Positions 1 to 64,000 of a stretch of DNA of 64,000 nt are shown here, one piece after another. The stretch comes from a virus. Under the pieces are notes generated by a model. It did no database searches, was not told where the DNA came from, and saw only the letters and a list, made by a program, of their open reading frames with translations. The first letter of the stretch is position 1; the number at the start of each line of letters is the position of its first letter. The stretch spans positions 21,851 through 85,850 of the IMG/VR virus record IMGVR_UViG_3300033146_004974; one strand, 5' to 3'. A program made the position numbers and the translations under genes.

Positions 1-2
1 CG

Positions 3-335
3 TTGCTGAAAGAATTCCCAGAATTTTCTAAATCAGAAGAAATAAGTGCTGCGAAGCTTGTTGCAATGGCAAATGAGAAGAGGAAGACATCAAAGAAAAA
101 GATTTTCGAAAATCTTGCGGAGAATTTAGAGCTGCTTGAGGAGAATTATTCCATCATTCAGTTGAAGAATCCTTACACAACAGATCATATCGAATTTGAA
201 TTTAAAGATCTTCGTGAAAAGGAGGTAAGATTTGATAAGAATCGTTTCCTTTCGATGTTTGAAAATGATAAAATTAAGGAGATGTTTTATATAACCTTGA
301 TCAAAGCATGTGATAGAATTATCAAGGCTATATAG
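3..335 (+). CDS. Hypothetical protein, 5' end cut by window edge
   Basis: The reading frame is open from the first bases of the window and stops at TAG 333-335, so the true start probably lies outside. The visible 110 residues are charged and mostly helical, rich in Lys and Glu (for example NLELLEENYS), with no motif I recognise. It is followed closely by other small same-strand genes, so it is probably part of a longer operon. Function unknown. Confidence 0.55.
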   Translation: MLKEFPEFSKSEEISAAKLVAMANEKRKTSKKKIFENLAENLELLEENYSIIQLKNPYTTDHIEFEFKDLREKEVRFDKNRFLSMFENDKIKEMFYITLIKACDRIIKAI

Positions 336-354
336 ATTTTACAAGGAGTGCAAG

Positions 355-543
355 ATGAGTGTAAAAGAACAAGATTTGGTGAAGATTATAAATAAAATTT
401 TGAAACGTGGTGAAAGAAGCATAGCTATCCCAGCGGATAAGCAAGATGTGATTGTTGAACATTTTGAGGGAAAAGGCTGGGAGGTTTCAAAAAACGGATT
501 GCTTTTGGAATTCAAAGGTAGACAAACTCTTCTTCTAGACTAA
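355..543 (+). CDS. Small hypothetical protein (62 aa)
   Basis: The ATG at 355 was chosen because AAGGAG lies 7 bases upstream (343-348). An upstream in-frame GTG at 310 overlaps the previous gene and has no good ribosome site. The product begins MSVKEQDLVKIINKIL and looks like a helix followed by a small alpha/beta segment. No family recognised. Confidence 0.6.
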   Translation: MSVKEQDLVKIINKILKRGERSIAIPADKQDVIVEHFEGKGWEVSKNGLLLEFKGRQTLLLD

Positions 544-552
544 AAGGTCACA

Positions 553-870
553 ATGAGTGAAAGGAAGAAACTTGAATTTCTTTTGAAGGCTGCTGCTGGT
601 GAAGAAACGCTAGGAAAAAGTGCAGCAACAATGTTGGCAGTTGCGATGGGGATTCACATTGTGTCTCATCATCCTTTGGATTCAGGAGATTTGGGAAGGT
701 GCATCAAAATTGTTCAAATGTTCCCAGAAATCGAAGATTCATTTGAGGCTCTGAAAAATCTTCCTCATTGGGAGTCGATTATCGAGAATTGGGGCAAATT
801 AGTAAAAGAAATGCGCTCCTTAAATGGAACGTATGCGTATTTGAATAATGGAGAACTGATTAGGACCTAA
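553..870 (+). CDS. Hypothetical protein (105 aa)
   Basis: It starts 9 bases after the previous stop with a weak AAGGTC ribosome site. The product is helical with a hydrophobic stretch around residues 25-40 (TMLAVAMGIHIVSHH), too mixed for a clear membrane segment, then an acidic middle and a WGKLVKEM segment. Clustered with other small unknown genes; function unknown. Confidence 0.6.
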   Translation: MSERKKLEFLLKAAAGEETLGKSAATMLAVAMGIHIVSHHPLDSGDLGRCIKIVQMFPEIEDSFEALKNLPHWESIIENWGKLVKEMRSLNGTYAYLNNGELIRT

Positions 871-871
871 A

Positions 872-1048
872 ATGGCTAAAAAGAACAAGAAAGAAGATTT
901 GAAGAAACGTGATCCATTTGCTTATCAACTCATTTTTAGAACGGGGAAGGGCGGTCATAAGGACAAGAGGAAAAAGGGTTCAAAAAAGCAACAAGCTCAA
1001 AGAATGATTGATGATGCTTTGGAAGATGAGTGGGAAGATGACGAATAA
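872..1048 (+). CDS. Small basic phage protein (58 aa)
   Basis: ATG 872 to TAA 1046-1048, starting one base after the previous stop. The N-terminal two thirds is very basic with a GKGGHKDKRKKGSKK stretch; the C terminus is acidic (DDALEDEWEDDE). Small phage proteins with a Gly-His-Lys-Asp-Lys core are common in large phages, but none has a function I can name. The charge split would suit nucleic-acid binding; that is inference. Confidence 0.6.
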   Translation: MAKKNKKEDLKKRDPFAYQLIFRTGKGGHKDKRKKGSKKQQAQRMIDDALEDEWEDDE

Positions 1049-1544
1049 AGAACAACAAAGAGAGTTTATTTATCATATTGTAGCATTGGAGGGGCCAATT
1101 GCGAGAAGTGAACTTGTGAAGTTAGGTGAGAAGGCAGGATTAAAGGTCTCAGAAATAAACGCTTCTGTTAGGCACTTAACTGAAAACAATCATTTATTAT
1201 TTAATAGCGAAATGCGTTTAGAGTGCAAGAAAGAAATTGTTAAGCACAGTGCTGAATTTGAGTGTTATGATTCGGTAAAGGAAATTCTTGTCAAAAGCTC
1301 TTTTCTTTACGAGGAGGTTGATGATAAAATTTTTGTCACTCTTGATTCATCAAGATTCAAACATGATGAACTGGAAAGAACAATTTTCAAAAAACTAAGA
1401 GAAGTTATGCCTCATCGTTTTAAGAAAAATAAGGGAAAGTATTACAGATTGTCGCGTTCCATTCCTGCATCTTCTGGCACAAGAAGATATGAACTCTATT
1501 CAGAGGATATTTCTGCAATTATTCCGAAAAAGTTTGCTGTTTGA
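1038..1544 (+). CDS. Hypothetical protein with possible winged-helix N terminus
   Basis: About 168 residues. The start is uncertain: in-frame ATGs occur at 1026 and 1038, both directly behind GGAAG-type sequence, and both overlap the end of the preceding small gene. Residues 15-50 (ARSELVKLGEKAGLKVSE, then SVRHLTENNHLL) have the spacing of a winged-helix DNA-binding domain. The C-terminal half is basic. No family match is clear; a regulatory role is only a guess. Confidence 0.6.
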   Translation: MTNKEQQREFIYHIVALEGPIARSELVKLGEKAGLKVSEINASVRHLTENNHLLFNSEMRLECKKEIVKHSAEFECYDSVKEILVKSSFLYEEVDDKIFVTLDSSRFKHDELERTIFKKLREVMPHRFKKNKGKYYRLSRSIPASSGTRRYELYSEDISAIIPKKFAV

Positions 1545-1596
1545 AACTCGAAAGATTAGCGTGAGGCTTGACAAACACGACTAAACAGGGTATGCT
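1545..1596 (+). promoter_or_regulatory. Promoter P1 (TTGACA-17-TATGCT)
   Basis: The -35 TTGACA at 1568-1573 and -10 TATGCT at 1591-1596 are separated by 17 bases. A GAAAC-type box begins about 25 bases upstream of the -35, near 1543, as in other promoters of this window. Transcription would start about 1603, just before the ribosome site of the DUF3310 gene. Confidence 0.7.
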
Positions 1597-1617
1597 GAAG
1601 GCACATTGGAGGGGATT

Positions 1618-2004
1618 ATGAGTGAGAAGACACAAATCGAACACCCTGATTATTATAATCAGGGCAACATTGAAGTCATTGACGCCATCAATGATTGGAA
1701 ATTGAATTTTAATCTTGGGAACACCGTCAAATACATTGTCAGGAAAGATTTTAAAGGCAATGACCCAATTGATGAATTGGAAAAAGCACTTTTTTATTTG
1801 AAGTACGAAATTAAAATGCTTGAGCAAATGCGTGATGGTCTTGGTAAAATTATCAAAGTTGATAAGGGAGTTGGCGATGAAAAAGTTGTTGCTCTTTTGA
1901 AGAAGAGTATTGAAGAAGGTAATTTGACTCCACAAGAGGTTAACGATTTTTTTGAAATGAACGAAAGTCTGCCGGAACTTCCTGAAGAAGTGGAGGAAAT
2001 TTGA
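1618..2004 (+). CDS. DUF3310 family phage protein
   Basis: 128 residues starting at ATG 1618 with a strong GGAGGGG ribosome site. The pattern HPDYYNQGNIEVIDAI, LNFNLGNTVKYIVRK and DELEKALFYLKYEI is the signature of DUF3310, common in tailed phages and sometimes labelled nucleotide-kinase-like. Its biochemical role is not established. The C-terminal third is acidic and outside the core domain. The stop overlaps the start of the next small gene (TGATG). It is the first gene after promoter P1. Confidence 0.85.
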   Translation: MSEKTQIEHPDYYNQGNIEVIDAINDWKLNFNLGNTVKYIVRKDFKGNDPIDELEKALFYLKYEIKMLEQMRDGLGKIIKVDKGVGDEKVVALLKKSIEEGNLTPQEVNDFFEMNESLPELPEEVEEI

Positions 2005-2105
2005 TGCAATATCTGCTAGACATTACTCATATCTTTTTCAGCAAAAGGACAAGAAAATGGGTTCAATATGATCTAGCATATTGGAGGGCAATCGGGAAAA
2101 GATGA
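2004..2105 (+). CDS. Micro-ORF (33 aa) linking two genes
   Basis: ATG 2004 overlaps the TGA of the DUF3310 gene, and its own TGA (2103-2105) overlaps the ATG of the next gene, giving ATGA-type junctions on both sides. The product contains KRTRKWVQYDLAYWRAIGKR, basic and aromatic. Double coupling argues that it is translated; it may be a true peptide or only a reinitiation relay. Confidence 0.45.
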   Translation: MQYLLDITHIFFSKRTRKWVQYDLAYWRAIGKR

Positions 2106-2473
2106 GTGTCTACGATTTAGAACATGCTTTAAGAATCTTGCATGAAGGAGGTGACACATATTATAATCCAAAAAGGATTTTCAGAAGGGATTTAAATATT
2201 ATTTTAAAGCCTAGAGTGAAAATCGATTCTATCCAACTTCAGAAGTACAAAGTTGATGATATCATTTTATGTGAAGTTGGTGGAGTTACAAGAATAGCCA
2301 AATGTTTACAATACAGTTGGCTTGAAAAGAAAACAATTTTTTCTACAACCATATATGCGATTTTGGCCGGGAATGATAAGGTTATATACGGATGGACTAA
2401 CCGCATATATGGTTTGCTAAACGAACGATACTATTCAAAAATAGAGAGGAATGATGAGAGAAGTAGGAATTGA
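2102..2473 (+). CDS. Hypothetical protein, weakly S24/S26-like
   Basis: 123 residues from ATG 2102, chosen over an upstream in-frame start at 2081 because it overlaps the preceding TGA (ATGA). The segment YKVDDIILCEVGG followed by a strand-turn-strand ending in IYGLL resembles the beta fold of S24/S26 peptidase-like proteins, where a V-x-x-GD-hydrophobic turn is typical. No catalytic Ser/Lys pair can be assigned, so this is only a fold guess. Confidence 0.55.
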   Translation: MSVYDLEHALRILHEGGDTYYNPKRIFRRDLNIILKPRVKIDSIQLQKYKVDDIILCEVGGVTRIAKCLQYSWLEKKTIFSTTIYAILAGNDKVIYGWTNRIYGLLNERYYSKIERNDERSRN

Positions 2474-2708
2474 TACAATCATTGAAGAAGGGGTGGCACG
2501 TTTTTCTGGCTACAACAAAGGCTTTTGGCATTTTGTAGTCGAGTGGCGAGGGAGCTTTTATGCTTTCCGAATCCATGGGAAAGATTTGAGCGAAGCAAAG
2601 TTCAACCACAAAATGCCAGCGAAGTTCTATGAAAAATTCATCAGAAGTGAGTGGATTAACAAACTCATGTCTGATAGGAAACTGAAGACTGTCCAATTTG
2701 ACATTTAA
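2451..2708 (+). CDS. Hypothetical protein (85 aa)
   Basis: Starts at ATG 2451 behind AGAGAGG and overlaps the previous gene by 23 bases. The product is a compact alpha/beta protein with several aromatic residues (FWHFVVEWRGSFYAF). No family recognised. It is the last gene before a clear terminator. Confidence 0.6.
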   Translation: MMREVGIDTIIEEGVARFSGYNKGFWHFVVEWRGSFYAFRIHGKDLSEAKFNHKMPAKFYEKFIRSEWINKLMSDRKLKTVQFDI

Positions 2709-2729
2709 TTCCCTCCACAAGAATCATCC

Positions 2730-2757
2730 AAGGCAGAGTCATTCTGCCTTTTTTTTT
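2730..2757 (+). terminator. Rho-independent terminator
   Basis: A perfect 8-bp stem, AAGGCAGA (2730-2737) and TCTGCCTT (2743-2750), with a 5-base loop is followed by an unbroken run of T to 2757. It closes the operon started at promoter P1. The next ribosome site begins immediately after it. Confidence 0.85.
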
Positions 2758-2767
2758 GAGGATTTAC

Positions 2768-3715
2768 ATGCGCGAATTTAAAAAGCCAGATGTTGTCATG
2801 GCACTAACCCTAAACATCAACAATCCTTGGAGTAGGATTGTTATCAAATCGGCTGTTGTTAACGATAGTCCACTTTATTCAGTTAGAAAATCTCAGCTTG
2901 ATTACGAATTTGGTGAGAAGTTTTTAGCGGCGGAAACTGAAGAGGAAAAAGAAGAGATTCGCCAAGAGGCCATCGAGAAGATTCATTGCTTACTCAACCA
3001 CAAAGGCGAAAATCGAAGGAAGTATGTCATTGCCAGAACTGCACTCATTTTTTATGATGAAGCAACGACAAGTAGGTTTTTAGATTGGTTTGAGGAATGG
3101 GAAAAAGAATTCGGAAGGGAGACGGCACTTGTTGCAAAATCTCCTTATTTCAAATTTGAGAAGTACCGCGTCAATGTTTCTATTATGTTGACAACAGAAG
3201 AGTACAAACAATTTATTGAAGATTTCCCTTGGCAAGCATATGTGAGAGTTTACAAGGAATGGTTGCCGAGTGAAGGGCCTGAAATAGAATGGGATGGGGA
3301 TTATATGGATGAAAGGTACATGCTTTGGGATTCATCAAAACCAGAGTTTGAACCGGAAAAAGTTGTCCCAATGGTAGAGGAGAAATACGAATGGTACGAG
3401 AAACCTGATTTAGCGCTCCCTGATGGATATGATCCAAGAGGGTTGAAGTTTTCAAAGCAGGTGACGAATCTTGAAGCAACTTATTACAATGCTGTTAAGC
3501 AAGAGAAGAAAGAGGATCTCCTTGAACTCTTGAAGACTTCTTTAAAGCGAAAGAAGGCGGCTAATGAGATTAACGAACTTATTTCAAAAAATTACGACAA
3601 CTACCTCTCATCTGATGGTGATTTGCTATCTGATTTAAACAAACTTGAACCAAAACCTTCCAAGAAAACTGTTGAGAAAGTTATAGAACTTTTTAAGGAA
3701 TTCAATGAAAGCTGA
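2768..3715 (+). CDS. Hypothetical protein (315 aa)
   Basis: Starts at ATG 2768 behind TGAGGA, just after the terminator. The N-terminal 200 residues are alpha/beta with many aromatic residues (DWFEEWEKEFGRE, WQAYVRVYKEWLP). The C-terminal 100 are Lys/Glu-rich helices. No motif identifies a function. It overlaps the helicase gene by 11 bases, so the two are probably co-translated and may work together in replication, for example as a helicase partner; that is inference from position. Confidence 0.65.
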   Translation: MREFKKPDVVMALTLNINNPWSRIVIKSAVVNDSPLYSVRKSQLDYEFGEKFLAAETEEEKEEIRQEAIEKIHCLLNHKGENRRKYVIARTALIFYDEATTSRFLDWFEEWEKEFGRETALVAKSPYFKFEKYRVNVSIMLTTEEYKQFIEDFPWQAYVRVYKEWLPSEGPEIEWDGDYMDERYMLWDSSKPEFEPEKVVPMVEEKYEWYEKPDLALPDGYDPRGLKFSKQVTNLEATYYNAVKQEKKEDLLELLKTSLKRKKAANEINELISKNYDNYLSSDGDLLSDLNKLEPKPSKKTVEKVIELFKEFNES

Positions 3716-5054
3716 TTTTGACAGAATTTTCCAAGAGAAATTGGTCCAGATAGTTTTTTTTGACCACAAATTTGCAACTCAAATCGAAGAATTGATTAAA
3801 TTTGATTATTTTGATTTGGAGCATCTTAGTGGATTCATGAGGATTTTTTATTCTTATAAAAAAGAATATGGGATCTTTCCTCAAAGTATTCTGTTTGGTT
3901 CAATTTTGAAGCTTGAAATGCCGAAGAAGACAAATGACGACATTATTGTCCGGGATAAGGCATTGGCATTTCTGGAGACGATTAAAGACAACAAACCAAT
4001 CGAGGAAGAAAAATATATTAAAGATAAATTTCTGGATTTCGTTAAAAATAAGGCGTTGATCGAAACATTCCAAGAGTGCATCCCATTGATTGAGCGAAAC
4101 GAAGTTGAGACAATTCGCGATAAAATTGGCGAAGTACTCAAAATGGGGATTGATCAAAATTTTGGCCACGATTATTTCAACGATTTTGAAGACAGGTATA
4201 GAGCAAATTCAAGGGAGGTTATTTCTACTGGTTGGAAAGAAATTGACGCAATAACAAAGGGTGGGCTTGCGAAGAAGGAATTGAGCGTCATCATTGGTTC
4301 AACGGGGAGTGGGAAATCTTTTTTGTTGACTCATCTTGTAGCAGAAGCAGTCAAACAAGGTTTGAATGCAATTTACTATTCTTTTGAACTTTCAGAAGGT
4401 GTAATTGGGCAAAGAATTGATGGAAAATTGAGTGGTATTGCCCTAGATTTGCTGGAGTATAAAAAAGATGTTGTCGAATCGAAGATTAACAACATTTTCA
4501 GTAAAACTGGAGCAATTCTTGTCATAAAAGATTATCCACAATTTTCTGTGACTGTTCAAACGCTTAAAAATCATATTCATCGCCTTAAATCTGTTAAGAA
4601 TTTCTACCCAGATTTGGTTGCGGTTGATTATGGAGATCTTTTAAAGGGCAGAGATGATTCTTTTGAGGCTACAAGGCACAATTTGAAGCGCAATTTTGAT
4701 ATGCTTCGGAATATGGCTGCTGAATTGAATATTGCTGTTGTAACAGCAACGCAAACGAATAGAAAAGGGTTGACACAAAAAGTTGTAACACTTGAGGATA
4801 TTAGCGAAAGTTATGGCAAAACACAGAATGCTGATTTGATTGTGACAATTTCCAGAACTCTTGAAGATAAAGAAGAGAATACTGGAAGGATGTTAGTGGC
4901 AAAGAATCGCAACGGGCCAGATGGAATTGTTTTTCCAATGGAGATTGACTATGGACATTCGGTAATAAATGTGTTAGAAAGACAGACGGGAGCAGTTTCA
5001 AAGCGGATTGATATGGACAAGATCCAGGATGCAATTCGTGGAAGAAAAAAATGA
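3705..5054 (+). CDS. dnaB: DnaB-family replicative helicase
   Basis: 449 residues. An N-terminal helical region (1-150) is followed by a RecA-type ATPase core: Walker A GSTGSGKS at 198-205, Walker B VAVDYGD around 305-311, and a TQTNR motif at 349-353 that matches the polar motif H3 of DnaB helicases. The late SRTLEDKEENTGRMLVAKNRN segment fits the arginine-finger region. It would unwind DNA ahead of the polymerase encoded at 10.8 kb. A DnaG-type primase was not seen in this window. The start overlaps the previous gene by 11 bases. The N-terminal domain is diverged from bacterial DnaB. Confidence 0.88.
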   Translation: MKADFDRIFQEKLVQIVFFDHKFATQIEELIKFDYFDLEHLSGFMRIFYSYKKEYGIFPQSILFGSILKLEMPKKTNDDIIVRDKALAFLETIKDNKPIEEEKYIKDKFLDFVKNKALIETFQECIPLIERNEVETIRDKIGEVLKMGIDQNFGHDYFNDFEDRYRANSREVISTGWKEIDAITKGGLAKKELSVIIGSTGSGKSFLLTHLVAEAVKQGLNAIYYSFELSEGVIGQRIDGKLSGIALDLLEYKKDVVESKINNIFSKTGAILVIKDYPQFSVTVQTLKNHIHRLKSVKNFYPDLVAVDYGDLLKGRDDSFEATRHNLKRNFDMLRNMAAELNIAVVTATQTNRKGLTQKVVTLEDISESYGKTQNADLIVTISRTLEDKEENTGRMLVAKNRNGPDGIVFPMEIDYGHSVINVLERQTGAVSKRIDMDKIQDAIRGRKK

Positions 5055-5067
5055 GATTGCTCTCTGG

Positions 5068-5140
5068 GGGACTCTAGCTTAATGGTTAAAGCACCTGACT
5101 CATAATCAGTAGATTCTGAGTTCGAATCTCAGGAGTCCCA
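5068..5140 (+). tRNA. tRNA with CAU anticodon (Met or lysidine-type Ile)
   Basis: A complete cloverleaf: acceptor arms GGGACTC (5068-5074) and GAGTCCC (5133-5139), D stem GCTT/AAGC, anticodon loop CTCATAA with CAT at 5101-5103, T arm CTGAG-TTCGAAT-CTCAG and discriminator A5140. The top pair of the anticodon stem is mismatched. The 3' CCA is not encoded (the next bases are TGG), so maturation needs a CCA-adding enzyme, and one is encoded at 35.2 kb. CAU could read Met, or Ile AUA if the C34 is lysidinylated; the sequence alone does not decide. Confidence 0.9.
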
Positions 5141-5150
5141 TGGAGGAAAA

Positions 5151-5579
5151 ATGAAAAATTTTAACAAAGAGTTTTTTGCATGTCAGGAATGCAATTTGAA
5201 AGAGGTTTTTGATTATTCTAAAATGAATGAAAAACCTTATTTTACAAGAAATGGAGAAATGTTTTGTTACAAACACTTGATTCATAGAATTGAAAAAGAT
5301 AATTTTCAACAATTTGTTGAAAAGGTCATTAGAACAGAATTTTTAACAACAGAAATAATGAGTCAGACAATTTACTTTGTCGAAGAGAAATTACGCATCA
5401 TCAAAGAAGAAATTGCTGACTTTCTGCAATCATCTCTCATTTTTCAGCAGAAAATGCAAAAATTTCGCGAACTCGAATTTAACACGCACGCTTGGTTGAG
5501 CCGTGAACAATTATCTTTTTATCGTGAAAGGCATTGTGCTTATTTTGAAGCAATATTAACTGCTTATAAAATTTGTTAA
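5151..5579 (+). CDS. Hypothetical protein with Cys/His metal site
   Basis: 142 residues starting 10 bases after the tRNA with ribosome site GGAGG. C11-x2-C14 and C39-x2-H42 could form a small zinc-binding knuckle at the N terminus. The rest is helical (KLRIIKEEIADFLQ). No family recognised. It is probably on the same transcript as the tRNA. Confidence 0.65.
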   Translation: MKNFNKEFFACQECNLKEVFDYSKMNEKPYFTRNGEMFCYKHLIHRIEKDNFQQFVEKVIRTEFLTTEIMSQTIYFVEEKLRIIKEEIADFLQSSLIFQQKMQKFRELEFNTHAWLSREQLSFYRERHCAYFEAILTAYKIC

Positions 5580-5674
5580 AAAACTTGTTTTTCGCAGATT
5601 GAAATGCCTCAACTGTTTTAAAAACGAAACGGTATTTAAAAAACCTAATGTGATTGTAAGGGAGTTCGAGATAA

Positions 5675-8086
5675 ATGAGAAAATTTTTGAGAAAAGAGGT
5701 TGAAAAAGCGTGTTTGGAATATTTTTTAGGTGATTCATTAGCAGCGAACGTTTCATACACAAAATATCTCCTAAAAGATAAGGAGGGTTTCTTCTTAGAA
5801 AAGACTCCAGACGAAATGCATTGGAGGATGGCAAAAGAATTTGCCAGAATTGAATGCAATTATTCTCAAGAGAATTTTAAAGAAGTAGCCAAACGTTTTT
5901 ATAATCTTTTTAAACATTTCAAATATATTGTGCCACAAGGTTCTGTAATGTATGGCTTAGGAAATCCTAAAGCCATTTCGTTATCGAATTGTACAGTTTT
6001 ACCATCTCCATCTGATTCTATTAGCGGAATTTTCAAAACAACTGGAGATATGGCCAACCTCTTCAAAAGGCGTTGTGGGGTTGGTCTTGATATTTCTTCG
6101 TTGCGTTGGGATGGAGCATATGTTGATAACTCCGCAAATTCCTCAACTGGTGCATGGAGTTTTGCCGATCTTTTTTCGTATGTGACCAAAAAGATTGGTC
6201 AGAATAATAGAAGGGGAGCGCTTCTGATTTCACTGGATGTTAGACATCCAGATGTTGTCAAATTTGCCACTTCTAAGTACGATGAAACAAAAGTCACTGG
6301 AGCGAATATTTCGTTAAAATTGGTTGATGAATTTTATCAAGCAGTCGAAAATGGCGAAAAATTCACACTCCAATGGCCAGTTGATTCCGCGAATCCTTCT
6401 TTTGTGCAAGAGGTTGATGCAAGAGAATTATTTGAAACGATTGTCGAAGCAGCGACAAAAACAGCGGCACCTGGGATCTTTAATTTTGATCGAATGTTGC
6501 GATACACTCCGACATATGCTTACGAAGCATTAAGGACTATAACAACAAATCCTTGTGGCGAAGTCCCTCTTGGGGCGAATGATTCGTGCAGATTGATTTC
6601 ACACAATTTGCTAAGTTATGTTATCGATCCATTTACGAAAGATGCTCGATTTGATTTTGAATTGTTTGATAAGCATTGCAGATTTAAGACAAGGCTTGGA
6701 GACAATCTCGTTGAATTGGAATTAGAAAAGATTCTTCAAATTTTGGAAAAACTGGATGATGAAGATGAAATCGACTTATGGAATAAGTTCTATAAAATCG
6801 GGAAGTTAGGAAGACGTTTAGGACTTGGCACTCATGGTTTGGCTGATGCTTTAGCGGCATTGAGAATCAGATACGATTCTGACGAAGCATTAGAAATGGT
6901 TGACGAGATTTATCGTAAACAGATGATTTCTTGTTATGACGAAAGCGTTAATCTCGCAATAGAACGTGGTTCATTTGAACTTTTCAATTGGGAATTAGAA
7001 AAGGACAATGAATTTATCAAACAACTCCCAGAATGGTTGCAAAAAAGAATTGCTAAGCATGGACGAAGGAATGTCGCATTGTTAACAAATGCGCCAACTG
7101 GTTCTGTTGCGATTGAATCACAGGTTACAAGCGGTCTGGAACCAGTTTTTCGATTTGTTCATGATAGACGACGAAAGCTGACAGAAAGTGAAAACATCAA
7201 ACCTGATTTTGTTGACAAAACTGGCGATAGATTTATCAAATTCAAAGTTTTCCATCACAATGTTGAAAGATGGCGGAAGGTAACAAACGGAGATGTCAAT
7301 AACTTGCCTGATTACTTTGTTTCATCAGACAAAATCAGTTGGCAAAAACGTGTTGAGCTTCAGGGAGTCATTCAAAAGAGTGTTGATAATTCAATAAGTT
7401 CGACCATCAATCTTCCAAAAGGGACTTCTGTCGAAATTGTCAAAGAAATTTACATGGAAGCCTGGCGCAAAGGGTTAAAAGGTGTTACAGTCTATATTGA
7501 TGGCACCAAAGATGGAATTTTATTGTCGGAAGAGTCAGAAAAAGAAGAATTTATTCAAAAAGATGCCTTAAAAAGACCTGAGAAACTGGAATGTGATATC
7601 CACCGTATGACAATTAAGGGGCAAAAATATATAATTTTTGTTGGATTGTACAATAAAAAACCTTATGAAGTCATGGGTGGTTCTTCTGAACACATTGAGG
7701 TTCCAAACAATTTGATGAAGGGATTTTTGTATAAAAAACAATTTAAAACAGTAAACAGTAAGTATCGTTTTGAATCTGGGGATTTTGAGATAAAGGAAAT
7801 TACCAAAGTTTTTGATAATCCGAATAACGAAGTTGTAACGCGACTTGTTTCTTTCGGTTTAAGACATGGTGCAAAACCTTCTGATATTGTTAGCCAGCTT
7901 CAAAAGGACCCGGATTCAGATTTCTTTTCGTTCTCAAAATCTTTAGCTAGAGCTTTGAAGAAGTATATCAAAGATGGAGAAAAAGTCAGCACAAGATATT
8001 GTAAAGAGTGTGGTGAAGAAAATTCATTAGAGTATCAAGAGGGATGTGTAACCTGCATGAATTGTGGGTGGTCAAAATGTGGTTGA
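5675..8086 (+). CDS. nrdJ: Class II (adenosylcobalamin-dependent) ribonucleotide reductase
   Basis: 803 residues. It reduces ribonucleotides to deoxyribonucleotides using a B12-derived radical, so it needs no NrdB subunit, and none is seen here. Visible hallmarks are SLSNCTVLP with the first redox Cys (C106), TNPCGEVPLG at 291-300 carrying Asn292, the thiyl Cys294 and Glu296, the second redox Cys305, and NAPTGSVA further on. The C terminus ends in a Cys-rich CxxC/CxxCG tail typical of NrdJ, which re-reduces the active site. About 95 bases of noncoding sequence precede it. It is followed directly by thyX, so the two supply dNTPs and dTMP for phage replication. Host-supplied cobalamin would be required. 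Confidence 0.93.
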   Translation: MRKFLRKEVEKACLEYFLGDSLAANVSYTKYLLKDKEGFFLEKTPDEMHWRMAKEFARIECNYSQENFKEVAKRFYNLFKHFKYIVPQGSVMYGLGNPKAISLSNCTVLPSPSDSISGIFKTTGDMANLFKRRCGVGLDISSLRWDGAYVDNSANSSTGAWSFADLFSYVTKKIGQNNRRGALLISLDVRHPDVVKFATSKYDETKVTGANISLKLVDEFYQAVENGEKFTLQWPVDSANPSFVQEVDARELFETIVEAATKTAAPGIFNFDRMLRYTPTYAYEALRTITTNPCGEVPLGANDSCRLISHNLLSYVIDPFTKDARFDFELFDKHCRFKTRLGDNLVELELEKILQILEKLDDEDEIDLWNKFYKIGKLGRRLGLGTHGLADALAALRIRYDSDEALEMVDEIYRKQMISCYDESVNLAIERGSFELFNWELEKDNEFIKQLPEWLQKRIAKHGRRNVALLTNAPTGSVAIESQVTSGLEPVFRFVHDRRRKLTESENIKPDFVDKTGDRFIKFKVFHHNVERWRKVTNGDVNNLPDYFVSSDKISWQKRVELQGVIQKSVDNSISSTINLPKGTSVEIVKEIYMEAWRKGLKGVTVYIDGTKDGILLSEESEKEEFIQKDALKRPEKLECDIHRMTIKGQKYIIFVGLYNKKPYEVMGGSSEHIEVPNNLMKGFLYKKQFKTVNSKYRFESGDFEIKEITKVFDNPNNEVVTRLVSFGLRHGAKPSDIVSQLQKDPDSDFFSFSKSLARALKKYIKDGEKVSTRYCKECGEENSLEYQEGCVTCMNCGWSKCG

Positions 8087-8099
8087 AAAAGGGGATTTT

Positions 8100-8834
8100 A
8101 TGAAGCTGTATGAAGATGATATTGGCGAAGTTGAATTTGTGGATTGCATGGGTGATGATTTAGCGATTGTCAATGCCGCAAGAATCAGCTTTTCCAATGA
8201 AAAAAAGTTGCTTGATCTTTCTGATAGGAAATTGTTGAGATATATGTTGAAGAATGGTCATTGGTCTCCATTTGATCAAGCGTATGTCAAGTTTAAGATC
8301 AAAGTCCCGCTTTTTGTGCGAAGTCAGCATCATCGTCATTGTTCACAAAAATTTAATGAAATTTCGAGACGATATGTCGCAGTGGATATGGAGATGTATA
8401 ATAATCCAGAAGGACTGCGAAGGCAGCACAAAGTGAATAAACAAGGTTCTTATGATGAATTTTTCAATCCACAGTTGACGAATGATTCTGAATTATATTT
8501 TGAGAATGGTTGTTTTTCATCATATCCAGATGAATCAGTTAATCTTGTTCAGTATCTTGAACAGTATCATCAGCTCACGTTGCATATTTATAATACTCTT
8601 GTTTCATGGGGGTTTGCAAAGGAGCAAGTGCGCGGATATTTGCCTCAAAATTTATACACAACTTATATTGCGACAGGTTCGGTGCGCAGCTTTATTCATT
8701 ATCTTCAACAGCGATTGGATACTCATGCACAATGGGAGCACCGGAAGGTTGCAGAAGTTATTGAAAGACATCTGAGAGAACATTTCCCAATAACTTTTAA
8801 AATTCTTGATGAACTGGCATTAGAGGAGGGTTAA
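8100..8834 (+). CDS. thyX: Flavin-dependent thymidylate synthase ThyX
   Basis: 244 residues. It makes dTMP from dUMP with methylene-tetrahydrofolate, FAD and NADPH. The ATG at 8100 with AGGGGA upstream is preferred over the in-frame 8064 start, which lies inside nrdJ. The ThyX signature is recognisable at 79-92 as RHCSQKFNEISRRY, but the usual RHRxxSxNExSxRY pattern is altered: the third residue is Cys instead of Arg and the Ser is Lys. Late segments such as GYLPQNLYTTY and SVRSFIHYLQQRL are typical. The substrate dUMP fits with the dUTPase at 14.3 kb. Confidence 0.92.
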   Translation: MKLYEDDIGEVEFVDCMGDDLAIVNAARISFSNEKKLLDLSDRKLLRYMLKNGHWSPFDQAYVKFKIKVPLFVRSQHHRHCSQKFNEISRRYVAVDMEMYNNPEGLRRQHKVNKQGSYDEFFNPQLTNDSELYFENGCFSSYPDESVNLVQYLEQYHQLTLHIYNTLVSWGFAKEQVRGYLPQNLYTTYIATGSVRSFIHYLQQRLDTHAQWEHRKVAEVIERHLREHFPITFKILDELALEEG

Positions 8835-8837
8835 GAA

Positions 8838-9137
8838 ATGCTTATGACATTCAACGATTATGTTCTTGTAGAAAAGTTTGATGCCAAGAAGGCATATGTT
8901 GATAAGAAGATTGCGGAAACATCTTTCGATTTTGGCGAACAAAATTTGACCATTGATGAAAAATTTTGTTGGGTGACAGTCACAACGAAATATGAAAATG
9001 ATAAGGTTACTCTGCATAAAAATCAGAAATTACTTGTTTTTTCGCATCTTATCGAAAAGGTTGAGTACATTGATTTTGATGGTGTCGAAAAAGAATTGAC
9101 AATAATTCCATTATCTTCTATTGTGATATCAAAGTGA
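8838..9137 (+). CDS. Putative GroES-like co-chaperonin
   Basis: 99 residues. The pattern FNDYVLVEKFD near the start, then a loop region, then VTLHKNQKLLVFSHLIEKVE, a D-F-DGVEKELTIIP turn and a final SSIVIS strand follow the order of beta strands in GroES (D-R-V-hydrophobic; V-x-x-GD-x-V-L-F; E-x-L-I-x-x-x-DIL). The mobile-loop glycines are not evident, so the match is weak and structural. The phage also encodes GroEL at 19.1 kb, which makes a dedicated co-chaperonin plausible, as with T4 gp31. It could instead be an unrelated small beta barrel. Confidence 0.5.
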   Translation: MLMTFNDYVLVEKFDAKKAYVDKKIAETSFDFGEQNLTIDEKFCWVTVTTKYENDKVTLHKNQKLLVFSHLIEKVEYIDFDGVEKELTIIPLSSIVISK

Positions 9138-10045
9138 GAAATATCGTTGTTGGGAATTCAGTAGAATCAGTCATATTCGCGTGGAAAAATGATTTTATTA
9201 TGATTCATTATGATGGCCCAACAACCTTGTATGATTACTTTGAACCAGATTTGAATTTGGCCCAATATTTTTTCCCAAAGTTAATTCTCAAAGATCGCCA
9301 AATTCAAATGATAGAAGGTTTGAAAAAGGTTGGCCCAACGATCCACAATCTCAAGGCAATGCTCTTGTTCGATCTTGGACTGCAAGGCTTGCTTCCTTTT
9401 TCCGATAGAGTTACAAATATCACAATTCTTGAGGAAGAAAACAAATTAAAGGTTTCTCTTGATGATGTTACAACAGAAACGATTGAATATGATGGATTGA
9501 TCCTGTTTGAAACTCATATTGTTGAAAATTCTGAAGCAAACTTTGTTGATGGAATTGAGGGGGAATATGTAGTCATTGATTGGTTCATAATTAGGAGACT
9601 CCTAAAAAGAAATTTGGAATATTATGAACGGGATAATAAATTTGTGAACAATTTTCATATAACATCTGCGATATCAAGCAATAGAAAATTGTTGGTCTCC
9701 AAATCTTATTTGACTCTTGAAGAATTGGAGAAAGAGTTTGACTCGAATGCTGTTCTTCATGAGATTGATAAAATCTTGATTGATAATGATTTTCAAAATG
9801 CAGTGAGACATCAGCAAAAAGCTAATAAATCTGATTTTCTACTAGAGCCGATTAGGAGAATCAAATTTAAAAACTGGTTTTTTTATGATGAAGATAATGG
9901 AAATATCGAATATAGAAATGATACTTTAGAAATGTTGTTAGAAAATATTAAACCGAAAGAAAGGAAATTGCCGTGGATTTTTCCAAAATTTCCAAAGAGC
10001 GCTATAGCCATTTCTCGTTTGTGGCAGGAATTATTCCACTTCTAA
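9134..10045 (+). CDS. Hypothetical protein (303 aa)
   Basis: Starts with GTG 9134 overlapping the previous TGA (GTGA), so translation is probably coupled. The first residues RNIVVGNSVESVIFAW form a strand, a small-residue turn and a helix that look like a nucleotide- or FAD-binding beginning, but no full dinucleotide motif is present. The rest is alpha/beta with acidic stretches. It sits between nucleotide-synthesis genes and the polymerase gene. Unrecognised. Confidence 0.65.
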   Translation: MRNIVVGNSVESVIFAWKNDFIMIHYDGPTTLYDYFEPDLNLAQYFFPKLILKDRQIQMIEGLKKVGPTIHNLKAMLLFDLGLQGLLPFSDRVTNITILEEENKLKVSLDDVTTETIEYDGLILFETHIVENSEANFVDGIEGEYVVIDWFIIRRLLKRNLEYYERDNKFVNNFHITSAISSNRKLLVSKSYLTLEELEKEFDSNAVLHEIDKILIDNDFQNAVRHQQKANKSDFLLEPIRRIKFKNWFFYDEDNGNIEYRNDTLEMLLENIKPKERKLPWIFPKFPKSAIAISRLWQELFHF

Positions 10046-10842
10046 ATCTATCAAATTTAGAATATGATTTGCCATATGATCCTTGGATGTTGCCGACAAG
10101 CGAGACGACAACGATTATTGAAAATGCAATCAATTCATGTGCAATGGCTGGATGTACTGATATATGGATTGTGGCACCAAATTTCATTCATCCAATGTTG
10201 AAGAAAATATTTGGTGATGCCATTTTGAGTCCAAGGATATATACAAATGCGATAGAAATTAAAAAAAAGAATGCAAAAACGGGATTTAGAACCGCCTTTC
10301 ATGCGAACAAAAGAATAATCCCTCTATTCTATATTCAGTTGGAACCAGACGATATGATATATAATGCTAATACAGCATTCTCTATTTTATATGCATCTTA
10401 TATTCCATCAAGATTAATAAAGAATTTTTCCAATTATGCGTTACCAGATATGTTTTACGTTCATCCTCCATTCACTGTCAATGATCCGAATGAACTGAAA
10501 CAAGTATCACACTTTAAAAGATTAGATAAAGCAAATTTCGGAGAATTGCTTTGCATAACTGATGGGGAAAAGAATGCTGCGAATGGGTATCAACTTCCTT
10601 TTGCATATCATTTGAATTCGCTTGAAAGAATGCACGAAAATTATAAAAACAGTAAAGAGAAAACTGTTCAAAATATGTTGAAAGGGATTGATTACAAAAA
10701 TTTTGAAATAAGTTGGCACCATGATTTGAGAAATTGGGAAGATTATTGTAGTTTTCTTATGAACAAAGAGCGAAGAAAAAAAACAGTGTTGAAGAGAAGA
10801 CTCTTGAACAATCAAGTTTTAAACAGAATAGGAAAAGAATGA
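9973..10842 (+). CDS. Hypothetical protein, possibly nucleotidyltransferase-like
   Basis: 289 residues, GTG start at 9973 overlapping the previous gene by 73 bases. The order GIIPLLNLSN, a proline-rich segment, then TTTIIENAINSCAMAGCTDIWIVAP resembles the N-terminal half of sugar-nucleotide transferases (helix with A-x-x-AG, then a strand). The glycine-rich NTP-binding loop is missing, so I do not assign activity. The C terminus is strongly basic (KERRKKTVLKRR). Its last four bases ATGA start dnaE. Confidence 0.55.
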   Translation: MDFSKISKERYSHFSFVAGIIPLLNLSNLEYDLPYDPWMLPTSETTTIIENAINSCAMAGCTDIWIVAPNFIHPMLKKIFGDAILSPRIYTNAIEIKKKNAKTGFRTAFHANKRIIPLFYIQLEPDDMIYNANTAFSILYASYIPSRLIKNFSNYALPDMFYVHPPFTVNDPNELKQVSHFKRLDKANFGELLCITDGEKNAANGYQLPFAYHLNSLERMHENYKNSKEKTVQNMLKGIDYKNFEISWHHDLRNWEDYCSFLMNKERRKKTVLKRRLLNNQVLNRIGKE

Positions 10843-13800
10843 AAAAGATTAATTTTGTCAATCTTCATGCGCATTCAGGATTCTCTATTTTCGATGGTTT
10901 CGGAATGCCCGGAGAATATATGGATTATGCCTTCGAGAATGGCATGAATGCCCACGCCTTAACAGACCACGGCAATATGAATGGCTTTTCATACCAAATC
11001 TTACACGCAAAGAAGATGAAGGAAGCTGGGAAGGTATTAAAGCCGATTTATGGTGTTGAAGCTTATTTTGTACCTTCTGTGAAAGAATGGAAAGCGGCGA
11101 TGGACCAAAAGCAGTTTTCCAAGAGGGCCAAAAAGATTGATGATGATGCAAGAAGATTAAATCCAGAAGAGTTGGCCACCTTAAATAAAAGAAGGCATGT
11201 TGTTCTTCTGGCCCAGGACAAAAAGGGTTTGAAAAACCTTTTTCAGCTAGTATCAAAATCACACATGGGAGACAATTTTTATAGAAAGCCAAGAATTGAC
11301 TTGGATTTAATTAAAAAACATAATGAAGGTTTGGTCTGTACTTCTGCTTGCCTTGGCGGGTTAATGAATATGGAGTGGTGGATCAATGAAGATAAAGATA
11401 GAGCCATTGAGCAAATGGCTTTCTGGGCAGACCGATTTAAACAGATTTTTGGCAGACGTTTTTTTATCGAACTTCAATGGAACGATATTGAAGAACAGCA
11501 TTTGACCAATATTATCAATATTGAAATTGCAAAAAAACTCGAATTAGAACTTATTTCAACTGCTGATTGTCATTATCCAACACCTGAAGATTTTCAGAAT
11601 AGATATTTGTATAACAAGCTTGGCTGGTTGAATTCATATAACAATGAAGAGTTCGTAATGCCAGAAAGCGCAGAAGAAATTGGCTACCATTTGTATCCCA
11701 AAAATGGCGAGCAAATGATGGAGTCTTTTGAAAAATCTTCTGAAAAGATGGGATACAAATATGACAAGGATTTGGTCTTAAAAAGCATAACAAATGCATA
11801 TAAAATTTCTGAAGAGTTGATTGGGAATATCGAATTCGACACAAAAGTTCGACTGCCTGATTTTGTTGTCCCAGAAAATGTTGATGTCAATGAACATCTG
11901 AGGGAAGTTGCTGTAGCAGGACTACTGTCAAAAAATCTTGACTCGAAAGAATATCGCGAAAGATTAGAAGAAGAATTGGAAGTAATCGAGAGTCAAGATT
12001 TTTCAAAATATTTCCTTACTTCAAGAGCATATATCAAAGAGGCAAAGGATATAACTTTGATTGGCCCTTCACGCGGTTCAGCGGGTGGTTCATTAGTTTC
12101 ATATGTGCTTGGCATTACCCAACTTGATCCTATTAAATGGGGATTGCAATTTTCAAGATTCTTGACAAGAGGTGCTAAAGGATATCCAGATATTGATACT
12201 GATTTTGGTGACAACTTGGCTGTACATGATCACTTAATAAAAAAGTGGGGTGAGCAGAGTGTTGTTTCAATTACAAACTTTAACAGGTTGAAGTTTAAAT
12301 CTGTTTTGAAAGATCTTTCAAAACTATTTGGAGTCAGTTTTGAGGAGGTCAATGCAGTAACAACGGTGATGGAGGAAGAAGCGAAAGGGCCTGCAATGGC
12401 TGCAAAAGGTATTAAGGTAGGTGCATATACATTGAGTGGCGACGAGCTTAGAACGCATTCTGAGACCTTAAAGGCGTATCTCAAAAAGTATCCTGATGTT
12501 GATAAATATATTGACACACTGCAAGGTCAAATTCGTTCTGTTAGTCGTCATGCTGGTGGAATGTTGGTTTCAAATAATTTAATTGAAGAAATGCCATTAA
12601 TTCGCTCTGCTGCTTTATCAAAAGATAAGAAAGAAGCCAGAAAAAAACAAGGATTGAATGGTTATATCCTTCAGACGCCGTGGTCTGAAGGGCAGAATGT
12701 ACGCCACCTAGAACCATTAGGGTTCATTAAATTTGATAGACTTGGCTTATCAACATTGTTGATGTTCCAAAGCTGCATCGAAAACATTTTGGAAAAGCAA
12801 AATGGGCAAGAGGCTTCTTTTGACGAAGTGCAGAAGTGGTATAATAAAAATATGTCGCCAGATGTTTTAGATTTGGATGATCAAAAAGTTTGGAAATATG
12901 TTTTTCAAGATGGGAGATGGCCAGGAATTTTTCAATTTACTGAAAGTGGTGCTCAAGAGCTTTGTAAGTCCGTTGCGCCAACAAACATTAACGAATTGTC
13001 TGCTGTTACTTCATTATACCGCCCAGGGCCTTTAGGGGCTGGTGCTGATAAAGATTATTTGACTTACAAAAATAATCCGTTGAGGATTAGATATGAACAT
13101 AAAATTCTTGAAGGGATTTTGTCTAAAACATATGGGATGATTGTTTATCAAGAGCAGATTTCTGCAATTGCTTCACAACTTGGTGGGTTAACGAGTGATG
13201 AAGGGCAATTTTTCAGAAAGTTGTTGACAAAAAAAGGAACTGGGAAAGATGGCTACCTTCAAACTTTAGAAGAAAAATTCTTAAAAGGTTGCGAACTAAA
13301 TGGGATGAGCAATCTCATGGCCAATAAACTTTTGGAAAAATTAGTTTATTTTGCCGCATATGGTTTCAATGAAATTCACGCCATTGCTTATTCAATTATT
13401 TCGTATCAATGCGCATGGTTTTTTACATATTATTCTGCTGAATGGTTAGCGGCAGTTTTAGAAAGGGTTCCTGAGAAGCAAAAAGTTTCCGCAATCAATG
13501 CGACAAAATCATATGGTTTTGCAATCAAATCGCCAGATGTTAACCAATCAAGCAGAAAATGGAAGCCAATTGGAGATGGCTCAACAATTGCGCAACCTCT
13601 TTCAGCAGTCAAAGGAATTGGTGCCAAAGCGATTGAGGAAATCTTTGAACAACGTCCGTTGACGATGGACAAATTGTTGTTTGGAATTAGTAAAAGGAAA
13701 GTTAACAAAAAGGTGTTAACATCTTTGTTTAAGTCTGGTGCACTTGATGATCTAATCGATTTGGAAGTATACAGTAATTTTAAACACTTTTATTTGGCAG

Positions 13801-14249
13801 CTTTAGAAACAAGGCCAAAGACTAGAAAAGCGCTTGAAAAAAAGATCAAAGAAACGAAAGGTTGTGACGATTTTGATGAACAAGAGTATATCCAATTCAA
13901 GGTTGAATCATCAGGGATTTACCCAGTTTTTTATATTGTAGATCCAGAAATGGAGGACAGATTAAAAGAATTCAACATGAAATGTCTTGGCGAATTTGAT
14001 GGGACAACAGACCAACTATTCTGGGGGATAGTAAAGGAGACAGAGTTAAAAAGGACTAAAAGAGGAAGTTTATATAACGTTGTAACAATGATTGATACAA
14101 CATTTAAGGAGATCAAGATCAATTGTTGGTCATGGCAAGAGACTGATGTGGTTCACAAAAATCATGTATATTTTTTCAGAGTCGATCATGCTCCAAAATG
14201 GGGTTTTTCGACAAGAAGTTTCAAAAAGAATTTTAGAATGATTAAGTAA
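10839..14249 (+). CDS. dnaE: DNA polymerase III alpha subunit (family C)
   Basis: 1136 residues, close to the length of bacterial DnaE. An N-terminal PHP domain starts with NLHAHSGFSIFDG (8-20) and ALTDHGNM (40-47). The palm carries GPSRGSAGGSLVSYVLGIT (409-427) and PDIDTDFGD (450-458), whose Asp451 and Asp453 bind catalytic metals; the third Asp is probably D633 in FIKFDRLGL. SLYRPGPLGAG and the later HhH-like KRKVNKKVLTSLFKSGALDD region follow the DnaE order. It is the likely replicative polymerase. No sliding clamp or loader was recognised here. Translation is coupled to the gene before it by ATGA. Confidence 0.95.
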   Translation: MKKINFVNLHAHSGFSIFDGFGMPGEYMDYAFENGMNAHALTDHGNMNGFSYQILHAKKMKEAGKVLKPIYGVEAYFVPSVKEWKAAMDQKQFSKRAKKIDDDARRLNPEELATLNKRRHVVLLAQDKKGLKNLFQLVSKSHMGDNFYRKPRIDLDLIKKHNEGLVCTSACLGGLMNMEWWINEDKDRAIEQMAFWADRFKQIFGRRFFIELQWNDIEEQHLTNIINIEIAKKLELELISTADCHYPTPEDFQNRYLYNKLGWLNSYNNEEFVMPESAEEIGYHLYPKNGEQMMESFEKSSEKMGYKYDKDLVLKSITNAYKISEELIGNIEFDTKVRLPDFVVPENVDVNEHLREVAVAGLLSKNLDSKEYRERLEEELEVIESQDFSKYFLTSRAYIKEAKDITLIGPSRGSAGGSLVSYVLGITQLDPIKWGLQFSRFLTRGAKGYPDIDTDFGDNLAVHDHLIKKWGEQSVVSITNFNRLKFKSVLKDLSKLFGVSFEEVNAVTTVMEEEAKGPAMAAKGIKVGAYTLSGDELRTHSETLKAYLKKYPDVDKYIDTLQGQIRSVSRHAGGMLVSNNLIEEMPLIRSAALSKDKKEARKKQGLNGYILQTPWSEGQNVRHLEPLGFIKFDRLGLSTLLMFQSCIENILEKQNGQEASFDEVQKWYNKNMSPDVLDLDDQKVWKYVFQDGRWPGIFQFTESGAQELCKSVAPTNINELSAVTSLYRPGPLGAGADKDYLTYKNNPLRIRYEHKILEGILSKTYGMIVYQEQISAIASQLGGLTSDEGQFFRKLLTKKGTGKDGYLQTLEEKFLKGCELNGMSNLMANKLLEKLVYFAAYGFNEIHAIAYSIISYQCAWFFTYYSAEWLAAVLERVPEKQKVSAINATKSYGFAIKSPDVNQSSRKWKPIGDGSTIAQPLSAVKGIGAKAIEEIFEQRPLTMDKLLFGISKRKVNKKVLTSLFKSGALDDLIDLEVYSNFKHFYLAALETRPKTRKALEKKIKETKGCDDFDEQEYIQFKVESSGIYPVFYIVDPEMEDRLKEFNMKCLGEFDGTTDQLFWGIVKETELKRTKRGSLYNVVTMIDTTFKEIKINCWSWQETDVVHKNHVYFFRVDHAPKWGFSTRSFKKNFRMIK

Positions 14250-14259
14250 AGGAAAGCGA

Positions 14260-14727
14260 ATGTATATTAAATTTTCATTAGAGGAAGAAGGGATGAAGGC
14301 TCCAACTAGGAGCAATCGGTCTGATGCGGGACTGGATGTTTATTTCAACCAGGCTGATTCGCATCTTTCATCTATAACAGTACATCCAGGCCAGAATTAT
14401 TTGTTTGCGACAGGTTGCAGATTTGAAATTCCACATGGTTACGCATTGATGGTTAAAAACCGTTCTGGGATGGCATCAAGACATAATTTGTTGAAAGGTG
14501 CTCAATTGATTGATGCAGGTTATTCAGGAGTTGTTTACATTGATTTACATAATGTTGGGGAAGAGGCGGTAACAATCAAAAATGGCACCAAGATCGCTCA
14601 ATTGGTTTTAGTTCCGGTTTTATCGTTTGATCTGGTTCAAGCTGACAAAGATGATTTGTATTCCAAAGAAATTGTTTTCTCAGAAAGGGGAGAAGGAGGG
14701 TTTGGCTCAACGGATTCAAAAAAGTAA
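14260..14727 (+). CDS. dut: dUTP pyrophosphatase (trimeric dUTPase)
   Basis: 155 residues, the usual length for trimeric dUTPases. All five motifs are present in order: SDAGLDV (21-27), NRSGMAS, DAGYSGVVYIDLHN, GTKIAQLVL and the C-terminal RGEGGFGST. It hydrolyses dUTP to dUMP and pyrophosphate, keeping uracil out of DNA and feeding ThyX. The ATG at 14260 has AAAGGAAAG upstream. It is the last gene before promoter P2. Confidence 0.95.
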   Translation: MYIKFSLEEEGMKAPTRSNRSDAGLDVYFNQADSHLSSITVHPGQNYLFATGCRFEIPHGYALMVKNRSGMASRHNLLKGAQLIDAGYSGVVYIDLHNVGEEAVTIKNGTKIAQLVLVPVLSFDLVQADKDDLYSKEIVFSERGEGGFGSTDSKK

Positions 14728-14742
14728 GAATTGACGAGTTGC

Positions 14743-14772
14743 TTGACAATACAGCGCTGCTTATGAGATAGT
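14743..14772 (+). promoter_or_regulatory. Promoter P2 (TTGACA-18-GATAGT)
   Basis: TTGACA at 14743-14748 and GATAGT at 14767-14772, spacing 18. The -10 is followed by GAAGGTGC, the same discriminator found after the 23.1 and 23.5 kb promoters and, as GAAGGCAC, after P1. It drives the 14.8-16.0 kb genes. Confidence 0.65.
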
Positions 14773-14813
14773 GAAGGTGCATGGCATTAATGCCACAACA
14801 AGGAGAGGTCAGA

Positions 14814-15119
14814 ATGAGTTTAATTGATACAATCAACAACACATTTGAGCAAATTGAAGAGAAGTTAGAACAAAACACATCAACAAAGGAGGAGCATGTT
14901 AAAGCCTTTGTCGAAGAATTTGAAAAGATTGAAGAACAGTTTGCTGCTCTTCGCGAAGAAAGGAAACAATTAATTGATGAGTACACAAACAATAATTGGT
15001 TGACAAAGGATGATGTCAAAATGATTAAGCGTGCGATCAGAATCGTGAAGTCAGAAACGGATTTTGAAGAGTTAGCAGAATTTATCAATCCTGCGATGGA
15101 AGCATTAGGCGAAGTTTGA
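14814..15119 (+). CDS. Hypothetical coiled-coil protein (101 aa)
   Basis: ATG 14814 is preferred because of AAGGAGAGG upstream; an in-frame ATG at 14781 would sit only a few bases from the predicted transcription start. Residues 5-50 form an acidic coiled coil (FEQIEEKLEQN, EKIEEQFAALREERKQL). The C-terminal part has DDVKMIKRAIRIVKS, possibly a small DNA-contacting helix. First gene after P2. Function unknown. Confidence 0.65.
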   Translation: MSLIDTINNTFEQIEEKLEQNTSTKEEHVKAFVEEFEKIEEQFAALREERKQLIDEYTNNNWLTKDDVKMIKRAIRIVKSETDFEELAEFINPAMEALGEV

Positions 15120-15454
15120 TGCTAATTGACGATTTTGAAACCTTCAAATTTCATTATTTGGAGGGGTCAAAAAAGACCATAAAACTTCCGATCTGTTCAA
15201 AGGAAAAGATGGATTTCTTTTTTAAACTTCAACAAGACAAGTTTTCTAAAGTTGATTTCATTTTGCTTATTATAAAGGCATATATAAATCATGACAGAAG
15301 ATTGATAAGCTTGATACGGGAAGAACAGAAACGAAAAAAGACCTTTTCGACCGAAGTTTTCAAAAAAATGAAAAAGAATGATAAAAAAGTTTATTCAAGT
15401 CTAGATAATTATACTTTCGGAGAGGAAGGTGATATTCTTTTTGAGGAAGAATAA
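15119..15454 (+). CDS. Hypothetical protein (111 aa)
   Basis: ATG 15119 overlaps the last base of the previous stop (TGATG). The product is basic in the middle (REEQKRKKTFS) with an acidic tail ending FEEE. No family recognised. Confidence 0.6.
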   Translation: MLIDDFETFKFHYLEGSKKTIKLPICSKEKMDFFFKLQQDKFSKVDFILLIIKAYINHDRRLISLIREEQKRKKTFSTEVFKKMKKNDKKVYSSLDNYTFGEEGDILFEEE

Positions 15455-15491
15455 ACTATATAAATTGTTACGAAAAATAAAGGAGCAAAGA

Positions 15492-15998
15492 ATGGATATT
15501 GACAAATGGGCAGAAATTGCAGGCACAAACGAAGCTACTCGCAAACTTATCAAGGAAGCTTACCGTCTTGAAGAGGTAGACAGTGCAGGTCTGGAAAAAG
15601 ATGAGGAAGTCCTTGAAGAAGAGGAAGAATTAGAAATCGATGATGAGTCGATGGAAGAAATGTCTGAGCCTGATGAAGAAATGGGCGAAGAAATGGGCGA
15701 AGAAATGGATGAGGAAATGCCTTTGGAAGAACCTGACGATGAAATGCTGATGGGAAATGAGGAAGGGCAAGAGAAAAATGATTTGCTTTACAAACAAGTC
15801 ATTAACGCCTTGGCACCAATTTTTGGAGTCGAAATAGAAATTGATTCTGATGTTTCTCCAGAAGGTGATATGGAAGTTATGTCGGATGAGGTTTCTGATG
15901 GCATGGAAGGTGAAGAAGTTGATGAGGAAATGTTGGCTGAAGCATTTAAACGAGTAGAAAAAAAGATTCGCTCTCAATTTAGAATCAAAAAGAGATAA
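15492..15998 (+). CDS. Highly acidic hypothetical protein (168 aa)
   Basis: ATG 15492 is chosen because AAGGAG lies 7 bases upstream; the frame extends further upstream without a ribosome site. After a short ordered start (DKWAEIAGTNEATRKLIKEA), residues 35-95 are almost only Glu, Asp and Met, with repeated EEMGEEMGEEMDEEM. A shorter hydrophobic segment (QVINALAPIFGVEIEI) and a basic end (RVEKKIRSQFRIKKR) follow. Scaffold-like or DNA-mimic proteins have such composition, but nothing here proves either. Confidence 0.65.
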   Translation: MDIDKWAEIAGTNEATRKLIKEAYRLEEVDSAGLEKDEEVLEEEEELEIDDESMEEMSEPDEEMGEEMGEEMDEEMPLEEPDDEMLMGNEEGQEKNDLLYKQVINALAPIFGVEIEIDSDVSPEGDMEVMSDEVSDGMEGEEVDEEMLAEAFKRVEKKIRSQFRIKKR

Positions 15999-16018
15999 GT
16001 GAAGCTAATCAAGTGAAT

Positions 16019-16044
16019 AAAGGCCATTTATGGCCTTTTTTTTT
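16019..16044 (+). terminator. Rho-independent terminator
   Basis: Stem AAAGGCCA (16019-16026) and TGGCCTTT (16031-16038) with a TTTA loop, followed by T to 16044. It ends the operon that starts at P2. Confidence 0.85.
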
Positions 16045-16054
16045 AGGAGATGTG

Positions 16055-16171
16055 ATGGAATCCTTGAAGGAGAAGATAGTAAGAATTGCCAAAGATTTAT
16101 TGAAAAAAAAGAAAAATGAAGATGTACTCTTATTACAACCTAGCAAGGAAAAAGATGGAAACAAACGATAA
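16055..16171 (+). CDS. Small basic ORF (38 aa) upstream of the ClpP-like gene
   Basis: ATG 16055 follows TAGGAGA directly after the terminator and reads to TAA 16169-16171, overlapping the next start by 17 bases. The product is a Lys-rich helix (IVRIAKDLLKKKK) with a polar tail. The good ribosome site and coupling favour real translation; it may be a leader peptide for the protease gene. Confidence 0.45.
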   Translation: MESLKEKIVRIAKDLLKKKKNEDVLLLQPSKEKDGNKR

Positions 16172-16769
16172 AAATCCAATTTTTGTGCCAAAGATTGTCC
16201 ACATTCATGGAGAAATAGATGATACAAATGCCGCAAAAGCAATTGATCAAATGTATGCAGTCAGGAGCTACATGAAAGAAACTGTTGTGATTAATGAGCG
16301 TGTAATGATTGAAGAACGCTCTGCAAAAGCAACAATTCTCTTAAAAAAGAATCCAGAAATAACTTTAAGGGTTTCTTCAACCGGAGGTGGGGTCTATGAT
16401 ATGCTTTCTATTCTTGATACAATGGAAAATCTTAAAAGAACAATAGCCATTAAGACTATTGCAACTGGGTATGTAATGTCGGCGGCAGTTCCTTTAATTG
16501 CTTTTGGCACAAAAGGAAGAAGGTTTGCTGGGAAACGTTGTCAATTCATGATTCATGGAATTGCAGGGGGAGCTTATGGTAAACTTGTTGAAATTGTAGA
16601 GACAACCAAGCATTTGAAGCATCTTCAAAAGCTGTATATCGAAGCCTTGCTTGCAACAACAAACTTCCCCCCAAAGAAATTTGAAGAAATTGTCAAAAGC
16701 AGAGGGGAATTTTATTTCACTTCACAAGAGGCGCTGAAGTTCGGCATTATTGATAAAATTATTGATTGA
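16155..16769 (+). CDS. ClpP-like serine protease
   Basis: 204 residues, the usual ClpP length. Start at ATG 16155, with AAGGAA upstream, was preferred to the in-frame 16116. The nucleophile Ser109 lies in GYVMSAAVPLIAFG, the catalytic His134 in MIHG, and STGGGVYDMLSILDTM matches the ClpP glycine loop and helix. The third residue is unclear: the usual Asp region reads SRGEFYFTSQEAL, where Glu185 may substitute. In phages, ClpP-like enzymes act as prohead proteases or modify host proteolysis. No major capsid gene is adjacent, so the role is undecided. Confidence 0.88.
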   Translation: METNDKNPIFVPKIVHIHGEIDDTNAAKAIDQMYAVRSYMKETVVINERVMIEERSAKATILLKKNPEITLRVSSTGGGVYDMLSILDTMENLKRTIAIKTIATGYVMSAAVPLIAFGTKGRRFAGKRCQFMIHGIAGGAYGKLVEIVETTKHLKHLQKLYIEALLATTNFPPKKFEEIVKSRGEFYFTSQEALKFGIIDKIID

Positions 16770-16777
16770 GGGTGAGA

Positions 16778-17569
16778 ATGTTGTTAAGGAATATGGCAAG
16801 AATTTTTGCTCCTTCGTTGCACGACAAATGGCAAGTTAAAATGAGAAAGACTCTTGCCGAATCTTTAACAAGAAATGAAAAAGTTGTGGTGCCAGAAAAG
16901 AAAGAAAAATGTATCATTTGTCATGATGAAGAAGTTGCAATCAAATGGTCAAAAGTTGTGAATGTTCATGACAACAACGCTTTAAAATCTGAAAGAGGAA
17001 ATTATTCCAGAAGAAGGTCTGGTACAAAACCAAAAATGATTGTGACACACTGGGATGTTACCAAAAGTGCCGAATCATGTTGCAAAGTTTTGAATCGTGT
17101 TGGACTATCTAGTCATTTTGTTATTGATAATGATGGGACAATTTTTCAAATGCTTGACACCAAGCACAAAGCGTGGCACGCTGGGAAGGTTAACAAATTT
17201 TCAATAGGCATCGACATATCAAATGCTTATTATCTAAAACATCAAGATTGGTACATTAAAAATGGGTTTGGCCCTCGACCAATTATGAGTGATTGTTATA
17301 TTCATGGGAAAAAATTGAAGCCATTTCTTGGTTTTTTCCCTATCCAAATCCAAGCTTACAAAGAACTGCTAAAAGCGTTAATGAACGCTTATTCAATAAA
17401 AAATGATTATCCAACTGAGGATGGCAATCTAATTAAAACAGTTTATAAACCTGCTGTTAAAGGTGATTTTTCTGGATTTGTTGCACATTATCATGTATCA
17501 AAAAACAAGAAAGATGTCGCCGGGTTAGATTTTAGTAGAATTTGGAGCGAAATTGAAGAATATTATTAA
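16778..17569 (+). CDS. N-acetylmuramoyl-L-alanine amidase, probable endolysin
   Basis: 263 residues. An N-terminal extension with a CIICHDE knuckle (45-51) precedes a type 2 amidase (T7 lysozyme-like) domain. Zinc ligands fit His91 in VTHWDV and His134 in AWHAG, with the third around HYHVSKNKKD (237-246). SHFVIDNDGTIFQMLD is the typical substrate-groove strand. It would cut the amide bond between muramic acid and the stem peptide. No signal peptide is visible, so release would need a holin. ATG 16778 lies behind AGGGTGAG. Confidence 0.85.
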   Translation: MLLRNMARIFAPSLHDKWQVKMRKTLAESLTRNEKVVVPEKKEKCIICHDEEVAIKWSKVVNVHDNNALKSERGNYSRRRSGTKPKMIVTHWDVTKSAESCCKVLNRVGLSSHFVIDNDGTIFQMLDTKHKAWHAGKVNKFSIGIDISNAYYLKHQDWYIKNGFGPRPIMSDCYIHGKKLKPFLGFFPIQIQAYKELLKALMNAYSIKNDYPTEDGNLIKTVYKPAVKGDFSGFVAHYHVSKNKKDVAGLDFSRIWSEIEEYY

Positions 17570-19055
17570 AGATTATGTTAAAAAAGAATATAAGAATCTC
17601 CCTGAACCTGTTATTGCCGATGATTTGAGCATTATTGTTTCGGAAGGTTACAAAAGTGCAATGAATCATTTGCTTCTTGAAGCGAAGTTTGATTATTCCC
17701 AATTACCGACGGAAATGAAATCAAGGATATCCCTTTTCAACTCTATGCTCAAAAAAAAGGGAGATGATTTTCTGACTCTTGTGGACAAAAAACTATTGGC
17801 CGATTCAGTGAACAAATTGTCAGACACGGATGGCAGCATTGATAGCACTAAACTGATAACAGAGTTTATGAGCGGTTCATCAATCGGGAATTTTGATTTA
17901 AGCAAGAAAAATATCAAAAGCATTTTAAACGTTTTTGGCCAAAAAGGGGTGAGCATATTCATTCTCTCAGAGAATGGTTCATTGATTGGCAATTTTTCTG
18001 ATCTAATAACCTTTTTATCGTCAAAAGATGGTGAAAAAGGCTATGAGGTAATTGTTGCCAGGACAGAAAAGGGAAGGCTTTCATTTTCAAGTTTCAACAT
18101 CACAAGAGAAAATTTTTTCTACTTTTTCCCAGCTAAGAAATACTTTGAATATACTCCAGATGATTTTGCAAAAGAAAATTCCTTAGAAGTACTTGGGAAC
18201 AAAATTCCAACGCACAGGAAAGATTTGAGCAAAATTATTTCGCTGAATGAAGAAGTGAAAGTTGAGATCTTTTCTGACATTAATGGCAACATTTTCTCTG
18301 ATATCAAAGATTTTGACAAAGAAGAGTTTTTCGAGAAGGTTTTGCCATTTTCCGGGAGAGTTGGACAATCTGATTCAATAAGAACCGATTTGCCTGATGG
18401 GATGGATGGATATAAATCTGCAATTGAACTTGTTAAATCTCACCCAGAATCAGAAGAAATTTTGCAGAAATATGCAATGTATGCAGGTATGACTGAAAAA
18501 GAATTTTATGATACAATTTCTCCAAAAAATGGAAGGAAAAGGTCATATGGAACAATTTTTAAGAATCGTTTTGAATTAATTCTGAAGGTTGCGAACAAAA
18601 TTAATAAGATGAAAAGGAAGCTTGGAACTGAAAGTGAAATGAAGCCAGGGCTTCCAATTCAGAATGCTCTTGTTGAGCTTGAGGATTTTGCCGAGAAGAA
18701 ACCTACTTTGAAAGATTTAAAGGATTTGGCTATTTTTGATCCAATCTCTTGGGGCAATATTCTTATTAACAATTTAAAATATCAGAAAAATGGGTTTGTT
18801 GGAGGTGAATTTGAGTTGACCAAAAGAAAACTGGAAAAAAACATCGTCAAACTTGGTTCTATTCCGAATGACCCTAACTATTATACAAAAGCTTCTGACA
18901 AAATTGATAAATTGATAGAAAAGAAAATTGATGATTTAAATTCATCAACAAACCATATTATCGATTTTGTTAGAGATTCGTTGAAACGACAATCAAAACG
19001 TGTTAAGCTCGAAAAAGAGTTGAACAAATTCAAAGAGCAAATTGGAGGTTTCTAA
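17553..19055 (+). CDS. Hypothetical protein (500 aa)
   Basis: The start appears to be TTG 17553 with TTTGGAGCG upstream, overlapping the amidase gene by 17 bases; no early in-frame ATG exists. The first 100 residues are helical, the middle (120-260) alternates strands and turns (GVSIFILSENGSLIGNFSD), and the C-terminal 150 are basic helices ending in a coiled coil (KLEKELNKFKEQIGGF). No family recognised. Its TAA overlaps the groEL ATG by one base, so its product may be a chaperonin client or partner; inference only. Confidence 0.65.
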   Translation: MKNIIKDYVKKEYKNLPEPVIADDLSIIVSEGYKSAMNHLLLEAKFDYSQLPTEMKSRISLFNSMLKKKGDDFLTLVDKKLLADSVNKLSDTDGSIDSTKLITEFMSGSSIGNFDLSKKNIKSILNVFGQKGVSIFILSENGSLIGNFSDLITFLSSKDGEKGYEVIVARTEKGRLSFSSFNITRENFFYFFPAKKYFEYTPDDFAKENSLEVLGNKIPTHRKDLSKIISLNEEVKVEIFSDINGNIFSDIKDFDKEEFFEKVLPFSGRVGQSDSIRTDLPDGMDGYKSAIELVKSHPESEEILQKYAMYAGMTEKEFYDTISPKNGRKRSYGTIFKNRFELILKVANKINKMKRKLGTESEMKPGLPIQNALVELEDFAEKKPTLKDLKDLAIFDPISWGNILINNLKYQKNGFVGGEFELTKRKLEKNIVKLGSIPNDPNYYTKASDKIDKLIEKKIDDLNSSTNHIIDFVRDSLKRQSKRVKLEKELNKFKEQIGGF

Positions 19056-20632
19056 TGAAGAAAAAAATCCTTTTCGATCAAGAATTGCGTCGCGAGATTC
19101 TAGAAGGTGTTAGGAAGTTATCAAAAGCCGTTAGTTCAACGTTGGGGCCAAAGGGACGGAATGTCATTATTCGTCACAAGGAGAAATTGCCATTCATGAC
19201 AAAAGATGGCGTAACTGTCGCGCAATCTTTTGTCATTTCTGACAATGTTGTGCAGAATGCGGCTGCACAAATTGTTAAAGAAGTCTCGCTGAATACAAAC
19301 AAAGAAGTTGGTGATGGTACAACAACTGCCACAATTTTGACTCATAGTATTCTTGAAAATTCTGATAAATACTTGACGAGTGGGATTTCTCCAATTGAAT
19401 TACAAAGGGGAATTGAAAAGATTTCCTCATTTATTCTTGATGAAATTCATTCAGAAAAACAATTTGTCAAGACTGAAGAGGATGTTAAGAACATTGCAAC
19501 AATTTCTGCCAATGGTGATGAAGAAATTGCAGAAATTGTTGCAACTGCCGTGACATCCGTTGGTTTAGATGGTGCTGTGACAGTTGAAAACGGTTTTGGG
19601 AAAACAAGTCTTGATATGAAAGAAGGCTTCCTCTATCCTTCTGGATTTTTGACACCACATTTTATCACGAATCTTGATTTAAGGAATACGACCACATTAA
19701 ATCCTTTCATTTTTATCACTGATTATGACATTAGTGCTGTTGAGCATTTCATGCCTGTTATCGAAGTGGCGGCGGCAGTTAACAGAGATGTTTTACTTAT
19801 TGCACCAAGTATTAATAAAACGGCCTTGAAAGCTTTGATCAGCAATGAATTATCGGAAAAGACTGTTAATCGTGTAATACCGATTGAAGCAGCTTTTTTC
19901 GGCAATCGTCAAAGTGATGTTTTATTTGATTTGGCCACAAAGGTTGGCGCGACAGTTATTTCAATTAAAAACAATCTCGTTTTTGGCCAGGCTGCCATTA
20001 AACATCTCGGAACAGCAGAGAAAGTTGAAATCAACAATTATCAAACACTATTTTTGGCTGTTGGCAATCAGGAGGAAATCGATTATCGCTTGAAAGATAT
20101 CGAACATCAAATGAAACAACCGAACACTCCGCCAGAGGATGAGCAATTTATGCATGAGCGAATTCTCAGGCTAAGAAGTGCCGTTGCGATTATTCAAGCA
20201 GGGGGAAATTCTAAACTTGAAATGATTGAGAAAAAGCATAGGATTCAAGATTCTATTGAGGCAGTTAAAGCGGCAATAACATTTGGTTATTTGCCTGGTG
20301 GCGGATCATTTCTGCTAAAGGTTGCAGACAAATTTGAGTCTGATGGTTTTTCTCTTGGTGAAAAAGGCGGTGTTGAGATTATCAAGAAAGCGTGTACCGA
20401 GCCGGTTCGACAACTTGCGAAGAACTCAGGATTAGTTCCAGACGTTGTTGTCAACACAGTTTTGAAAAGTGAAAAAAATTGTGGAGTGAATATGTCAAAT
20501 GGTTTGGAATGCAATTTGATCGATTCTGGCATCATCGACCCAGCACAAGTGATTGAAGTTTCGTTTAAGAATGCTGTATCGGTTGCAGGAACTCTTTTGA
20601 TGGCGGGTGTCGGGATTATTGAAGAGGAATAA
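19055..20632 (+). CDS. groEL: GroEL-like chaperonin
   Basis: 525 residues, close to bacterial GroEL. Conserved ATPase motifs are TLGPKGRNV (29-37), DGVTVA (51-56), GDGTTTAT (86-93, catalytic Asp87), ISANGD (150-155), Asp399 in HRIQDSIEAVKAA and GYLPGGG (411-417). The flexible GGM tail of bacterial GroEL is missing; the end is GVGIIEEE. Identity to host GroEL looks low, which suggests a long phage history rather than recent capture. It would fold phage proteins, perhaps with the GroES-like product at 8.8 kb. GGAGG lies 6 bases before the ATG. Confidence 0.95.
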   Translation: MKKKILFDQELRREILEGVRKLSKAVSSTLGPKGRNVIIRHKEKLPFMTKDGVTVAQSFVISDNVVQNAAAQIVKEVSLNTNKEVGDGTTTATILTHSILENSDKYLTSGISPIELQRGIEKISSFILDEIHSEKQFVKTEEDVKNIATISANGDEEIAEIVATAVTSVGLDGAVTVENGFGKTSLDMKEGFLYPSGFLTPHFITNLDLRNTTTLNPFIFITDYDISAVEHFMPVIEVAAAVNRDVLLIAPSINKTALKALISNELSEKTVNRVIPIEAAFFGNRQSDVLFDLATKVGATVISIKNNLVFGQAAIKHLGTAEKVEINNYQTLFLAVGNQEEIDYRLKDIEHQMKQPNTPPEDEQFMHERILRLRSAVAIIQAGGNSKLEMIEKKHRIQDSIEAVKAAITFGYLPGGGSFLLKVADKFESDGFSLGEKGGVEIIKKACTEPVRQLAKNSGLVPDVVVNTVLKSEKNCGVNMSNGLECNLIDSGIIDPAQVIEVSFKNAVSVAGTLLMAGVGIIEEE

Positions 20633-20634
20633 GG

Positions 20635-20973
20635 ATGGAGTTTTATCAATTTTTAACAGATATAGGAGGTGTTGCAAAACTAGTTCTCTTATTCATATTG
20701 GGCGGCTTCATGCTTCATCTTAAATCGGCTGTTAACAATGGAAAGATTTCTGTTGTTATACAAAGCAGGACCAACTCCTCTTTAGAAAAAGAAAACCATA
20801 TTTTAAAAGAGGAAAACTCTAAACTTTGTGTAGAAATTAAGGAAGTAAGGTTGACTGCAAAACAAATGTCGGAAGAAGTTGAAGCATGGCAAATAAAGTA
20901 TATTGAAGCCCTTGAAAAAAGCAAAAAAGAGTTTTTAGAATTAAAAAAGGAGATTGAAGATGAACACACTTAG
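20635..20973 (+). CDS. Membrane-anchored coiled-coil protein
   Basis: 112 residues. One N-terminal membrane segment (VAKLVLLFILGGFMLHL, about 13-29) is followed by a long coiled coil (50-110). This is the layout of an inner-membrane spanin or a phage membrane anchor. The amidase lies 3 kb upstream, so a lysis role is possible, but no paired outer-membrane lipoprotein is seen. It starts two bases after groEL. Confidence 0.6.
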   Translation: MEFYQFLTDIGGVAKLVLLFILGGFMLHLKSAVNNGKISVVIQSRTNSSLEKENHILKEENSKLCVEIKEVRLTAKQMSEEVEAWQIKYIEALEKSKKEFLELKKEIEDEHT

Positions 20974-21046
20974 TGACAAAGAAAGGAATAGACTTATAGT
21001 AAAAATGATGCTCTTTTTCTTCCTCTTGTTGATGATGATGTTCTAA
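20960..21046 (+). CDS. Micro-membrane peptide (28 aa)
   Basis: ATG 20960 overlaps the end of the coiled-coil gene, with AAGGAG upstream, and its TAA shares a base with the next ATG (TAATG). A polar start (MNTLSDKERNR) is followed by one very hydrophobic helix of Met, Leu and Phe (MMLFFFLLLMMMF). Coupling on both sides argues that it is expressed. Possible holin, antiholin or regulator of the neighbouring membrane protein; unproven. Confidence 0.5.
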   Translation: MNTLSDKERNRLIVKMMLFFFLLLMMMF

Positions 21047-21831
21047 TGATTTTCAAAAAATATGAATCTTTCTTGAAAAGCAATATTCAACGCCATCACA
21101 ATCGTGTATCAATGATTAAAAAAATTGATATTGCGATTGAATATGAAGATTTTATAGATGCACAATTGCATTATGATATTGCAGTGCTTTTGCTTTCCGA
21201 AATGAGGAAAACTTGGGCACTGGATAGGATAGCAATAATTTTTTCATTTCATAGCGAAAAAATTTTGGAAGATAGGAAAAGGGAGTTTGAGAACTTTGTT
21301 GTCAATCAGGATCAAAGGGCACAGTTAAAGAAAGTTTTGAATTATTTTGACTTATCTAATTCTATGATATATGAAGAGAATTATATGATGAAGAAGTATT
21401 ACAGAATGCGAAACGCTTTAACATTTGGTGACTATATCAATCCACAAGATTTAGGAGGATTTGTTGGCGAAAAAAGTGTGAATAAAATCATCTCCAATCT
21501 TAACAAGCCAGCTATTTACGAGTCTGGAGATCTGTTGTTGATTAATTTCACCAGAATGAAAAACGACAGATTTCGCAAAATCTTCGATCTTCATTATTAC
21601 CAATCGAAGAATTACATCAGAAGTGGTCTCTTTTTCGTTCTGTCCGAAACAGATATTGTTGGCCCATCAGGAAGAATGTATAGAGGATGGTTATTTACAG
21701 GCGATAGAAAATTGGATGTTCACATTGGAGAACAATTCTTAAAAAAATACCGTTTTACTAAGAGGATGAGGAATGATATCAGGAAATTTAGAAAAGAACA
21801 TGGACAATTACAATCGAAATCCTATTATTAG
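21046..21831 (+). CDS. Hypothetical protein (261 aa)
   Basis: Starts in a TAATG overlap with the micro-peptide. Largely helical and basic (KKYESFLKSNIQRHHNR at the start, RMRNDIRKFRKEHG at the end), with a central beta region (GDLLLINFTRM). No recognised motif. It overlaps the next gene by 59 bases. Confidence 0.6.
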   Translation: MIFKKYESFLKSNIQRHHNRVSMIKKIDIAIEYEDFIDAQLHYDIAVLLLSEMRKTWALDRIAIIFSFHSEKILEDRKREFENFVVNQDQRAQLKKVLNYFDLSNSMIYEENYMMKKYYRMRNALTFGDYINPQDLGGFVGEKSVNKIISNLNKPAIYESGDLLLINFTRMKNDRFRKIFDLHYYQSKNYIRSGLFFVLSETDIVGPSGRMYRGWLFTGDRKLDVHIGEQFLKKYRFTKRMRNDIRKFRKEHGQLQSKSYY

Positions 21832-22096
21832 AGTTCAAAAAACGGTAGATTGGAGAAATTTTAGAAACCTTTTGGAACATGAATGGAGCGAATTTCAAGA
21901 TCTTGTGGAATGGGGGGGGATGGATGTTTTCAAATGGGATTCTGAAGAGATGGCCGATTCGATGTTGAGAATTAAACTGAAATTTGACGATTTGTACACA
22001 AATTTTGAAGCTTACTTGGAAATAGAGAAAAAAATTGAAGATAACACACCAAGAAATGAAGAAGACATTCCAGAAGTTGAACATTCAGGCGATTAA
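21773..22096 (+). CDS. Hypothetical protein (107 aa)
   Basis: ATG 21773 lies behind AGGATGAGGA inside the end of the previous gene; a second in-frame ATG at 21800 is possible. The product is Trp- and Glu-rich (LLEHEWSEFQDLVEWGG) with an acidic tail. Unrecognised. Confidence 0.5.
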   Translation: MISGNLEKNMDNYNRNPIIRVQKTVDWRNFRNLLEHEWSEFQDLVEWGGMDVFKWDSEEMADSMLRIKLKFDDLYTNFEAYLEIEKKIEDNTPRNEEDIPEVEHSGD

Positions 22097-22352
22097 CGCT
22101 TCAATATTGAGTGCAGAAGAAGAGCCACAATGGATTCCTAAAAAAGAAGGAGTTCAAGAGCTTTTATGGAATTTGAAAGAAGATTGTGAAGAGACTGTGA
22201 AACTGATGCTGAACTTTTTTCATCCTTCAGTTGAAACTGATGCTGAAATTAATGATGAAACTTTTGCAGAATTGTTTATCAAACTTGAGCTGAATTTTGC
22301 AATGACAGAATTGTTGAGAAGAGAGTTTTCCATTTCGCTTTTGTTGCACTGA
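22056..22352 (+). CDS. Hypothetical acidic helical protein (98 aa)
   Basis: The frame is open from 22035, but the first ATG is at 22056, with only a weak ribosome site, and the true start is uncertain. The product is helical and acidic (ELLWNLKEDCEETVKLMLNF). It overlaps the previous gene, as is common in this stretch. Unrecognised. Confidence 0.45.
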   Translation: MKKTFQKLNIQAINASILSAEEEPQWIPKKEGVQELLWNLKEDCEETVKLMLNFFHPSVETDAEINDETFAELFIKLELNFAMTELLRREFSISLLLH

Positions 22353-22360
22353 AAGAGAAA

Positions 22361-22831
22361 ATGTTGAGCAAAATAGCGCTTTTTATGTTCAAGTTAAGCT
22401 CATTTTATTCGCTTGTGGCATTGTACTCTATTGTCTCATTCGGTTTCTGCACTCTTCAGACATCATTACTAATTGGTTTTGCAGCAGTGTGGTTGATGCT
22501 GATGAACAAAGCTTTTTACTCCTTTTTCAAGTCGTATCTTGAAGTTTTGCCATTTAGGGTTGACAAAAGCAAGACTTATCAAGTTTCTTACGATATCATT
22601 TTCCCAATGGCAGTTCTGCTTTCATTCAATATGATCACCTTTTATGGATTTTTTGCAATACCTTTTCTAATTGCAGTCATCGGTAGCAAAACTTACCCAT
22701 ATTCTTTTGGCAAACAAATTTATTTAGTTCGTGGGGAGAAATTGTTCTACATCATTTCCAAACGTCCATTGTCAAAAGTGACGCATGTGCGTTGTTTGAG
22801 CAATGTTCTATATATTGATGTAGAAAGGTGA
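22361..22831 (+). CDS. Multi-pass membrane protein
   Basis: 156 residues with about four hydrophobic segments: residues 1-20, 22-48 (FGFCTLQTSLLIGFAAVWLM), 80-93 and 95-107. The C-terminal 45 residues are soluble and contain an isolated strand-rich part (FYIISKRP). No transporter or enzyme motif is visible. It precedes the duplicated small genes. Confidence 0.65.
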   Translation: MLSKIALFMFKLSSFYSLVALYSIVSFGFCTLQTSLLIGFAAVWLMLMNKAFYSFFKSYLEVLPFRVDKSKTYQVSYDIIFPMAVLLSFNMITFYGFFAIPFLIAVIGSKTYPYSFGKQIYLVRGEKLFYIISKRPLSKVTHVRCLSNVLYIDVER

Positions 22832-22835
22832 TGCA

Positions 22836-23051
22836 ATGAAATTTTGCAAAGAATCGGAAGAAGTCAAATCGTTTGAAAATGATTTTGAAGCTTTTGTTTT
22901 ATATGAAGAATGGGGTGTTGATGATTGTTGTTTCAAATGTTGTTTTATTTATTTCGCATGTTGTTTTATTGCAGTTGATAATACGCCCGTCTTAGAGAAC
23001 CAAGTGGGACCTACACATGTAAGTTACAATTTCAGCAGAAATTGGATGTGA
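22836..23051 (+). CDS. MKFR/W-Q family small protein, copy 1 of a duplicated pair
   Basis: 71 residues, starting MKFCKESEEVKSFENDFEAF and ending NFSRNWM. The N-terminal half is nearly identical to the next copy at 23188; the middle is Cys-rich (CCFKCCFIYFACCF) and differs. The MKF start and the F-S-R-x-W ending place it in the family that forms the 51.8-57.6 kb array. It lies upstream of a radical SAM gene, so a modified-peptide precursor is possible but unproven. Confidence 0.65.
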   Translation: MKFCKESEEVKSFENDFEAFVLYEEWGVDDCCFKCCFIYFACCFIAVDNTPVLENQVGPTHVSYNFSRNWM

Positions 23052-23108
23052 TACAATAAAGTTGGCAAAAGACGAAAGTCTTCGAAACAGCACGAATCCT
23101 CGCCGTGT

Positions 23109-23137
23109 TTGACTCCTGAGCGCGGGTGTGACATTGT
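23109..23137 (+). promoter_or_regulatory. Promoter P3 (TTGACT-17-CATTGT)
   Basis: TTGACT at 23109-23114 and CATTGT at 23132-23137. A CGAAACAGCACGAATCC box lies about 20 bases upstream of the -35, and GAAGGTGC follows the -10. It precedes the second small gene at 23188. Confidence 0.65.
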
Positions 23138-23187
23138 GAAGGTGCAAGCGAAGGAATATCACAAACACGTTGTACAAGGCGTTGACA

Positions 23188-23382
23188 ATGAAATTCCGTC
23201 AAGAATCAGAAGAAGTCGAATCGTTTGAAAATGATTTCGAAACTTTTGTTATATATGAAGAATGGGATATTGATGATTGTTATTTCGCATGTGGTCCTGC
23301 TGGAGTTGATAATACGCCCCACTTGGAGAATCAAGTGGGGCTTACACATGTAAGTTACAATTTCAGCAGAAATTGGATGTGA
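23188..23382 (+). CDS. MKFR/W-Q family small protein, copy 2 of a duplicated pair
   Basis: 64 residues from ATG 23188 with AAGGCG upstream; the in-frame start at 23170 has no ribosome site. It starts MKFRQESEEVESFENDFETF and ends NFSRNWM like copy 1, but the Cys-rich middle is replaced by CYFACGPAGVDNTP. Own promoter P3. Confidence 0.65.
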   Translation: MKFRQESEEVESFENDFETFVIYEEWDIDDCYFACGPAGVDNTPHLENQVGLTHVSYNFSRNWM

Positions 23383-23439
23383 TACAACAAAGTTTGCGAA
23401 AGGTGATACATCTTGAAACGGCGCAAATTCGTACTGTGC

Positions 23440-23468
23440 TTGACTCCTAAGCGCTAGTGTGGCATTGT
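23440..23468 (+). promoter_or_regulatory. Promoter P4 (TTGACT-17-CATTGT)
   Basis: TTGACT at 23440-23445 and CATTGT at 23463-23468, a duplicate of P3, with the upstream box TGAAACGGCGCAAATTCG. It drives the radical SAM gene 50 bases downstream and probably the genes to 26.3 kb. Confidence 0.65.
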
Positions 23469-23519
23469 GAAGGTGCGAGCACGGAATCACCACAAACACG
23501 TTGCACAAGGCGTTGACAA

Positions 23520-24314
23520 ATGTATATTCAAAACTTTGTTGTTGAAGTTACCAGAAGATGTAACATGGTTTGCTCTCATTGCTTGCGAGGGAAAGCCCAG
23601 AATCTTGAAATGAGTCGAGAAACAGTTTCGCGTTTGTTTCGCGGAATTGATAGTATTAGGGCTTTAACGATAACAGGTGGAGAGCCAAGCCTCGCCGTCG
23701 AAAGAATTGAATGGATCATTGATGAATTGAAAAACAATCATGTCGAACTTGGCTATTTTTATATTGCAACAAATGGTAAGAAAGTTTCTCAAGAGTTTTT
23801 GATTGCTTTGATCAAACTTTATGCACTTTCTGATGAAAAAGATATGTGCCAAGTCCTTGTTTCGACAAGCTATCATGATTTGCCCGTGAATAATGATCAA
23901 TTGGAACTCCTTTCGGCATTAAATTTTGTCGAGATTCAGAAGGATGCTCCTTTCGCCTTGATCGAACAAGGATTCGCAGAAAATTTGTCCGGCAACAAAA
24001 GAGAATTAAGCCTGGAATGGTTTGAAGTTGATGAAGATAGTATAATGGATGGATATATTTATATCAATGCAAAAGGAGATTTCATTCCATCTTGCGATAT
24101 GTCTTATGACAATCAAGATTTGGTTGCCAAATTTGGCAATGTGAACGATGATGGTTTTAATTATTTTGAGGCCATTGAACAGTTTAATGAAATACAGGAA
24201 TATTCTCCCATCAATGAGGACAGTGAATATGGGATTTGCTTTAGTGAGTTGATCGATAGATTGATGGAAAAGTACAAAAACATTTGGAGTTTTAAATGTT
24301 CATCTGCTGCATGA
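23520..24314 (+). CDS. Radical SAM protein
   Basis: 264 residues. The cluster motif CxxxCxxC (C14, C18, C21 in RRCNMVCSHC) would hold a 4Fe-4S cluster that cleaves S-adenosylmethionine. LTITGGEPSLA follows as the SAM-contacting GGE motif. The later Cys in FIPSCDMSY may help bind a second cluster, but no complete SPASM domain is visible. The substrate is unknown. The neighbouring small duplicated proteins and the SNSSSSSF protein are candidate partners. It overlaps the HExxH membrane protein gene by 19 bases. Confidence 0.85.
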   Translation: MYIQNFVVEVTRRCNMVCSHCLRGKAQNLEMSRETVSRLFRGIDSIRALTITGGEPSLAVERIEWIIDELKNNHVELGYFYIATNGKKVSQEFLIALIKLYALSDEKDMCQVLVSTSYHDLPVNNDQLELLSALNFVEIQKDAPFALIEQGFAENLSGNKRELSLEWFEVDEDSIMDGYIYINAKGDFIPSCDMSYDNQDLVAKFGNVNDDGFNYFEAIEQFNEIQEYSPINEDSEYGICFSELIDRLMEKYKNIWSFKCSSAA

Positions 24315-24748
24315 TTATTGTTACAATTGTAGCATGGATTTCTCAAAATGCTTTGCATGAAATGGCGCACTTTTTGGTGGCGAAATATCATTTCAATGTT
24401 AAGCTGAAAACATTCAGAATCTTTCCTCACTTTCTGGGAAAAGATGGAGAAGTCTATTATCTCCCATTCACTCTCAAAAAGCCTGAAGGTGCGCGGTTTT
24501 TATTCGCAAGGGTTGAATGGGAAGGAGGAGAGTCAGAAAGTGCCGCAAAAATGAGACAAGTTCTTGCAGCACCGCTTGTTGCTTCATTTGCTTTAATCCT
24601 TCTGCTGCTCATTGCAGAAAGTTTGACAGGATTCAGCTTTTTTTATTCCCCATTTTATCTAACATCAGGAATCAACATCGTTTGGTGGATTTGGGGAATG
24701 AAATTTGGCTCAAAATTTTCTGATGGCAAAAGATATTTGTCATTGTGA
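24296..24748 (+). CDS. Membrane protein with HExxH motif (M50-like metalloprotease candidate)
   Basis: 150 residues with an N-terminal membrane helix (MIIVTIVAWISQNA) leading into ALHEMAHFLVAKYHFNV. HEMAH within a hydrophobic helix is the zinc-binding layout of site-2-type (M50) proteases. Two more hydrophobic segments lie near residues 97-110 and 122-137. The distal Asp ligand of M50 enzymes cannot be assigned with confidence. It sits between two radical SAM genes, which suggests a leader-peptide-cleaving role, by inference only. Confidence 0.6.
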   Translation: MFICCMIIVTIVAWISQNALHEMAHFLVAKYHFNVKLKTFRIFPHFLGKDGEVYYLPFTLKKPEGARFLFARVEWEGGESESAAKMRQVLAAPLVASFALILLLLIAESLTGFSFFYSPFYLTSGINIVWWIWGMKFGSKFSDGKRYLSL

Positions 24749-24754
24749 GGAAAA

Positions 24755-25777
24755 ATGGAAATTTTTGACAACAAAGAATTCAAGATTCTTAGGTCAGATG
24801 AGTACAACTTCGTTTTTGACAAAAAGACTGGAGTTTTCAAAAGGTGGGGAAAGACTTTTGACGATGATCCAGAAGAAGGTCTGCCAGAAATTGCCGATAT
24901 TGAAATTTCAGAAGTTTGTTCTGGAGTCTCTGGAAGTGGTTTGTGTAATTTTTGTTATAAAAGCAACACAAAGTCTGGGCGGAATATGAGCCTTGAGACC
25001 TTTAAAAAGGTCTTTTCCAATCTTCCGAAAAGCGTGACTCAAATTGCTTTTGGAATTGGTGATATTGAAGGTAATCCAGAGATTTGGGATATTTTGTGGC
25101 ACACCAGAAACAATGGTGTCATTCCCAATATTACAATAAATGGACAAGGGATAACAAAAAAAATTGCGCATAAGTTGGCCAGTGTTTGCGGCGCTGTTGC
25201 AGTCTCTTTGTACAACAAAGAATTAACATTTGATGCTGTTCATAAGCTTTCTGAAGAAGGTTTAAAGCAAGTTAATATCCATTTCTTTTTGGCTGAAGAA
25301 ACATATGAAAGGGCGTTAAGAACTCTTGATGATATCAAGAATGACGAAAGATTGGCCAATTTGAATGCGCTAGTCTTTTTGTCGCTGAAGTCAAAAGGCC
25401 GTGCCAAAGGTAATTTCCATTCTCTTTCGCAAGAGAGATTCACCAATCTTGTGGAAAAATCAATGGAAAAAGGAGTTAGAATCGGTTTTGATTCATGTTC
25501 GGCATTTAAATATCTGAATGCTGTTGGATATGAAGAACCACATATTTCATTCACAGAGCCTTGCGAAAGCACTCTTTTTTCAATGTATATAAACGTTGAA
25601 GGAAAATTTTTTCCATGTTCTTTTATGGAAGGTGAAAAAGGTTGGGAAAAAGGAATTGATTGCACAAGTGGAGAATTTTTGAAAGCAGTATGGAATCATG
25701 GGAGAACATGCAGAACAAGAAATTTAGTGAAAATTGCAAGAAAATCTTGTGTTAATTGTCACCATTTTAAAATTTGA
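24755..25777 (+). CDS. Radical SAM protein with C-terminal Cys cluster
   Basis: 340 residues. The first cluster site is unusual, C-x8-C-x2-C (C55, C64, C67 in VCSGVSGSGLCNFCYKS). The core shows IAFGIGDIEGNPE and the strand order of a partial TIM barrel. Near the C terminus Cys residues in TEPCEST, FFPCSF, and SCVNCHHF resemble a SPASM-type auxiliary cluster, seen in enzymes that modify peptides. The substrate is unknown. It is not a close paralogue of the first radical SAM protein. Confidence 0.8.
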   Translation: MEIFDNKEFKILRSDEYNFVFDKKTGVFKRWGKTFDDDPEEGLPEIADIEISEVCSGVSGSGLCNFCYKSNTKSGRNMSLETFKKVFSNLPKSVTQIAFGIGDIEGNPEIWDILWHTRNNGVIPNITINGQGITKKIAHKLASVCGAVAVSLYNKELTFDAVHKLSEEGLKQVNIHFFLAEETYERALRTLDDIKNDERLANLNALVFLSLKSKGRAKGNFHSLSQERFTNLVEKSMEKGVRIGFDSCSAFKYLNAVGYEEPHISFTEPCESTLFSMYINVEGKFFPCSFMEGEKGWEKGIDCTSGEFLKAVWNHGRTCRTRNLVKIARKSCVNCHHFKI

Positions 25778-25787
25778 GGGAAAATAA

Positions 25788-26312
25788 GTGAAAGTTAGAC
25801 ACGGTTTTGTTTCAAATTCATCGTCAAGTTCGTTTCAATGCGGAGTTTGTGATGAAATTGCATCAGGTTGGGATGTCTCTTTTGAAGATTGGGGGATATA
25901 TCAGTGCGGCATTTGTGAACAAACATATTGCGAACATCATGCGTTACCATTGACGTTTGGGAATGTCCAAAGGGGAGTTGAAAAACTGATAAAAAACAGT
26001 GAAAAATCATTTTCCAATGATTTTCATGTTGACCAAGAAGTTTTGCAAATTTTGCAGAATCATTCTGGGATGCTTGATGAACACGGACTGGATGATTTGC
26101 AAGAACTTTTCGAAGCCGGGACAAAATGGTCTGAACCAATGGTGAGAAACTTTGTTGCAACAGTTTGTTGTCCAATGTGTTCAATGCAAAAGATGTCTCC
26201 AAGATTATATGTTAAGTACATCTTGAAACATCATTTGAAGATGACTGAAGAAGAGGTGCTGGCTTCTTTGAGAGGGAATGGTGTTACATTTGAACAACTT
26301 ATGTCACCATGA
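25788..26312 (+). CDS. Protein with N-terminal GFVSNSSSSSF motif and zinc fingers
   Basis: 174 residues, GTG start behind GGGAAAATAA. The start KVRHGFVSNSSSSSFQ is a striking motif shared by the N termini of many otherwise unrelated small proteins of phages and bacteria; its meaning is unknown to me. The body has Cys pairs CGVC, CGICEQTYCEHH and CCPMC, probably one or two zinc fingers. It follows a peptide-type radical SAM gene by ten bases, so the motif may be a modification or recognition tag. Confidence 0.7.
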   Translation: MKVRHGFVSNSSSSSFQCGVCDEIASGWDVSFEDWGIYQCGICEQTYCEHHALPLTFGNVQRGVEKLIKNSEKSFSNDFHVDQEVLQILQNHSGMLDEHGLDDLQELFEAGTKWSEPMVRNFVATVCCPMCSMQKMSPRLYVKYILKHHLKMTEEEVLASLRGNGVTFEQLMSP

Positions 26313-26370
26313 ACTCAGGAGGAGAAGAACAGTGAACAAATTACAATAACGTAAAAAGCTGAGGAAAAAA

Positions 26371-27624
26371 ATGAGTACATTCACATTCAAAGAAGTTTTG
26401 GCTGCAATCCCATATCTCATTGACAATCAGACTGGGAAGAAAAAGTTTGGCATCATGCTTCGTGGTCCACATGGAATTGGCAAAAGCGAATTTATTGCTC
26501 AAATTGGCCACAAATTGGGGAGAAAAGTTCTTGATGTTCGTCTTTCACAAAAAAGTGAAGGCGATTTGATGGGATTGCCAACAATTGTTGAAGGAGATGA
26601 TGGTTTTTCTTCAACAAGATTCCACTCTCCAGAATGGTTTATGCAAGCCTGTCGCGAACCAGTTGTTCTTAATATGGATGAGTGGGATCGAGCAATAACA
26701 GAAGTTCGCCAAGGAGCTTTTGAAATTGGCGATTCAAGAAAGCTGGATATGAAAGAGCTTCATCCAGATACTTTAGTTTTTACAGCGTGCAATTCTGGAA
26801 CTGAATTGACTTCTGGTCAATATGATGTTAATGATCTTGATCCAGCGGAACTTGATCGTTGGTTTGTCATTGATTTAGAACCTTCCGTTGACGACTGGTT
26901 GGCGTGGGCTTCAAAAAATGAAATTCCAGAAGTGATTTGGGATTTTCATAATGAAAATTCAAGAACCACAAATCATCTGGAATTCAATGGGGTTTCAGAA
27001 CCAAACAAGATTTACCCTTCGAGAAGAAGTTGGGCAAGATTTGCGGACGCAATCAATAATTATCTTCTTCTTGAAAAGAAAAAAAATGTTGGGGAAATGG
27101 ATAAAGAAATCCTTTTCTTCCTTGGTTGCGGATTTCTGGGGGATGAGACAACAGCAGCTTTTATTAAATACACTCAAGAGTACAAACATGGTGAAAAACC
27201 TTCCCTGGAAGACATTCTTGACCATGGGAAGTTCCACAAGTTGAAGACCTGTGAAGCAACTGATCACATTGCAATTGTGGAGAAGTTTAAGAAAAAATAT
27301 CCTGTCACAAAGGGTGATACATTCATTCTTAATGGGCAACAGATTGAGAATCTTGCGGAGTATGCAGTAAATTATTGCCCACCTGAAGTAGCAATTTTGT
27401 TGTTTAATCATGTCACTTTCCTTCCTGCAAAGGATGAAGAAATTCAAGTTTTGATGAGACGAACGAGGAGAGAAAGAGGGAGCACTCACCCAACGGGACG
27501 GTTGTTTTCAGATGCAATGAGAATTTATAATTGCAAAGTTTTTGAAAAGAGAACAGGGGAGTTGACAACATTCAAAAAGTATTTTGCTTCATTTGCTGGG
27601 AAATCTTCTCTGATCAGTTTTTAA
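26371..27624 (+). CDS. MoxR-like AAA+ ATPase
   Basis: 417 residues. Walker A GPHGIGKS (32-39), Walker B VVLNMDEWDR (98-107) and sensor-1 FTACNSG fit the MoxR branch. The GLP segment after Walker A and the SRRSWARFADAI region follow the same family. Such ATPases remodel protein complexes together with a VWA-domain partner, which is encoded next. The substrate is unknown. ATG 26371 follows a GAGGAAAAA site. Confidence 0.85.
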   Translation: MSTFTFKEVLAAIPYLIDNQTGKKKFGIMLRGPHGIGKSEFIAQIGHKLGRKVLDVRLSQKSEGDLMGLPTIVEGDDGFSSTRFHSPEWFMQACREPVVLNMDEWDRAITEVRQGAFEIGDSRKLDMKELHPDTLVFTACNSGTELTSGQYDVNDLDPAELDRWFVIDLEPSVDDWLAWASKNEIPEVIWDFHNENSRTTNHLEFNGVSEPNKIYPSRRSWARFADAINNYLLLEKKKNVGEMDKEILFFLGCGFLGDETTAAFIKYTQEYKHGEKPSLEDILDHGKFHKLKTCEATDHIAIVEKFKKKYPVTKGDTFILNGQQIENLAEYAVNYCPPEVAILLFNHVTFLPAKDEEIQVLMRRTRRERGSTHPTGRLFSDAMRIYNCKVFEKRTGELTTFKKYFASFAGKSSLISF

Positions 27625-27625
27625 A

Positions 27626-27645
27626 CGCAATGCTTTTGCATTGCG
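27626..27645 (+). other. Intercistronic hairpin
   Basis: A perfect 8-bp stem CGCAATGC/GCATTGCG with a TTTT loop lies in the 39 bases between the MoxR and VWA genes. There is no T run after it, so it is more likely an mRNA-stability or expression-ratio element than a terminator. Confidence 0.5.
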
Positions 27646-27663
27646 GAATTGGGGTGGTGAAAA

Positions 27664-28980
27664 ATGTCTCTTTTTGAAAAAGAAGTCGTCAGATTATTAT
27701 ACGAAGAACCGTTTTTTGCAGCTTTGTCAATGAGGATTAATAAACGTGCGATAAAAGGTGGGCATATTGCAGGAGTGGGGATTGTCAATGGACGTTTGGA
27801 AATGGTTTATAATGAAGAAATGTTTTTCAGTCTCGATGCTGAAACGCGTCTTGGGCTTTTAAAACATGAAATGTATCACATTGTTTTGGCGCATTTAACG
27901 GAAAGGCTACTGTACTCAGACGAATCAAAAGAGATGCAAGAAATTTATGCAGTTGTTGCTAACATCGCTAAAGATTTAGCAATTAATACGCATATCCCCT
28001 CATTGAGCGGTGTTAAAAAGGTGCTTGTTAAAGGTGAAATGCAGGAAATTTATTTTTGTATTCCAGGTGGTAAGGGATATGAAAAATATCCTCCGAATTT
28101 GACTTCTGAAGCATATTACGACATGCTTAAAAAAGATGAGGAATTCCTCGCGACATTCAAATGTTCAGTTTGTAAAAAGAAGATTCCATTTAATGAAAAA
28201 GACGAGCTGAAAGATGATTATTGCAAAGGTTGCAAAGGTTACGGCGGGGTTTTGGGAGAAAGTGGTCCAGAACATGGGAATCACGATAAGCATGAAGGAT
28301 TTGGAGAATCGAAAGTCAATGATGCGATTCTTAAGGATGTTCTAAACAAGGCTTACAAAGATGGATTGCGCAAAGGTTTTGGGTCTTTGTCGCATGAATA
28401 TCAGGAGCTTTTGAAAAATTATTTTTCAAACTATGTTGATTGGAAGATGCTTTTTAGAAGATTTGTAAAATTTTCCATCAGAAATGGAAAAAAATCATCT
28501 TTGATGAAGTTGAACAAACGATATCCTTATATGTTTGCAGGAAAGAAATATAACAGAACTGCCAACATTGCGGTGTCAATTGACGAAAGCGGCTCTGTTA
28601 GCAATGAAATGCTTGAAGTGTTCATAGCAGAGCTGAACTCTCTTTCGAGAATGGTGGAATTTACTGTTATCCCTTTTGACACAAAGATAAACAAAAAAAA
28701 TATCTTTGTGTGGAAAAAGGGGAGCAAATTAGATTTTATTCGTCGCCAAGCTGGCGGAACCGACTTCGATGCACCGACAAACTGGGTGAATGAGAATAAA
28801 TCTCCAAATGGTTCTAAATTTGATGGTCACATTATTCTAACAGATTTAGAAGCTCCTCAACCTGGCCCAAGTCGTTGTAAAAGAATGTGGATTACAACTG
28901 AATCATGCAGTAATAGCTATTTCGATCCAAAAAGCATTGGAGAAGTTGTTACTTATATCCCGGATGAACAACTAAGATAA
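27664..28980 (+). CDS. VWA-like protein with HExxH-type metallopeptidase N terminus
   Basis: 438 residues. The N-terminal region carries HEMYH (68-72), the pattern of the putative metallopeptidase domain that precedes VWA-like domains in DUF2201 proteins. A Cys pair region (CSVCKKKIPF and CKGCKGYGG) could bind zinc in the middle. The C-terminal VWA-like domain has a MIDAS-type DESGSVS (307-313), GGTDFDAPTNW and LTDLEAP. It is the expected partner of the MoxR ATPase upstream. Whether the phage pair acts on host or virion proteins cannot be told. Confidence 0.8.
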   Translation: MSLFEKEVVRLLYEEPFFAALSMRINKRAIKGGHIAGVGIVNGRLEMVYNEEMFFSLDAETRLGLLKHEMYHIVLAHLTERLLYSDESKEMQEIYAVVANIAKDLAINTHIPSLSGVKKVLVKGEMQEIYFCIPGGKGYEKYPPNLTSEAYYDMLKKDEEFLATFKCSVCKKKIPFNEKDELKDDYCKGCKGYGGVLGESGPEHGNHDKHEGFGESKVNDAILKDVLNKAYKDGLRKGFGSLSHEYQELLKNYFSNYVDWKMLFRRFVKFSIRNGKKSSLMKLNKRYPYMFAGKKYNRTANIAVSIDESGSVSNEMLEVFIAELNSLSRMVEFTVIPFDTKINKKNIFVWKKGSKLDFIRRQAGGTDFDAPTNWVNENKSPNGSKFDGHIILTDLEAPQPGPSRCKRMWITTESCSNSYFDPKSIGEVVTYIPDEQLR

Positions 28981-28991
28981 AAGGAAGGAAA

Positions 28992-29318
28992 ATGAGTAAA
29001 GAAATTTTAAAAACTGAACAAACACAAGAGAAGTTACAGGCTGTTGAGATTGAAGTTGTGAAGCAACGTTCGATTTTAAAACTTTTAGATTTTTTAAACG
29101 AATCCAGTTACAATTATGATTTTGTAAATGGCAAAGGGCACTTCTTTCGTTTGAGATTGAAGATTGCTGGACAAGAAATGAACGAATATGCTACAATTGA
29201 TTTTCATTTTTTATTTGCAGCAGCAGAAGGTGAATATCAGTTTTTGAACAAATTTAAGAATTATTTGCTTTCCATCTTAACAATTATAGACACGGAATTG
29301 TTAAGATGGAAAGCATAA
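28992..29318 (+). CDS. Hypothetical protein (108 aa)
   Basis: ATG 28992 behind AAGGAAGGAAA, 12 bases after the VWA gene. A helical start (EQTQEKLQAVEIEVVKQRSI) leads to an alpha/beta body. Its place suggests a small third member of the MoxR/VWA operon. Unrecognised. Confidence 0.6.
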   Translation: MSKEILKTEQTQEKLQAVEIEVVKQRSILKLLDFLNESSYNYDFVNGKGHFFRLRLKIAGQEMNEYATIDFHFLFAAAEGEYQFLNKFKNYLLSILTIIDTELLRWKA

Positions 29319-29353
29319 TGAAAAATGAAAAACCACCATCTTCTTAGGTACAC

Positions 29354-29374
29354 CCGCGCGCATTATGCGCGCGG
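29354..29374 (+). other. Strong GC hairpin in a noncoding gap
   Basis: CCGCGCGCA and TGCGCGCGG pair perfectly (9 bp) around a TTA loop. It stands out in AT-rich DNA. No T run follows. The 146-base gap 29319-29464 holds only this and a ribosome site (AAGGAAGC). It could be an RNA structure that stops or protects transcripts. Confidence 0.5.
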
Positions 29375-29464
29375 CACGCAAGAGCGTTATAGTAAAAAGA
29401 ATGATAACCTTCAGGGGGCTAAAATTTATTGCTAGTTTTCAGAAAATTTTAAAAGGAAGCTACA

Positions 29465-29671
29465 ATGAAATTTAAGGAGTTTTCACCAAATATTAATGCA
29501 GCTTTCACCGGATGGACGTTGTTCGAAACGATTAGAATAATGTCAAAGGAAGGTGAAGTGGTGATGAGATGCGAAAATATGGACTGGCTTTGGGAATATC
29601 AAGAGATTGATGGAATTAAGGTGCAAACCATATTTAAAATAGGGCAATATTTCTCAAGAGTTGAACAATAA
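29465..29671 (+). CDS. Solitary MKFR/W-Q family small protein
   Basis: 68 residues starting MKFKEFSPN and ending YFSRVEQ. The N-terminal MKF(K/R) and C-terminal F-S-R-x-x-Q match the family of the 51.8-57.6 kb array, though Trp is replaced by Glu. The central DWLWEYQEIDGIKV occupies the place of the D-aromatic motif. AAGGAAG precedes the ATG. Confidence 0.6.
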   Translation: MKFKEFSPNINAAFTGWTLFETIRIMSKEGEVVMRCENMDWLWEYQEIDGIKVQTIFKIGQYFSRVEQ

Positions 29672-29699
29672 ATGTGATGGTTAAAACGTGAGGTCAAAA

Positions 29700-29786
29700 A
29701 TGGTTAATATCATTTTAACAATGGCTTGGCTATCCATTTTGATAGCCTTCGCCATTCTTTTTTATTTAAGATTTAGCCATGAATAG
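29700..29786 (+). CDS. Micro-membrane peptide (28 aa)
   Basis: ATG 29700 behind GTGAGGTC; ends TAG 29784-29786. The product is nearly one transmembrane helix (IILTMAWLSILIAFAILFYL) with a short polar tail RFSHE. No family assigned. Several similar micro-peptides occur in the window. Confidence 0.5.
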   Translation: MVNIILTMAWLSILIAFAILFYLRFSHE

Positions 29787-29805
29787 CTCGGAATTCGCGC
29801 GCCAC

Positions 29806-29840
29806 TTGACTAGACATGTGCCTATGTTAATGTCTAGTCA
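29806..29840 (+). promoter_or_regulatory. Promoter P5 within an 11-bp inverted repeat
   Basis: TTGACT at 29806-29811 and TAATGT at 29828-29833 (spacing 16). The perfect inverted repeat TGACTAGACAT (29807-29817) and ATGTCTAGTCA (29830-29840), 12 bases apart, covers both elements, as an operator for a dimeric repressor would. It drives the gene at 29864. Confidence 0.6.
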
Positions 29841-29863
29841 TGGCATGGCAAAGGGGGAGTAGC

Positions 29864-30592
29864 GTGCGACAAAAAATAGAATTTCTCTTGAATTCGATTA
29901 CGAACGTTAAAACAGGAAGACATGCTATAAGAAAGATGTCTAGACTTTTAAAGGAAAATGGCGAATTTGTTGCACCAATTGGTTTGGGCAATATAAAAAC
30001 GGGATTGCCCGGATTTTATCGAAAGGTTGGTGACAATTGTCCAACTTGTAAGTTTAAAAACGATGGGTGTTACGCTCAACTTGGTTATGTTGGGATTGTT
30101 GAAAAACGTTCTCCAACTTCTTCTGAAGCGGCTTTGAACGGATTTCTTATCTCCACAATTGTTTCGCAAAAATATTACAACAAACCTTCAAGATTGTTTG
30201 TATCTGGTGATATTTTTATAAATGGAGAATATGACAAAGAATTACATAATTCTTTAATTGAAGCTGGACAAATTCTCCAAACAATTTTTGGAACAGAAAC
30301 TCTTGCATATGGATACACTCATGGCAAAAATCTTTTAAAAGAAATTAAAGAATTGAAGAGTGCTGGAATTGTTTTATTGCAATCAGAATTTCATGGTGTT
30401 GGAGGTTCTGTTGTTCATCATTTTAATAAATTTGATGAGCTAAAAAGTAATGAATTTCGCTACATAAAATGTCCTGCACAGCTCAGAAAAGATTTCCAAT
30501 GCAGTGATTGCAAATTATGTATCAAATCTTATGAAAAGAAGTTGTGCATTGTTTTTAATCCACATGGGGCACTGAAAGGGAAATTCAAATGA
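29864..30592 (+). CDS. Conserved phage/plasmid protein with CPxC-CYA and CxxC-LC motifs
   Basis: 242 residues. GTG 29864 behind AGGGGGAG is preferred to ATG 29840, which would lie at the transcription start. N-terminal NCPTCKFKNDGCYAQLGYVG and C-terminal IKCPAQ, CSDCKLC and IVFNPHG are the marks of a family I know from phages and mobile elements (DUF7227-like), whose role is unknown. The central LFVSGDIFINGE and YGYTHG also fit. Cys residues probably bind zinc or an Fe-S cluster. Coupled by ATGA to the next gene. Confidence 0.65.
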   Translation: MRQKIEFLLNSITNVKTGRHAIRKMSRLLKENGEFVAPIGLGNIKTGLPGFYRKVGDNCPTCKFKNDGCYAQLGYVGIVEKRSPTSSEAALNGFLISTIVSQKYYNKPSRLFVSGDIFINGEYDKELHNSLIEAGQILQTIFGTETLAYGYTHGKNLLKEIKELKSAGIVLLQSEFHGVGGSVVHHFNKFDELKSNEFRYIKCPAQLRKDFQCSDCKLCIKSYEKKLCIVFNPHGALKGKFK

Positions 30593-31320
30593 GAATTCAA
30601 ATTGTTTCTGATCTGCACATTGAAAATTATGCAGATTACAATTGGCTTATTGAAGAGATAATAGCAACAAAAAACAAATATAAATCCGACATTCTTGCAA
30701 TTGCAGGAGATGTCGGAAATTATCCGAAAAATTTAGAATTGATTGAAAAATTTGGGAAATATTTTTCTCAAGTTATTTTTGTATGGGGGAACCACGATTA
30801 TTACAACAACCGTGGAAAATTAATTTTAGAAACCGAAAAAAGATTCGCAAAATCGGATAATATCCATTGGTTGCAACAAAATAGAATCGAAATTGATGGT
30901 CAAGGGTTTATTGGGGCGACATGCTGGTTCCCCAAAAGAAAAGATGATCAAAAATATGCTCACATGATGGCCAACAAAATTTATTCTGAATCAGAAGGAA
31001 TGTCGTGGATTTATTCTCAACATCGCTTGGCAAAGAAATTTTTTAAAGAAAATATGAAAGATGGTGATATAGTTTTGACTCACCATATGCCAACATATCG
31101 ATGCGTGAGTCCAAAATTTTCTGGTTCCCCTTTGAATCGTTTTTTTGTCTCTTCAATGACGAAAGAAATTAAAAAGGCTAAACCTTCTTTGTGGATTTGT
31201 GGTCATACACATGACAAATTTTCGGTAGAACAGTTTGAAACAGCAATTGTAGCAAATCCTTTTGGATATCCGAGCGAGATAAGGTTGCGAGGAATTTCAG
31301 AACTTGTTTTGGAATGGTGA
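30589..31320 (+). CDS. Calcineurin-like metallophosphoesterase
   Basis: 243 residues. The metal-binding motifs are present in order: SDLHIE (D8, H10), AGDVGN (D41), GNHDYY, TLTHH-type VLTHHMPT and CGHTHD. Such enzymes act on phosphomono- or diesters of nucleotides, RNA or proteins. The substrate is not clear; a role in removing terminal phosphates from cleaved RNA would suit the RNA ligase at 36.6 kb but is inference. Overlaps the previous gene by ATGA. Confidence 0.85.
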   Translation: MRIQIVSDLHIENYADYNWLIEEIIATKNKYKSDILAIAGDVGNYPKNLELIEKFGKYFSQVIFVWGNHDYYNNRGKLILETEKRFAKSDNIHWLQQNRIEIDGQGFIGATCWFPKRKDDQKYAHMMANKIYSESEGMSWIYSQHRLAKKFFKENMKDGDIVLTHHMPTYRCVSPKFSGSPLNRFFVSSMTKEIKKAKPSLWICGHTHDKFSVEQFETAIVANPFGYPSEIRLRGISELVLEW

Positions 31321-31364
31321 GCACTGTTTGAAACATTCTGAAACGGCACGAATTCACGCTCCGC

Positions 31365-31394
31365 TTGACAAAACAGAGGTGTTCATGCGACGCT
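31365..31394 (+). promoter_or_regulatory. Promoter P6 (TTGACA-18-GACGCT)
   Basis: TTGACA at 31365-31370 with GACGCT at 31389-31394, and the upstream box TGAAACGGCACGAATTCACG 21 bases before the -35. The -10 is weak, but its position matches P7 and P8. The 119-base gap 31321-31439 holds this promoter and a GGGGGG ribosome site. Confidence 0.6.
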
Positions 31395-31439
31395 TAGATT
31401 GTGGGAAAGACATAAAGCGTTGACCAAACGGGGGGAAAA

Positions 31440-31667
31440 ATGAAAAAGAATCTTTGGATCATTGCAAAAAAAAGTCAGGGAGCAGAAATTGTTTACTGTT
31501 TTCATGATTCTTTTCATGGAGCTACCAAGGATTTAAGAGAGAATCGTTATCCATTCTCTCACTACCTTCGAAGAGAAAATGACAACGATTTTTATCGTTG
31601 TCATTTCTGCAAAAGGAAGATGCGATTAAATGAAAGATGTTCTTGCACGATTCCTAAAAGAGGATGA
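31440..31667 (+). CDS. Small protein with C-terminal zinc-binding Cys
   Basis: 75 residues, first gene after P6. The C terminus has CHFCKRKMRLNERCSC, a likely zinc knuckle. Basic. No family recognised. It overlaps the deaminase gene by ATGA. Confidence 0.6.
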   Translation: MKKNLWIIAKKSQGAEIVYCFHDSFHGATKDLRENRYPFSHYLRRENDNDFYRCHFCKRKMRLNERCSCTIPKRG

Positions 31668-32092
31668 GTAAGTATTTCTCGGAAGAGGGAAAGATTGTTC
31701 AATTGTCCAGAAGACAAAAAAATATCGTTTCCCTAGCAAAGAATATCTCTTTTCAATCACAACATCCGACTTTTTTTCATGGTGCCGTTCTAGTTCGTGG
31801 TTCAATAATCATTAACACAGCGTGCAATACCTTGGACTATTCTTACTTTGGGAATAGATTTAGAAATGATGGTTTCAAAGCGACTCGTCACGCTGAGTTG
31901 AGTGTCATTTTAGGAATTCCCAGGAAAAATACAACTGGTTCTGATATTTATGTTGTCAGGACTAATAAAGATTCTATGTTTTGTAATTCAAAACCTTGCA
32001 TGATGTGTAGCAATGCTATGTTATATGTTGGCATCAAAAGAGTCTTTTTCTCTGATGAAAAAGGATTCATCAGAGTTATCAAATTGCTATAG
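31664..32092 (+). CDS. Cytidine/deoxycytidylate deaminase-fold enzyme
   Basis: 142 residues. The zinc site is complete: RHAELSVIL (H76, catalytic E78) and PCMMC (C112, C115). The fold is that of cytidine/dCMP deaminases. Substrate could be dCMP, giving dUMP for ThyX, or a free base or nucleoside; the sequence does not decide. The N-terminal SRRQKNIVSLAKNISFQS helix is unlike the usual dCMP deaminase allosteric region. Confidence 0.82.
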   Translation: MSKYFSEEGKIVQLSRRQKNIVSLAKNISFQSQHPTFFHGAVLVRGSIIINTACNTLDYSYFGNRFRNDGFKATRHAELSVILGIPRKNTTGSDIYVVRTNKDSMFCNSKPCMMCSNAMLYVGIKRVFFSDEKGFIRVIKLL

Positions 32093-32111
32093 CCTCGCCC
32101 TGGGAGAAACG

Positions 32112-33458
32112 ATGCGTCAAGTAAGAATCCATTCAACAAGAGTTAAAGATTTTGAAAGAAGGTTGCGCGCAATTGAAAAGAAGGCGCGCAAGGCTGGAAT
32201 CGAACCACCAAAGGCTCAATTTTCGACTCTTGAAGAAGTTCCTTATTTTTCCTATGATGGGAAAGATTTGGATTCTTATGATGGTTCGAGAACTCCCCGT
32301 GGATATCATGTCTATCATATTTATATGGTGACAAAACCCGATTATCAACTCCCTGGAGGATGGGAGTTGAAAGCTGCAATTGAACATGAAGAGGAAGCCA
32401 ACATGATTTATTCATGGGATGGAGATAAATCTTATGAAGAATTCAGAAAAGCTCCTGCCATTTGTGATCATTGCAAAACGAATCGCAAAAGGAATTTGAC
32501 ATATCTTGTCAAAAATTCTGAAGGGGACCTAAGACAAGTTGGCAAAACTTGTTTGAAGGAATATATGGGAATCGATGCTGCGAAAGCGTTGCTAGCCATT
32601 GATTCAACTCGTTTGGAAAATATGGGTTGGGATGGTGAGGCAAAAATTCCATCAAGATATCCAATTCATTTGACAATTGCTCTTGCAAAAGAGGAGATTG
32701 AAACAAGTGGATATCATAAAACCTCGGAAAAAAACTCGACGAAAGATGCTGTTATCGAAACGTTTATGATGTTGGAAAGCAGGAACGAAAAAGTCTTGCA
32801 AAGCGCCAAGGGCTATATTGCAAAAGCTTTAGACAAACATGGACAGTATGCAAAGGAAGCTGTTATTTGGATGAAGTCCGAAACTTTTGACAATGATTAT
32901 TTAAACAATTTGAAGGCAATCTGTTTAACTTCTTCTGTTTCAACAAAGAGAATGGGACTTCTCGTTTCAATGCCTTTGGCATATGACAATCATTTGAAAA
33001 AGTTGAATGCAGACAAAACAAATGACATTGAATCTGTTTATTTTGGAAGAGTCGGGGATAAGATTGGCACTCTTTTGACAAAAAGTGATCGCACTTGTGA
33101 AAGATTGACTTATTTCACCAATTTAAAAACTGGTGAAATTGTCGCATTTTCCGACACTAGATTGACCAATTTGCGAGCACAAGATTATGACAAATCTATG
33201 CTAGCAGGTTTGTTTTTAACTGTTACCACAAGGAAAGTTGTCGATGGTTATTACGGTGTTAGTACATTATTAAAAATGGTTGACTCCGAAGGGCATTTGT
33301 TCGTTTATTTTAAAAGCGGATATTTTGACGAAGTAGTTGATCCCGGTGATCAAATTATTTTGAAAGGAACAATCAAGAGGCATGAAATTTTCAACAATGT
33401 TAAGCAAACAGTTTTGACAAGATGCTCAATCACTAAACTTCAAGGTGTAGAAGAATGA
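32112..33458 (+). CDS. Zinc-finger protein with C-terminal OB-like domain
   Basis: 448 residues from ATG 32112 behind GGGAGAA; a longer in-frame start lies inside the deaminase gene. The middle has AICDHCKTNRKRNLTYLV and DLRQVGKTCLKEYMG, a zinc-finger block shared by a family of phage and mobile-element proteins. The final 90 residues (GVSTLLKMVDSEGHLFVYF, DPGDQIILKGTIKRHE) look like an OB-fold, so nucleic-acid binding is likely. No enzymatic motif is visible. Exact role unknown. Confidence 0.65.
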   Translation: MRQVRIHSTRVKDFERRLRAIEKKARKAGIEPPKAQFSTLEEVPYFSYDGKDLDSYDGSRTPRGYHVYHIYMVTKPDYQLPGGWELKAAIEHEEEANMIYSWDGDKSYEEFRKAPAICDHCKTNRKRNLTYLVKNSEGDLRQVGKTCLKEYMGIDAAKALLAIDSTRLENMGWDGEAKIPSRYPIHLTIALAKEEIETSGYHKTSEKNSTKDAVIETFMMLESRNEKVLQSAKGYIAKALDKHGQYAKEAVIWMKSETFDNDYLNNLKAICLTSSVSTKRMGLLVSMPLAYDNHLKKLNADKTNDIESVYFGRVGDKIGTLLTKSDRTCERLTYFTNLKTGEIVAFSDTRLTNLRAQDYDKSMLAGLFLTVTTRKVVDGYYGVSTLLKMVDSEGHLFVYFKSGYFDEVVDPGDQIILKGTIKRHEIFNNVKQTVLTRCSITKLQGVEE

Positions 33459-33655
33459 AAGTTTACAAGAAAATTGAATATATTTTACAGTGCGACATAT
33501 GTCGCACAATCCTAAGCTTCACGATTGGCGAAGCTCTTGAAAACGATAACCAATTGGAATGCCCAGAATGCCACAATTTTTTAATGGTTGGCGAGGATAT
33601 CCCAAGCGTATATCTCACCATTGAAGAATATGAGGAAAAGGAAAAAAGACGTTGA
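33455..33655 (+). CDS. Small zinc-ribbon protein (66 aa)
   Basis: Overlaps the previous gene by ATGA. Two Cys pairs, CDIC (13-16) and CPEC (36-39), make a classic zinc ribbon. The acidic C terminus is EEYEEKEKRR. May contact nucleic acid or RNA polymerase; unproven. Confidence 0.65.
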   Translation: MKVYKKIEYILQCDICRTILSFTIGEALENDNQLECPECHNFLMVGEDIPSVYLTIEEYEEKEKRR

Positions 33656-34113
33656 AAAACGGATTTTCTAAAAAAAGAGTTCGCAAAGGATTCCCTGAAT
33701 TGGTCCATGGTGAATATTATACTACAAATGTTCAACCATTCTGGAACAGGTTTGTACCATTTGATAAAGACTTGAAACTTTCAATGTTTGCTTTGTCAAT
33801 TTCTTTTGAAAATTTAGAACCTTTCGCCATTGGGGTTAGGAATTTAAATGGCGAATTTCTTGTGGGATATGAAAAGACAATTCTAGGAAACGAATTGTTC
33901 ACTTCGTTCGATGGCCAGAAGGAATTTTTAAACAGATTCATCACGAATCCAGAAATCAGTTTTTTATTGGTTTGGCAAAGTTTGCTTATCAATGCAGATG
34001 AGCAACAGAAGATTCCATACCTTTTGTCGAAGGAATTTGTTAACTTTTCTGGAATCGTGTTAAGAGGGAATGCGCAAAGGGTTAAGAGCTTTTCTCTTTT
34101 TGCAAAACCGTAA
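33652..34113 (+). CDS. Hypothetical protein (153 aa)
   Basis: TTG start at 33652 overlapping the previous TGA; AAGGAAAAAAG lies upstream and no early ATG is available. The N terminus is basic (FSKKRVRKGFPELVHGEYY), the rest alpha/beta. Unrecognised. Confidence 0.55.
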   Translation: MKNGFSKKRVRKGFPELVHGEYYTTNVQPFWNRFVPFDKDLKLSMFALSISFENLEPFAIGVRNLNGEFLVGYEKTILGNELFTSFDGQKEFLNRFITNPEISFLLVWQSLLINADEQQKIPYLLSKEFVNFSGIVLRGNAQRVKSFSLFAKP

Positions 34114-34122
34114 GGAAAGATC

Positions 34123-34260
34123 ATGAATTTTGAAGAATCAGTCAAGCCTTCTCTTTTTGAGGAATTTGTTGAAGAACATGAATGCCTCGAATGTGGGGAA
34201 TTTTTTGAAAATTGTCGTTGTAACGAAATGTTGCAAGATTTGGAAGAAGATTTTGTTTAA
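34123..34260 (+). CDS. Small acidic Cys-rich protein (45 aa)
   Basis: ATG 34123 behind AAGGAAAG, TAA at 34258-34260. CLECGEFFENCRC (C21, C24, C31, C33) could bind one zinc; the flanks are acidic. Short but with a good ribosome site. Confidence 0.5.
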   Translation: MNFEESVKPSLFEEFVEEHECLECGEFFENCRCNEMLQDLEEDFV

Positions 34261-34292
34261 AAATCTTGAAACGGCGCAAATTCATGCGCAGT

Positions 34293-34322
34293 TTGACAAA
34301 ACAGGTGTGCACATGCCATGCT
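34293..34322 (+). promoter_or_regulatory. Promoter P7 (TTGACA-18-CATGCT)
   Basis: TTGACA at 34293-34298 and CATGCT at 34317-34322. The upstream box TGAAACGGCGCAAATTCATG precedes the -35 by 20 bases. Almost identical to P8 over 60 bases. Confidence 0.65.
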
Positions 34323-34372
34323 TGAATTGTGGGCGAGACGAGAGGGAAAGACATTCAACGAAGGACTACAGA

Positions 34373-34531
34373 ATGAGGTTTTTCACAACATTTGCTTTCA
34401 TTCTTTCCTGCAATTTGATCTCTCTGATTGTTGCAGATGTCAATCCTCTTTTAACAAGCTGTTTAGTTTTTGCAGGGATGCTGTACGGCGTCTGGGCAAG
34501 TTATGGCAGCTCGCTAAAAAGGAAGAAGTGA
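34373..34531 (+). CDS. Small membrane protein (52 aa)
   Basis: First gene after P7; ATG 34373 behind AAGGA. Two hydrophobic segments (FTTFAFILSCNLISLIVA and LLTSCLVFAGMLYGVWASY) and a basic end. The frame is open upstream through the promoter, which is not coding. Unrecognised. Confidence 0.55.
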   Translation: MRFFTTFAFILSCNLISLIVADVNPLLTSCLVFAGMLYGVWASYGSSLKRKK

Positions 34532-34563
34532 AGTCATTCCAAACCTTAACGAGAGAATCGAAA

Positions 34564-34818
34564 ATGCGATTTAAATACTCCCCTTGGGGAAAAGTTCAAC
34601 ACTGTCATAAATTCTGTCGAGGAATTTATTCGGTTTCAACAGCGGGTCATGGAGGAATTTATGTTTCTCCATCCTTGAACAAAAACATTCCAGAAGAATA
34701 TAGAAATTCTTCTGGATGGTATGAAGAAGATTTAGAGGCGGCGATTCCTATGTATTTCCTTAATTTGCCAAATGGCAAAAGTGCATGGGAATCGTATCAA
34801 AAGTTTTATCTAACTTGA
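34564..34818 (+). CDS. Conserved phage protein with HGG and YEED motifs (84 aa)
   Basis: ATG 34564 chosen; the frame runs back into the previous gene and promoter. CRGIYSVSTAGHGGIYVSP and GWYEEDLEAAIP form a pattern I know from small phage and plasmid proteins of unknown function (DUF7007-like). The conserved His-Gly-Gly and acidic cluster might form a metal site. Confidence 0.6.
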   Translation: MRFKYSPWGKVQHCHKFCRGIYSVSTAGHGGIYVSPSLNKNIPEEYRNSSGWYEEDLEAAIPMYFLNLPNGKSAWESYQKFYLT

Positions 34819-34838
34819 TTTCGAAAAGGAGTTCTCAT

Positions 34839-35069
34839 ATGTCAAGAGGGAAAATGTATATATTAGTCGATGATTCCCAGTGTGTGGGTTGTTATTCGGA
34901 CTTGCACGAGGCTCGCAAGGTCCAAACGAGTCAGACATATCCTTGTCTAATAAGGATAGGAAGATGTTCAAAAGAGATCGAACGTGGAGACTATGTATCT
35001 TTGGTGAGTGTAATATATGACCCAGCAGTAGGGAATATCCCATATTACACTCATTACGCGAAGAAGTGA
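34839..35069 (+). CDS. Hypothetical protein (76 aa)
   Basis: ATG 34839 behind AAAGGAG; an in-frame start at 34785 lacks one. Two Cys in QCVGCY and one in GRCSK. Beta-rich (KMYILVDD, YVSLVSVIYD). Unrecognised. Confidence 0.55.
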   Translation: MSRGKMYILVDDSQCVGCYSDLHEARKVQTSQTYPCLIRIGRCSKEIERGDYVSLVSVIYDPAVGNIPYYTHYAKK

Positions 35070-35072
35070 GGG

Positions 35073-35134
35073 GGCAAAGATTTTTTAATGAGTTGTGTAT
35101 TCCCTTTTGTAAAACTCATTAAAAAATCTTTGCC
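35073..35134 (+). terminator. 22-bp perfect inverted repeat, possible terminator
   Basis: GGCAAAGATTTTTTAATGAG plus TT (35073-35094) pairs perfectly with 35113-35134 around an 18-base loop. It begins three bases after the stop of the previous gene. There is no T run after the stem, but the stem itself holds A6/T6. It could be a bidirectional terminator or a transcript-protecting hairpin. The 142-base gap holds nothing else but a weak TTGACT at 35175. Confidence 0.5.
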
Positions 35135-35211
35135 TACAAAGAAGATGAAAGATGTGAATTTCTTTTGTTTTCATTTGACTACAAAAATTCGCACATTGCA
35201 GGGATTTCAGC

Positions 35212-36570
35212 ATGAAAGTTGATGTCAAAAGAGTTGAAAACCAAGAGTTTCAAACCGCTTTGAAACTGATGAAAAAGGTTGAAGCGGAAGGGTATGAAAT
35301 TCTTATTGTAGGAGGTTTTGTTCGAGATCTTCTTTTGGGAAGGAATTCTGATGACATTGATTTGAGCACAAATTGCCCTGAAGATGTTTTGAGCACTCTT
35401 TTTGAAACATTTGACATCGGAAAATCCAAATCTTTTGGAATTTCCGTTGTCAAATTGAATGATTTTGTTTTTGAGGTTGCGCAGTTTCGCCAAGATATTT
35501 ATGAAAGAATGGGCAAAGGAGCTTCTTTTGCAAAGGTTGTCAACTCTTTCAAAAGCGATGCTGCCAGAAGAGATTTTACGATCAATGCGTTAGGCTTGCG
35601 GAATGATGGGACAATCATAGACCATTTCGAAGGTCAAAAAGATCTTCGCCAAAAATGCGTCAAAGCAATAGGCGTTCCTGCGCAAAGATTTGAAGAAGAT
35701 GTTGTCCGAATCTTGAGAGCAATTAGATTTTCTTCAAGATTGGGATTCACCATCGAGGAGAAAACGTTGAAAGAGATTGAAAATTTCTCAAGCAAAATGA
35801 GTGCGGTCGCTTGGGAAAGAGTTTTGAAAGAGTTGAAAAAAATGGCTTCCGGGAATGGGACTCAGTTTGCGCACGCAATTGAATTGTTGGCAAAGACTGG
35901 TGTTCTCCGGGAGATTATTCCAGAGCTTCTGCAATTGCAAGGTTTGGAACAAAATGCGGACCATCATCCTGAAGGAAATGTCTGGGAACATACCTTGGCA
36001 GCGTTAAAGTGTAGCAACTCCCAAAATCCTTTGGTGAATTTTGCGATTCTTTTTCATGACATTGGAAAGATTGGAACTCATTCAGATGAGAATGGGAAAC
36101 ACAGTTATCACGGTCATGAAAAAGAGTCGTCGAAGATGTTTCGAATGATTGCGAAACGTCTGAAGATGTCAAATTCTGACATTGAGGCAATCGATTTTGC
36201 GATCTTGAATCACATGAAGTTTCACAGAATCCCAGAAATGAAGTTGGGAAAAGTTGCGAAACTGATTGGTGATAAGAATTTTGAGGTTTTGCAAAAGGTT
36301 GCGGAAGCTGATACCAAATGCAGACTTCACGCATTTAAACCAGAATCTTGGCAAAAGGTTCAGGATAAGATTGGCAAAGCAAGTCAGAAAATGGATATTG
36401 CAAAAGATTTGCCATCCGTTTCTGGCAAAATGATCATGCAGATTTTGGGAATTCCTCCCGGACCAAAAGTTGGGATTGTCAAAAAAGCTGTTGGCAACGA
36501 AATCCTTGAATTTGGAATGCCCCAAGATTTAGAAGGTTTGGTCAGGAGGATTGGAAATGAAATTTCATAA
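35212..36570 (+). CDS. cca: CCA-adding tRNA nucleotidyltransferase
   Basis: 452 residues. The nucleotidyltransferase head has GGFVRDLLLGR (34-44) and DDID (47-50) with two metal-binding Asp, then AARRDFTINALG and EEDVVRILRAIRF as in class II CCA-adding enzymes and poly(A) polymerases. An HD domain follows (NVWEHTL, LFHDIGK, GHEKES), as in bacterial Cca. It adds or repairs the 3' CCA of tRNAs. The phage's own tRNA at 5.1 kb lacks an encoded CCA. It overlaps the RNA ligase gene, which points to a joint RNA-repair task. Confidence 0.9.
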   Translation: MKVDVKRVENQEFQTALKLMKKVEAEGYEILIVGGFVRDLLLGRNSDDIDLSTNCPEDVLSTLFETFDIGKSKSFGISVVKLNDFVFEVAQFRQDIYERMGKGASFAKVVNSFKSDAARRDFTINALGLRNDGTIIDHFEGQKDLRQKCVKAIGVPAQRFEEDVVRILRAIRFSSRLGFTIEEKTLKEIENFSSKMSAVAWERVLKELKKMASGNGTQFAHAIELLAKTGVLREIIPELLQLQGLEQNADHHPEGNVWEHTLAALKCSNSQNPLVNFAILFHDIGKIGTHSDENGKHSYHGHEKESSKMFRMIAKRLKMSNSDIEAIDFAILNHMKFHRIPEMKLGKVAKLIGDKNFEVLQKVAEADTKCRLHAFKPESWQKVQDKIGKASQKMDIAKDLPSVSGKMIMQILGIPPGPKVGIVKKAVGNEILEFGMPQDLEGLVRRIGNEIS

Positions 36571-37528
36571 GTTTGATGGCATCAAAAATTCTATTCCAAA
36601 GGAAGTGGCTCGTTTGGTTAGAATATTCCGAAAAGACGGGATTGTTCTGGACAATCAAACATGGATTGTGACAGAAAAGATCCATGGGACCAATTTGGGA
36701 GTTTATTACCTTCCATCGGAAGGGTTCAAGATCGCTTCAAGAAACGGTTTTACTGGCACAGGCTTTTTTGGTTCTCATGAAGTTATTATAAGAATCAAAG
36801 AACAAGTCAAAAAGCTTTGGGGGAACATTTGTGAGCCAGAAATCCCTTTAGTTTTGCATGGAGAACTCTATGGAGGATTCTTTGACGGCGTTTCAAAGAA
36901 TCGAAGAGTTCAAAAAGGAGTTCAATACCGTTCCGACCATGGTTTTGCAATCTTTGATGTGAGAATCGGGGATGAATTGCAAACATGGTCAGAAATGATT
37001 CCACGCCTTGAAGAAGTTGGGTTGGAATATCAACGAATTTTATTCACAGGAACTTTGAAACAATGTCTTGAATTTCCTGAAGAATTTGATTCGTTGAAAC
37101 CAAAGGAGCTTGGGTTGGGAACTGATGAGCAAAACCTTGCTGAAGGAATTGTTCTAAAAACTGATAAGCCGATGTTTGCCAAAGATAGAAGGGCAATCTT
37201 GAAAAAAAAGAACAAAACATTTTCAGAACGAGCATGTAAAAAGGAGGCGACGATCAAGTCTCAAAACGAGATCCCTGGAAGTGTTCTTCGCGAATTTCAA
37301 ACCGTTGCGGAGTTTGTGACGTTGAATCGCTTGAGGAATGTCGTATCTCATGTTGGATTCGATTCAATGAAGGATTTTGGCAAAGTCTTGAAAGAGTTCG
37401 TCGAAGATGTTATTTCAGATTATCTTGACGAAGAAGAGAGAGAAATCTGGGATGGAAGAATGAGAAAAATGTTGACAAGAGAATGCGCACTCTTGATGAA
37501 AGATTCTATTGAAAAAGATTTGATTTAA
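36557..37528 (+). CDS. RNA ligase, T4 Rnl2 type
   Basis: 323 residues. Adenylyltransferase motifs: EKIHGTN (40-46) with nucleotidyl Lys41, SRNGF, HGELYGG, FAIFDV, AEGIVLK and ILKKKN. These follow the Rnl2 branch, which seals nicks in duplex RNA and mRNA-like or tRNA ends. ATG 36557 behind AGGAGG lies 14 bases inside the cca gene. Together with Cca it would repair tRNAs cut by host defence nucleases; T4 is the known precedent for phage tRNA repair, the link here is inference. Confidence 0.9.
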   Translation: MKFHKFDGIKNSIPKEVARLVRIFRKDGIVLDNQTWIVTEKIHGTNLGVYYLPSEGFKIASRNGFTGTGFFGSHEVIIRIKEQVKKLWGNICEPEIPLVLHGELYGGFFDGVSKNRRVQKGVQYRSDHGFAIFDVRIGDELQTWSEMIPRLEEVGLEYQRILFTGTLKQCLEFPEEFDSLKPKELGLGTDEQNLAEGIVLKTDKPMFAKDRRAILKKKNKTFSERACKKEATIKSQNEIPGSVLREFQTVAEFVTLNRLRNVVSHVGFDSMKDFGKVLKEFVEDVISDYLDEEEREIWDGRMRKMLTRECALLMKDSIEKDLI

Positions 37529-37605
37529 TGGGGATTTGGATTCTGAATTGTTCCTGCTTGTTCCTGATTATCATCACCATCATCATCATAACCAGAAGGA
37601 GTTGA
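37528..37605 (+). CDS. Micro-membrane peptide (25 aa)
   Basis: ATG 37528 shares its A with the TAA of the RNA ligase (TAATG); ends TGA 37603-37605. The product is one hydrophobic helix ILNCSCLFLIIITIIIIT ending RRS. The CATCATCAT run gives the Ile-rich part, so low-complexity expansion is possible. Coupling supports translation. Confidence 0.4.
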   Translation: MGIWILNCSCLFLIIITIIIITRRS

Positions 37606-37609
37606 AAAA

Positions 37610-37840
37610 ATGACATTCCAACAGTGGAAAGAAGAGTTGAATGTTTACATGCGACAAAGCCATTTGGGAATGACGTTAACAGAATTCCCAGAAATGGAAG
37701 TTGGGATGAGGGAGGCATTCACTTCTGGGAATTCCCCCGGCATTTTCTGGGAAAGTGAGTTGATCCCGATGCTTGAAGAAATGTTTGGACCATTGATGTC
37801 CGACTTTCTTAATGATGAAGAAGCTTGGGACATGGGATAA
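37610..37840 (+). CDS. Hypothetical acidic protein (76 aa)
   Basis: ATG 37610 behind AAGGAG. Helical, acidic, rich in Met, Phe and Trp (MEVGMREAF, LNDEEAWDMG). Unrecognised. Three bases after its stop the next gene begins. Confidence 0.55.
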   Translation: MTFQQWKEELNVYMRQSHLGMTLTEFPEMEVGMREAFTSGNSPGIFWESELIPMLEEMFGPLMSDFLNDEEAWDMG

Positions 37841-37842
37841 AA

Positions 37843-38412
37843 ATGAGATGGATTGTTTTGGTTGGAGCAAATCGCTTTGAAAGAATTCGTCGTCTAAGAA
37901 TTCTTAGCAAAGATGCTGAAAACTATTGTTATTTTCATGACAAGATTTTGAGACGAATGAAGGAGAACAATCCATTTTCGTATGAAAAGTGGCTATTCCG
38001 AGCTATTGAAAACGAAAGTCGTTACGGGAAGTTGACGGTTTTTATTGAAGAATTGGGCGATAATTTTTTGCCAGACGAGTTGATTGATTTTGTTCAACAC
38101 TTGAAAAACGAACATCCAGAAATGAGAGTTATCATTTCGACAGATTCTCGTTTTCTTATGGCTCAAATGAGGAAGGAGGAATTGTTAATTGTCACCGATT
38201 CTGGAGTTAAACCATTCAAAATTGAACCTCGCTTGAGCTTGGCTTCTGATTTTGACATGGAAATGTATCAAAAAACCGTTGCTAATTCATTGGCGAGGGA
38301 TTTTCAAAGATTTAAATATCTTGAGCATTCAGCCGATGATATTGAGGGCTTCAAAGAGTTTTCAACCCTTCAAGAAAAACTTTTTCGCGAAGGGTTGTTG
38401 ACCAAAAGGTGA
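37843..38412 (+). CDS. Protein resembling the C-terminal half of an ABC/AAA ATPase
   Basis: 189 residues. LTVFIEELGDNFLPDELIDFVQHL followed by MRVIISTDSRFLMAQM looks like the Walker B, D-loop and switch strand of ABC-type ATPases such as OLD-like proteins. The switch position has Asp where His is usual, and there is no Walker A, so it cannot hydrolyse ATP alone. It may be a remnant or a decoy subunit. The start at ATG 37843 follows GGGATAAAA. Confidence 0.5.
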   Translation: MRWIVLVGANRFERIRRLRILSKDAENYCYFHDKILRRMKENNPFSYEKWLFRAIENESRYGKLTVFIEELGDNFLPDELIDFVQHLKNEHPEMRVIISTDSRFLMAQMRKEELLIVTDSGVKPFKIEPRLSLASDFDMEMYQKTVANSLARDFQRFKYLEHSADDIEGFKEFSTLQEKLFREGLLTKR

Positions 38413-38416
38413 AAAA

Positions 38417-39400
38417 ATGTTGTGGGCAATTCTTTTTTTATACCTTTTGCCAGTTCCTTTTTATTTCATGAAGTTATATCAAGACTATCATGACCGAACA
38501 AATTCGGCCAGAAAAGACAAGGGGTGGCAAATCTTTTGGGAATCTTTAAAATACCCAAAAGAAATTTGGAGAAATTTTAAGGAAAAAAGAATTGCCAAGA
38601 AATATATTATCCTCGAACTGAATGCGCCCAAAGAAGAGAGCAGGCAGTTTTTTGAGGAGTTTATGAGTGATAGGAGAAAAATGCGCAGCTATATGCACAA
38701 AAAAAATGCGCAATGGGTTCCTGTTGCTGTTGATCGGGGGTTTAAGATAAAATTCACTCCTCCTATGAACAAAGAAGAAAATGAATTGGCAATGTTTGTT
38801 GGATTATGTTATAAATTTTCGACAAATCATTGGGCAACAATTGTCGATTCGTTTGAAGCCTTTACAGACATGTTTGGAATCAAATTCCACAATGGAGATA
38901 TTTTTCTTCAATATTTCTTTGCTTCTGCTTATTGGGAAAAATATGGTGAACTTCCCGTGAATAAATTGCGGACATTTGCTGAAGTTTTGGAGATTGCCCT
39001 TCAAGCAAGTTTGTTTTGGAAATTCTGGGAAGAGATTTATTTCAGGCGAATGATTCATTTGCCAAAAAGTGATTTAGCATTTTATCAAATGCACTTAATG
39101 TCCGCAAAATTCGTTTCAGCAGAATTTTATCAAGTTGCTGAAGAGGTGGTGGAATTTCTTCTTAATTATGAAGAAAAAAAAGAAGATGAATTGATCGAAG
39201 AAGAGGATGAATTGATCGAAGAAGAGGATGAATTGATCGAAGAAGAGGATGAATTGATCGAAGAAGAGGATGAATATGAAGATGAATTGATCGAAGAAGA
39301 GGATGAATTGATCGAAGAAGAGGATGAATTGATCGAAGAAGAGGATGAATTGATCGAAGAAGAGGATGAGGAGACATTTGATGACATCGTTGCTTATTAA
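38417..39400 (+). CDS. Membrane-anchored protein with DELIEEE repeat tail
   Basis: 327 residues. A single N-terminal membrane helix (WAILFLYLLPVPFYFM) precedes a 230-residue soluble domain with LFWKFWEEIYFRRM. The C terminus (257-316) is eight copies of the heptad DELIEEE split by DEYE, strongly acidic. It is a paralogue of the gene at 39509 (LFWKFWEE against MFWKFWYK). Function unknown. Confidence 0.65.
   Translation: MLWAILFLYLLPVPFYFMKLYQDYHDRTNSARKDKGWQIFWESLKYPKEIWRNFKEKRIAKKYIILELNAPKEESRQFFEEFMSDRRKMRSYMHKKNAQWVPVAVDRGFKIKFTPPMNKEENELAMFVGLCYKFSTNHWATIVDSFEAFTDMFGIKFHNGDIFLQYFFASAYWEKYGELPVNKLRTFAEVLEIALQASLFWKFWEEIYFRRMIHLPKSDLAFYQMHLMSAKFVSAEFYQVAEEVVEFLLNYEEKKEDELIEEEDELIEEEDELIEEEDELIEEEDEYEDELIEEEDELIEEEDELIEEEDELIEEEDEETFDDIVAY
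39185..39364 (+). repeat. 21-bp tandem repeat encoding DELIEEE
   Basis: Eight copies of GATGAATTGATCGAAGAAGA plus G, in two blocks of four (39185-39268 and 39281-39364) with a 12-base GATGAATATGAA between. Copies are identical at DNA level, so the expansion is recent. Confidence 0.95.
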
Positions 39401-39512
39401 TTTGTACATCTTTGGCGTTCTGATCAACATTGCATTTTGCAAGAACCTTTCGCCAATGATTTTAGTGCCATTTTATCCATCTGCAAAAGAAGTTTTTGGG
39501 AGAAGAGAATGA
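39381..39512 (+). CDS. Small membrane peptide (43 aa)
   Basis: ATG 39381 lies inside the end of the repeat-tail gene behind GAGGAG; its TGA overlaps the next ATG (ATGA). The first half is a hydrophobic helix (SLLINLYIFGVLINIAF). It links two paralogous membrane genes. Unrecognised. Confidence 0.5.
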   Translation: MTSLLINLYIFGVLINIAFCKNLSPMILVPFYPSAKEVFGRRE

Positions 39513-40312
39513 GTCCATTTTCGTTTTTTGGTGCAATACTTTTGGCAAGCATACTACTTTTCTTTTTAAACTTGATTCAAGTGCCATATAGCAAATTTGG
39601 CTATTGGCTTTTCATTCCTTTTGGGTATCTTTTCGCGTCCGAAAAGGAAGAAAAGGAGAGAATTGTATATGATTGCACTTTAGAAGTTGAAAAGTGGATA
39701 GCAGAACGTTTCATCAAAGAATATATGTTGCCTAAAAGCGCTGAAGATCCTGTTTTAAATTTTGTCAAAATTCGATGGCATTTTCCAAGTCCCAAAACGA
39801 ATTTGGAAAAAGGAGTGTGGAATATCCTCGGATGGGAAATGGTTTTTGAAAATGACAAAAAGTACTTCACAACAGTTCAAGAAACTTTTTACAACTTTTA
39901 TATAACATTTGTTAATGATTCTTCGCATTATGGTTTCGTGACACCAATTCTTACAATTTATTTTGTCCATTTGTGGTTGAAAGATCATAAAATTCCAGAA
40001 GAATTGTTTGTGACTAATGAAGAATTGACCAATATTGCCCTAAAATCAAAAATGTTCTGGAAGTTCTGGTACAAGCATGGAGTCAAAACATTTTTGGAAA
40101 AAGATTTGACATTGAATGATGTCAGATTTCTCAGAGAATTTTTACCACTTTCAAGGGGATTTGAGGAATTTGATGATGATGGCTGGGAGATAAAAATTTG
40201 GAGTCATCTTGAAGGAGCGGAAAGCATCATTGAAGATCTTTATCTCGAAGAGGCTTCGAAAAAGGAACAAGATTTGAAAGAAATTCCACTCAGGTTTATG
40301 ATGAGTGAATGA
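39509..40312 (+). CDS. Membrane-anchored protein, paralogue of 38417
   Basis: 267 residues from ATG 39509 behind GGGAGAAGAG. N-terminal hydrophobic region (FGAILLASILLFFLNLI and YWLFIPFGYLFA) then a soluble domain with MFWKFWYKHGVKTFLEKDL, like the upstream neighbour but with no repeat tail. Acidic end. Function unknown. Confidence 0.65.
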   Translation: MSPFSFFGAILLASILLFFLNLIQVPYSKFGYWLFIPFGYLFASEKEEKERIVYDCTLEVEKWIAERFIKEYMLPKSAEDPVLNFVKIRWHFPSPKTNLEKGVWNILGWEMVFENDKKYFTTVQETFYNFYITFVNDSSHYGFVTPILTIYFVHLWLKDHKIPEELFVTNEELTNIALKSKMFWKFWYKHGVKTFLEKDLTLNDVRFLREFLPLSRGFEEFDDDGWEIKIWSHLEGAESIIEDLYLEEASKKEQDLKEIPLRFMMSE

Positions 40313-40354
40313 GATAAATATTACCAATTTCCATTCTACAAATTGAGGAAATAT

Positions 40355-41320
40355 ATGAGTTTTATTATACCTCTTCAAGAGATTTTTGAAGAAGAAACCC
40401 CAGAAGAAATTCAGGGAATCATGAAAAACATTCCTCAAGAAGTTTTAAACATTTTGAGGGATGTTCCTCCAGAAGTCGAAACTAAAGAGCCTGCAAATAA
40501 TGTTGACTCTTTGGTAAGACTTGCTAGCAAAAACGAATTGGATACGATTAGAGAAATACCGATCCCTGATTTAAATCCAAACTCATTGAACGCTGCGCTA
40601 AAAACATGTATTGCAAAAGATTATCGAGAGCTTTTTGAATATCTTTATGGTATTTTTAAGAAAACGCCAATTCATAGCAAGAAGACAAAGGTCAACGGAT
40701 TGTTTGAATTTTCAGTCGCCCAAAATTCGATATATTTTGTCGAACTGTTAGCGAACAAACACAAATATCTTGATCCTTTCCCACCGATGAATCGCGCAAT
40801 TTCTCATGGATTTGTTGATATTATCACAAAATTATTAAAAATTTTCCCAGAAATAGATAACATTTATGATTTTCAGAAATTTTTAACTCGTGCGATAAGG
40901 GATGATAATCTCATCTCCATCAAGTTTTTTTTGGATAAGGGTGCACTCATTCATTCTGATGTTGATAAACCATTTTTGGAGGCGTCAAAATTTTCACCCA
41001 ACTTCCTCAAATTCTTTTTTGAAAGCGGAGAAACAGTCCAGGAAGGAACAATGCGGCAAGCCCTATTGAACGCAGTACATGAAGGTTATCCAGACATTGT
41101 TGAATTGCTTGTCAAAAATGGAGCCAGCCTAGAGGAAGAGGACTTAGAATTCTTTTTCGAATATGATGGCGAAGATTTTTTTGATTATGTTCAAATCTTT
41201 ATTGAAAATGGTTTAAGCCCTCGTGCACATGATGATTATTTTTTGAAGATGGCTGTGGATCAATATGACACATTTATAATCAATTTTTTGCTTAGGGAGA
41301 TTGCAAAAAATGATTTTTAA
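40355..41320 (+). CDS. Ankyrin-repeat protein
   Basis: 321 residues. Helix pairs with LVRLASKNELDTIREIP, AISHGFVDIITKLLKIFP, AVHEGYPDIVELLVKNGAS and a final AVDQYDTFIINFLL follow the ankyrin pattern, though the canonical G-x-TPLH turn is lost in most units. Ankyrin stacks bind other proteins. The partner is unknown; interference with host proteins is a reasonable guess. It overlaps the DNA ligase start by 11 bases. Confidence 0.7.
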   Translation: MSFIIPLQEIFEEETPEEIQGIMKNIPQEVLNILRDVPPEVETKEPANNVDSLVRLASKNELDTIREIPIPDLNPNSLNAALKTCIAKDYRELFEYLYGIFKKTPIHSKKTKVNGLFEFSVAQNSIYFVELLANKHKYLDPFPPMNRAISHGFVDIITKLLKIFPEIDNIYDFQKFLTRAIRDDNLISIKFFLDKGALIHSDVDKPFLEASKFSPNFLKFFFESGETVQEGTMRQALLNAVHEGYPDIVELLVKNGASLEEEDLEFFFEYDGEDFFDYVQIFIENGLSPRAHDDYFLKMAVDQYDTFIINFLLREIAKNDF

Positions 41321-42545
41321 TATTTTGGAAGAAGCAGGGAGCTTGAAAGGCAATGCGCAAATCGAATTCCTCAAAAATCACCGAAGCAATGAAAGATTGC
41401 AGTTCTTTTTGGAAGTTGTTTGCACAGATGTCAGGTTAAAATGCAAATTTCCTTCTGCAACCTGCTGCAAAAATGCAGAAGAATTTGATGCAGAAGAAAG
41501 TTTGGAACAAGAAATGAGGAACGCAATTGCGAATTTGTTTGGGACCGATGAGTTGCGTTCGAGGTTGACGAATCTTGCAGAAAGGTCTACAAATTTTCAA
41601 TTAAAGTGGATTAAAAGAATCTGGAACAAAAAGTTGAGAATAGGAATTGGCAAAAGAGTTTACGAGAAAGTGTGGGGAAAACCAAAAACAAATTTTTCTG
41701 TTTGTTTATGCAAAAAGTGGAAGGGGAAAGAATTTGCAACTGATGAATGGATTGCTGAACCAAAATTGGACGGAGTTCGTTGCATAATCTTGATTGACCA
41801 AAACGGAAATGCTATTGCTAAATCAAGGAATGGCAAAGTGCTCCCTGGCGCGAAACATGTTGCACAAATTTTAGGACAAAAAGTTTCCAACATTGTTCTA
41901 GATGGAGAAATTGTTTACAAAGATTTCAGAACATCAGTTTCATTGGTCAAATCTGAATCGAATTGGGAATCTTCAAAGCTGATTTTTCATGCGTTTGACG
42001 GAATGCCATATGATCTTTGGCCCCAAACTTGGGAGAAAGATATAAAATTCAGAAAAAGGTGGTTGCGTGAACAATTGAGCCAAGTTGATTCAAAGAATAT
42101 TGAACTTGTTCCATCATTTTTGATTTCAGAAAAGGGGAGCGATTTTGATGGTGCTTATCCAAATGGGATGGATGCCTTTGAAAATTTTGTTTCTCAAGGA
42201 TATGAAGGAGCGGTTTTCAAAAGGATTGAGAGTTTTTACAAGCATTCGAGGACAAGCGATTGGCTAAAATTTAAGCCAGTCAAAGAAGATGATTTTGTAA
42301 TCTTGGAAGTTCTTGAAGGTGAAGGAAGATTCAAGGGAATACTCGGTTCAATTGTTGTCGATGTTGATGGAGTCAAAGTCAATTGTGGAAGCGGTTTTGA
42401 CGACAATCAAAGAAAAGAGTTCTGGGATGATAGAGCTGAGTTGATAGGAAAAATCGCAGAAATTAGATATGACAACAAAACACCGGATGGCTCACTAAGA
42501 TTTCCAATCTTCAAGACAATTCGTTTTGACAAAACGGGAGAGTAG
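41310..42545 (+). CDS. ATP-dependent DNA ligase
   Basis: 411 residues. Motif I EPKLDGVR (150-157, Lys152 forms the adenylate), SRNGK, LDGEIVYKD, a HAFDGM-type motif, EGAVFKR and the motif V WLKFKP are in order. A C-terminal OB domain follows (FVILEVLEGEGRFKG to NKTPDGSLRFP). The N-terminal 130 residues form a helical DNA-binding-like domain. It seals nicks during phage replication and repair. The ankyrin genes on either side are only loosely linked. Confidence 0.93.
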   Translation: MIFNILEEAGSLKGNAQIEFLKNHRSNERLQFFLEVVCTDVRLKCKFPSATCCKNAEEFDAEESLEQEMRNAIANLFGTDELRSRLTNLAERSTNFQLKWIKRIWNKKLRIGIGKRVYEKVWGKPKTNFSVCLCKKWKGKEFATDEWIAEPKLDGVRCIILIDQNGNAIAKSRNGKVLPGAKHVAQILGQKVSNIVLDGEIVYKDFRTSVSLVKSESNWESSKLIFHAFDGMPYDLWPQTWEKDIKFRKRWLREQLSQVDSKNIELVPSFLISEKGSDFDGAYPNGMDAFENFVSQGYEGAVFKRIESFYKHSRTSDWLKFKPVKEDDFVILEVLEGEGRFKGILGSIVVDVDGVKVNCGSGFDDNQRKEFWDDRAELIGKIAEIRYDNKTPDGSLRFPIFKTIRFDKTGE

Positions 42546-42547
42546 CG

Positions 42548-43096
42548 ATGAGATATGGAAGGGTTTTCTACAACTTCTTTCAAGCTTTGAAGGAATCTGA
42601 AGAAATTAGTCAAACAATTTCAGATTACAACTTTGATCATTTGTTCGTAAGAATGGTCGAAAGTGATTCTTTCGAACTTCTTGAGCTTCTTTTGGAAAAT
42701 GGAGTTGTTTTTAGCAATTTGGATTATGGATTAACACAAGCTGCTTCATTGGGACATCTCGAAATTGTCGAACTTCTGTTGAACCATGGCGCTAATCCAA
42801 AATCTGGTGGCAATGAAGCTTTAAAATCGGCTGTTTTAAAGGGACACACAAGAATCGTTAAACTTTTTTTGGCACAAGGAATTGAATTCAAGTTGAGCGA
42901 TTCATTCCTCGAATATGTTTTCCAAAAAGAGAATCTGGAAATTCTTTCAATTCTGACCGGAGCAGGCTTCACCATTCCGAATCTTCAAAGTTTGATAGAA
43001 CGTGAGGAACAAATTTTTCTTGATTCGTTTAAATGGAGCAACTCAGAGAGAGAGTCGGCCAATTTTATCCTCGAATTCCCTGCTTTCTCTCATTGA
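42548..43096 (+). CDS. Short ankyrin-repeat protein (182 aa)
   Basis: Central repeats YGLTQAASLGHLEIVELLLNHGAN and NEALKSAVLKGHTRIVKLFLAQG are clear ankyrin units, closer to consensus than those at 40355. Starts two bases after the ligase stop. Partner unknown. Confidence 0.8.
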   Translation: MRYGRVFYNFFQALKESEEISQTISDYNFDHLFVRMVESDSFELLELLLENGVVFSNLDYGLTQAASLGHLEIVELLLNHGANPKSGGNEALKSAVLKGHTRIVKLFLAQGIEFKLSDSFLEYVFQKENLEILSILTGAGFTIPNLQSLIEREEQIFLDSFKWSNSERESANFILEFPAFSH

Positions 43097-43125
43097 TTCT
43101 GAAACAGCGCAAATTCACGCGCAGC

Positions 43126-43155
43126 TTGACAAAACAGGCGTGCACACTCCATGCT
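43126..43155 (+). promoter_or_regulatory. Promoter P8 (TTGACA-18-CATGCT)
   Basis: TTGACA at 43126-43131 and CATGCT at 43150-43155, with box TGAAACAGCGCAAATTCACG upstream. It lies just after the ankyrin gene and drives the gene at 43189. Confidence 0.65.
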
Positions 43156-43188
43156 TGGTTCATGGGAGACACGCCGCAAGGGGAGAAG

Positions 43189-43377
43189 ATGAAAATTCAA
43201 GATCTTATCAAAAAGTTGGTTGAAATTGAAACAGAGCATGGGAATGTTTCTGTTTCAATTTGGGAAGGTCTTGAGATTCATCAAGAGCAGAATGTGTGCG
43301 ATATTTGTTTTCTTTCAAAAGACGAATTTCGCAGTATTGAAGAATCTCATGTTCTGATCATCCCCGGCCACGATTGA
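43189..43377 (+). CDS. Hypothetical protein (62 aa)
   Basis: ATG 43189 behind GGGGAG; the open frame further upstream runs through the promoter. The product has MKIQDLIKKLVEIETEHGN and a strand SVSIWEG, then a small CDIC pair. Similar short phage proteins that begin with a helix like this are common and uncharacterised. Confidence 0.6.
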   Translation: MKIQDLIKKLVEIETEHGNVSVSIWEGLEIHQEQNVCDICFLSKDEFRSIEESHVLIIPGHD

Positions 43378-43483
43378 TTCTTCAAAAAATGGGTCTTCGC
43401 ACGAGAGAGGAAAAGAATTCCGTTGATGCTTGAAAAAGCAGAAAAAGACAGCAAAATTTTTTTGTACCACCAAAGGAGAAGAA

Positions 43484-44323
43484 ATGAGTTACAATTACAA
43501 CACAGTTATTTATCACCGTGACCTTGATGGTTTCGCCGCTGCTTTTGCAGCTTGGAAAGTATTGGGCAATTCTGCCCAATATATTTCCATTCAATATGGG
43601 GAACCAATTCCAGATTTGGCTGGAAAGAACGTTCTGGTTGTTGATTTTTCATTCAAACGAGACGCGATGAAGCGTCTCGTTGAAGAAACTGAGGCAATTC
43701 AAATTGTGGATCATCACAGATCCGTTTCTTTTGAATTCCCGGACGGGCATCCGAACATTTTTTTAGATCAGTCAAAGTCTGGTGCGGTTCTCGCTTGGGA
43801 ATGGTTTTTCCCAAATGAAGAATTGCCATATGCTTTCGAGCTGGTTCAGGACGCCGATCTTTGGCGAAATGAACTTCCTGAAACTGATGCGTTTAAATTC
43901 GCAATCGAGTTCGATCTTGAGGCAGAAAACTTCCCCATTTTTGAAGAAATCATTGGGGAAGGATTTGAAACTGCTTTGGCCAAAGGGCAAGCAGTGGCCA
44001 ACTGGATTGACAAACAAATTGCGAACGATGTTCGCAAAAGTTACAAAATCCGGCTAAAACAAACAGGGGATATCTTCTGGGCTTTTAACGGGTTTACGCC
44101 ATGGTTGTCCAAATTGGGCAATCAATTGGCTCAAAAAGAAGAATTGGGGAAAGGCTTGATGTTCATCTTCAATGGTGAAAAAACCATTGTTTCAATGCGT
44201 TCTGTTGGAGCGCATGATGTCGGGCTTGTTGCAAAAGAATATGGGGGAGGCGGACATAAATATGCAGCAGGCTTTGAATGGACAAAACCCTTGGAAGAAC
44301 TTTTTGAAGTGGTTGAAGAATAA
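43484..44323 (+). CDS. DHH-family phosphoesterase
   Basis: 279 residues, ATG 43484 behind AAAGGAG. HRDLDGFAAA (11-20), VVDFSF, DHH (76-78) and the C-terminal GGGGHKYAAGF (DHHA1) are typical of DHH/DHHA1 enzymes such as nanoRNases and RecJ-like phosphoesterases. SKSGAVLAWEWFFP is the usual third motif. It probably degrades short oligonucleotides or cyclic dinucleotides. If cyclic dinucleotides are the substrate it could blunt CBASS-type defence, but the sequence alone does not show that. The next 146 bases are noncoding. Confidence 0.85.
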   Translation: MSYNYNTVIYHRDLDGFAAAFAAWKVLGNSAQYISIQYGEPIPDLAGKNVLVVDFSFKRDAMKRLVEETEAIQIVDHHRSVSFEFPDGHPNIFLDQSKSGAVLAWEWFFPNEELPYAFELVQDADLWRNELPETDAFKFAIEFDLEAENFPIFEEIIGEGFETALAKGQAVANWIDKQIANDVRKSYKIRLKQTGDIFWAFNGFTPWLSKLGNQLAQKEELGKGLMFIFNGEKTIVSMRSVGAHDVGLVAKEYGGGGHKYAAGFEWTKPLEELFEVVEE

Positions 44324-44469
44324 TCAACCACTTCAAAAAAACCCAGCGTTCGGTGAATGCTGGGAGGGGTTATAAGGGTATCGAAAGAAAAATCGTCTAG
44401 AACATGCCACAAGCCTAGTGGATGTGCTTGCAATAGATAAAGTTTTAGATTAATATTCGGAGAGAAATT
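44324..44469 (+). ncRNA. Structured noncoding segment: hairpin plus possible pseudoknot
   Basis: A 10-bp hairpin, CCCAGCGTTC (44342-44351) with GAATGCTGGG (44355-44364, one G-T pair), starts soon after the DHH stop. Then ACAT-G-CCAC (44402-44410) pairs with GTGGATGT (44418-44425), and its loop AAGC (44411-44414) can pair with GCTT (44426-44429), an H-type pseudoknot. No open frame is evident. The first hairpin lacks a T run, so a simple terminator is unlikely. Could be a riboswitch-like leader for 44470 or a stable RNA. Confidence 0.45.
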
Positions 44470-44733
44470 ATGAGTTACCAATATCGTCCAGCCAAATTGG
44501 AAAAAATCATGACAGAATTTGGCTGGGTTTATGTCAGATCTGGTGTTTATTCTCTAAAAATTGGGGAATTGGAGCTAGCGAAAGTTCTGAAGGAGGGGAA
44601 AGACAAGTGGGTCATTAGACCAAATTTGATCTTTTCCGGTTTGAGCCAGTACGAATTCAGAACTGCTTCAGATGCCAGAAAGGAAGTTGCCAGATCGCTT
44701 CCTAAAGAATGGAGAATTTATGTCGCAAGATAA
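44470..44733 (+). CDS. Hypothetical protein (87 aa)
   Basis: ATG 44470 behind CGGAGAG, immediately after the structured segment. Small alpha/beta protein (FGWVYVRSGVYSLKIGELEL, ASDARKEVARSLPKEW). Unrecognised. Confidence 0.6.
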   Translation: MSYQYRPAKLEKIMTEFGWVYVRSGVYSLKIGELELAKVLKEGKDKWVIRPNLIFSGLSQYEFRTASDARKEVARSLPKEWRIYVAR

Positions 44734-44782
44734 TTTGCGGCAAGTTCCCCAAAAACTTTTTTAACAATCAGTGAGGGTTAAA

Positions 44783-45598
44783 ATGGCCAAATCTCGAAAA
44801 GATATTTATTCTGAGATTACAAACAAAATGATCTCTTCCCTGAAAAGTGGGACAGTCCCTTGGAAAAAGAATTGGCAATCTTCTTTGCCAAAGAATTTGT
44901 CAACGGACAAGGAATACCGAGGGATTAATCTTTTGATCCTCATGAACACTGATTTTGGCACTCCTTATTGGATGACTTTCAAACAGGCCAAGAGCCTTGG
45001 CGGAAGCATCAGAAAAGGTGAAAAAGGGACAAGGATTGTCTTTTGGAAACTGGTTGAAAAGGGTGAGGATGATGAATTCGCAAAATTCGCAATCATTCGT
45101 CAGTACACAGTTTTCAATTTAGACCAAACAGAAGGGATTGAAAAACCAGTGGAGGAGGAAAAGAATCTTTCTTGTGAAAAGGTGGTGGAGAACTATCCTT
45201 TGCCACAACCTTCATTTAGATTTGGAAAACCAAGTTATTCTCCGAAGAGGGATGTTGTCTCAATCCCAAACATCTCAGATTTCAATTCTTCAGATGATTA
45301 TTACTCGACCTTGTTTCACGAACTTGCACATTCAACTGGACACAAAGAAAGGTTGGACAGGGGTTTTGAGGATTCTTCTCTTTCATTTGGCTCAGAAGAT
45401 TATTCAAAAGAAGAGTTGATTGCTGAATTCAGCTCGTCTTTTATTTGTGCCAAAGTCGGGATTGAAACTAATTTTGACAATTCAGCTTCTTACATTGCAT
45501 CATGGCTAAAGGTTCTTAAAAAAGATCCAAAAATTGTGGTGCAGGCTGCGCAAAAGGCGCAAAAAGTGGCTGATTTTATTCTTGGAAAAGAATGGTGA
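44783..45598 (+). CDS. ardC: ArdC-like antirestriction protein
   Basis: 271 residues. The N-terminal ssDNA-binding domain shows TVPWKKNWQ, YRGINLLIL, WMTFKQAKSLGG and RKGEKGTRIVFWK, the known ArdC/TraC-primase-type pattern. The C-terminal zinc metallopeptidase domain has HELAHSTGH (179-187) with EELIAEFSSSF downstream. ArdC proteins protect incoming DNA from type I restriction. It is somewhat shorter than plasmid ArdC. ATG 44783 follows a GAGGG ribosome site. Confidence 0.87.
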   Translation: MAKSRKDIYSEITNKMISSLKSGTVPWKKNWQSSLPKNLSTDKEYRGINLLILMNTDFGTPYWMTFKQAKSLGGSIRKGEKGTRIVFWKLVEKGEDDEFAKFAIIRQYTVFNLDQTEGIEKPVEEEKNLSCEKVVENYPLPQPSFRFGKPSYSPKRDVVSIPNISDFNSSDDYYSTLFHELAHSTGHKERLDRGFEDSSLSFGSEDYSKEELIAEFSSSFICAKVGIETNFDNSASYIASWLKVLKKDPKIVVQAAQKAQKVADFILGKEW

Positions 45599-45622
45599 AA
45601 TATTCCGCAGAAGGAAAGGTTG

Positions 45623-46489
45623 ATGTTATTCGAAATAGATTTGAAAGATTTTCCTTATAGAAATAGAGAAACGGTTTCTTACACTGAATTCAAAGTGTTT
45701 CAGGATTGTCAATTCAGACATTATATGTCTTTTATCAATCCTGAAACACCAATGGGAGAAAAGTTCCAAACTTTTTCTGGAATATTTGGAACAATGGTTC
45801 ATGAATATTTGAAAAAGATTGCTGTTAAGCAAAGAATGCTAAATCTTTTAAATCAAAGAAATTTAAATATTGCTTTTTATCAAAAAGAATTTAAATTCGA
45901 TTTTCTAAGGGAGCTTCGCAAAGCAAGTGTGCGCGAAGATTATGCCACAAAAAGATTGCTTAGTTCTCTTTCTGGGAAAAAGAATTACACAGAATTGAAA
46001 GAAATATTCATAAAGGCTGGGCAAAAGTTCTTGAATTATGGCCACTTTATTCTAACACAAAATTTAATTGTCGCAACGGAACTTGAATTGTACGACATGA
46101 TTCCTGATATTTCGCCAAATCTTCGTAAATTCAAGGGGGCAATTGATTTAGTCACATATGATAATGATTCCAAAAAGTTCGGAATCATTGAGTGGAAAAC
46201 TTCTTATAGAGAGGTGGAACACGATCCCCGTCAATTGTTGCTGTATAAATATTTTCTGGCAAAAGATTTGAAGCTCCCTCTTGATAGGTTCAAAACATAT
46301 TTTTGTGAATTTCGTGTCTCAACAATGGATCATAAATTTACAGAAGTTCCGTCGAATTCTTCTTATATGGAGAATGTTATGGAACCTTTGAAGAATTTTG
46401 TTCTAACTTTGAAGACTAAAAAAGTTTCGAGAAAAGTTGGGAAGAGATGTGATTTTTGCCGCTTTCAAGATCTTTGCGAGATGTTCTGA
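45623..46489 (+). CDS. PD-(D/E)XK nuclease, RecB/Cas4-like
   Basis: 288 residues. GTMVHEYLKKI is the RecB-type His motif, FKGAIDLVTYD carries the metal Asp, and FGIIEWKTSY the E-x-K pair. An N-terminal Cys in DCQFRHY and the C-terminal CDFCRFQDLC could hold a 4Fe-4S cluster, as in Cas4 and AddB nucleases. Likely a 5'-3' exonuclease in recombination or host DNA breakdown. ATG 45623 follows GAAGGAAAGG. Its TGA overlaps the first of three tiny family genes. Confidence 0.8.
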   Translation: MLFEIDLKDFPYRNRETVSYTEFKVFQDCQFRHYMSFINPETPMGEKFQTFSGIFGTMVHEYLKKIAVKQRMLNLLNQRNLNIAFYQKEFKFDFLRELRKASVREDYATKRLLSSLSGKKNYTELKEIFIKAGQKFLNYGHFILTQNLIVATELELYDMIPDISPNLRKFKGAIDLVTYDNDSKKFGIIEWKTSYREVEHDPRQLLLYKYFLAKDLKLPLDRFKTYFCEFRVSTMDHKFTEVPSNSSYMENVMEPLKNFVLTLKTKKVSRKVGKRCDFCRFQDLCEMF

Positions 46490-46701
46490 TGAAGTATAAA
46501 ATTACTTCTTTTTATATTCAAGAACAAGCGTTACGCGGGATTGGTGATCTTTTTGTAACATATGTTTTGCGAAGTGACAAACGTTGCACTTACAGCTTTC
46601 ATTTGAAACTGGTTGATAACCAATTTGAAGTTTTCAAAGTGGGGAATAGAATCAGGAAAATTTCGTCATTTTTACCAAATTTTTCAAGAGATTGGCAGTG
46701 A
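46489..46701 (+). CDS. MKFR/W-Q family small protein A4
   Basis: 70 residues, starting MKYKITSFYIQEQ in the ATGA overlap with the nuclease gene and ending NFSRDWQ. The middle is strand-rich (FVTYVLRSDKRCTYSFHLKL). First of three family members here; function unknown. Confidence 0.65.
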   Translation: MKYKITSFYIQEQALRGIGDLFVTYVLRSDKRCTYSFHLKLVDNQFEVFKVGNRIRKISSFLPNFSRDWQ

Positions 46702-46922
46702 GGTTCCGCAACAAGTTTGAAATAACTGAAGATCTTGTAAACGATATGTGGAGATGCTCTTTTTTTACATTGGTTATCGAATGTTGGACATGTCTTCACA
46801 TGTTTGAAATAAATTCGAATATTAATGTAAGAATTGATTTATTAACATTTGAAAAATATGACAAAACCAAATCATCTTCGCTATATCCTGAATTTCATAA
46901 ATTTTTAAGGAGTTGGCAATGA
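46698..46922 (+). CDS. MKFR/W-Q family small protein A5
   Basis: 74 residues, GTG start inside the previous W-Q-stop junction, MRFRNKFEITED, core VRIDLLTFEKY, end FLRSWQ. Trp/Cys-rich middle (ECWTCLHMF). Confidence 0.6.
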   Translation: MRFRNKFEITEDLVNDMWRCSFFTLVIECWTCLHMFEINSNINVRIDLLTFEKYDKTKSSSLYPEFHKFLRSWQ

Positions 46923-47125
46923 AATTCAGAAACATATATCATTCAGCGACAAGTCACATTTCGTTATTCACGTGCCGCCATATTAAGTTTCACACTTCTT
47001 TGGGAAGAAAAATGATTTTTAAAGATAACACAATAGATTATCAATATGAATGGAACACTGATTTTGATGGTTCGTCAAAGAAATTTTGGTATCCATTTAG
47101 ACAATTTGACAGGGTTCATCAATAA
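46919..47125 (+). CDS. MKFR/W-Q family small protein A6
   Basis: 68 residues, ATG in the TGGCAATGA junction, MKFRNIYHSATS, core NTIDYQYEWN, end FDRVHQ, so Trp is lost. Last of this run. Confidence 0.6.
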   Translation: MKFRNIYHSATSHISLFTCRHIKFHTSLGRKMIFKDNTIDYQYEWNTDFDGSSKKFWYPFRQFDRVHQ

Positions 47126-47150
47126 GACAGGAATCAGCAAAAGGAAAAAA

Positions 47151-47306
47151 ATGTGCAAAAAGAGAATCATTTTAGAAATTGAATTCCAGGATTTGAAAAG
47201 GAAATGCGAAAAAGGTTGCAAACATAAATTCTGCGATTGCAATATTGAAGAAGATTGCGAAAAATGTGGAGGATGCGGGATCGTCGAAGAGGATAAAAAA
47301 TCATAA
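47151..47306 (+). CDS. Small Cys-rich protein (51 aa)
   Basis: ATG 47151 behind AAAGGAAA. Eight Cys, mostly in CEKGCKHKFCDC and CEKCGGCG, sit in an otherwise charged chain. Probable zinc or other metal binding. A frame extending upstream overlaps A6 and was rejected. Confidence 0.5.
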   Translation: MCKKRIILEIEFQDLKRKCEKGCKHKFCDCNIEEDCEKCGGCGIVEEDKKS

Positions 47307-47348
47307 GAGCACTCATCAAACATCCAACCAATTCGAAAAGGGGATCAA

Positions 47349-49364
47349 ATGTTTCACAAATTTGCAGATGCAGTTGCCAAGAAAATCTCTTCCTTTAGCA
47401 AAAAGTCCAACCAGGTCTTTCAAGTTTCTTTGACCAAAGAAGAAATTTGGGAGAAGTACCTCTCTTCTTTCCCGGCAGGAACCAATGAAATTTTCATTGT
47501 TCGTGCCGAACATGATTGCAGCACGTGCAAAAGTTTCATTCGTCAATATGGACGAATCGTTTTGCTTGAAAACGATGGAAAGAAATTAACAACAATTTGG
47601 GATGGCTTGGGGAAAATCCCTGAACCTTATCACACTGTTGTAAAAGAGTTGGCAAAATTTGTTAAAAATGCTGCAATCTCCAAACCTTTCTTCTTCACCG
47701 AAAGAAAATTTGGGAACCAACTCAATCGCAAAGAAAGAGAGGATGGAACCATTGAAAGGTTCTACCACTTCTATGGAAGTGCGGTTTCTATTCAGCAGAA
47801 GAAAAATGTCCCAAGACTTGTGGGCAATCTTGTCTCGCAAAAAGGGACTTTGCAAAGGGCATTGGAGGATTTAACTCTTGATTCTGCCGAAGTTGTTCTT
47901 GAATTGATTCAGCAAGGAAGTTTGTACCGTGGTGCCGAACACAAGAACGCGCTTCTGAATTTTGTTAAGGCAAAGAAGAAGTGGGAGAAATTGGCTCCCA
48001 AAATGCGCGAAAGATGGTTGTGGTTGAATCTTAAGAGCACGGTCACATTTTTGCGTAATTCTTCAATCGGCACTCTTCTGCAAAACATTTCTGCTGGAAT
48101 GGATTTGGATACGGCAGTTCGGAAGTACGAAGCAATTGTTGCTCCAGCAAATTACAAAAGACCGAAAGCAATCTTCACCAAGAAGATGCTTTCTGATGCC
48201 AAGCAAGCTCTTTCCGATGCTGGACTGCTTTCGGCTTTGAAAAGAAGATTCGCAACTCTTGATGATATCTCTGTCAACAATGTTCTATTTGTTGACCGTG
48301 ATCAACGTTTGGCGCAAGAATCTGACATTTTTTCAGAGCTTGAAACGAAAGCGGTGAGCAATCCCAAAAAGTTTGGGAAAGTTCAGGAAATTGGGATTGA
48401 AGATTTTTTGAAAAATGTTTTGCCTGGTTCTACCAAGGTGGAAGCATTGATCGAAAATTCCTTGAACAATAATTTTGTAAGTTTGCTAGCCCCATCCGTT
48501 CCAGATTCCAAGACTTTGTTTAAATGGGACAATCGTTTTTCATGGAGTTATAACGGGAACTTGACAGACTCCAGTATCAAAAGAAATGTTTCAAAAGCTG
48601 GGGGGAGTGTGACAGGAGTTCTCCGTTTTTCAATCCAGTGGAATGAAAATGGAGACAACCTGAATGACTTTGATGCACATTGTTTTGAGCCGGAAGGGGG
48701 AGAAATCTTTTTTGACAACAAAAGGAATGTGAAGACTGGTGGGGAACTGGATATTGATATCATCAATCCGAAGGGAGTGGCGGTTGAAAATATCACTTGG
48801 CCAGATTTAAACAAAATGCAAGAGGGGGTTTACATATTCTTTGTCCGCAATTACACACACCGTGGTGGAACAAGTGGATTCCGTGCGGAAATTGAAATGG
48901 GTGGAGAAGTTTTGAACTTCGATTATCCACATGATGTGCGTCATGGTGCCAGAGTGGATGTCGCAAAAATTTTTTTGAAAGATGGAAAATTCAAAGTTGT
49001 CTCATCCTTGCAACATTCACGAACTTCAAAAGAAATATGGGGAGTTCAAACAAACGAATTCAGCCCAGTTTCTTCGATCATGTATTCACCAAATTTTTGG
49101 GATGAAAAAACTGTTGGGAACAAACACACATTCTTTTTCTTATCAGGTTGCATCAACGATGGTGTTCCAAGGGGGATTTACAATGAATTTTTGAAAGAAG
49201 ATTTTAACAAGCATCGAAAGGTGTTTGAAGCGTTGGGAGGCAGCATCAAGATTCGAGATGAACCACGACAATTATCCGGTGTCGGTTTTTCGTCAACGGT
49301 TCGCAATTCGTTAACAGTTCGTGTGACAGGAAAGACTGTCAGAGTTATGAAAATCAATTTCTAA
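47349..49364 (+). CDS. Large conserved protein with C-terminal DUF2135/YfaP-like beta domain
   Basis: 671 residues. The N-terminal 60 include CSTCKSF, a possible redox or metal pair. Residues 120-360 are helical with a TFLRNSSIGTLLQ region. The C-terminal 220 read LRFSIQWNENGDNLNDFDAH, EPEGGEIFFDNK, TGGELDIDIINPKG and SGFRAEIEMGGEV, a beta-sandwich pattern I link to DUF2135/YfaP-like proteins. A known family in bacteria and phages but with no set function; surface display or binding is likely. Runs next to the 123-residue conserved gene. Confidence 0.65.
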   Translation: MFHKFADAVAKKISSFSKKSNQVFQVSLTKEEIWEKYLSSFPAGTNEIFIVRAEHDCSTCKSFIRQYGRIVLLENDGKKLTTIWDGLGKIPEPYHTVVKELAKFVKNAAISKPFFFTERKFGNQLNRKEREDGTIERFYHFYGSAVSIQQKKNVPRLVGNLVSQKGTLQRALEDLTLDSAEVVLELIQQGSLYRGAEHKNALLNFVKAKKKWEKLAPKMRERWLWLNLKSTVTFLRNSSIGTLLQNISAGMDLDTAVRKYEAIVAPANYKRPKAIFTKKMLSDAKQALSDAGLLSALKRRFATLDDISVNNVLFVDRDQRLAQESDIFSELETKAVSNPKKFGKVQEIGIEDFLKNVLPGSTKVEALIENSLNNNFVSLLAPSVPDSKTLFKWDNRFSWSYNGNLTDSSIKRNVSKAGGSVTGVLRFSIQWNENGDNLNDFDAHCFEPEGGEIFFDNKRNVKTGGELDIDIINPKGVAVENITWPDLNKMQEGVYIFFVRNYTHRGGTSGFRAEIEMGGEVLNFDYPHDVRHGARVDVAKIFLKDGKFKVVSSLQHSRTSKEIWGVQTNEFSPVSSIMYSPNFWDEKTVGNKHTFFFLSGCINDGVPRGIYNEFLKEDFNKHRKVFEALGGSIKIRDEPRQLSGVGFSSTVRNSLTVRVTGKTVRVMKINF

Positions 49365-49374
49365 AGGAGTTCAA

Positions 49375-49746
49375 ATGTTTGAACAAGCATCAAGACAAAA
49401 AATCCGTTTCGCTTCGACAGTTGGTTCTGTTACTGTCGAAGATCTTTGGGATATGAGTTTGTCAAAGCTCAATGCAATTGCAAAGGGATTGAACAAACAG
49501 TTAAAGGAATCCGAGGAGGAGGACTTTCTCAAAGTTTCGACAAAGAAGGATGAGATTCTTCAATTGAAATTCGACATTGTTTTGCACATCTTGCGAACCA
49601 AACAAGAGGAGCAAAAGGCAAAGAGAAATGAGAAAAAGATTGCTGAAGTTCGTCAGACTCTTTTGAGAATTAAAGAGGAAAAGATGAATGAGAACCTTCG
49701 CAATCTTTCAATCGAAGAGATTGAAGCAAAATTGTCAGAACTTTGA
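49375..49746 (+). CDS. Conserved phage helical protein (123 aa)
   Basis: ATG 49375 behind AAGGAG. The N terminus FASTVGSVTVEDLWDMSL, then FDIVLHILRTKQEEQKAK and SIEEIEAKLSEL fit a widespread phage family of unknown function. Mostly coiled helix. Directly followed by a terminator, so it is the end of the transcript from the array genes at 46.5 kb. Confidence 0.75.
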   Translation: MFEQASRQKIRFASTVGSVTVEDLWDMSLSKLNAIAKGLNKQLKESEEEDFLKVSTKKDEILQLKFDIVLHILRTKQEEQKAKRNEKKIAEVRQTLLRIKEEKMNENLRNLSIEEIEAKLSEL

Positions 49747-49752
49747 TGAACC

Positions 49753-49778
49753 AGCCACGCGAAAGCGTGGCTTTTTTT
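49753..49778 (+). terminator. Rho-independent terminator
   Basis: Perfect stem AGCCACGC/GCGTGGCT with a GAAA tetraloop and seven T after it. Confidence 0.93.
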
Positions 49779-49829
49779 ATGAGAATTTGAAAAAGTTTCG
49801 GAATTGAAATAGCGCAAATTGCGCGCGCA

Positions 49830-49859
49830 TTGACAAAACACGGGTGTTTGTGAGAGAAT
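49830..49859 (+). promoter_or_regulatory. Promoter P9 (TTGACA-18-GAGAAT)
   Basis: TTGACA at 49830-49835 and GAGAAT at 49854-49859, with box TGAAATAGCGCAAATTG upstream. Same family as P7 and P8. Confidence 0.6.
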
Positions 49860-49895
49860 AAAGTGTGAGGAATCGCACGCGTTTGCGCCGCGTCG

Positions 49896-49924
49896 TTGAC
49901 GCCGCACGCGGTGTCTGCTACTCT
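49896..49924 (+). promoter_or_regulatory. Promoter P10 (TTGACG-17-TACTCT)
   Basis: TTGACG at 49896-49901 and TACTCT at 49919-49924. A second promoter 65 bases after P9 and before the pentapeptide gene. GC-rich flanks (CGCACGCG) differ from the surroundings. Confidence 0.5.
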
Positions 49925-49983
49925 GAATGTGGGGCGTTGCAAGCAAGCGACGCGTGCACAAATCAACACCACAAGGTTAACAA

Positions 49984-51498
49984 ATGAGCGCCACAAAGCT
50001 TTCCGATTCTTTTTTTAATTCTTTTTCAGACTTCGAGAAAAAAGAAGTCTTAAAAGAGGAGTTTGACAATTACTTTTTTGAATCAACGTCGTTTCAAGAA
50101 AGTTCGTTCAAAGATTGCGAATTCGTCAATTCACAAATGGGACATTCAATTTTTGATGAATGTTCATTCAAAGATGTTTCGTTCAAAAATTGCGATCTAA
50201 CTTTCGCAATTTTTCGCAATTGTTCATTCCAAGATTGCGAATTTGAGCGTAATCAAATGAAGCAAGCGAGCTTTGAAAGATGTGAGATTTTGGCCAATTT
50301 CATTGATAATAATGTCGAAGGAATGGACATTGTTTCGTCCGTTCTGAAAGCTGCAATCTTCGAACACAAAGATTGCAGGATTCAGAATTCAGAAATTGTT
50401 GGGGACATTGATCTTGACGCTTCCAACATTTATGAATGCGTCAAAATTGACAAAGTTTCAAAACCGTTTGAAAAATATCATTCAAACGGTGTTCTTTTTT
50501 TTGGACAATTCACCGGAAAAATGGTGTACCAGAAAAGGAATATGAATTTTACTCTAGAAACAATGTCAGTCTTTGACGTTCGTTTGACAGAAAATGGCAA
50601 AAAAATGTTTGCCAAGATTCAAAAGTTTGGGAATATCGTTGAAATTTTGATCGATGTTTCCCAAGGAATCAAAAAAGATGTTCATGTCGAATTCCTATCC
50701 TTTTTGCAAGGGAATGTGCAATATGCCTTTTCCAAAAGAATTAAAAAAACCTTGCCTGAGTTCTTTGAAAAAGGTGTTCAATATCGCAAACCAAGGAATG
50801 AAGGGTTAAAAACTTGGAAAGATCACAAATTCCACAAGATTGCAATGCAATTCATTTTGAACGAGATAGGAACAGAATTTCTCGACTTTCCAAAAAAAGA
50901 ACAAGATAAAACTTTAGCTCTGGTTATCAGAGCATATGAGGGTTACCTTGCTCAGGAAAAAGCAAAGAAAGTCCGTGATTTTGCTTTGACGATTGAACTT
51001 GGGAAAAAAGAGGATCTTTCCAAGTTTCAAAAAATGGATTATCCATACACAAGCCAAATGCTAGAATTTTTGGCAATCAATCGAGCAATAGCCGCTGGTT
51101 TTGTTGATCTTGGCGAAGCAAAACAGGCTTTTAGATACGCTATGAATTCCCAGAATTCTTTTTCCAAAACTTTGTCCCTTGTTATGAATAAAATTCAACA
51201 TGTTATGCCTTTTGTTAAAGGTATGACACCATGGGGCAAAAAGATGGAAAATGCTTATATTGTTCGAGAAGTCGCAACAAAAAAAGAGGAGATTGCAATA
51301 ACTTTCCCGATCAATATCAACAAGGCGAGTTCAGAAGTGCTTGCAAAACTTCCCGGAATCAAAGAAGGTTTGGCAAAAAAGATTGTCAACGAAAGAATGA
51401 AGGGGAATTTTGTGAAGGTCGAAGATCTACGCTTTGTGAAGGGAATTTCAAGAGCGAAGGCTAAATCTTTGCAGGCGAAGGGGTTTGCGACGGTTTGA
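49984..51498 (+). CDS. Pentapeptide-repeat protein with C-terminal helix-hairpin-helix
   Basis: 504 residues. Residues 30-150 are pentapeptide-like with repeated FxxCxF steps (SSFKDCEF, CSFKDVSF, CSFQDCEF), which fold into a right-handed beta-helix resembling B-form DNA. The middle 200 residues are unassigned alpha/beta. Near the C terminus NINKASSEVLAKLPGI and GLAKKIVNERM form HhH motifs that bind DNA without sequence specificity. Pentapeptide proteins can mimic DNA and protect gyrase; this fusion could act on topoisomerase or DNA ends. Unproven. Confidence 0.7.
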   Translation: MSATKLSDSFFNSFSDFEKKEVLKEEFDNYFFESTSFQESSFKDCEFVNSQMGHSIFDECSFKDVSFKNCDLTFAIFRNCSFQDCEFERNQMKQASFERCEILANFIDNNVEGMDIVSSVLKAAIFEHKDCRIQNSEIVGDIDLDASNIYECVKIDKVSKPFEKYHSNGVLFFGQFTGKMVYQKRNMNFTLETMSVFDVRLTENGKKMFAKIQKFGNIVEILIDVSQGIKKDVHVEFLSFLQGNVQYAFSKRIKKTLPEFFEKGVQYRKPRNEGLKTWKDHKFHKIAMQFILNEIGTEFLDFPKKEQDKTLALVIRAYEGYLAQEKAKKVRDFALTIELGKKEDLSKFQKMDYPYTSQMLEFLAINRAIAAGFVDLGEAKQAFRYAMNSQNSFSKTLSLVMNKIQHVMPFVKGMTPWGKKMENAYIVREVATKKEEIAITFPININKASSEVLAKLPGIKEGLAKKIVNERMKGNFVKVEDLRFVKGISRAKAKSLQAKGFATV

Positions 51499-51525
51499 GC
51501 TAAACAAAACAATTTGCAGAACTTC

Positions 51526-51551
51526 AAGGCACCTTCGGTGCCTTTTCTTTT
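51526..51551 (+). terminator. Rho-independent terminator
   Basis: AAGGCACC/GGTGCCTT stem with a TTC loop, followed by TTTTCTTTT. Ends the pentapeptide gene transcript. Confidence 0.85.
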
Positions 51552-51571
51552 GTCTAAATCTAGGAAAAAAA

Positions 51572-51772
51572 ATGTTGGACATTCAATCAACCGCTTTGTA
51601 TCTTGATTCCATCTCAAAGATCCCGCTGGAAAAGAGAGAGGAAGCATATCAGATTTTGTTAAAAATCCCTGGATTCAATGCGCGATTGTTGATTGCAATC
51701 AATGAGTACATTAAGATCAGAAACTTGAGGGGGAACTTGAAAGACTTGGTGATGCCAGAAACAGAACAGTGA
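51572..51772 (+). CDS. Hypothetical protein (66 aa) heading the array
   Basis: ATG 51572 behind TAGGAAAA, after the terminator. Helical, LLKIPGFNARLLIAINEYI. Its TGA overlaps the GTG start of the first array gene (GTGA). No promoter was seen between terminator and gene, so read-through or a weak promoter must drive the array. Confidence 0.55.
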   Translation: MLDIQSTALYLDSISKIPLEKREEAYQILLKIPGFNARLLIAINEYIKIRNLRGNLKDLVMPETEQ

Positions 51773-51966
51773 GATACCGAAGATATGTTTCTTTGACAAG
51801 CAATCCTCTAATTTCATCAGCAGAATTTGAAACGTCAACCAAAGCAATTTTGGTTAACAAATTGAGTGATCCGACAAAAAAATGGATTGCAATTGATTAC
51901 CAACCTGAGATTTACTGGGGAAAGAGAGCTATTGAACAACTTTCTTTTGATAAGGCTTGGCAATGA
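51769..51966 (+). CDS. Array protein B1
   Basis: 65 residues, GTG start overlapping the previous stop. MRYRRYVSLTS start, core IAIDYQPEIYW, end DKAWQ. Shares the D-x-QP core with B2. Confidence 0.6.
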   Translation: MRYRRYVSLTSNPLISSAEFETSTKAILVNKLSDPTKKWIAIDYQPEIYWGKRAIEQLSFDKAWQ

Positions 51967-52184
51967 GGTCCAAAGATTTTAAAAAATGGAACAAGTTCAA
52001 TAATTATAGAATTCAGACAACTGAATATCCTGGGAGCATTGGTGAGCATTTCAAAAGCACAATCGTGCATGGCGAAAAACCATTTGATTTTATTGATTTC
52101 CAGCCAGATATTGTAAACTATTATTCAACATTTTACAGGGCAGTTAAAGAAGGAAAAATTTATTGTTCAAGAGAGTGGCAATGA
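51963..52184 (+). CDS. Array protein B2
   Basis: 73 residues, MRSKDFKKWNKF start, core FIDFQPDIVNYY, end SREWQ. ATGA overlaps on both sides. Confidence 0.6.
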   Translation: MRSKDFKKWNKFNNYRIQTTEYPGSIGEHFKSTIVHGEKPFDFIDFQPDIVNYYSTFYRAVKEGKIYCSREWQ

Positions 52185-52411
52185 TGCGTTTTAGAAAAGA
52201 GTCGGAAAAGATTGATAACTTGATCAATCGACATTATTTCTCTTTTAATCATCAAGCTCAATTTGAAGTTTTGAGTGCAACCCTTATTCGTGGTGCAAAG
52301 CCCAACTCCAATGAGAGAAAAAATTTTATAATATTTGTGGAATTAAGCACGATGGATTATATCCAACTTCTTTATGGCAAAACAGGCCCCTTCTTAAGGA
52401 AGCGGCAGTGA
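52181..52411 (+). CDS. Array protein B3
   Basis: 76 residues, MMRFRKESEKI start, core STMDYIQLLYG, end LRKRQ (Trp replaced by Arg). Two adjacent ATGs at 52181 and 52184 are possible starts. Confidence 0.6.
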   Translation: MMRFRKESEKIDNLINRHYFSFNHQAQFEVLSATLIRGAKPNSNERKNFIIFVELSTMDYIQLLYGKTGPFLRKRQ

Positions 52412-52617
52412 AATTTAGAACAACAATGAGCAGAGTTTCTTGCCCTTTTGAGCTAATTTTTGTCACAAGAGTTCTTGCTAACAGCAAAATAAAATTCTCC
52501 ATATTTTCAGGAATGTGGGAAATTGATTTGATAAATTTTTATACGCAAAAAGGTGAAGAGATAGAAAAAATGAATTTGGCAGATTTATGGCGTTATGAAT
52601 GGGAGGTTTTCCAATGA
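52408..52617 (+). CDS. Array protein B4
   Basis: 69 residues, GTG start, MKFRTTMSRVSC, core WEIDLINFYTQ, end EWEVFQ. Confidence 0.6.
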   Translation: MKFRTTMSRVSCPFELIFVTRVLANSKIKFSIFSGMWEIDLINFYTQKGEEIEKMNLADLWRYEWEVFQ

Positions 52618-52796
52618 AGTTTAGAAACAAATATTGCTTACACGAAAAATCTTTAAAAAAAGATTACTTATTTATAAGTGCTCAAATTTATCAAGATGGA
52701 CCAGCAAATTCATTCATTAATTTTCAACAATGGTGGACTCTTGAAAGAAAGGTTGGATTGTTTTTAGACAAAATTGGCGACAGAAATTGGCAATGA
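52614..52796 (+). CDS. Array protein B5
   Basis: 60 residues, the shortest full-length copy. MKFRNKYCLHEK start, core SFINFQQWWT, end GDRNWQ. Confidence 0.6.
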   Translation: MKFRNKYCLHEKSLKKDYLFISAQIYQDGPANSFINFQQWWTLERKVGLFLDKIGDRNWQ

Positions 52797-52817
52797 TTGT
52801 TGGAAAGAAGGCGGACC

Positions 52818-53048
52818 ATGAAATCAAGAAGCCAGTTTAAAAACACATCTGAAAGATTCGTTAAAGACAGCATGTTTGAAGCGATGGTTGTTAAAAAATA
52901 TGAGTGGAGAAGCACAACAGGAAAATCAAAAATGCTTGTTTCATTTGGCTGGGGATATGTTGATGAACTTGAATTTGTTAAGTTCAATGGAACAAAACTC
53001 TCAAATTTAAACAATTTCTGCTACAAACATTCAAGAGAATGGCAATGA
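52818..53048 (+). CDS. Array protein B6
   Basis: 76 residues, MKSRSQFKNTSE start, core DELEFVKFN, end HSREWQ. The junction here is broken by 21 bases, and the gene has its own AAGGCGG site before ATG 52818. Confidence 0.6.
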   Translation: MKSRSQFKNTSERFVKDSMFEAMVVKKYEWRSTTGKSKMLVSFGWGYVDELEFVKFNGTKLSNLNNFCYKHSREWQ

Positions 53049-53266
53049 TTTTCAGGAATTTGTCTCAAAATGTTTATGCTTATAGGCCATATGATCCAAC
53101 CATCATTCAACATAGAATATTCGAACATCCATATTCTTTTAAAACTTGTGAATTCACTCATGGATTCTGGACTGATCATCAAGTTTTGGTAAATTTCGGT
53201 GACATTCCAACAAATTTCTTTGGAGAAAATATTTCAAAACGATATTTTTCAGGAGCTTGGCAATGA
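53045..53266 (+). CDS. Array protein B7
   Basis: 73 residues, MIFRNLSQNVYAY start, aromatic middle (HPYSFKTCEFTHGFW), end FSGAWQ. Confidence 0.6.
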   Translation: MIFRNLSQNVYAYRPYDPTIIQHRIFEHPYSFKTCEFTHGFWTDHQVLVNFGDIPTNFFGENISKRYFSGAWQ

Positions 53267-53751
53267 GAAGATTTTTATTTTTAGATTTTGATGGAGTTTT
53301 GAATTCTATTCATTGGTTTAAAACCAGGAGAAGATTTGATCCCATGTTGAATGGAGTTTATTCCGAAGAATTATCGGAAGATTATGATTTAGATCCGTTA
53401 TGCGTAGGATTCCTTAACAAAATTGTAACAAACATTGAAAATCTTGAAATTGTCATCTCGTCGGCGTGGAGAATTTATAAATCCGTTTCTTATTTGGATT
53501 CAATATTGATGAGAAACGGATTTGTTGGAAAAGTATATTCCAAAACTCCTTTTTTACGACATGAAGGGAGAGAAGAGGAAATTTTCTCTTGGTTGCAAAA
53601 AATTGATGATGAGTATTCATTTGTCATTTTGGATGATGAATATATCATGGAACATCCGAGATTTGTTCAAACAAATGTGGAAACTGGTTTGACTGAAGAA
53701 AATGTTCAACAAGTTATCAAACTTTTTCAAGAGGCAGACCATGAATGTTAA
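53263..53751 (+). CDS. HAD-superfamily hydrolase inserted in the array (HAD_SAK_2-like)
   Basis: 162 residues starting in the TGGCAATGA junction. FLFLDFDGVLNS carries the HAD nucleophile Asp and second Asp, IVISSAWR is motif II, and FVILDDE motif IV. The SSAWR step and late TNVETGLTEENV match the HAD domains found in RNA-repair fusion proteins (HAD_SAK_2). It may remove terminal phosphates from nucleic acids or nucleotides. It uses the array's junction as its start, so it has been spliced into the cassette chain. Confidence 0.78.
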   Translation: MRRFLFLDFDGVLNSIHWFKTRRRFDPMLNGVYSEELSEDYDLDPLCVGFLNKIVTNIENLEIVISSAWRIYKSVSYLDSILMRNGFVGKVYSKTPFLRHEGREEEIFSWLQKIDDEYSFVILDDEYIMEHPRFVQTNVETGLTEENVQQVIKLFQEADHEC

Positions 53752-54013
53752 AAAGAATCTGCAATATTACAAAAAAGATTGCCCCATTTCTCAATTGCCA
53801 AAAGAAATTCGCCATTTTTGGAGCATGGTCAGAAAAAGACAGAAGATTGAAGTTTCAAGAGAATTGGCAAGAGAACTTCGTTTGGCACATTATGTCACTC
53901 ATTATGTGGTTGACAAAAGAGTTTACAAATTCTATCCTCAAACAAAAGAGATTGGCGAATTTCTTTGGCCATACATTGGGGAACATTGCACATTTATTGA
54001 AAATGAAGTTTAG
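53741..54013 (+). CDS. Hypothetical protein (90 aa) inserted in the array
   Basis: ATG 53741 overlaps the HAD gene by 11 bases. Basic and helical (RKRQKIEVSRELARELRLAH), not of the MKFR/W-Q family. A longer open frame in another register covers the same bases and was rejected. Unrecognised. Confidence 0.55.
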   Translation: MNVKKNLQYYKKDCPISQLPKEIRHFWSMVRKRQKIEVSRELARELRLAHYVTHYVVDKRVYKFYPQTKEIGEFLWPYIGEHCTFIENEV

Positions 54014-54209
54014 AAAAGATAATGAAGAATTCATGGAAAAAGCATTAGGGATATATAAGATGAGTTTTGCTAATGTTGTGTTGATTGAAAATGAAGATTG
54101 TTCATTCTTCTTTGCGACCTCTAACATGTTTTCAATCGATCACCTACCAGAGATCTTTCTTAATGAAAGAAATGTTTGGCCAAACGAATTCACAAGATCT
54201 TGGCAATAA
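54003..54209 (+). CDS. Array protein B8
   Basis: 68 residues from ATG 54003, MKFRKDNEEF start, core FSIDHLPEIF, end FTRSWQ. Overlaps the 90-residue gene by 11 bases. Confidence 0.6.
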   Translation: MKFRKDNEEFMEKALGIYKMSFANVVLIENEDCSFFFATSNMFSIDHLPEIFLNERNVWPNEFTRSWQ

Positions 54210-54220
54210 AATGGAAGATC

Positions 54221-54427
54221 ATGAGATATAGAAACATTTTTAAAATGATACAATACCGAGTCAACAAACAATATGGAAGATTTTGGCATTATACAATCGA
54301 TCCCGTTAATACTGCTGAGCCAGCTCATGTTGATGTTGATGATATTGAAATCGATTGTGTTATGACATATGATACTGATTCGGAATATTTTATGTATCTC
54401 TTTCCAATTGACAGATCTTGGCAATGA
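54221..54427 (+). CDS. Array protein B9
   Basis: 68 residues, MRYRNIFKMIQYRVNKQ start, core VDVDDIEIDCVMTYD, end DRSWQ. Clear close paralogue of B12 over nearly its whole length. Confidence 0.65.
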   Translation: MRYRNIFKMIQYRVNKQYGRFWHYTIDPVNTAEPAHVDVDDIEIDCVMTYDTDSEYFMYLFPIDRSWQ

Positions 54428-54624
54428 AGTTTAGAAAATCTTTTGAGATGGTAAGAACATATTGTTTCATTGAATTTGAAACAAGAATTATTATAACAGT
54501 ACCTCACATTGCGCCCAATAGAATGGAAATAAAAGTCACATTTCATAAGACACTGGATTATCTAAAACGTATTGAATTTGGTTATGGAGTAAGAAGAAGT
54601 AATTTTTCTCATGAGGCTCAATGA
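54424..54624 (+). CDS. Array protein B10
   Basis: 66 residues, MKFRKSFEMVRTY start, core KTLDYLKRIEFGY, end SHEAQ (Trp lost). Confidence 0.6.
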   Translation: MKFRKSFEMVRTYCFIEFETRIIITVPHIAPNRMEIKVTFHKTLDYLKRIEFGYGVRRSNFSHEAQ

Positions 54625-54815
54625 AGTTCCGTCAAGATATAACAACAACAAAATATAAAAAATTGGGCAACAAATATGCTATACTCTTTCACATCATTAT
54701 ACATTATGGCGAAAGTCATTTGGGAACTGTCCTTAAAGATATCGATTTTGTAACCTCTCACGCAAATGCAGGCAAATATAGAATTACCTCAACTTCTTCA
54801 AAAAATTGGCAATAG
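54621..54815 (+). CDS. Array protein B11
   Basis: 64 residues, MKFRQDITTTKYKK start, core LKDIDFVTSH, end SSKNWQ; stops with TAG instead of the usual overlapping TGA. Confidence 0.6.
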   Translation: MKFRQDITTTKYKKLGNKYAILFHIIIHYGESHLGTVLKDIDFVTSHANAGKYRITSTSSKNWQ

Positions 54816-54848
54816 AAAATCATGATCTATTGGACAGCGGAATGGGCC

Positions 54849-55055
54849 ATGAAATTTAAGAACATTTTTAAAATAATACAATACCATATTAGCAGGCAAG
54901 ATGGAAGATTCTGGCATTACACAATAGATTTTAGTGATGTTCTTGGGCCTGCTCATGTTGATGTTGATGACGCAGAAATAGATTTCTTAATGACGTATGA
55001 CATCGATTTGGAATACTATATTTACCTCTTACCATTTGATCAGAATTTGCAATAA
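54849..55055 (+). CDS. Array protein B12
   Basis: 68 residues, MKFKNIFKIIQYHISRQ start, core VDVDDAEIDFLMTYD, end DQNLQ. Paralogue of B9; the bases before its ATG (GAATGGGCCATGA) look like a decayed junction. Confidence 0.65.
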   Translation: MKFKNIFKIIQYHISRQDGRFWHYTIDFSDVLGPAHVDVDDAEIDFLMTYDIDLEYYIYLLPFDQNLQ

Positions 55056-55063
55056 GAGAATAT

Positions 55064-55108
55064 ATGAAGTTTCAAAGAGATGAGGTTAAGAAAAGGGATT
55101 GGCAATGA
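55064..55108 (+). pseudogene. Array remnant B13 (14 codons)
   Basis: A 14-codon frame, MKFQRDEVKKRDWQ, keeps the family's start and its W-Q ending but has lost the whole core. It ends in the usual ATGA overlap with B14. This is what deletion between the two ends of one cassette would leave. Confidence 0.6.
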
Positions 55109-55314
55109 TGTTTAGAGATCTTTTAGAGAATACTTCAGAAACTTATAATTGTGGTTGGGAAATATTCTCAACAACTTGCCCAGTATTTCTAAGAAAGAAT
55201 CCCGAACGAACTTATTTAAATGTTGATTATTTAGTTGAATACGAAGCATGGGAACATCTTACTCATAGGATTGTTTATAGCTACAAACAAAATTTTGTAC
55301 GAAGTTGGCAATGA
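55105..55314 (+). CDS. Array protein B14
   Basis: 69 residues, MMFRDLLENTSET start, core LNVDYLVEYEAW, end FVRSWQ. Confidence 0.6.
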   Translation: MMFRDLLENTSETYNCGWEIFSTTCPVFLRKNPERTYLNVDYLVEYEAWEHLTHRIVYSYKQNFVRSWQ

Positions 55315-55535
55315 ATTTTCAAAAAATTGGATGCGTTGTGAAATTTAGAAAAGAAATGGGTAAATATATTCAAGAAGTTCGTTCAATCGTATTTGAAAGT
55401 TACTCTCTTTCTTTTAGCAAATACGATTTTCTAATTGGACCTACTTTTGGTATTACAATGGATTATCAAAAAATTCATTTTAAATCAGGCTTTAAAAGTG
55501 GAACGTATCCTGGCTTTAAAAGAGAATGGCAATGA
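55311..55535 (+). CDS. Array protein B15
   Basis: 74 residues, with two family-like starts: MNFQKI at 55311 and, nine codons later, GTG at 55338 reading VKFRKEMG. The inner start is the better family match, as if two cassettes fused. Core ITMDYQKIHF, end KREWQ. Confidence 0.6.
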   Translation: MNFQKIGCVVKFRKEMGKYIQEVRSIVFESYSLSFSKYDFLIGPTFGITMDYQKIHFKSGFKSGTYPGFKREWQ

Positions 55536-55726
55536 AATTCAGAAAAGAGTTGAAAGGCAATTTTAGCCTTTATTCGACAACATTATTCCACACAATCATA
55601 CCAATTTCTTATGACAAAACAAGAGTGGCAGCATGGAGCTTTTCTGATATTGATTATCAATATGGGTTAAATTGTTATGGAGAATTTATTGAACAGATAT
55701 TTGCTTTTTCAAGAGATCGGCAATGA
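55532..55726 (+). CDS. Array protein B16
   Basis: 64 residues, MKFRKELKGNFS start, core FSDIDYQYGLN, end FSRDRQ. Confidence 0.6.
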   Translation: MKFRKELKGNFSLYSTTLFHTIIPISYDKTRVAAWSFSDIDYQYGLNCYGEFIEQIFAFSRDRQ

Positions 55727-55938
55727 AATTTAGAAAAGAGGTTGAAAATGAAGCACAACTGAAAACAACCCCTTTTCTATTTGTTCCTTTTGCAATTATG
55801 TTTCATGAATACCATATTAAAGAAGAGAACAGGGGCTTGCTTTGCTATAGAAGAGTTATTGATCACCTTTGGGCTTTCAATGAAAGCTACCCATTATTCA
55901 ATCAACGAGAATTCTTTTTTGGCAAAAATTGGATGTGA
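55723..55938 (+). CDS. Array protein B17
   Basis: 71 residues, MKFRKEVENEAQ start, core RRVIDHLWAFN, end FGKNWM as in the 22.8 kb pair. Confidence 0.6.
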   Translation: MKFRKEVENEAQLKTTPFLFVPFAIMFHEYHIKEENRGLLCYRRVIDHLWAFNESYPLFNQREFFFGKNWM

Positions 55939-55948
55939 TGAGGACAAA

Positions 55949-56239
55949 ATGAAAGAATATGAACTGAGGGGAGATTTAAGGGGATATTATGGATACCACT
56001 CTTTTCAAAACTATCCGAACACGGAAGAATCCGGCTGGTGGTTGGGGTTATCCTTTCCAGTCCTAGAGGACCGGGGAGGAGAGCAGTTTTTACACACTCC
56101 AAGACAATTAGAAGAACCCTATTTAATAGTGGGAGATGCTGTTAGGGGGGAAGTAGAGATTAGAGGCAAGAAAAGACAAGTCCGCACCATGACCATATGG
56201 TGTAACAAAAGGGAAATAATCATTGCAAAAATTCTCTAG
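55949..56239 (+). CDS. Hypothetical protein (96 aa) inserted in the array
   Basis: ATG 55949 behind GAGG. Not of the array family: Gly- and Trp-rich start (GYYGYHSFQNYPNTEESGWW), basic beta-rich end (VEIRGKKRQVRTMTIWCNK). No recognised motif. A 44-base gap follows, then the array resumes. Confidence 0.55.
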   Translation: MKEYELRGDLRGYYGYHSFQNYPNTEESGWWLGLSFPVLEDRGGEQFLHTPRQLEEPYLIVGDAVRGEVEIRGKKRQVRTMTIWCNKREIIIAKIL

Positions 56240-56283
56240 TCTCTGCCTTTTTCTTCTTAAGTTAACACACTTTAGGGAATACA

Positions 56284-56496
56284 ATGAAATTTCGTGACAT
56301 TTTGCCTCTTCAAATTCCAAATCCAATGCTGAATTCTTTCTTAACATTTGGAATCAAACTGCCTTTTGTTTTCGGTCATTATTGTTATGATTTGGGGTTC
56401 ATGTACAATCAGGTTGATATTCTTCCAGAACCATATCCTGAAACCTCTGGGGCAAAACCTTTCCGCGCCTTGAGATTTGAAAAAAGTTGGCAATGA
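56284..56496 (+). CDS. Array protein B18
   Basis: 70 residues, MKFRDILPLQIPN start, core YNQVDILPEP, end FEKSWQ. First cassette after the 55949 insertion. Confidence 0.6.
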   Translation: MKFRDILPLQIPNPMLNSFLTFGIKLPFVFGHYCYDLGFMYNQVDILPEPYPETSGAKPFRALRFEKSWQ

Positions 56497-56696
56497 AATT
56501 TCGTCAAAAATTTGCTAATAAGAAGCCATTTTTGCTTGCACAAATAGTGACATATGCAATTTTCACATACAATGTTAAATTTTACAGATTACTAGGATCT
56601 GGGATTAGTATCAACCCAGTCTTAAAAACGGTTGACTATTTGAATATTGAACAAATGTTTTCAAGAAAAACTCTCTTTTCAAAAGATTGGCAATGA
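56493..56696 (+). CDS. Array protein B19
   Basis: 67 residues, MKFRQKFANKKPF start, core LKTVDYLNIEQ, end FSKDWQ. Confidence 0.6.
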   Translation: MKFRQKFANKKPFLLAQIVTYAIFTYNVKFYRLLGSGISINPVLKTVDYLNIEQMFSRKTLFSKDWQ

Positions 56697-56719
56697 TTCA
56701 TGCCGACGAAGGAGGAAAC

Positions 56720-56920
56720 ATGAAATTTGTTTCTAAATTTGATGAAATCAATTTTTCCTGTTACGATAATTTTTTGATATATACAATTTCTCCATATTGT
56801 GACGATTTATGTTGCTCATTGGGAACCTTCATTGAAGTGAGACCAATTCTAAAGAATGTTGATCATATCATTCTAGATTATGTTGTGAGGCCAACACCAT
56901 TTGTGAAAGAATTTATGTGA
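56720..56920 (+). CDS. Array protein B20
   Basis: 66 residues from ATG 56720 with a strong AAGGAGG. MKFVSKFDEINFS start, core LKNVDHIILDY, end VKEFM, a divergent ending. Confidence 0.6.
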   Translation: MKFVSKFDEINFSCYDNFLIYTISPYCDDLCCSLGTFIEVRPILKNVDHIILDYVVRPTPFVKEFM

Positions 56921-56928
56921 GATGCAAA

Positions 56929-57120
56929 ATGAAATTCAGAGAAACTGAAAAAGATTCTGCAAAATTGAGCACAACTTTTTTTGACAGTTTGGTTGTTGCT
57001 TTCGCATTCCGAAGTGGACTCTATTTCGGACTTAAATATTTTGATTCGCTCCCATATGTTATAGGGGTGAAACCAGCATTTAAGAGGGAAAAACATAATT
57101 TTAACAGAGGTTGGCAATGA
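56929..57120 (+). CDS. Array protein B21
   Basis: 63 residues, MKFRETEKDSAKL start, core KYFDSLPYVIG, end FNRGWQ. Confidence 0.6.
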   Translation: MKFRETEKDSAKLSTTFFDSLVVAFAFRSGLYFGLKYFDSLPYVIGVKPAFKREKHNFNRGWQ

Positions 57121-57137
57121 AATTTCGTGGCATTTAG
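57117..57137 (+). pseudogene. Array remnant B22 (6 codons)
   Basis: After the usual TGGCAATGA junction the frame reads MKFRGI then TAG. Only the constant start is left, so the rest of the cassette is lost or mutated. The next cassette starts 33 bases later. Confidence 0.5.
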
Positions 57138-57169
57138 TGCTTTAAAAAAAGTAATATAATGGAACACTA

Positions 57170-57364
57170 ATGGAATATCGTAATAAATTAAAAAACTCGA
57201 TATGGAAGTGGTCATGGGAAATATTTGTAACAGGTTCTATTTCCCGCAATTCCGAACATAAAACTATTGTTCAAAGATATTCAATTGATTTATTGCCTAA
57301 AACTTCTGAAGACGAAATGTATTTACCATTTGTTGTCCTACGTTTTTCAGGCAAGTGGCAATAA
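57170..57364 (+). CDS. Array protein B23
   Basis: 64 residues, MEYRNKLKNSIWK start, core RYSIDLLPK, end FSGKWQ. Stops with TAA. Confidence 0.6.
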   Translation: MEYRNKLKNSIWKWSWEIFVTGSISRNSEHKTIVQRYSIDLLPKTSEDEMYLPFVVLRFSGKWQ

Positions 57365-57418
57365 GATACAAAATGGATGGGGGGATATTCATTCCTTCGG
57401 TCTTTTAAAGAGGCATTG

Positions 57419-57616
57419 ATGCGTTTCACAAAAGAAATGGGAATAAATTACGAACACGCCAACATTCTTTTCGAGCACTGGGTGATGACATTTAAATTGA
57501 AGTTCCACAATCCAACTTTGCTTGAAACAATTGATTATCAATCAATAATTTACGATAAGGCAGATTATTTGAAAAGTTTATCATTGTTCGAGTCTTTTTC
57601 AATAAATTGGCAATGA
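57419..57616 (+). CDS. Array protein B24, last cassette
   Basis: 65 residues from ATG 57419; longer in-frame starts at 57377 lack the family start. MRFTKEMGINYEH, core LETIDYQSIIY, end FSINWQ. The junction TGGCAATGA is present, but no gene follows it. Confidence 0.6.
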   Translation: MRFTKEMGINYEHANILFEHWVMTFKLKFHNPTLLETIDYQSIIYDKADYLKSLSLFESFSINWQ

Positions 57617-57643
57617 ATCCAACAATTTTGCTTCATTCTTTTG

Positions 57644-57663
57644 AGCCAGGCTTTTGCCTGGCT
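57644..57663 (+). terminator. Terminator between converging genes
   Basis: AGCCAGGC/GCCTGGCT stem with a TTTT loop, flanked by TTTTG on one side and CAAAA on the other. It can work for the array on the plus strand and the ankyrin gene on the minus strand. Confidence 0.7.
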
Positions 57664-57742
57664 TCAAAACGTTTGGGCCAAATGTTCGCCATCATCATCA
57701 TTGCATCATCTTTGCGAACAATTGCCAACTTTTTTGCACGGA

Positions 57743-60385
57743 TTACCGTGCAAAAGAATGAAGAATTCTGATTCTGATTCGGCTTTCATTCAACATTCCA
57801 TTTTGTTTCAGAAACTTTCTCGCTTGTCCTTGGGATTGCCAATCAAGTTCTCCATTTTTGAGAAGCAGTGCGACAATTTCTGGATTTCCTTTTTTCAATG
57901 CTTTCCGCATTGTTCTTTCCTTGGGCCTGAGCCAACCTTTTTGTGCAAGAAATTGAAGAATTTCTATATCATCGATATAAAGATTTGTTAAATAATCAAA
58001 TGAAATATTTTTTTGTCGATAATATTTTTCAAGTTTTTCTGCCAGATCAAAAAGGTGGTTTTCCAATAGTTTTTGTAGAATAATATCGACAAAATGATAA
58101 CTAATTTTTGTTATCTTTTTATAACCACCTTTTTGGAAGAAATCGAGTGCGGTCTGATTTTTGTAAGTAAGTGCCCAATAAAGCAAATGATCCATTTCAT
58201 TTTCTGGGAGATATTTGAAAGCAAGAGGGATTTTCTTGCTGTTCTGCAACATCAACAATCTCAAATAATGTTCCCAACCTTCGTGCTGATCAAAATTTTT
58301 CAGGACTTTGATAAATGGAAAATCATCTGCCTCGTCATCAAGAATTGCTCTTATGACTCTTGAATCGCCAGCTCTTTCAGTATTGAACAAAAATTCAAAA
58401 GCTTCTTTATCTCCATAATTAATTGCTGTTATGAGGAAAATCAACGCATCATTTTCAAATTTTGGGGATTTGTTCGAGAAGTATGCCAACAATTTATTGA
58501 TTGGGTAAGAATGTTGAAACATGATTGCTGATAGAATGGCATTTTTATTGTAAGATGTTTTTTCATCTTTGAATAAGAAATTGATGACTTCCTCATTGTC
58601 ATATTCCACAGCATTTTTCAATACTATTCCTCTAGGATCTTTGCTTAGATTATTGGACAAAAGATGATTGATAACTTCCTCATTTTCTTCTTCCACAGCA
58701 ATTGCCAAAATTTTTCCTTCAGGATCTTTGCTCAGATTATTGGACAAAAGATGATTGATAACTTTTTCATTTTCATATTCCATGGCATTTTCCAAAGCTC
58801 TTCCTTCAGGATCTTTGCTCAGATTATTGGATAGAAGATGATTAATAACTTTTTCATTTTCTTCTATCACGGCATTTTTTAAGGCTCTTCCTTCGGGATC
58901 TTTGCTCAGATTATTGGACAAAAGATGATTGATAACTTTTTCATTTTCATATTTTACAGCAAGTCTCAAAGCTGTTCCTCCAGGATCTTTGCTTAGATTA
59001 TTGGATAGGAGATGATTGATAACTTTTTCATTTTTATATCCCACAGCATTTGCCAATTGCAATCCGAACTCATCAGAGAGAGTTGGTTGTTGTAAAAGAA
59101 AATCAACACCTTCATGATATTTTTTTCGCATAGCATATGTTAGACTCTCCGAATCTTCAATGTTAGCACCATGATTCAAAAGAAGATCTGCAATCTTCAA
59201 TTGTCTGCTTTCGATTGCTGCTCCCAATGGTTGATTGCTGTTGAAATTGATATCAGCACCGTCTTCAACAAGTTCTTTCACTTTTTCAAAATTGAGTTCT
59301 TTGATTGCGTCAATGAGCAATTCGCCACGTTTTTCAACTTCTTTTCGGACATCTTTTTGGTCCAAATCTGGAGTTCCGAACGTGAAACGATTTTCAATCC
59401 CTCCAAAATCGTTTTCGATTCCAACATTTTGAACAAGATCGTGCAATGAAAGGTCTTCATAAGCTCCACCAACAAGTTTGATCTCATTTTTGTCAGCAGT
59501 TTTCAACCATTCAAGTCCCTCTTGTTGATTGGTTATTAGAAACTTTGTCAATTCTCTTTCTGTTAATGAGCGCAAATTATGGTCATCACTATAAAACTTT
59601 GACCATGTGTAAACATTGTGTTTAAAATCTTTTGAAGCAAGTCTTCTGACTCTTGTCATCCCCTGGGTTTTGATCCCGTTAAAACCACGTTTTTTGTCAT
59701 AAAGAATCTCATCATTCGCAAAAGATTCATTGTTAAAGTTTTCTTGAATCCACTGTGCATCCTCGTCTGAGATATTGTAGACCATGAATCCATTGCTTCC
59801 AACTGCTTCTGAAATTGCACAATGGAAGAAAGCTTGTCCTTCCGTGTGACAGTTTGTTACAACATGGTCTGACATTTTCATGATGTCGATCGGATGTCTG
59901 GTCATTAAAAGATATCCACTTCCATCACGGTTTGTCTTCCAAGTTTGATAAGCTTTGCTATCCATGAAACGTTTAAACCAACCATCCTTGTCCAGTTTGA
60001 ACTTTCTAAAAAACCTGTTCAAACTTATCTTTTTTATTTTTGCTTTCGCTCTCCCATTGCTTTTTCTCATTGCATATTCATTTGGTTCTTCTAGCCATTC
60101 GACAATCCCCGTTTCAAAAGTTTTGTTCTCATCAGCTCCAATTTCTTCCAATTTGTTTCTAATCCTTTTGAAAGCTTTTTTGACTTTGGGATTTAAAACA
60201 TCTCCTTCCAATTTGAAAAGTCTTCTATTGCTTGGAAGCAGTTTTGAAATGCTTTTCATTCCATATTTAAAATTGTCCGAATCTGTTACAGTCTTGAAAC
60301 TCTTATGGATGTCCAAAGCAGTTTGTGAAACTTCATTCAGCCTGCTTCGTTTTGGACGAAGCAGCTTCTTCATTTTTATTTTCAT
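57743..60385 (-). CDS. Large ankyrin-repeat protein with conserved phage N-terminal domain
   Basis: 880 residues, the only clear minus-strand gene. Residues 1-330 include LMTRHPIDIMKMSDHV and CHTEGQAFFHCAISEAVG, a pattern I recall from large proteins of giant phages, with no known function. From about 360 come ankyrin units, then five near-identical 29-residue units (NEKVINHLLSNNLSKDPEG) at 445-600, then diverged units to the end. Units are shorter than the usual 33. A protein-binding scaffold is likely. On the minus strand TTGTCC-17-GTATCT lies upstream as a possible promoter. Confidence 0.75.
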   Translation of the reverse strand: MKIKMKKLLRPKRSRLNEVSQTALDIHKSFKTVTDSDNFKYGMKSISKLLPSNRRLFKLEGDVLNPKVKKAFKRIRNKLEEIGADENKTFETGIVEWLEEPNEYAMRKSNGRAKAKIKKISLNRFFRKFKLDKDGWFKRFMDSKAYQTWKTNRDGSGYLLMTRHPIDIMKMSDHVVTNCHTEGQAFFHCAISEAVGSNGFMVYNISDEDAQWIQENFNNESFANDEILYDKKRGFNGIKTQGMTRVRRLASKDFKHNVYTWSKFYSDDHNLRSLTERELTKFLITNQQEGLEWLKTADKNEIKLVGGAYEDLSLHDLVQNVGIENDFGGIENRFTFGTPDLDQKDVRKEVEKRGELLIDAIKELNFEKVKELVEDGADINFNSNQPLGAAIESRQLKIADLLLNHGANIEDSESLTYAMRKKYHEGVDFLLQQPTLSDEFGLQLANAVGYKNEKVINHLLSNNLSKDPGGTALRLAVKYENEKVINHLLSNNLSKDPEGRALKNAVIEENEKVINHLLSNNLSKDPEGRALENAMEYENEKVINHLLSNNLSKDPEGKILAIAVEEENEEVINHLLSNNLSKDPRGIVLKNAVEYDNEEVINFLFKDEKTSYNKNAILSAIMFQHSYPINKLLAYFSNKSPKFENDALIFLITAINYGDKEAFEFLFNTERAGDSRVIRAILDDEADDFPFIKVLKNFDQHEGWEHYLRLLMLQNSKKIPLAFKYLPENEMDHLLYWALTYKNQTALDFFQKGGYKKITKISYHFVDIILQKLLENHLFDLAEKLEKYYRQKNISFDYLTNLYIDDIEILQFLAQKGWLRPKERTMRKALKKGNPEIVALLLKNGELDWQSQGQARKFLKQNGMLNESRIRIRILHSFAR
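58590..59040 (-). repeat. 87-bp tandem repeat inside the ankyrin gene
   Basis: Five copies of an 87-bp unit, marked by AGATTATTGGA at about 58648, 58735, 58822, 58909 and 58996, with few differences. In frame (29 codons each), so copy number can change without breaking the gene. Confidence 0.85.
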
Positions 60386-60464
60386 TCATCCAGCCTTATG
60401 TTCTTCTTGATCAATTCCCAGATACAATATATATCGTTTTAAGGACAAAAGAATCTCCACATCC

Positions 60465-60522
60465 TTTGCCAGCTTGCAGAATTGTTCGCAATTGGGCGGA
60501 ATATCTTCTGCAAGCTGGCAAA
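60465..60522. repeat. 17-bp perfect inverted repeat
   Basis: TTTGCCAGCTTGCAGAA (60465-60481) and its exact complement at 60506-60522, 24 bases apart. It lies just upstream of the minus-strand ankyrin gene, so it may regulate that gene or form part of the origin. Confidence 0.8.
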
Positions 60523-60744
60523 ATCTTGGAAAACCATTTCCTTTGTTCGAGTCATAAAAATCAATTCTTTCTTAAGGAATGGTAGCCAACTCTGGGCACT
60601 ATCTTCTGCTTGTCAAAAGCAGAAAGAATGTCTCAAATTTCATTCTTGCTTGAAAAAGCAATGAATGAAAGCCGAAGAAATAAGTGGCCAATTCCTGTTT
60701 GTTTTCAATGATTTAAGAACAGATTGCGTGAGGGTTGAGAATAG

Positions 60745-60809
60745 GGTTGTGCAGAGGTTGTGCAGAGGTTGTGCAGAGGTTGTGCATAAGTTGCGCATAA
60801 GTTGTGAAT
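60745..60809. repeat. 11-bp iterons with DnaA-box-like sequence
   Basis: Four GGTTGTGCAGA-type units in a row, then GTTGCGCATAA and GTTGTGAAT. The fourth unit reads on the minus strand as TTATGCACA (60781-60789), which fits the DnaA box TTATNCACA. A spacing of 11-12 bases places the units on one face of the helix. Confidence 0.75.
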
Positions 60810-61519
60810 GGGTGCAGAACAAGTTGGAAAAGGTTGGGTGATTTTTGGAATTTTCCAAAAAAAGTCAAGCACTTTCTGCCATTTTTTGCATACCAGTTCC
60901 AAAAAAAGTTGATAATTCTTCTACAATTCTTTTAAAAAGTCATAAAAAATTAAAAAGCCTGGTACTCCACTCCCCTTCGGCACCATTTTAGCACCCTACC
61001 CCTTGGGGACTTTGCACCCCACTTTTTTTCATGTTTTTTAACAAAACGTGTATTGTAACCCATTAGAATCATTGATTTTTTAGGGGGGGGTCAAGCAACA
61101 TTTGGCCAAAATGCCTAACACATTGGTTTTAAATGGTTTTTCACGTTTTTCACATTTTTTCAAAACAAGGTTTTCGACCATCTTTTGACCAATTGAAGTG
61201 TCAAAAAGGGGTTAAAACGGTGTTTTTGGGCAAAGTGAGCGAACATGTTTGGTCGCTATTGCCTAAAGACTCCAGAAGATGTGTCCAATTGTCACACCCC
61301 ATTTGAGGCAGAAATTGTCCAATTTCTTTGGAAAAAGTGGGGCATGATCTTTTTGCGAAGCATTAATTAGTCTCCTCAAAATAAAAAAGTTTTGAAATGG
61401 AATCAATGAAATCACGACATTTTTGTCATAGTTCCCCAGAATTCTGCAACTTTTTGCGCACTTTTGGGAAAGAAGTTTTAGACTTTTTAAAAAAACATTA
61501 AAAACAAAAACTTTTGCAC

Positions 61520-61876
61520 TTAAATTAATGGTTTATAGTTAACCATTTGTTTAACTGTTAACCAACCAGCTTTTTGTGAACATTTTTCACAGTTTCCAAA
61601 CTGGTTAACTATTAACTCTTAAATTAATGGTTTACAATTAACCAACCAGTTTTTTGTGAACATTTTTCACAGTTTCCAAACAGGTTAACTATTAACTCTT
61701 AAATTAATGGTTAATTATTAACCATTTGTTTAACTATTAACCATTTGTTTAACTGTTAACCAACCAGTTTTTTGTGAAAATCTTTCACAGTTTCCAAAAT
61801 GGTTAACTATTAACTCTTAAATTAATGGTTTACAATTAACCAACCAGTTTTTTGTGAACATTTTTCACAGTTTCCC
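61520..61876. repeat. Block of 80-bp repeats rich in GTTAAC
   Basis: Four copies of a unit starting AACCAACCAG at 61560, 61640, 61758 and 61838. Each holds a TGTGAA-CATT-TTCACA hairpin and GGTTAACTATTAACTC. The middle gap is longer because of an extra TTAACCATTTGTTTAAC. Many GTTAAC palindromes could bind a protein. Confidence 0.85.
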
Positions 61877-62290
61877 CCATTGTTTAATAACGATGAGCAT
61901 AGATGTTTCAAAACATTTAAACAAAATGTGCAACATACTGTTTTTTAAGAGTTTTTTAAAACTACTGAAAAGTTTTTCAGTTCAAAACAGTTGGGTCATA
62001 TCGTTAAACATCATCGTCAACGGGCTTGAGCAGCCTTGAAAAGAACGATGATGAAAAGTCTTTACCTTCCTTTATCTTTTTGTTCAAGGCGTTCTGAGAG
62101 CCTCACAGAAATTGCATCATTCGGTTAACGGTTAAATGGCCCACAATTGGCCCACAATCGCTCACAAACAAACGTGCACTAATATAAAGGGCCAAGTTCA
62201 AGAGCACCACAGCGCAAACCAGAGCGGTTTATGACGATTTACACTCTCTTTTTGCCCATTTTTAGCTCATTTTTGAGCAGCTTTCATCCC

Positions 62291-62373
62291 ACACATTTTG
62301 TCGAACACCTTGGCACACATTTTGTCGAACACCTTGGCACACATTTTGTCGAACACCTTGGCACACATTTTGG
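62291..62373. repeat. 24-bp direct repeats
   Basis: Three full copies of ACACATTTTGTCGAACACCT plus TGGC starting at 62291, 62315 and 62339, and a partial fourth. In one frame they would encode HFVEHLGT, but a non-coding role is more likely. Confidence 0.8.
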
Positions 62374-62722
62374 CAAGGTGGACAAATATTCAGTAAAATA
62401 TGTTACGCATGTGAATCATTGTGCGCGCCATTGTAAGGTGTTGTTTTACAAGAGTTTTTCATTTTGTTACAGTTTCTCACGCAAGGTGCGCAAAGTTATT
62501 CGCAATACAGCATTGAATCTTGACGCTGGGTTGAACAAGATGATGAGACAATGCGCGAGGATTCGCCAATCAATGAGCGTAAGTCATTGATTAATAAGGC
62601 GAAAAGAGGTTTTGAAACTATTTTGGCAAAATTGCGGTGTTGGCTCGCAACTCGCATTAAGAGTACATGTCGCGACAATGAGACAAGCCAAAAAAGATTG
62701 TCGCGAAAATGGCGGAAAGGGG

Positions 62723-62750
62723 TTGCAAACGTGGCTCATTCCGCTATGAT
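62723..62750 (+). promoter_or_regulatory. Promoter P11 (TTGCAA-16-TATGAT)
   Basis: TTGCAA at 62723-62728 and the near-consensus -10 TATGAT at 62745-62750. It is 94 bases before the next gene's ATG. It lacks the upstream GAAAC box of the P1-P9 family. Confidence 0.6.
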
Positions 62751-62843
62751 GAGAGACACAAGGGAAGCACGATGGTTCGCGGATGGTTCGCGAACCGGGC
62801 AAGCTTCCCAAAATTGCGCAACAATTGCGCAAAGGTTAGAAAA

Positions 62844-63404
62844 ATGTCTGACAACACCAACACAATCGTTGCTTCCGTTGCTTCCGTTGCTTCCTCTTCC
62901 GTTGCTTCCTCTTCCGTTGCTTCCTCTTCCGTTGCTTCCTCTTCCGTTGCTTCCGCGAAAGAGCGGATGGTTGCGCTCCAAGCTGCTCTCCAGCGCGCAA
63001 TGAGCGCTGGTGACTTCGGCGCAATGGCGCGCCTCACTTTGGCCAGCGCCAAGCTGGCCAAAGAGGTTGTGACCGAGGAGAACGGTGAAAAAATCACCGT
63101 CCTCAAGAGACGCGCCGCCGCTTTCCGCACGGCGTCTGCGCTTTTTGCCAGTGCATCCGCGCTTTGCCGCGCCGAGAGTGAAGGGCTTGGAGCCACCTTC
63201 CAAGGCAGAAGCGGCGCAGAGGTTCTCAATCCAGACGCGGCGGAAGCGTTCATGCAGGCCGCGCTCGATGCCCTGCTCTGCCCAGAGGTTAAGCACCTTC
63301 ACGGGGTACCAAACCCCTTTGTTGAAGTTCGGCGGGTAGCGCCCGTCGAACTTGAGGAAGAACTTGAGGAAGAAGAAGAAGAAGAGGAATTGCTTGAGGA
63401 GTGA
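62844..63404 (+). CDS. GC-rich low-complexity protein (186 aa)
   Basis: ATG 62844 behind AAAGGTTAG. The start is a Val-Ala-Ser repeat (ASSSVASSSVASSSV), then Ala-rich helices (AFRTASALFASASALCRAES) and a Glu-rich tail (EELEEEEEEEELLEE). Base content is much richer in G and C than the neighbours, as if recently acquired or under different selection. No domain recognised. It has its own promoter P11 and hairpins behind it. Confidence 0.6.
   Translation: MSDNTNTIVASVASVASSSVASSSVASSSVASSSVASAKERMVALQAALQRAMSAGDFGAMARLTLASAKLAKEVVTEENGEKITVLKRRAAAFRTASALFASASALCRAESEGLGATFQGRSGAEVLNPDAAEAFMQAALDALLCPEVKHLHGVPNPFVEVRRVAPVELEEELEEEEEEEELLEE
62868..62954 (+). repeat. 9/15-bp coding repeats
   Basis: Two 9-base GTTGCTTCC units are followed by four 15-base GTTGCTTCCTCTTCC units and one more GTTGCTTCC, all in frame. 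Confidence 0.9.
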
Positions 63405-63412
63405 GCGATTCC

Positions 63413-63484
63413 GCGAGCGCTCAAGCGCTCGCACCTTAACCTAAGCTTTGGAGATTTTTTTTCCAAGGTTTGGTTTAAGGTGCG
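63413..63484 (+). terminator. Hairpin pair after the GC-rich gene
   Basis: GCGAGCGCT/AGCGCTCGC (63413-63432, CA loop) overlaps a longer hairpin in which CGCACCTTAA (63430-63439) pairs with TTAAGGTGCG (63475-63484), with further pairing inside and a T8 loop. They are alternative structures, so this could be a terminator or attenuator. Confidence 0.6.
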
Positions 63485-63743
63485 CAAATTTTGTGCCAAT
63501 AGTGCTACACCGGCACTATCCCCCTCCCAGGGTAGACCTTTGCGCAAAATTTGCAATAATGCGCAACAATTGCGCGAAGGGGTTGACAACCTCTTGTGTC
63601 ACTCTTTTTTTGTCCCAAATATTTAACCAAATGGTTTTGGAATGAATGTTGCATGAGACCTTTCAAACTTTGATGCAAAAAAGCACGCATAAATTCCCAG
63701 ATTTTCCTATGCAATTTATTCACAAATGTTTTGTTACAACATT

Positions 63744-64000
63744 CCTTTCAAACTTTGATGCAACATTCCTTTCAAACTTTGATGCAAAAAACCTTTCAAA
63801 CATTTGATGCAAAAATCCTTTCAAACATTTGATGCAAAAATCCTTTCAAACATTTGATGCAAAAATCCTTTCAAACATTTGATGCAAAAATCCTTTCAAA
63901 CATTTGATGCTAAAATCCTTTCAAACATTTGATGCTAAAATCCTTTCAAACATTTGATGCTAAAATCCTTTCAAACATTTGATGCTAAAATCCTTTCAAA
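63744..64000. repeat. 25-bp tandem repeats running off the window
   Basis: Eleven starts of CCTTTCAAA at 63744, 63768, 63792 and then every 25 bases to 63992. The unit is near CCTTTCAAACATTTGATGCA plus AAAAT. The first two copies have CTTTG in place of CATTTG; the last ones have GCTAAAAT in place of GCAAAAAT, so variants are spread in blocks. A lone copy lies at 63659. No spacers separate the units. Confidence 0.93.

What the first reader, a model, noticed from the sequence alone, without database searches (positions are those of the whole stretch)
63744..64000. 25-bp iterons at the window's right edge
At least eleven contiguous units continue past the window. The block-wise spread of GCAAAAAT and GCTAAAAT variants shows repeated local expansion. 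It could be a second origin, a partition site or a genome end.
Basis: seen in the sequence. Interest (0 to 1): 0.52.

Follow-up and report, generated by a model that had tools for sequence, protein, structure and literature searches.

The report
Phage contig ending in tandem repeats
A fragment of a large bacterial virus's DNA stops inside a run of near-identical 25-letter repeats; the repeats are real, but the place where they stop is most likely just where computer assembly failed, and what they do is not known.

Summary
The array is real. Ten complete units (two of 24 nt, then eight of 25 nt) plus a 9-nt stub fill 63744-64000. A lone copy, identical over 24 nt, lies at 63659. Tandem Repeats Finder scores the array 453; 300 shuffles reach at most 64. 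The variants are blocked as described: 1 GCAACATT, 1 GCAAAAAA, 4 GCAAAAAT, 4 GCTAAAAT.

The window's right edge is the end of an 85,850-bp IMG/VR phage record, so continuation beyond it cannot be seen here. The record's left end lies inside an open frame, so it is a fragment. The likeliest reason for a stop in mid-array is an assembly break at a tandem repeat.

The unit has a semi-palindromic core, TCAAA-C(A)-TTTGA. The array lies downstream of a gene's hairpin, in a compositionally odd 3.4 kb with four other repeat sets. Locally expanded repeats in a control region fit best. An iteron origin is possible but has no found initiator: RepA_N, Rep_3 and ParA-type searches found nothing. No relative of the array was found in viral or genome collections. 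Partition site and genome end have no positive support.

Low interest. A nearby family of about 18 small proteins ending in WQ may be more unusual.

The parts
63743..64000 (+). Tandem array: two 24-nt units (63744, 63768), eight 25-nt units (63792-63991), 9-nt stub (63992-64000); direct orientation only, cut by the record's end
63659..63682 (+). Lone copy, identical over 24 nt to unit 2 of the array; sequence on both sides differs
63887..64000 (+). Perfectly 25-periodic final 114 nt (GCTAAAAT block), where the record stops
63430..63484 (+). Strong hairpin after the 186-aa ORF, probable terminator (MFE -33.8 kcal/mol for 63425-63490, z -8.4)
62844..63404 (+). Probable gene, 186 aa, V-A-S-S-S repeats and Glu-rich tail, 58% GC; no known family and no relative found
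62816..62830 (+). Palindromic GCGCAACAATTGCGC, copy 1, upstream of the 186-aa ORF (possible operator)
63561..63575 (+). Palindromic GCGCAACAATTGCGC, copy 2, between the 186-aa ORF and the array
62290..62375 (+). 24-bp tandem repeat, 3.5 perfect copies, unrelated in sequence to the 25-bp array
61519..61875 (+). AT-rich (26-28% GC) interval of repeated 80/118-nt blocks with TGTGAACATTTTTCACA dyads and GTTAAC-rich palindromes
60745..60806 (+). 11-bp tandem repeat, 5.6 copies

Best explanation
Shown: this is a genuine, intergenic, AT-rich direct-repeat array, and the phage record ends inside it. Inferred with good support: the record ends there because the assembly could not cross a locally homogenised tandem repeat, so the edge is not a biological terminus. 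Inferred from the blocks: the array grew recently by repeated local duplication (slippage or unequal recombination), first from a 24-nt unit and then from a 25-nt derivative. Inferred, weakly (I give this step about 0.35): the semi-palindromic core TCAAA-C(A)-TTTGA is a binding site for a phage DNA-binding protein, and the cluster belongs to a noncoding control region (origin or transcription control) that starts after the ankyrin gene and contains four other repeat sets.
For: The window end is the record end, which IMG/VR classes as linear without end repeats. The left end lies in an open frame that runs off the record just before a tail sheath gene. TRF score 453 against a maximum of 64 in 300 shuffles. 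Blocks of identical units and the 24-to-25-nt step; final perfect periodic run of 114 nt. All 10 complete units keep both dyad arms, and the lone copy has the 24-nt form. The array follows a strong hairpin. Other repeat sets crowd the last 3.3 kb. Tetranucleotide distance is 0.343 and 0.360 in the last two 2.5-kb windows against 0.163-0.281 in the other 33. Papers: tandem repeats 'frequently terminate contigs' (PMC9879509, passages seen); assemblers leave a fixed-length repeat end at such breaks (PMC10914622, passage seen). One of 37 visible contig ends in 80 distantly related phage loci also lies in a tandem array, expected 0.11.
Against: No read data are held, so the assembly break is inferred. 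The final 114-nt run does not equal a k-mer length that I recall as standard (recalled, no call). The ten units are copies of each other, so their shared dyad is not independent evidence of function. The dyad arms are only 5 bp, and the array as single-stranded DNA folds no better than shuffles (z 0.28). The neighbouring repeat sets have unrelated sequences, which suits a duplication-prone region as well as a binding region. No relative of the array was found in the two collections scanned, so there is no conservation test.
Confidence: 0.6

Rival explanations
1. Iteron-type replication origin: a phage initiator binds the repeated semi-palindromic units, melts nearby AT-rich DNA and loads the phage's DnaB-like helicase.
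For: Semi-palindromic direct repeats in an AT-rich intergenic stretch. The phage carries DnaB-like helicase, DnaE-like polymerase, SSB-like protein and DNA ligase genes. Precedents: SPP1 oriL/oriR with direct repeats plus AT-rich DUE (PMC6316719, passage); lambda/Stx O iterons, each an inverted repeat (PMC7466680, passages); PLE RepA iterons with inverted sub-repeats, where a natural variant has one extra base between them (PMC8263062, PMC7145576, passages).
Against: No RepA_N or Rep_3 match at E<=1 (the RepA_N control reached its cut-off in 0 of 14 genomes, so that control is weak). Ten or more near-identical units are many more than lambda's 4 or PLE's 3. 25 bp is 2.4 helical turns, not a whole number. 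The neighbouring 186-aa ORF has no known family.
Confidence: 0.25
2. Neutral minisatellite: a stretch prone to slippage, without function, like the rapidly evolving tandem repeats of Borg elements.
For: Several unrelated repeat sets in the same 3.3 kb. In this record the arrays that I assign to ORFs have units divisible by three, while the 25-, 11-, 80- and 19-bp arrays lie outside, the pattern reported for Borgs (PMC9879509, passages). The array is preceded by a partial unit, CAACATT, as described there.
Against: The lone 24-nt copy 85 bp upstream is identical for just one unit with different flanks, and the dyad arms survive the one-base insertion; both hint at a preserved module, weakly.
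Confidence: 0.35
3. Partition centromere (parS/parC/tubC-like) of a plasmid-like phage.
For: Centromeres of such systems can be iteron arrays (recalled).
Against: No ParA-type ATPase at E<=1, while the control rang in 14 of 14 genomes; no partition, integrase or repressor family among 57 ORFs scanned. The record is a fragment, so absence is not proof.
Confidence: 0.04
4. Physical genome terminus with terminal repeats.
For: The array reaches the very last base of the record.
Against: The record's other end is in an open frame and does not hold the array sequence, so the record is a fragment. Stopping in mid-unit with 9 nt of the next is what an assembly break gives.
Confidence: 0.04
5. The last ~3.4 kb is not phage DNA but a chimeric join to another replicon.
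For: Composition differs; GC reaches 0.62 at 63001; codon score of the 186-aa ORF is negative against phage genes.
Against: The array itself has low GC, like the phage. Noncoding and repeat-rich DNA would also score as different. The ankyrin ORF next to it scores as phage-like. No bacterial relative of the 186-aa ORF was found.
Confidence: 0.1

Closest known systems
Phage and satellite iteron origins (lambda/Stx ori, SPP1 oriL/oriR, PLE ori of the ICP1 satellite)
   Same: Direct repeats in an AT-rich setting, with an inverted sub-repeat in lambda and PLE; descriptions read as passages
   Different: Ten or more nearly identical abutting units; no known initiator gene found; function untested; core and length not those of these systems
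Tandem repeat regions of Borg elements (VNTR-like)
   Same: Perfect or near-perfect intergenic units of about 20-25 nt, a one-base length step within an array, flanking partial unit, several unrelated arrays, contigs ending in them (PMC9879509, passages)
   Different: This is a tailed-phage record (tail sheath, tail tube, baseplate hub), not a Borg; copy-number variation is untested

Membership tests
Iteron-type replication origin | Array of short direct repeats in intergenic DNA | tested here: met
Iteron-type replication origin | Cognate initiator gene (RepA_N, Rep_3) | tested here: not met
   0 matches at E<=1 for PF06970 and PF01051 in the 85,850-bp record; the record is a fragment, and lambda O-type families were not searched by name
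Iteron-type replication origin | AT-rich unwinding element beside the iterons | tested here: inconclusive
   The array is 28% GC; a 26-28% GC stretch lies at 61501-62000, about 1.8 kb away; the far side is not held
Iteron-type replication origin | Initiation of replication there | not testable with these tools
   needs read-depth or 2D-gel mapping
Partition centromere | Partition NTPase encoded with it (ParA type) | tested here: not met
   PF13614: 0 matches at E<=1; control 14 of 14
Partition centromere | ParM or TubZ with adaptor | not tested
   only indirectly: no such PHROG among 57 ORFs
Genome terminus | Terminal repeat shared by both ends, or intact ends | tested here: not met
   Array sequence absent from the left end; left end lies in an open frame; IMG/VR reports no end repeats. 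A different, unassembled left end is not excluded
CRISPR array | Unique spacers between repeats | tested here: not met
   Units abut and the whole unit repeats
Minisatellite / VNTR | Near-identical tandem units with homogenised blocks | tested here: met
Minisatellite / VNTR | Copy number varies in the population | not testable with these tools
   no reads held

The most novel reading that the evidence does not exclude
A large tailed phage without a recognised initiator uses a long, actively expanding array of semi-palindromic 25-bp units, in a repeat-crowded noncoding region, as an origin bound by a new protein family (perhaps the orphan 186-aa protein encoded beside it).
Probability: 0.06. 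Interest if true: 0.6.

Novelty: new member of a known kind. Interest (0 to 1): 0.2.

Why it matters
Mostly as a caution: a repeat at a contig edge looks like a terminus or origin but is where assemblies commonly stop. If the array is a functional iteron cluster, it would mark the control region of a phage lineage with no close relatives in the collections searched, and would give a handle on how large phages without a known initiator start replication.

Tried and rejected
Chance: rejected by shuffles. Relatives by DNA: 2 viral contigs share a 19-mer of the unit, but both copies sit singly inside the same kind of coding-looking sequence and are taken as chance; the tandem pattern has 0 matches in viral contigs and genome contigs; no blastn match of 61000-64000 in phages or of 63600-64000 in plasmids. 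Relatives by protein: none for the 504-aa ORF, DnaE-like polymerase, 186-aa ORF or ankyrin ORF in the collections named in those calls, except that the polymerase has 1,355 distant matches in phages, all below 60% identity. The 671-aa protein gave 462 relatives in viral contigs, of which the best 80 were kept, none above 48% identity; in 50 of those 80 records the polymerase matched in 18, at 42% identity or less. Those 80 loci (1.55 Mb) hold no array of period 12-60 with at least 4 copies and 85% matches, so they give no homologous array. CRISPR: rejected, no spacers. RNA families: only one tRNA in the window. Promoter scan: no excess over shuffles. Structure of the 186-aa protein: one sequence, mean pLDDT 53, too poor for a fold search, which I did not run. 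Explaining the 114-nt final run by a standard assembler k-mer: no fit, left open. Literature on tandem repeats in phage origins: searches gave precedents but nothing on this array.

Full report
What was checked. The window is bases 21851-85850 of an 85,850-base IMG/VR virus record classed as linear (no end repeats found), so the window's right edge is the end of the record. TRF finds a 25-bp array at 63743-64000, 10.4 copies, 97% matches, score 453. In 300 dinucleotide shuffles of 60001-64000 the highest score is 64. Read unit by unit, there are two 24-nt units, eight 25-nt units and a 9-nt stub. The tails are GCAACATT, GCAAAAAA, four GCAAAAAT and four GCTAAAAT. A lone copy at 63659 matches unit 2 over exactly 24 nt and differs on both sides. 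The array occurs once, on one strand, in the record.

What kind of genome. The record carries tail sheath, tail tube and baseplate-hub-like genes, a DnaB-like helicase, a DnaE-like polymerase, ribonucleotide reductase, thymidylate synthase, dUTPase, GroEL, an SSB-like protein, DNA ligase, RNA ligase and a tRNA nucleotidyltransferase (PHROGs, 57 distinct ORFs scanned; the polymerase is called DnaE-like from its matches). It is therefore a large contractile-tailed phage. Its left end lies in an open frame of 111 residues that runs off the record just before the tail sheath gene, so the record is a fragment. The 671-aa protein has 462 relatives in viral contigs, none above 48% identity among the 80 kept; no close relative of the phage was found.

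Setting of the array. Most of the larger ORFs run on the plus strand to about 57.6 kb. An 880-aa ankyrin-repeat ORF follows on the minus strand (57743-60385). From 60.4 to 62.8 kb no ORF was assigned with confidence, and there are three repeat sets (60745, 11 bp; 61519-61875, 80/118-nt blocks; 62290, 24 bp). A 186-aa ORF follows at 62844-63404; it carries a fourth set, 15-bp coding repeats, and is followed by a strong hairpin (z -8.4). Two palindromes GCGCAACAATTGCGC flank it. The array starts about 340 bp after its stop. The last two 2.5-kb windows are the most divergent in tetranucleotide use (0.343 and 0.360 against 0.163-0.281 in the other 33).

Interpretation. That the record stops in mid-unit inside a perfectly periodic run (114 nt), while its other end lies in an open frame, is best explained by assembly. 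Published work reports that tandem repeats frequently terminate contigs (PMC9879509, passages) and that assemblers leave a fixed-length repeat end at such breaks (PMC10914622, passage). In 80 distantly related loci, 1 of 37 visible contig ends lies in a tandem array, against 0.11 expected from array coverage; this is one case only. The 114-nt run does not match a k-mer length that I recall as usual, and no reads are held, so this remains inference.

How it grew. The blocks of identical units imply successive local duplications. The step from 24 to 25 nt is one inserted A in the middle of the dyad, TCAAA-C-TTTGA to TCAAA-CA-TTTGA, and both arms survive in all 10 complete units. Since the units are copies, this is not ten independent observations. 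Before the array and its lone copy, the 11-nt core occurs once and the 12-nt core once in the record, no more than chance gives (1.95 and 1.4 expected).

What it may do. A semi-palindromic direct repeat is the anatomy of many initiator sites. Lambda-type iterons are inverted repeats bound by O (PMC7466680, passages). SPP1's origins combine direct repeats with an AT-rich region (PMC6316719, passage). The PLE satellite's RepA binds semi-palindromic repeats, and a natural variant with an extra base between sub-repeats still replicates (PMC8263062, passages). But no RepA_N or Rep_3 initiator was found, the unit count is high, and the neighbouring repeat sets have unrelated sequences, so a duplication-prone control region without specific function is about as likely. 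Partition has no support. A terminus has no positive evidence.

Verdict. A real array of a known kind, at a contig edge that is most likely technical. Function is open: binding-site cluster about 0.35, of which an origin is the larger part; neutral minisatellite about 0.35.

Noticed in passing
window 46456-57616, mainly 51770-57616: A family of about 18 small plus-strand ORFs (many 64-83 aa) with the pattern M-(K/R)-(F/Y)-R ... F ... D ... W-Q-stop (alignment of 18); the stop usually overlaps the next start in TGGCAATGA. 17 open segments of at least 30 aa end in WQ on the plus strand and 0 on the minus strand, against 18 in 1.55 Mb of 80 distantly related phage loci. Of four tested, one against PHROGs and three against Pfam, none had a hit. 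The boundary pattern matched 5 viral contigs, none with such a family. It looks like an expanded, fast-diverging paralog cassette array.
   Followed up: partly
window 57743-60385 (-): 880-aa protein with ankyrin repeats (Pfam Ank_2 E 1.1e-23), including 87-bp DNA repeats; no tblastn match in 50,697 phage records.
   Followed up: partly
window 61519-61875: AT-rich noncoding interval with repeated TTTTTGTGAACATTTTTCACAGTTTCC and GTTAAC-rich palindromes; possibly regulatory.
   Followed up: no
window 39180-39369: Repeat of 21/42/96 bp inside the ORF 38417-39400.
   Followed up: no
L026 1-217: A distantly related phage contig also ends exactly in a tandem array (87 bp x 2.5).
   Followed up: partly
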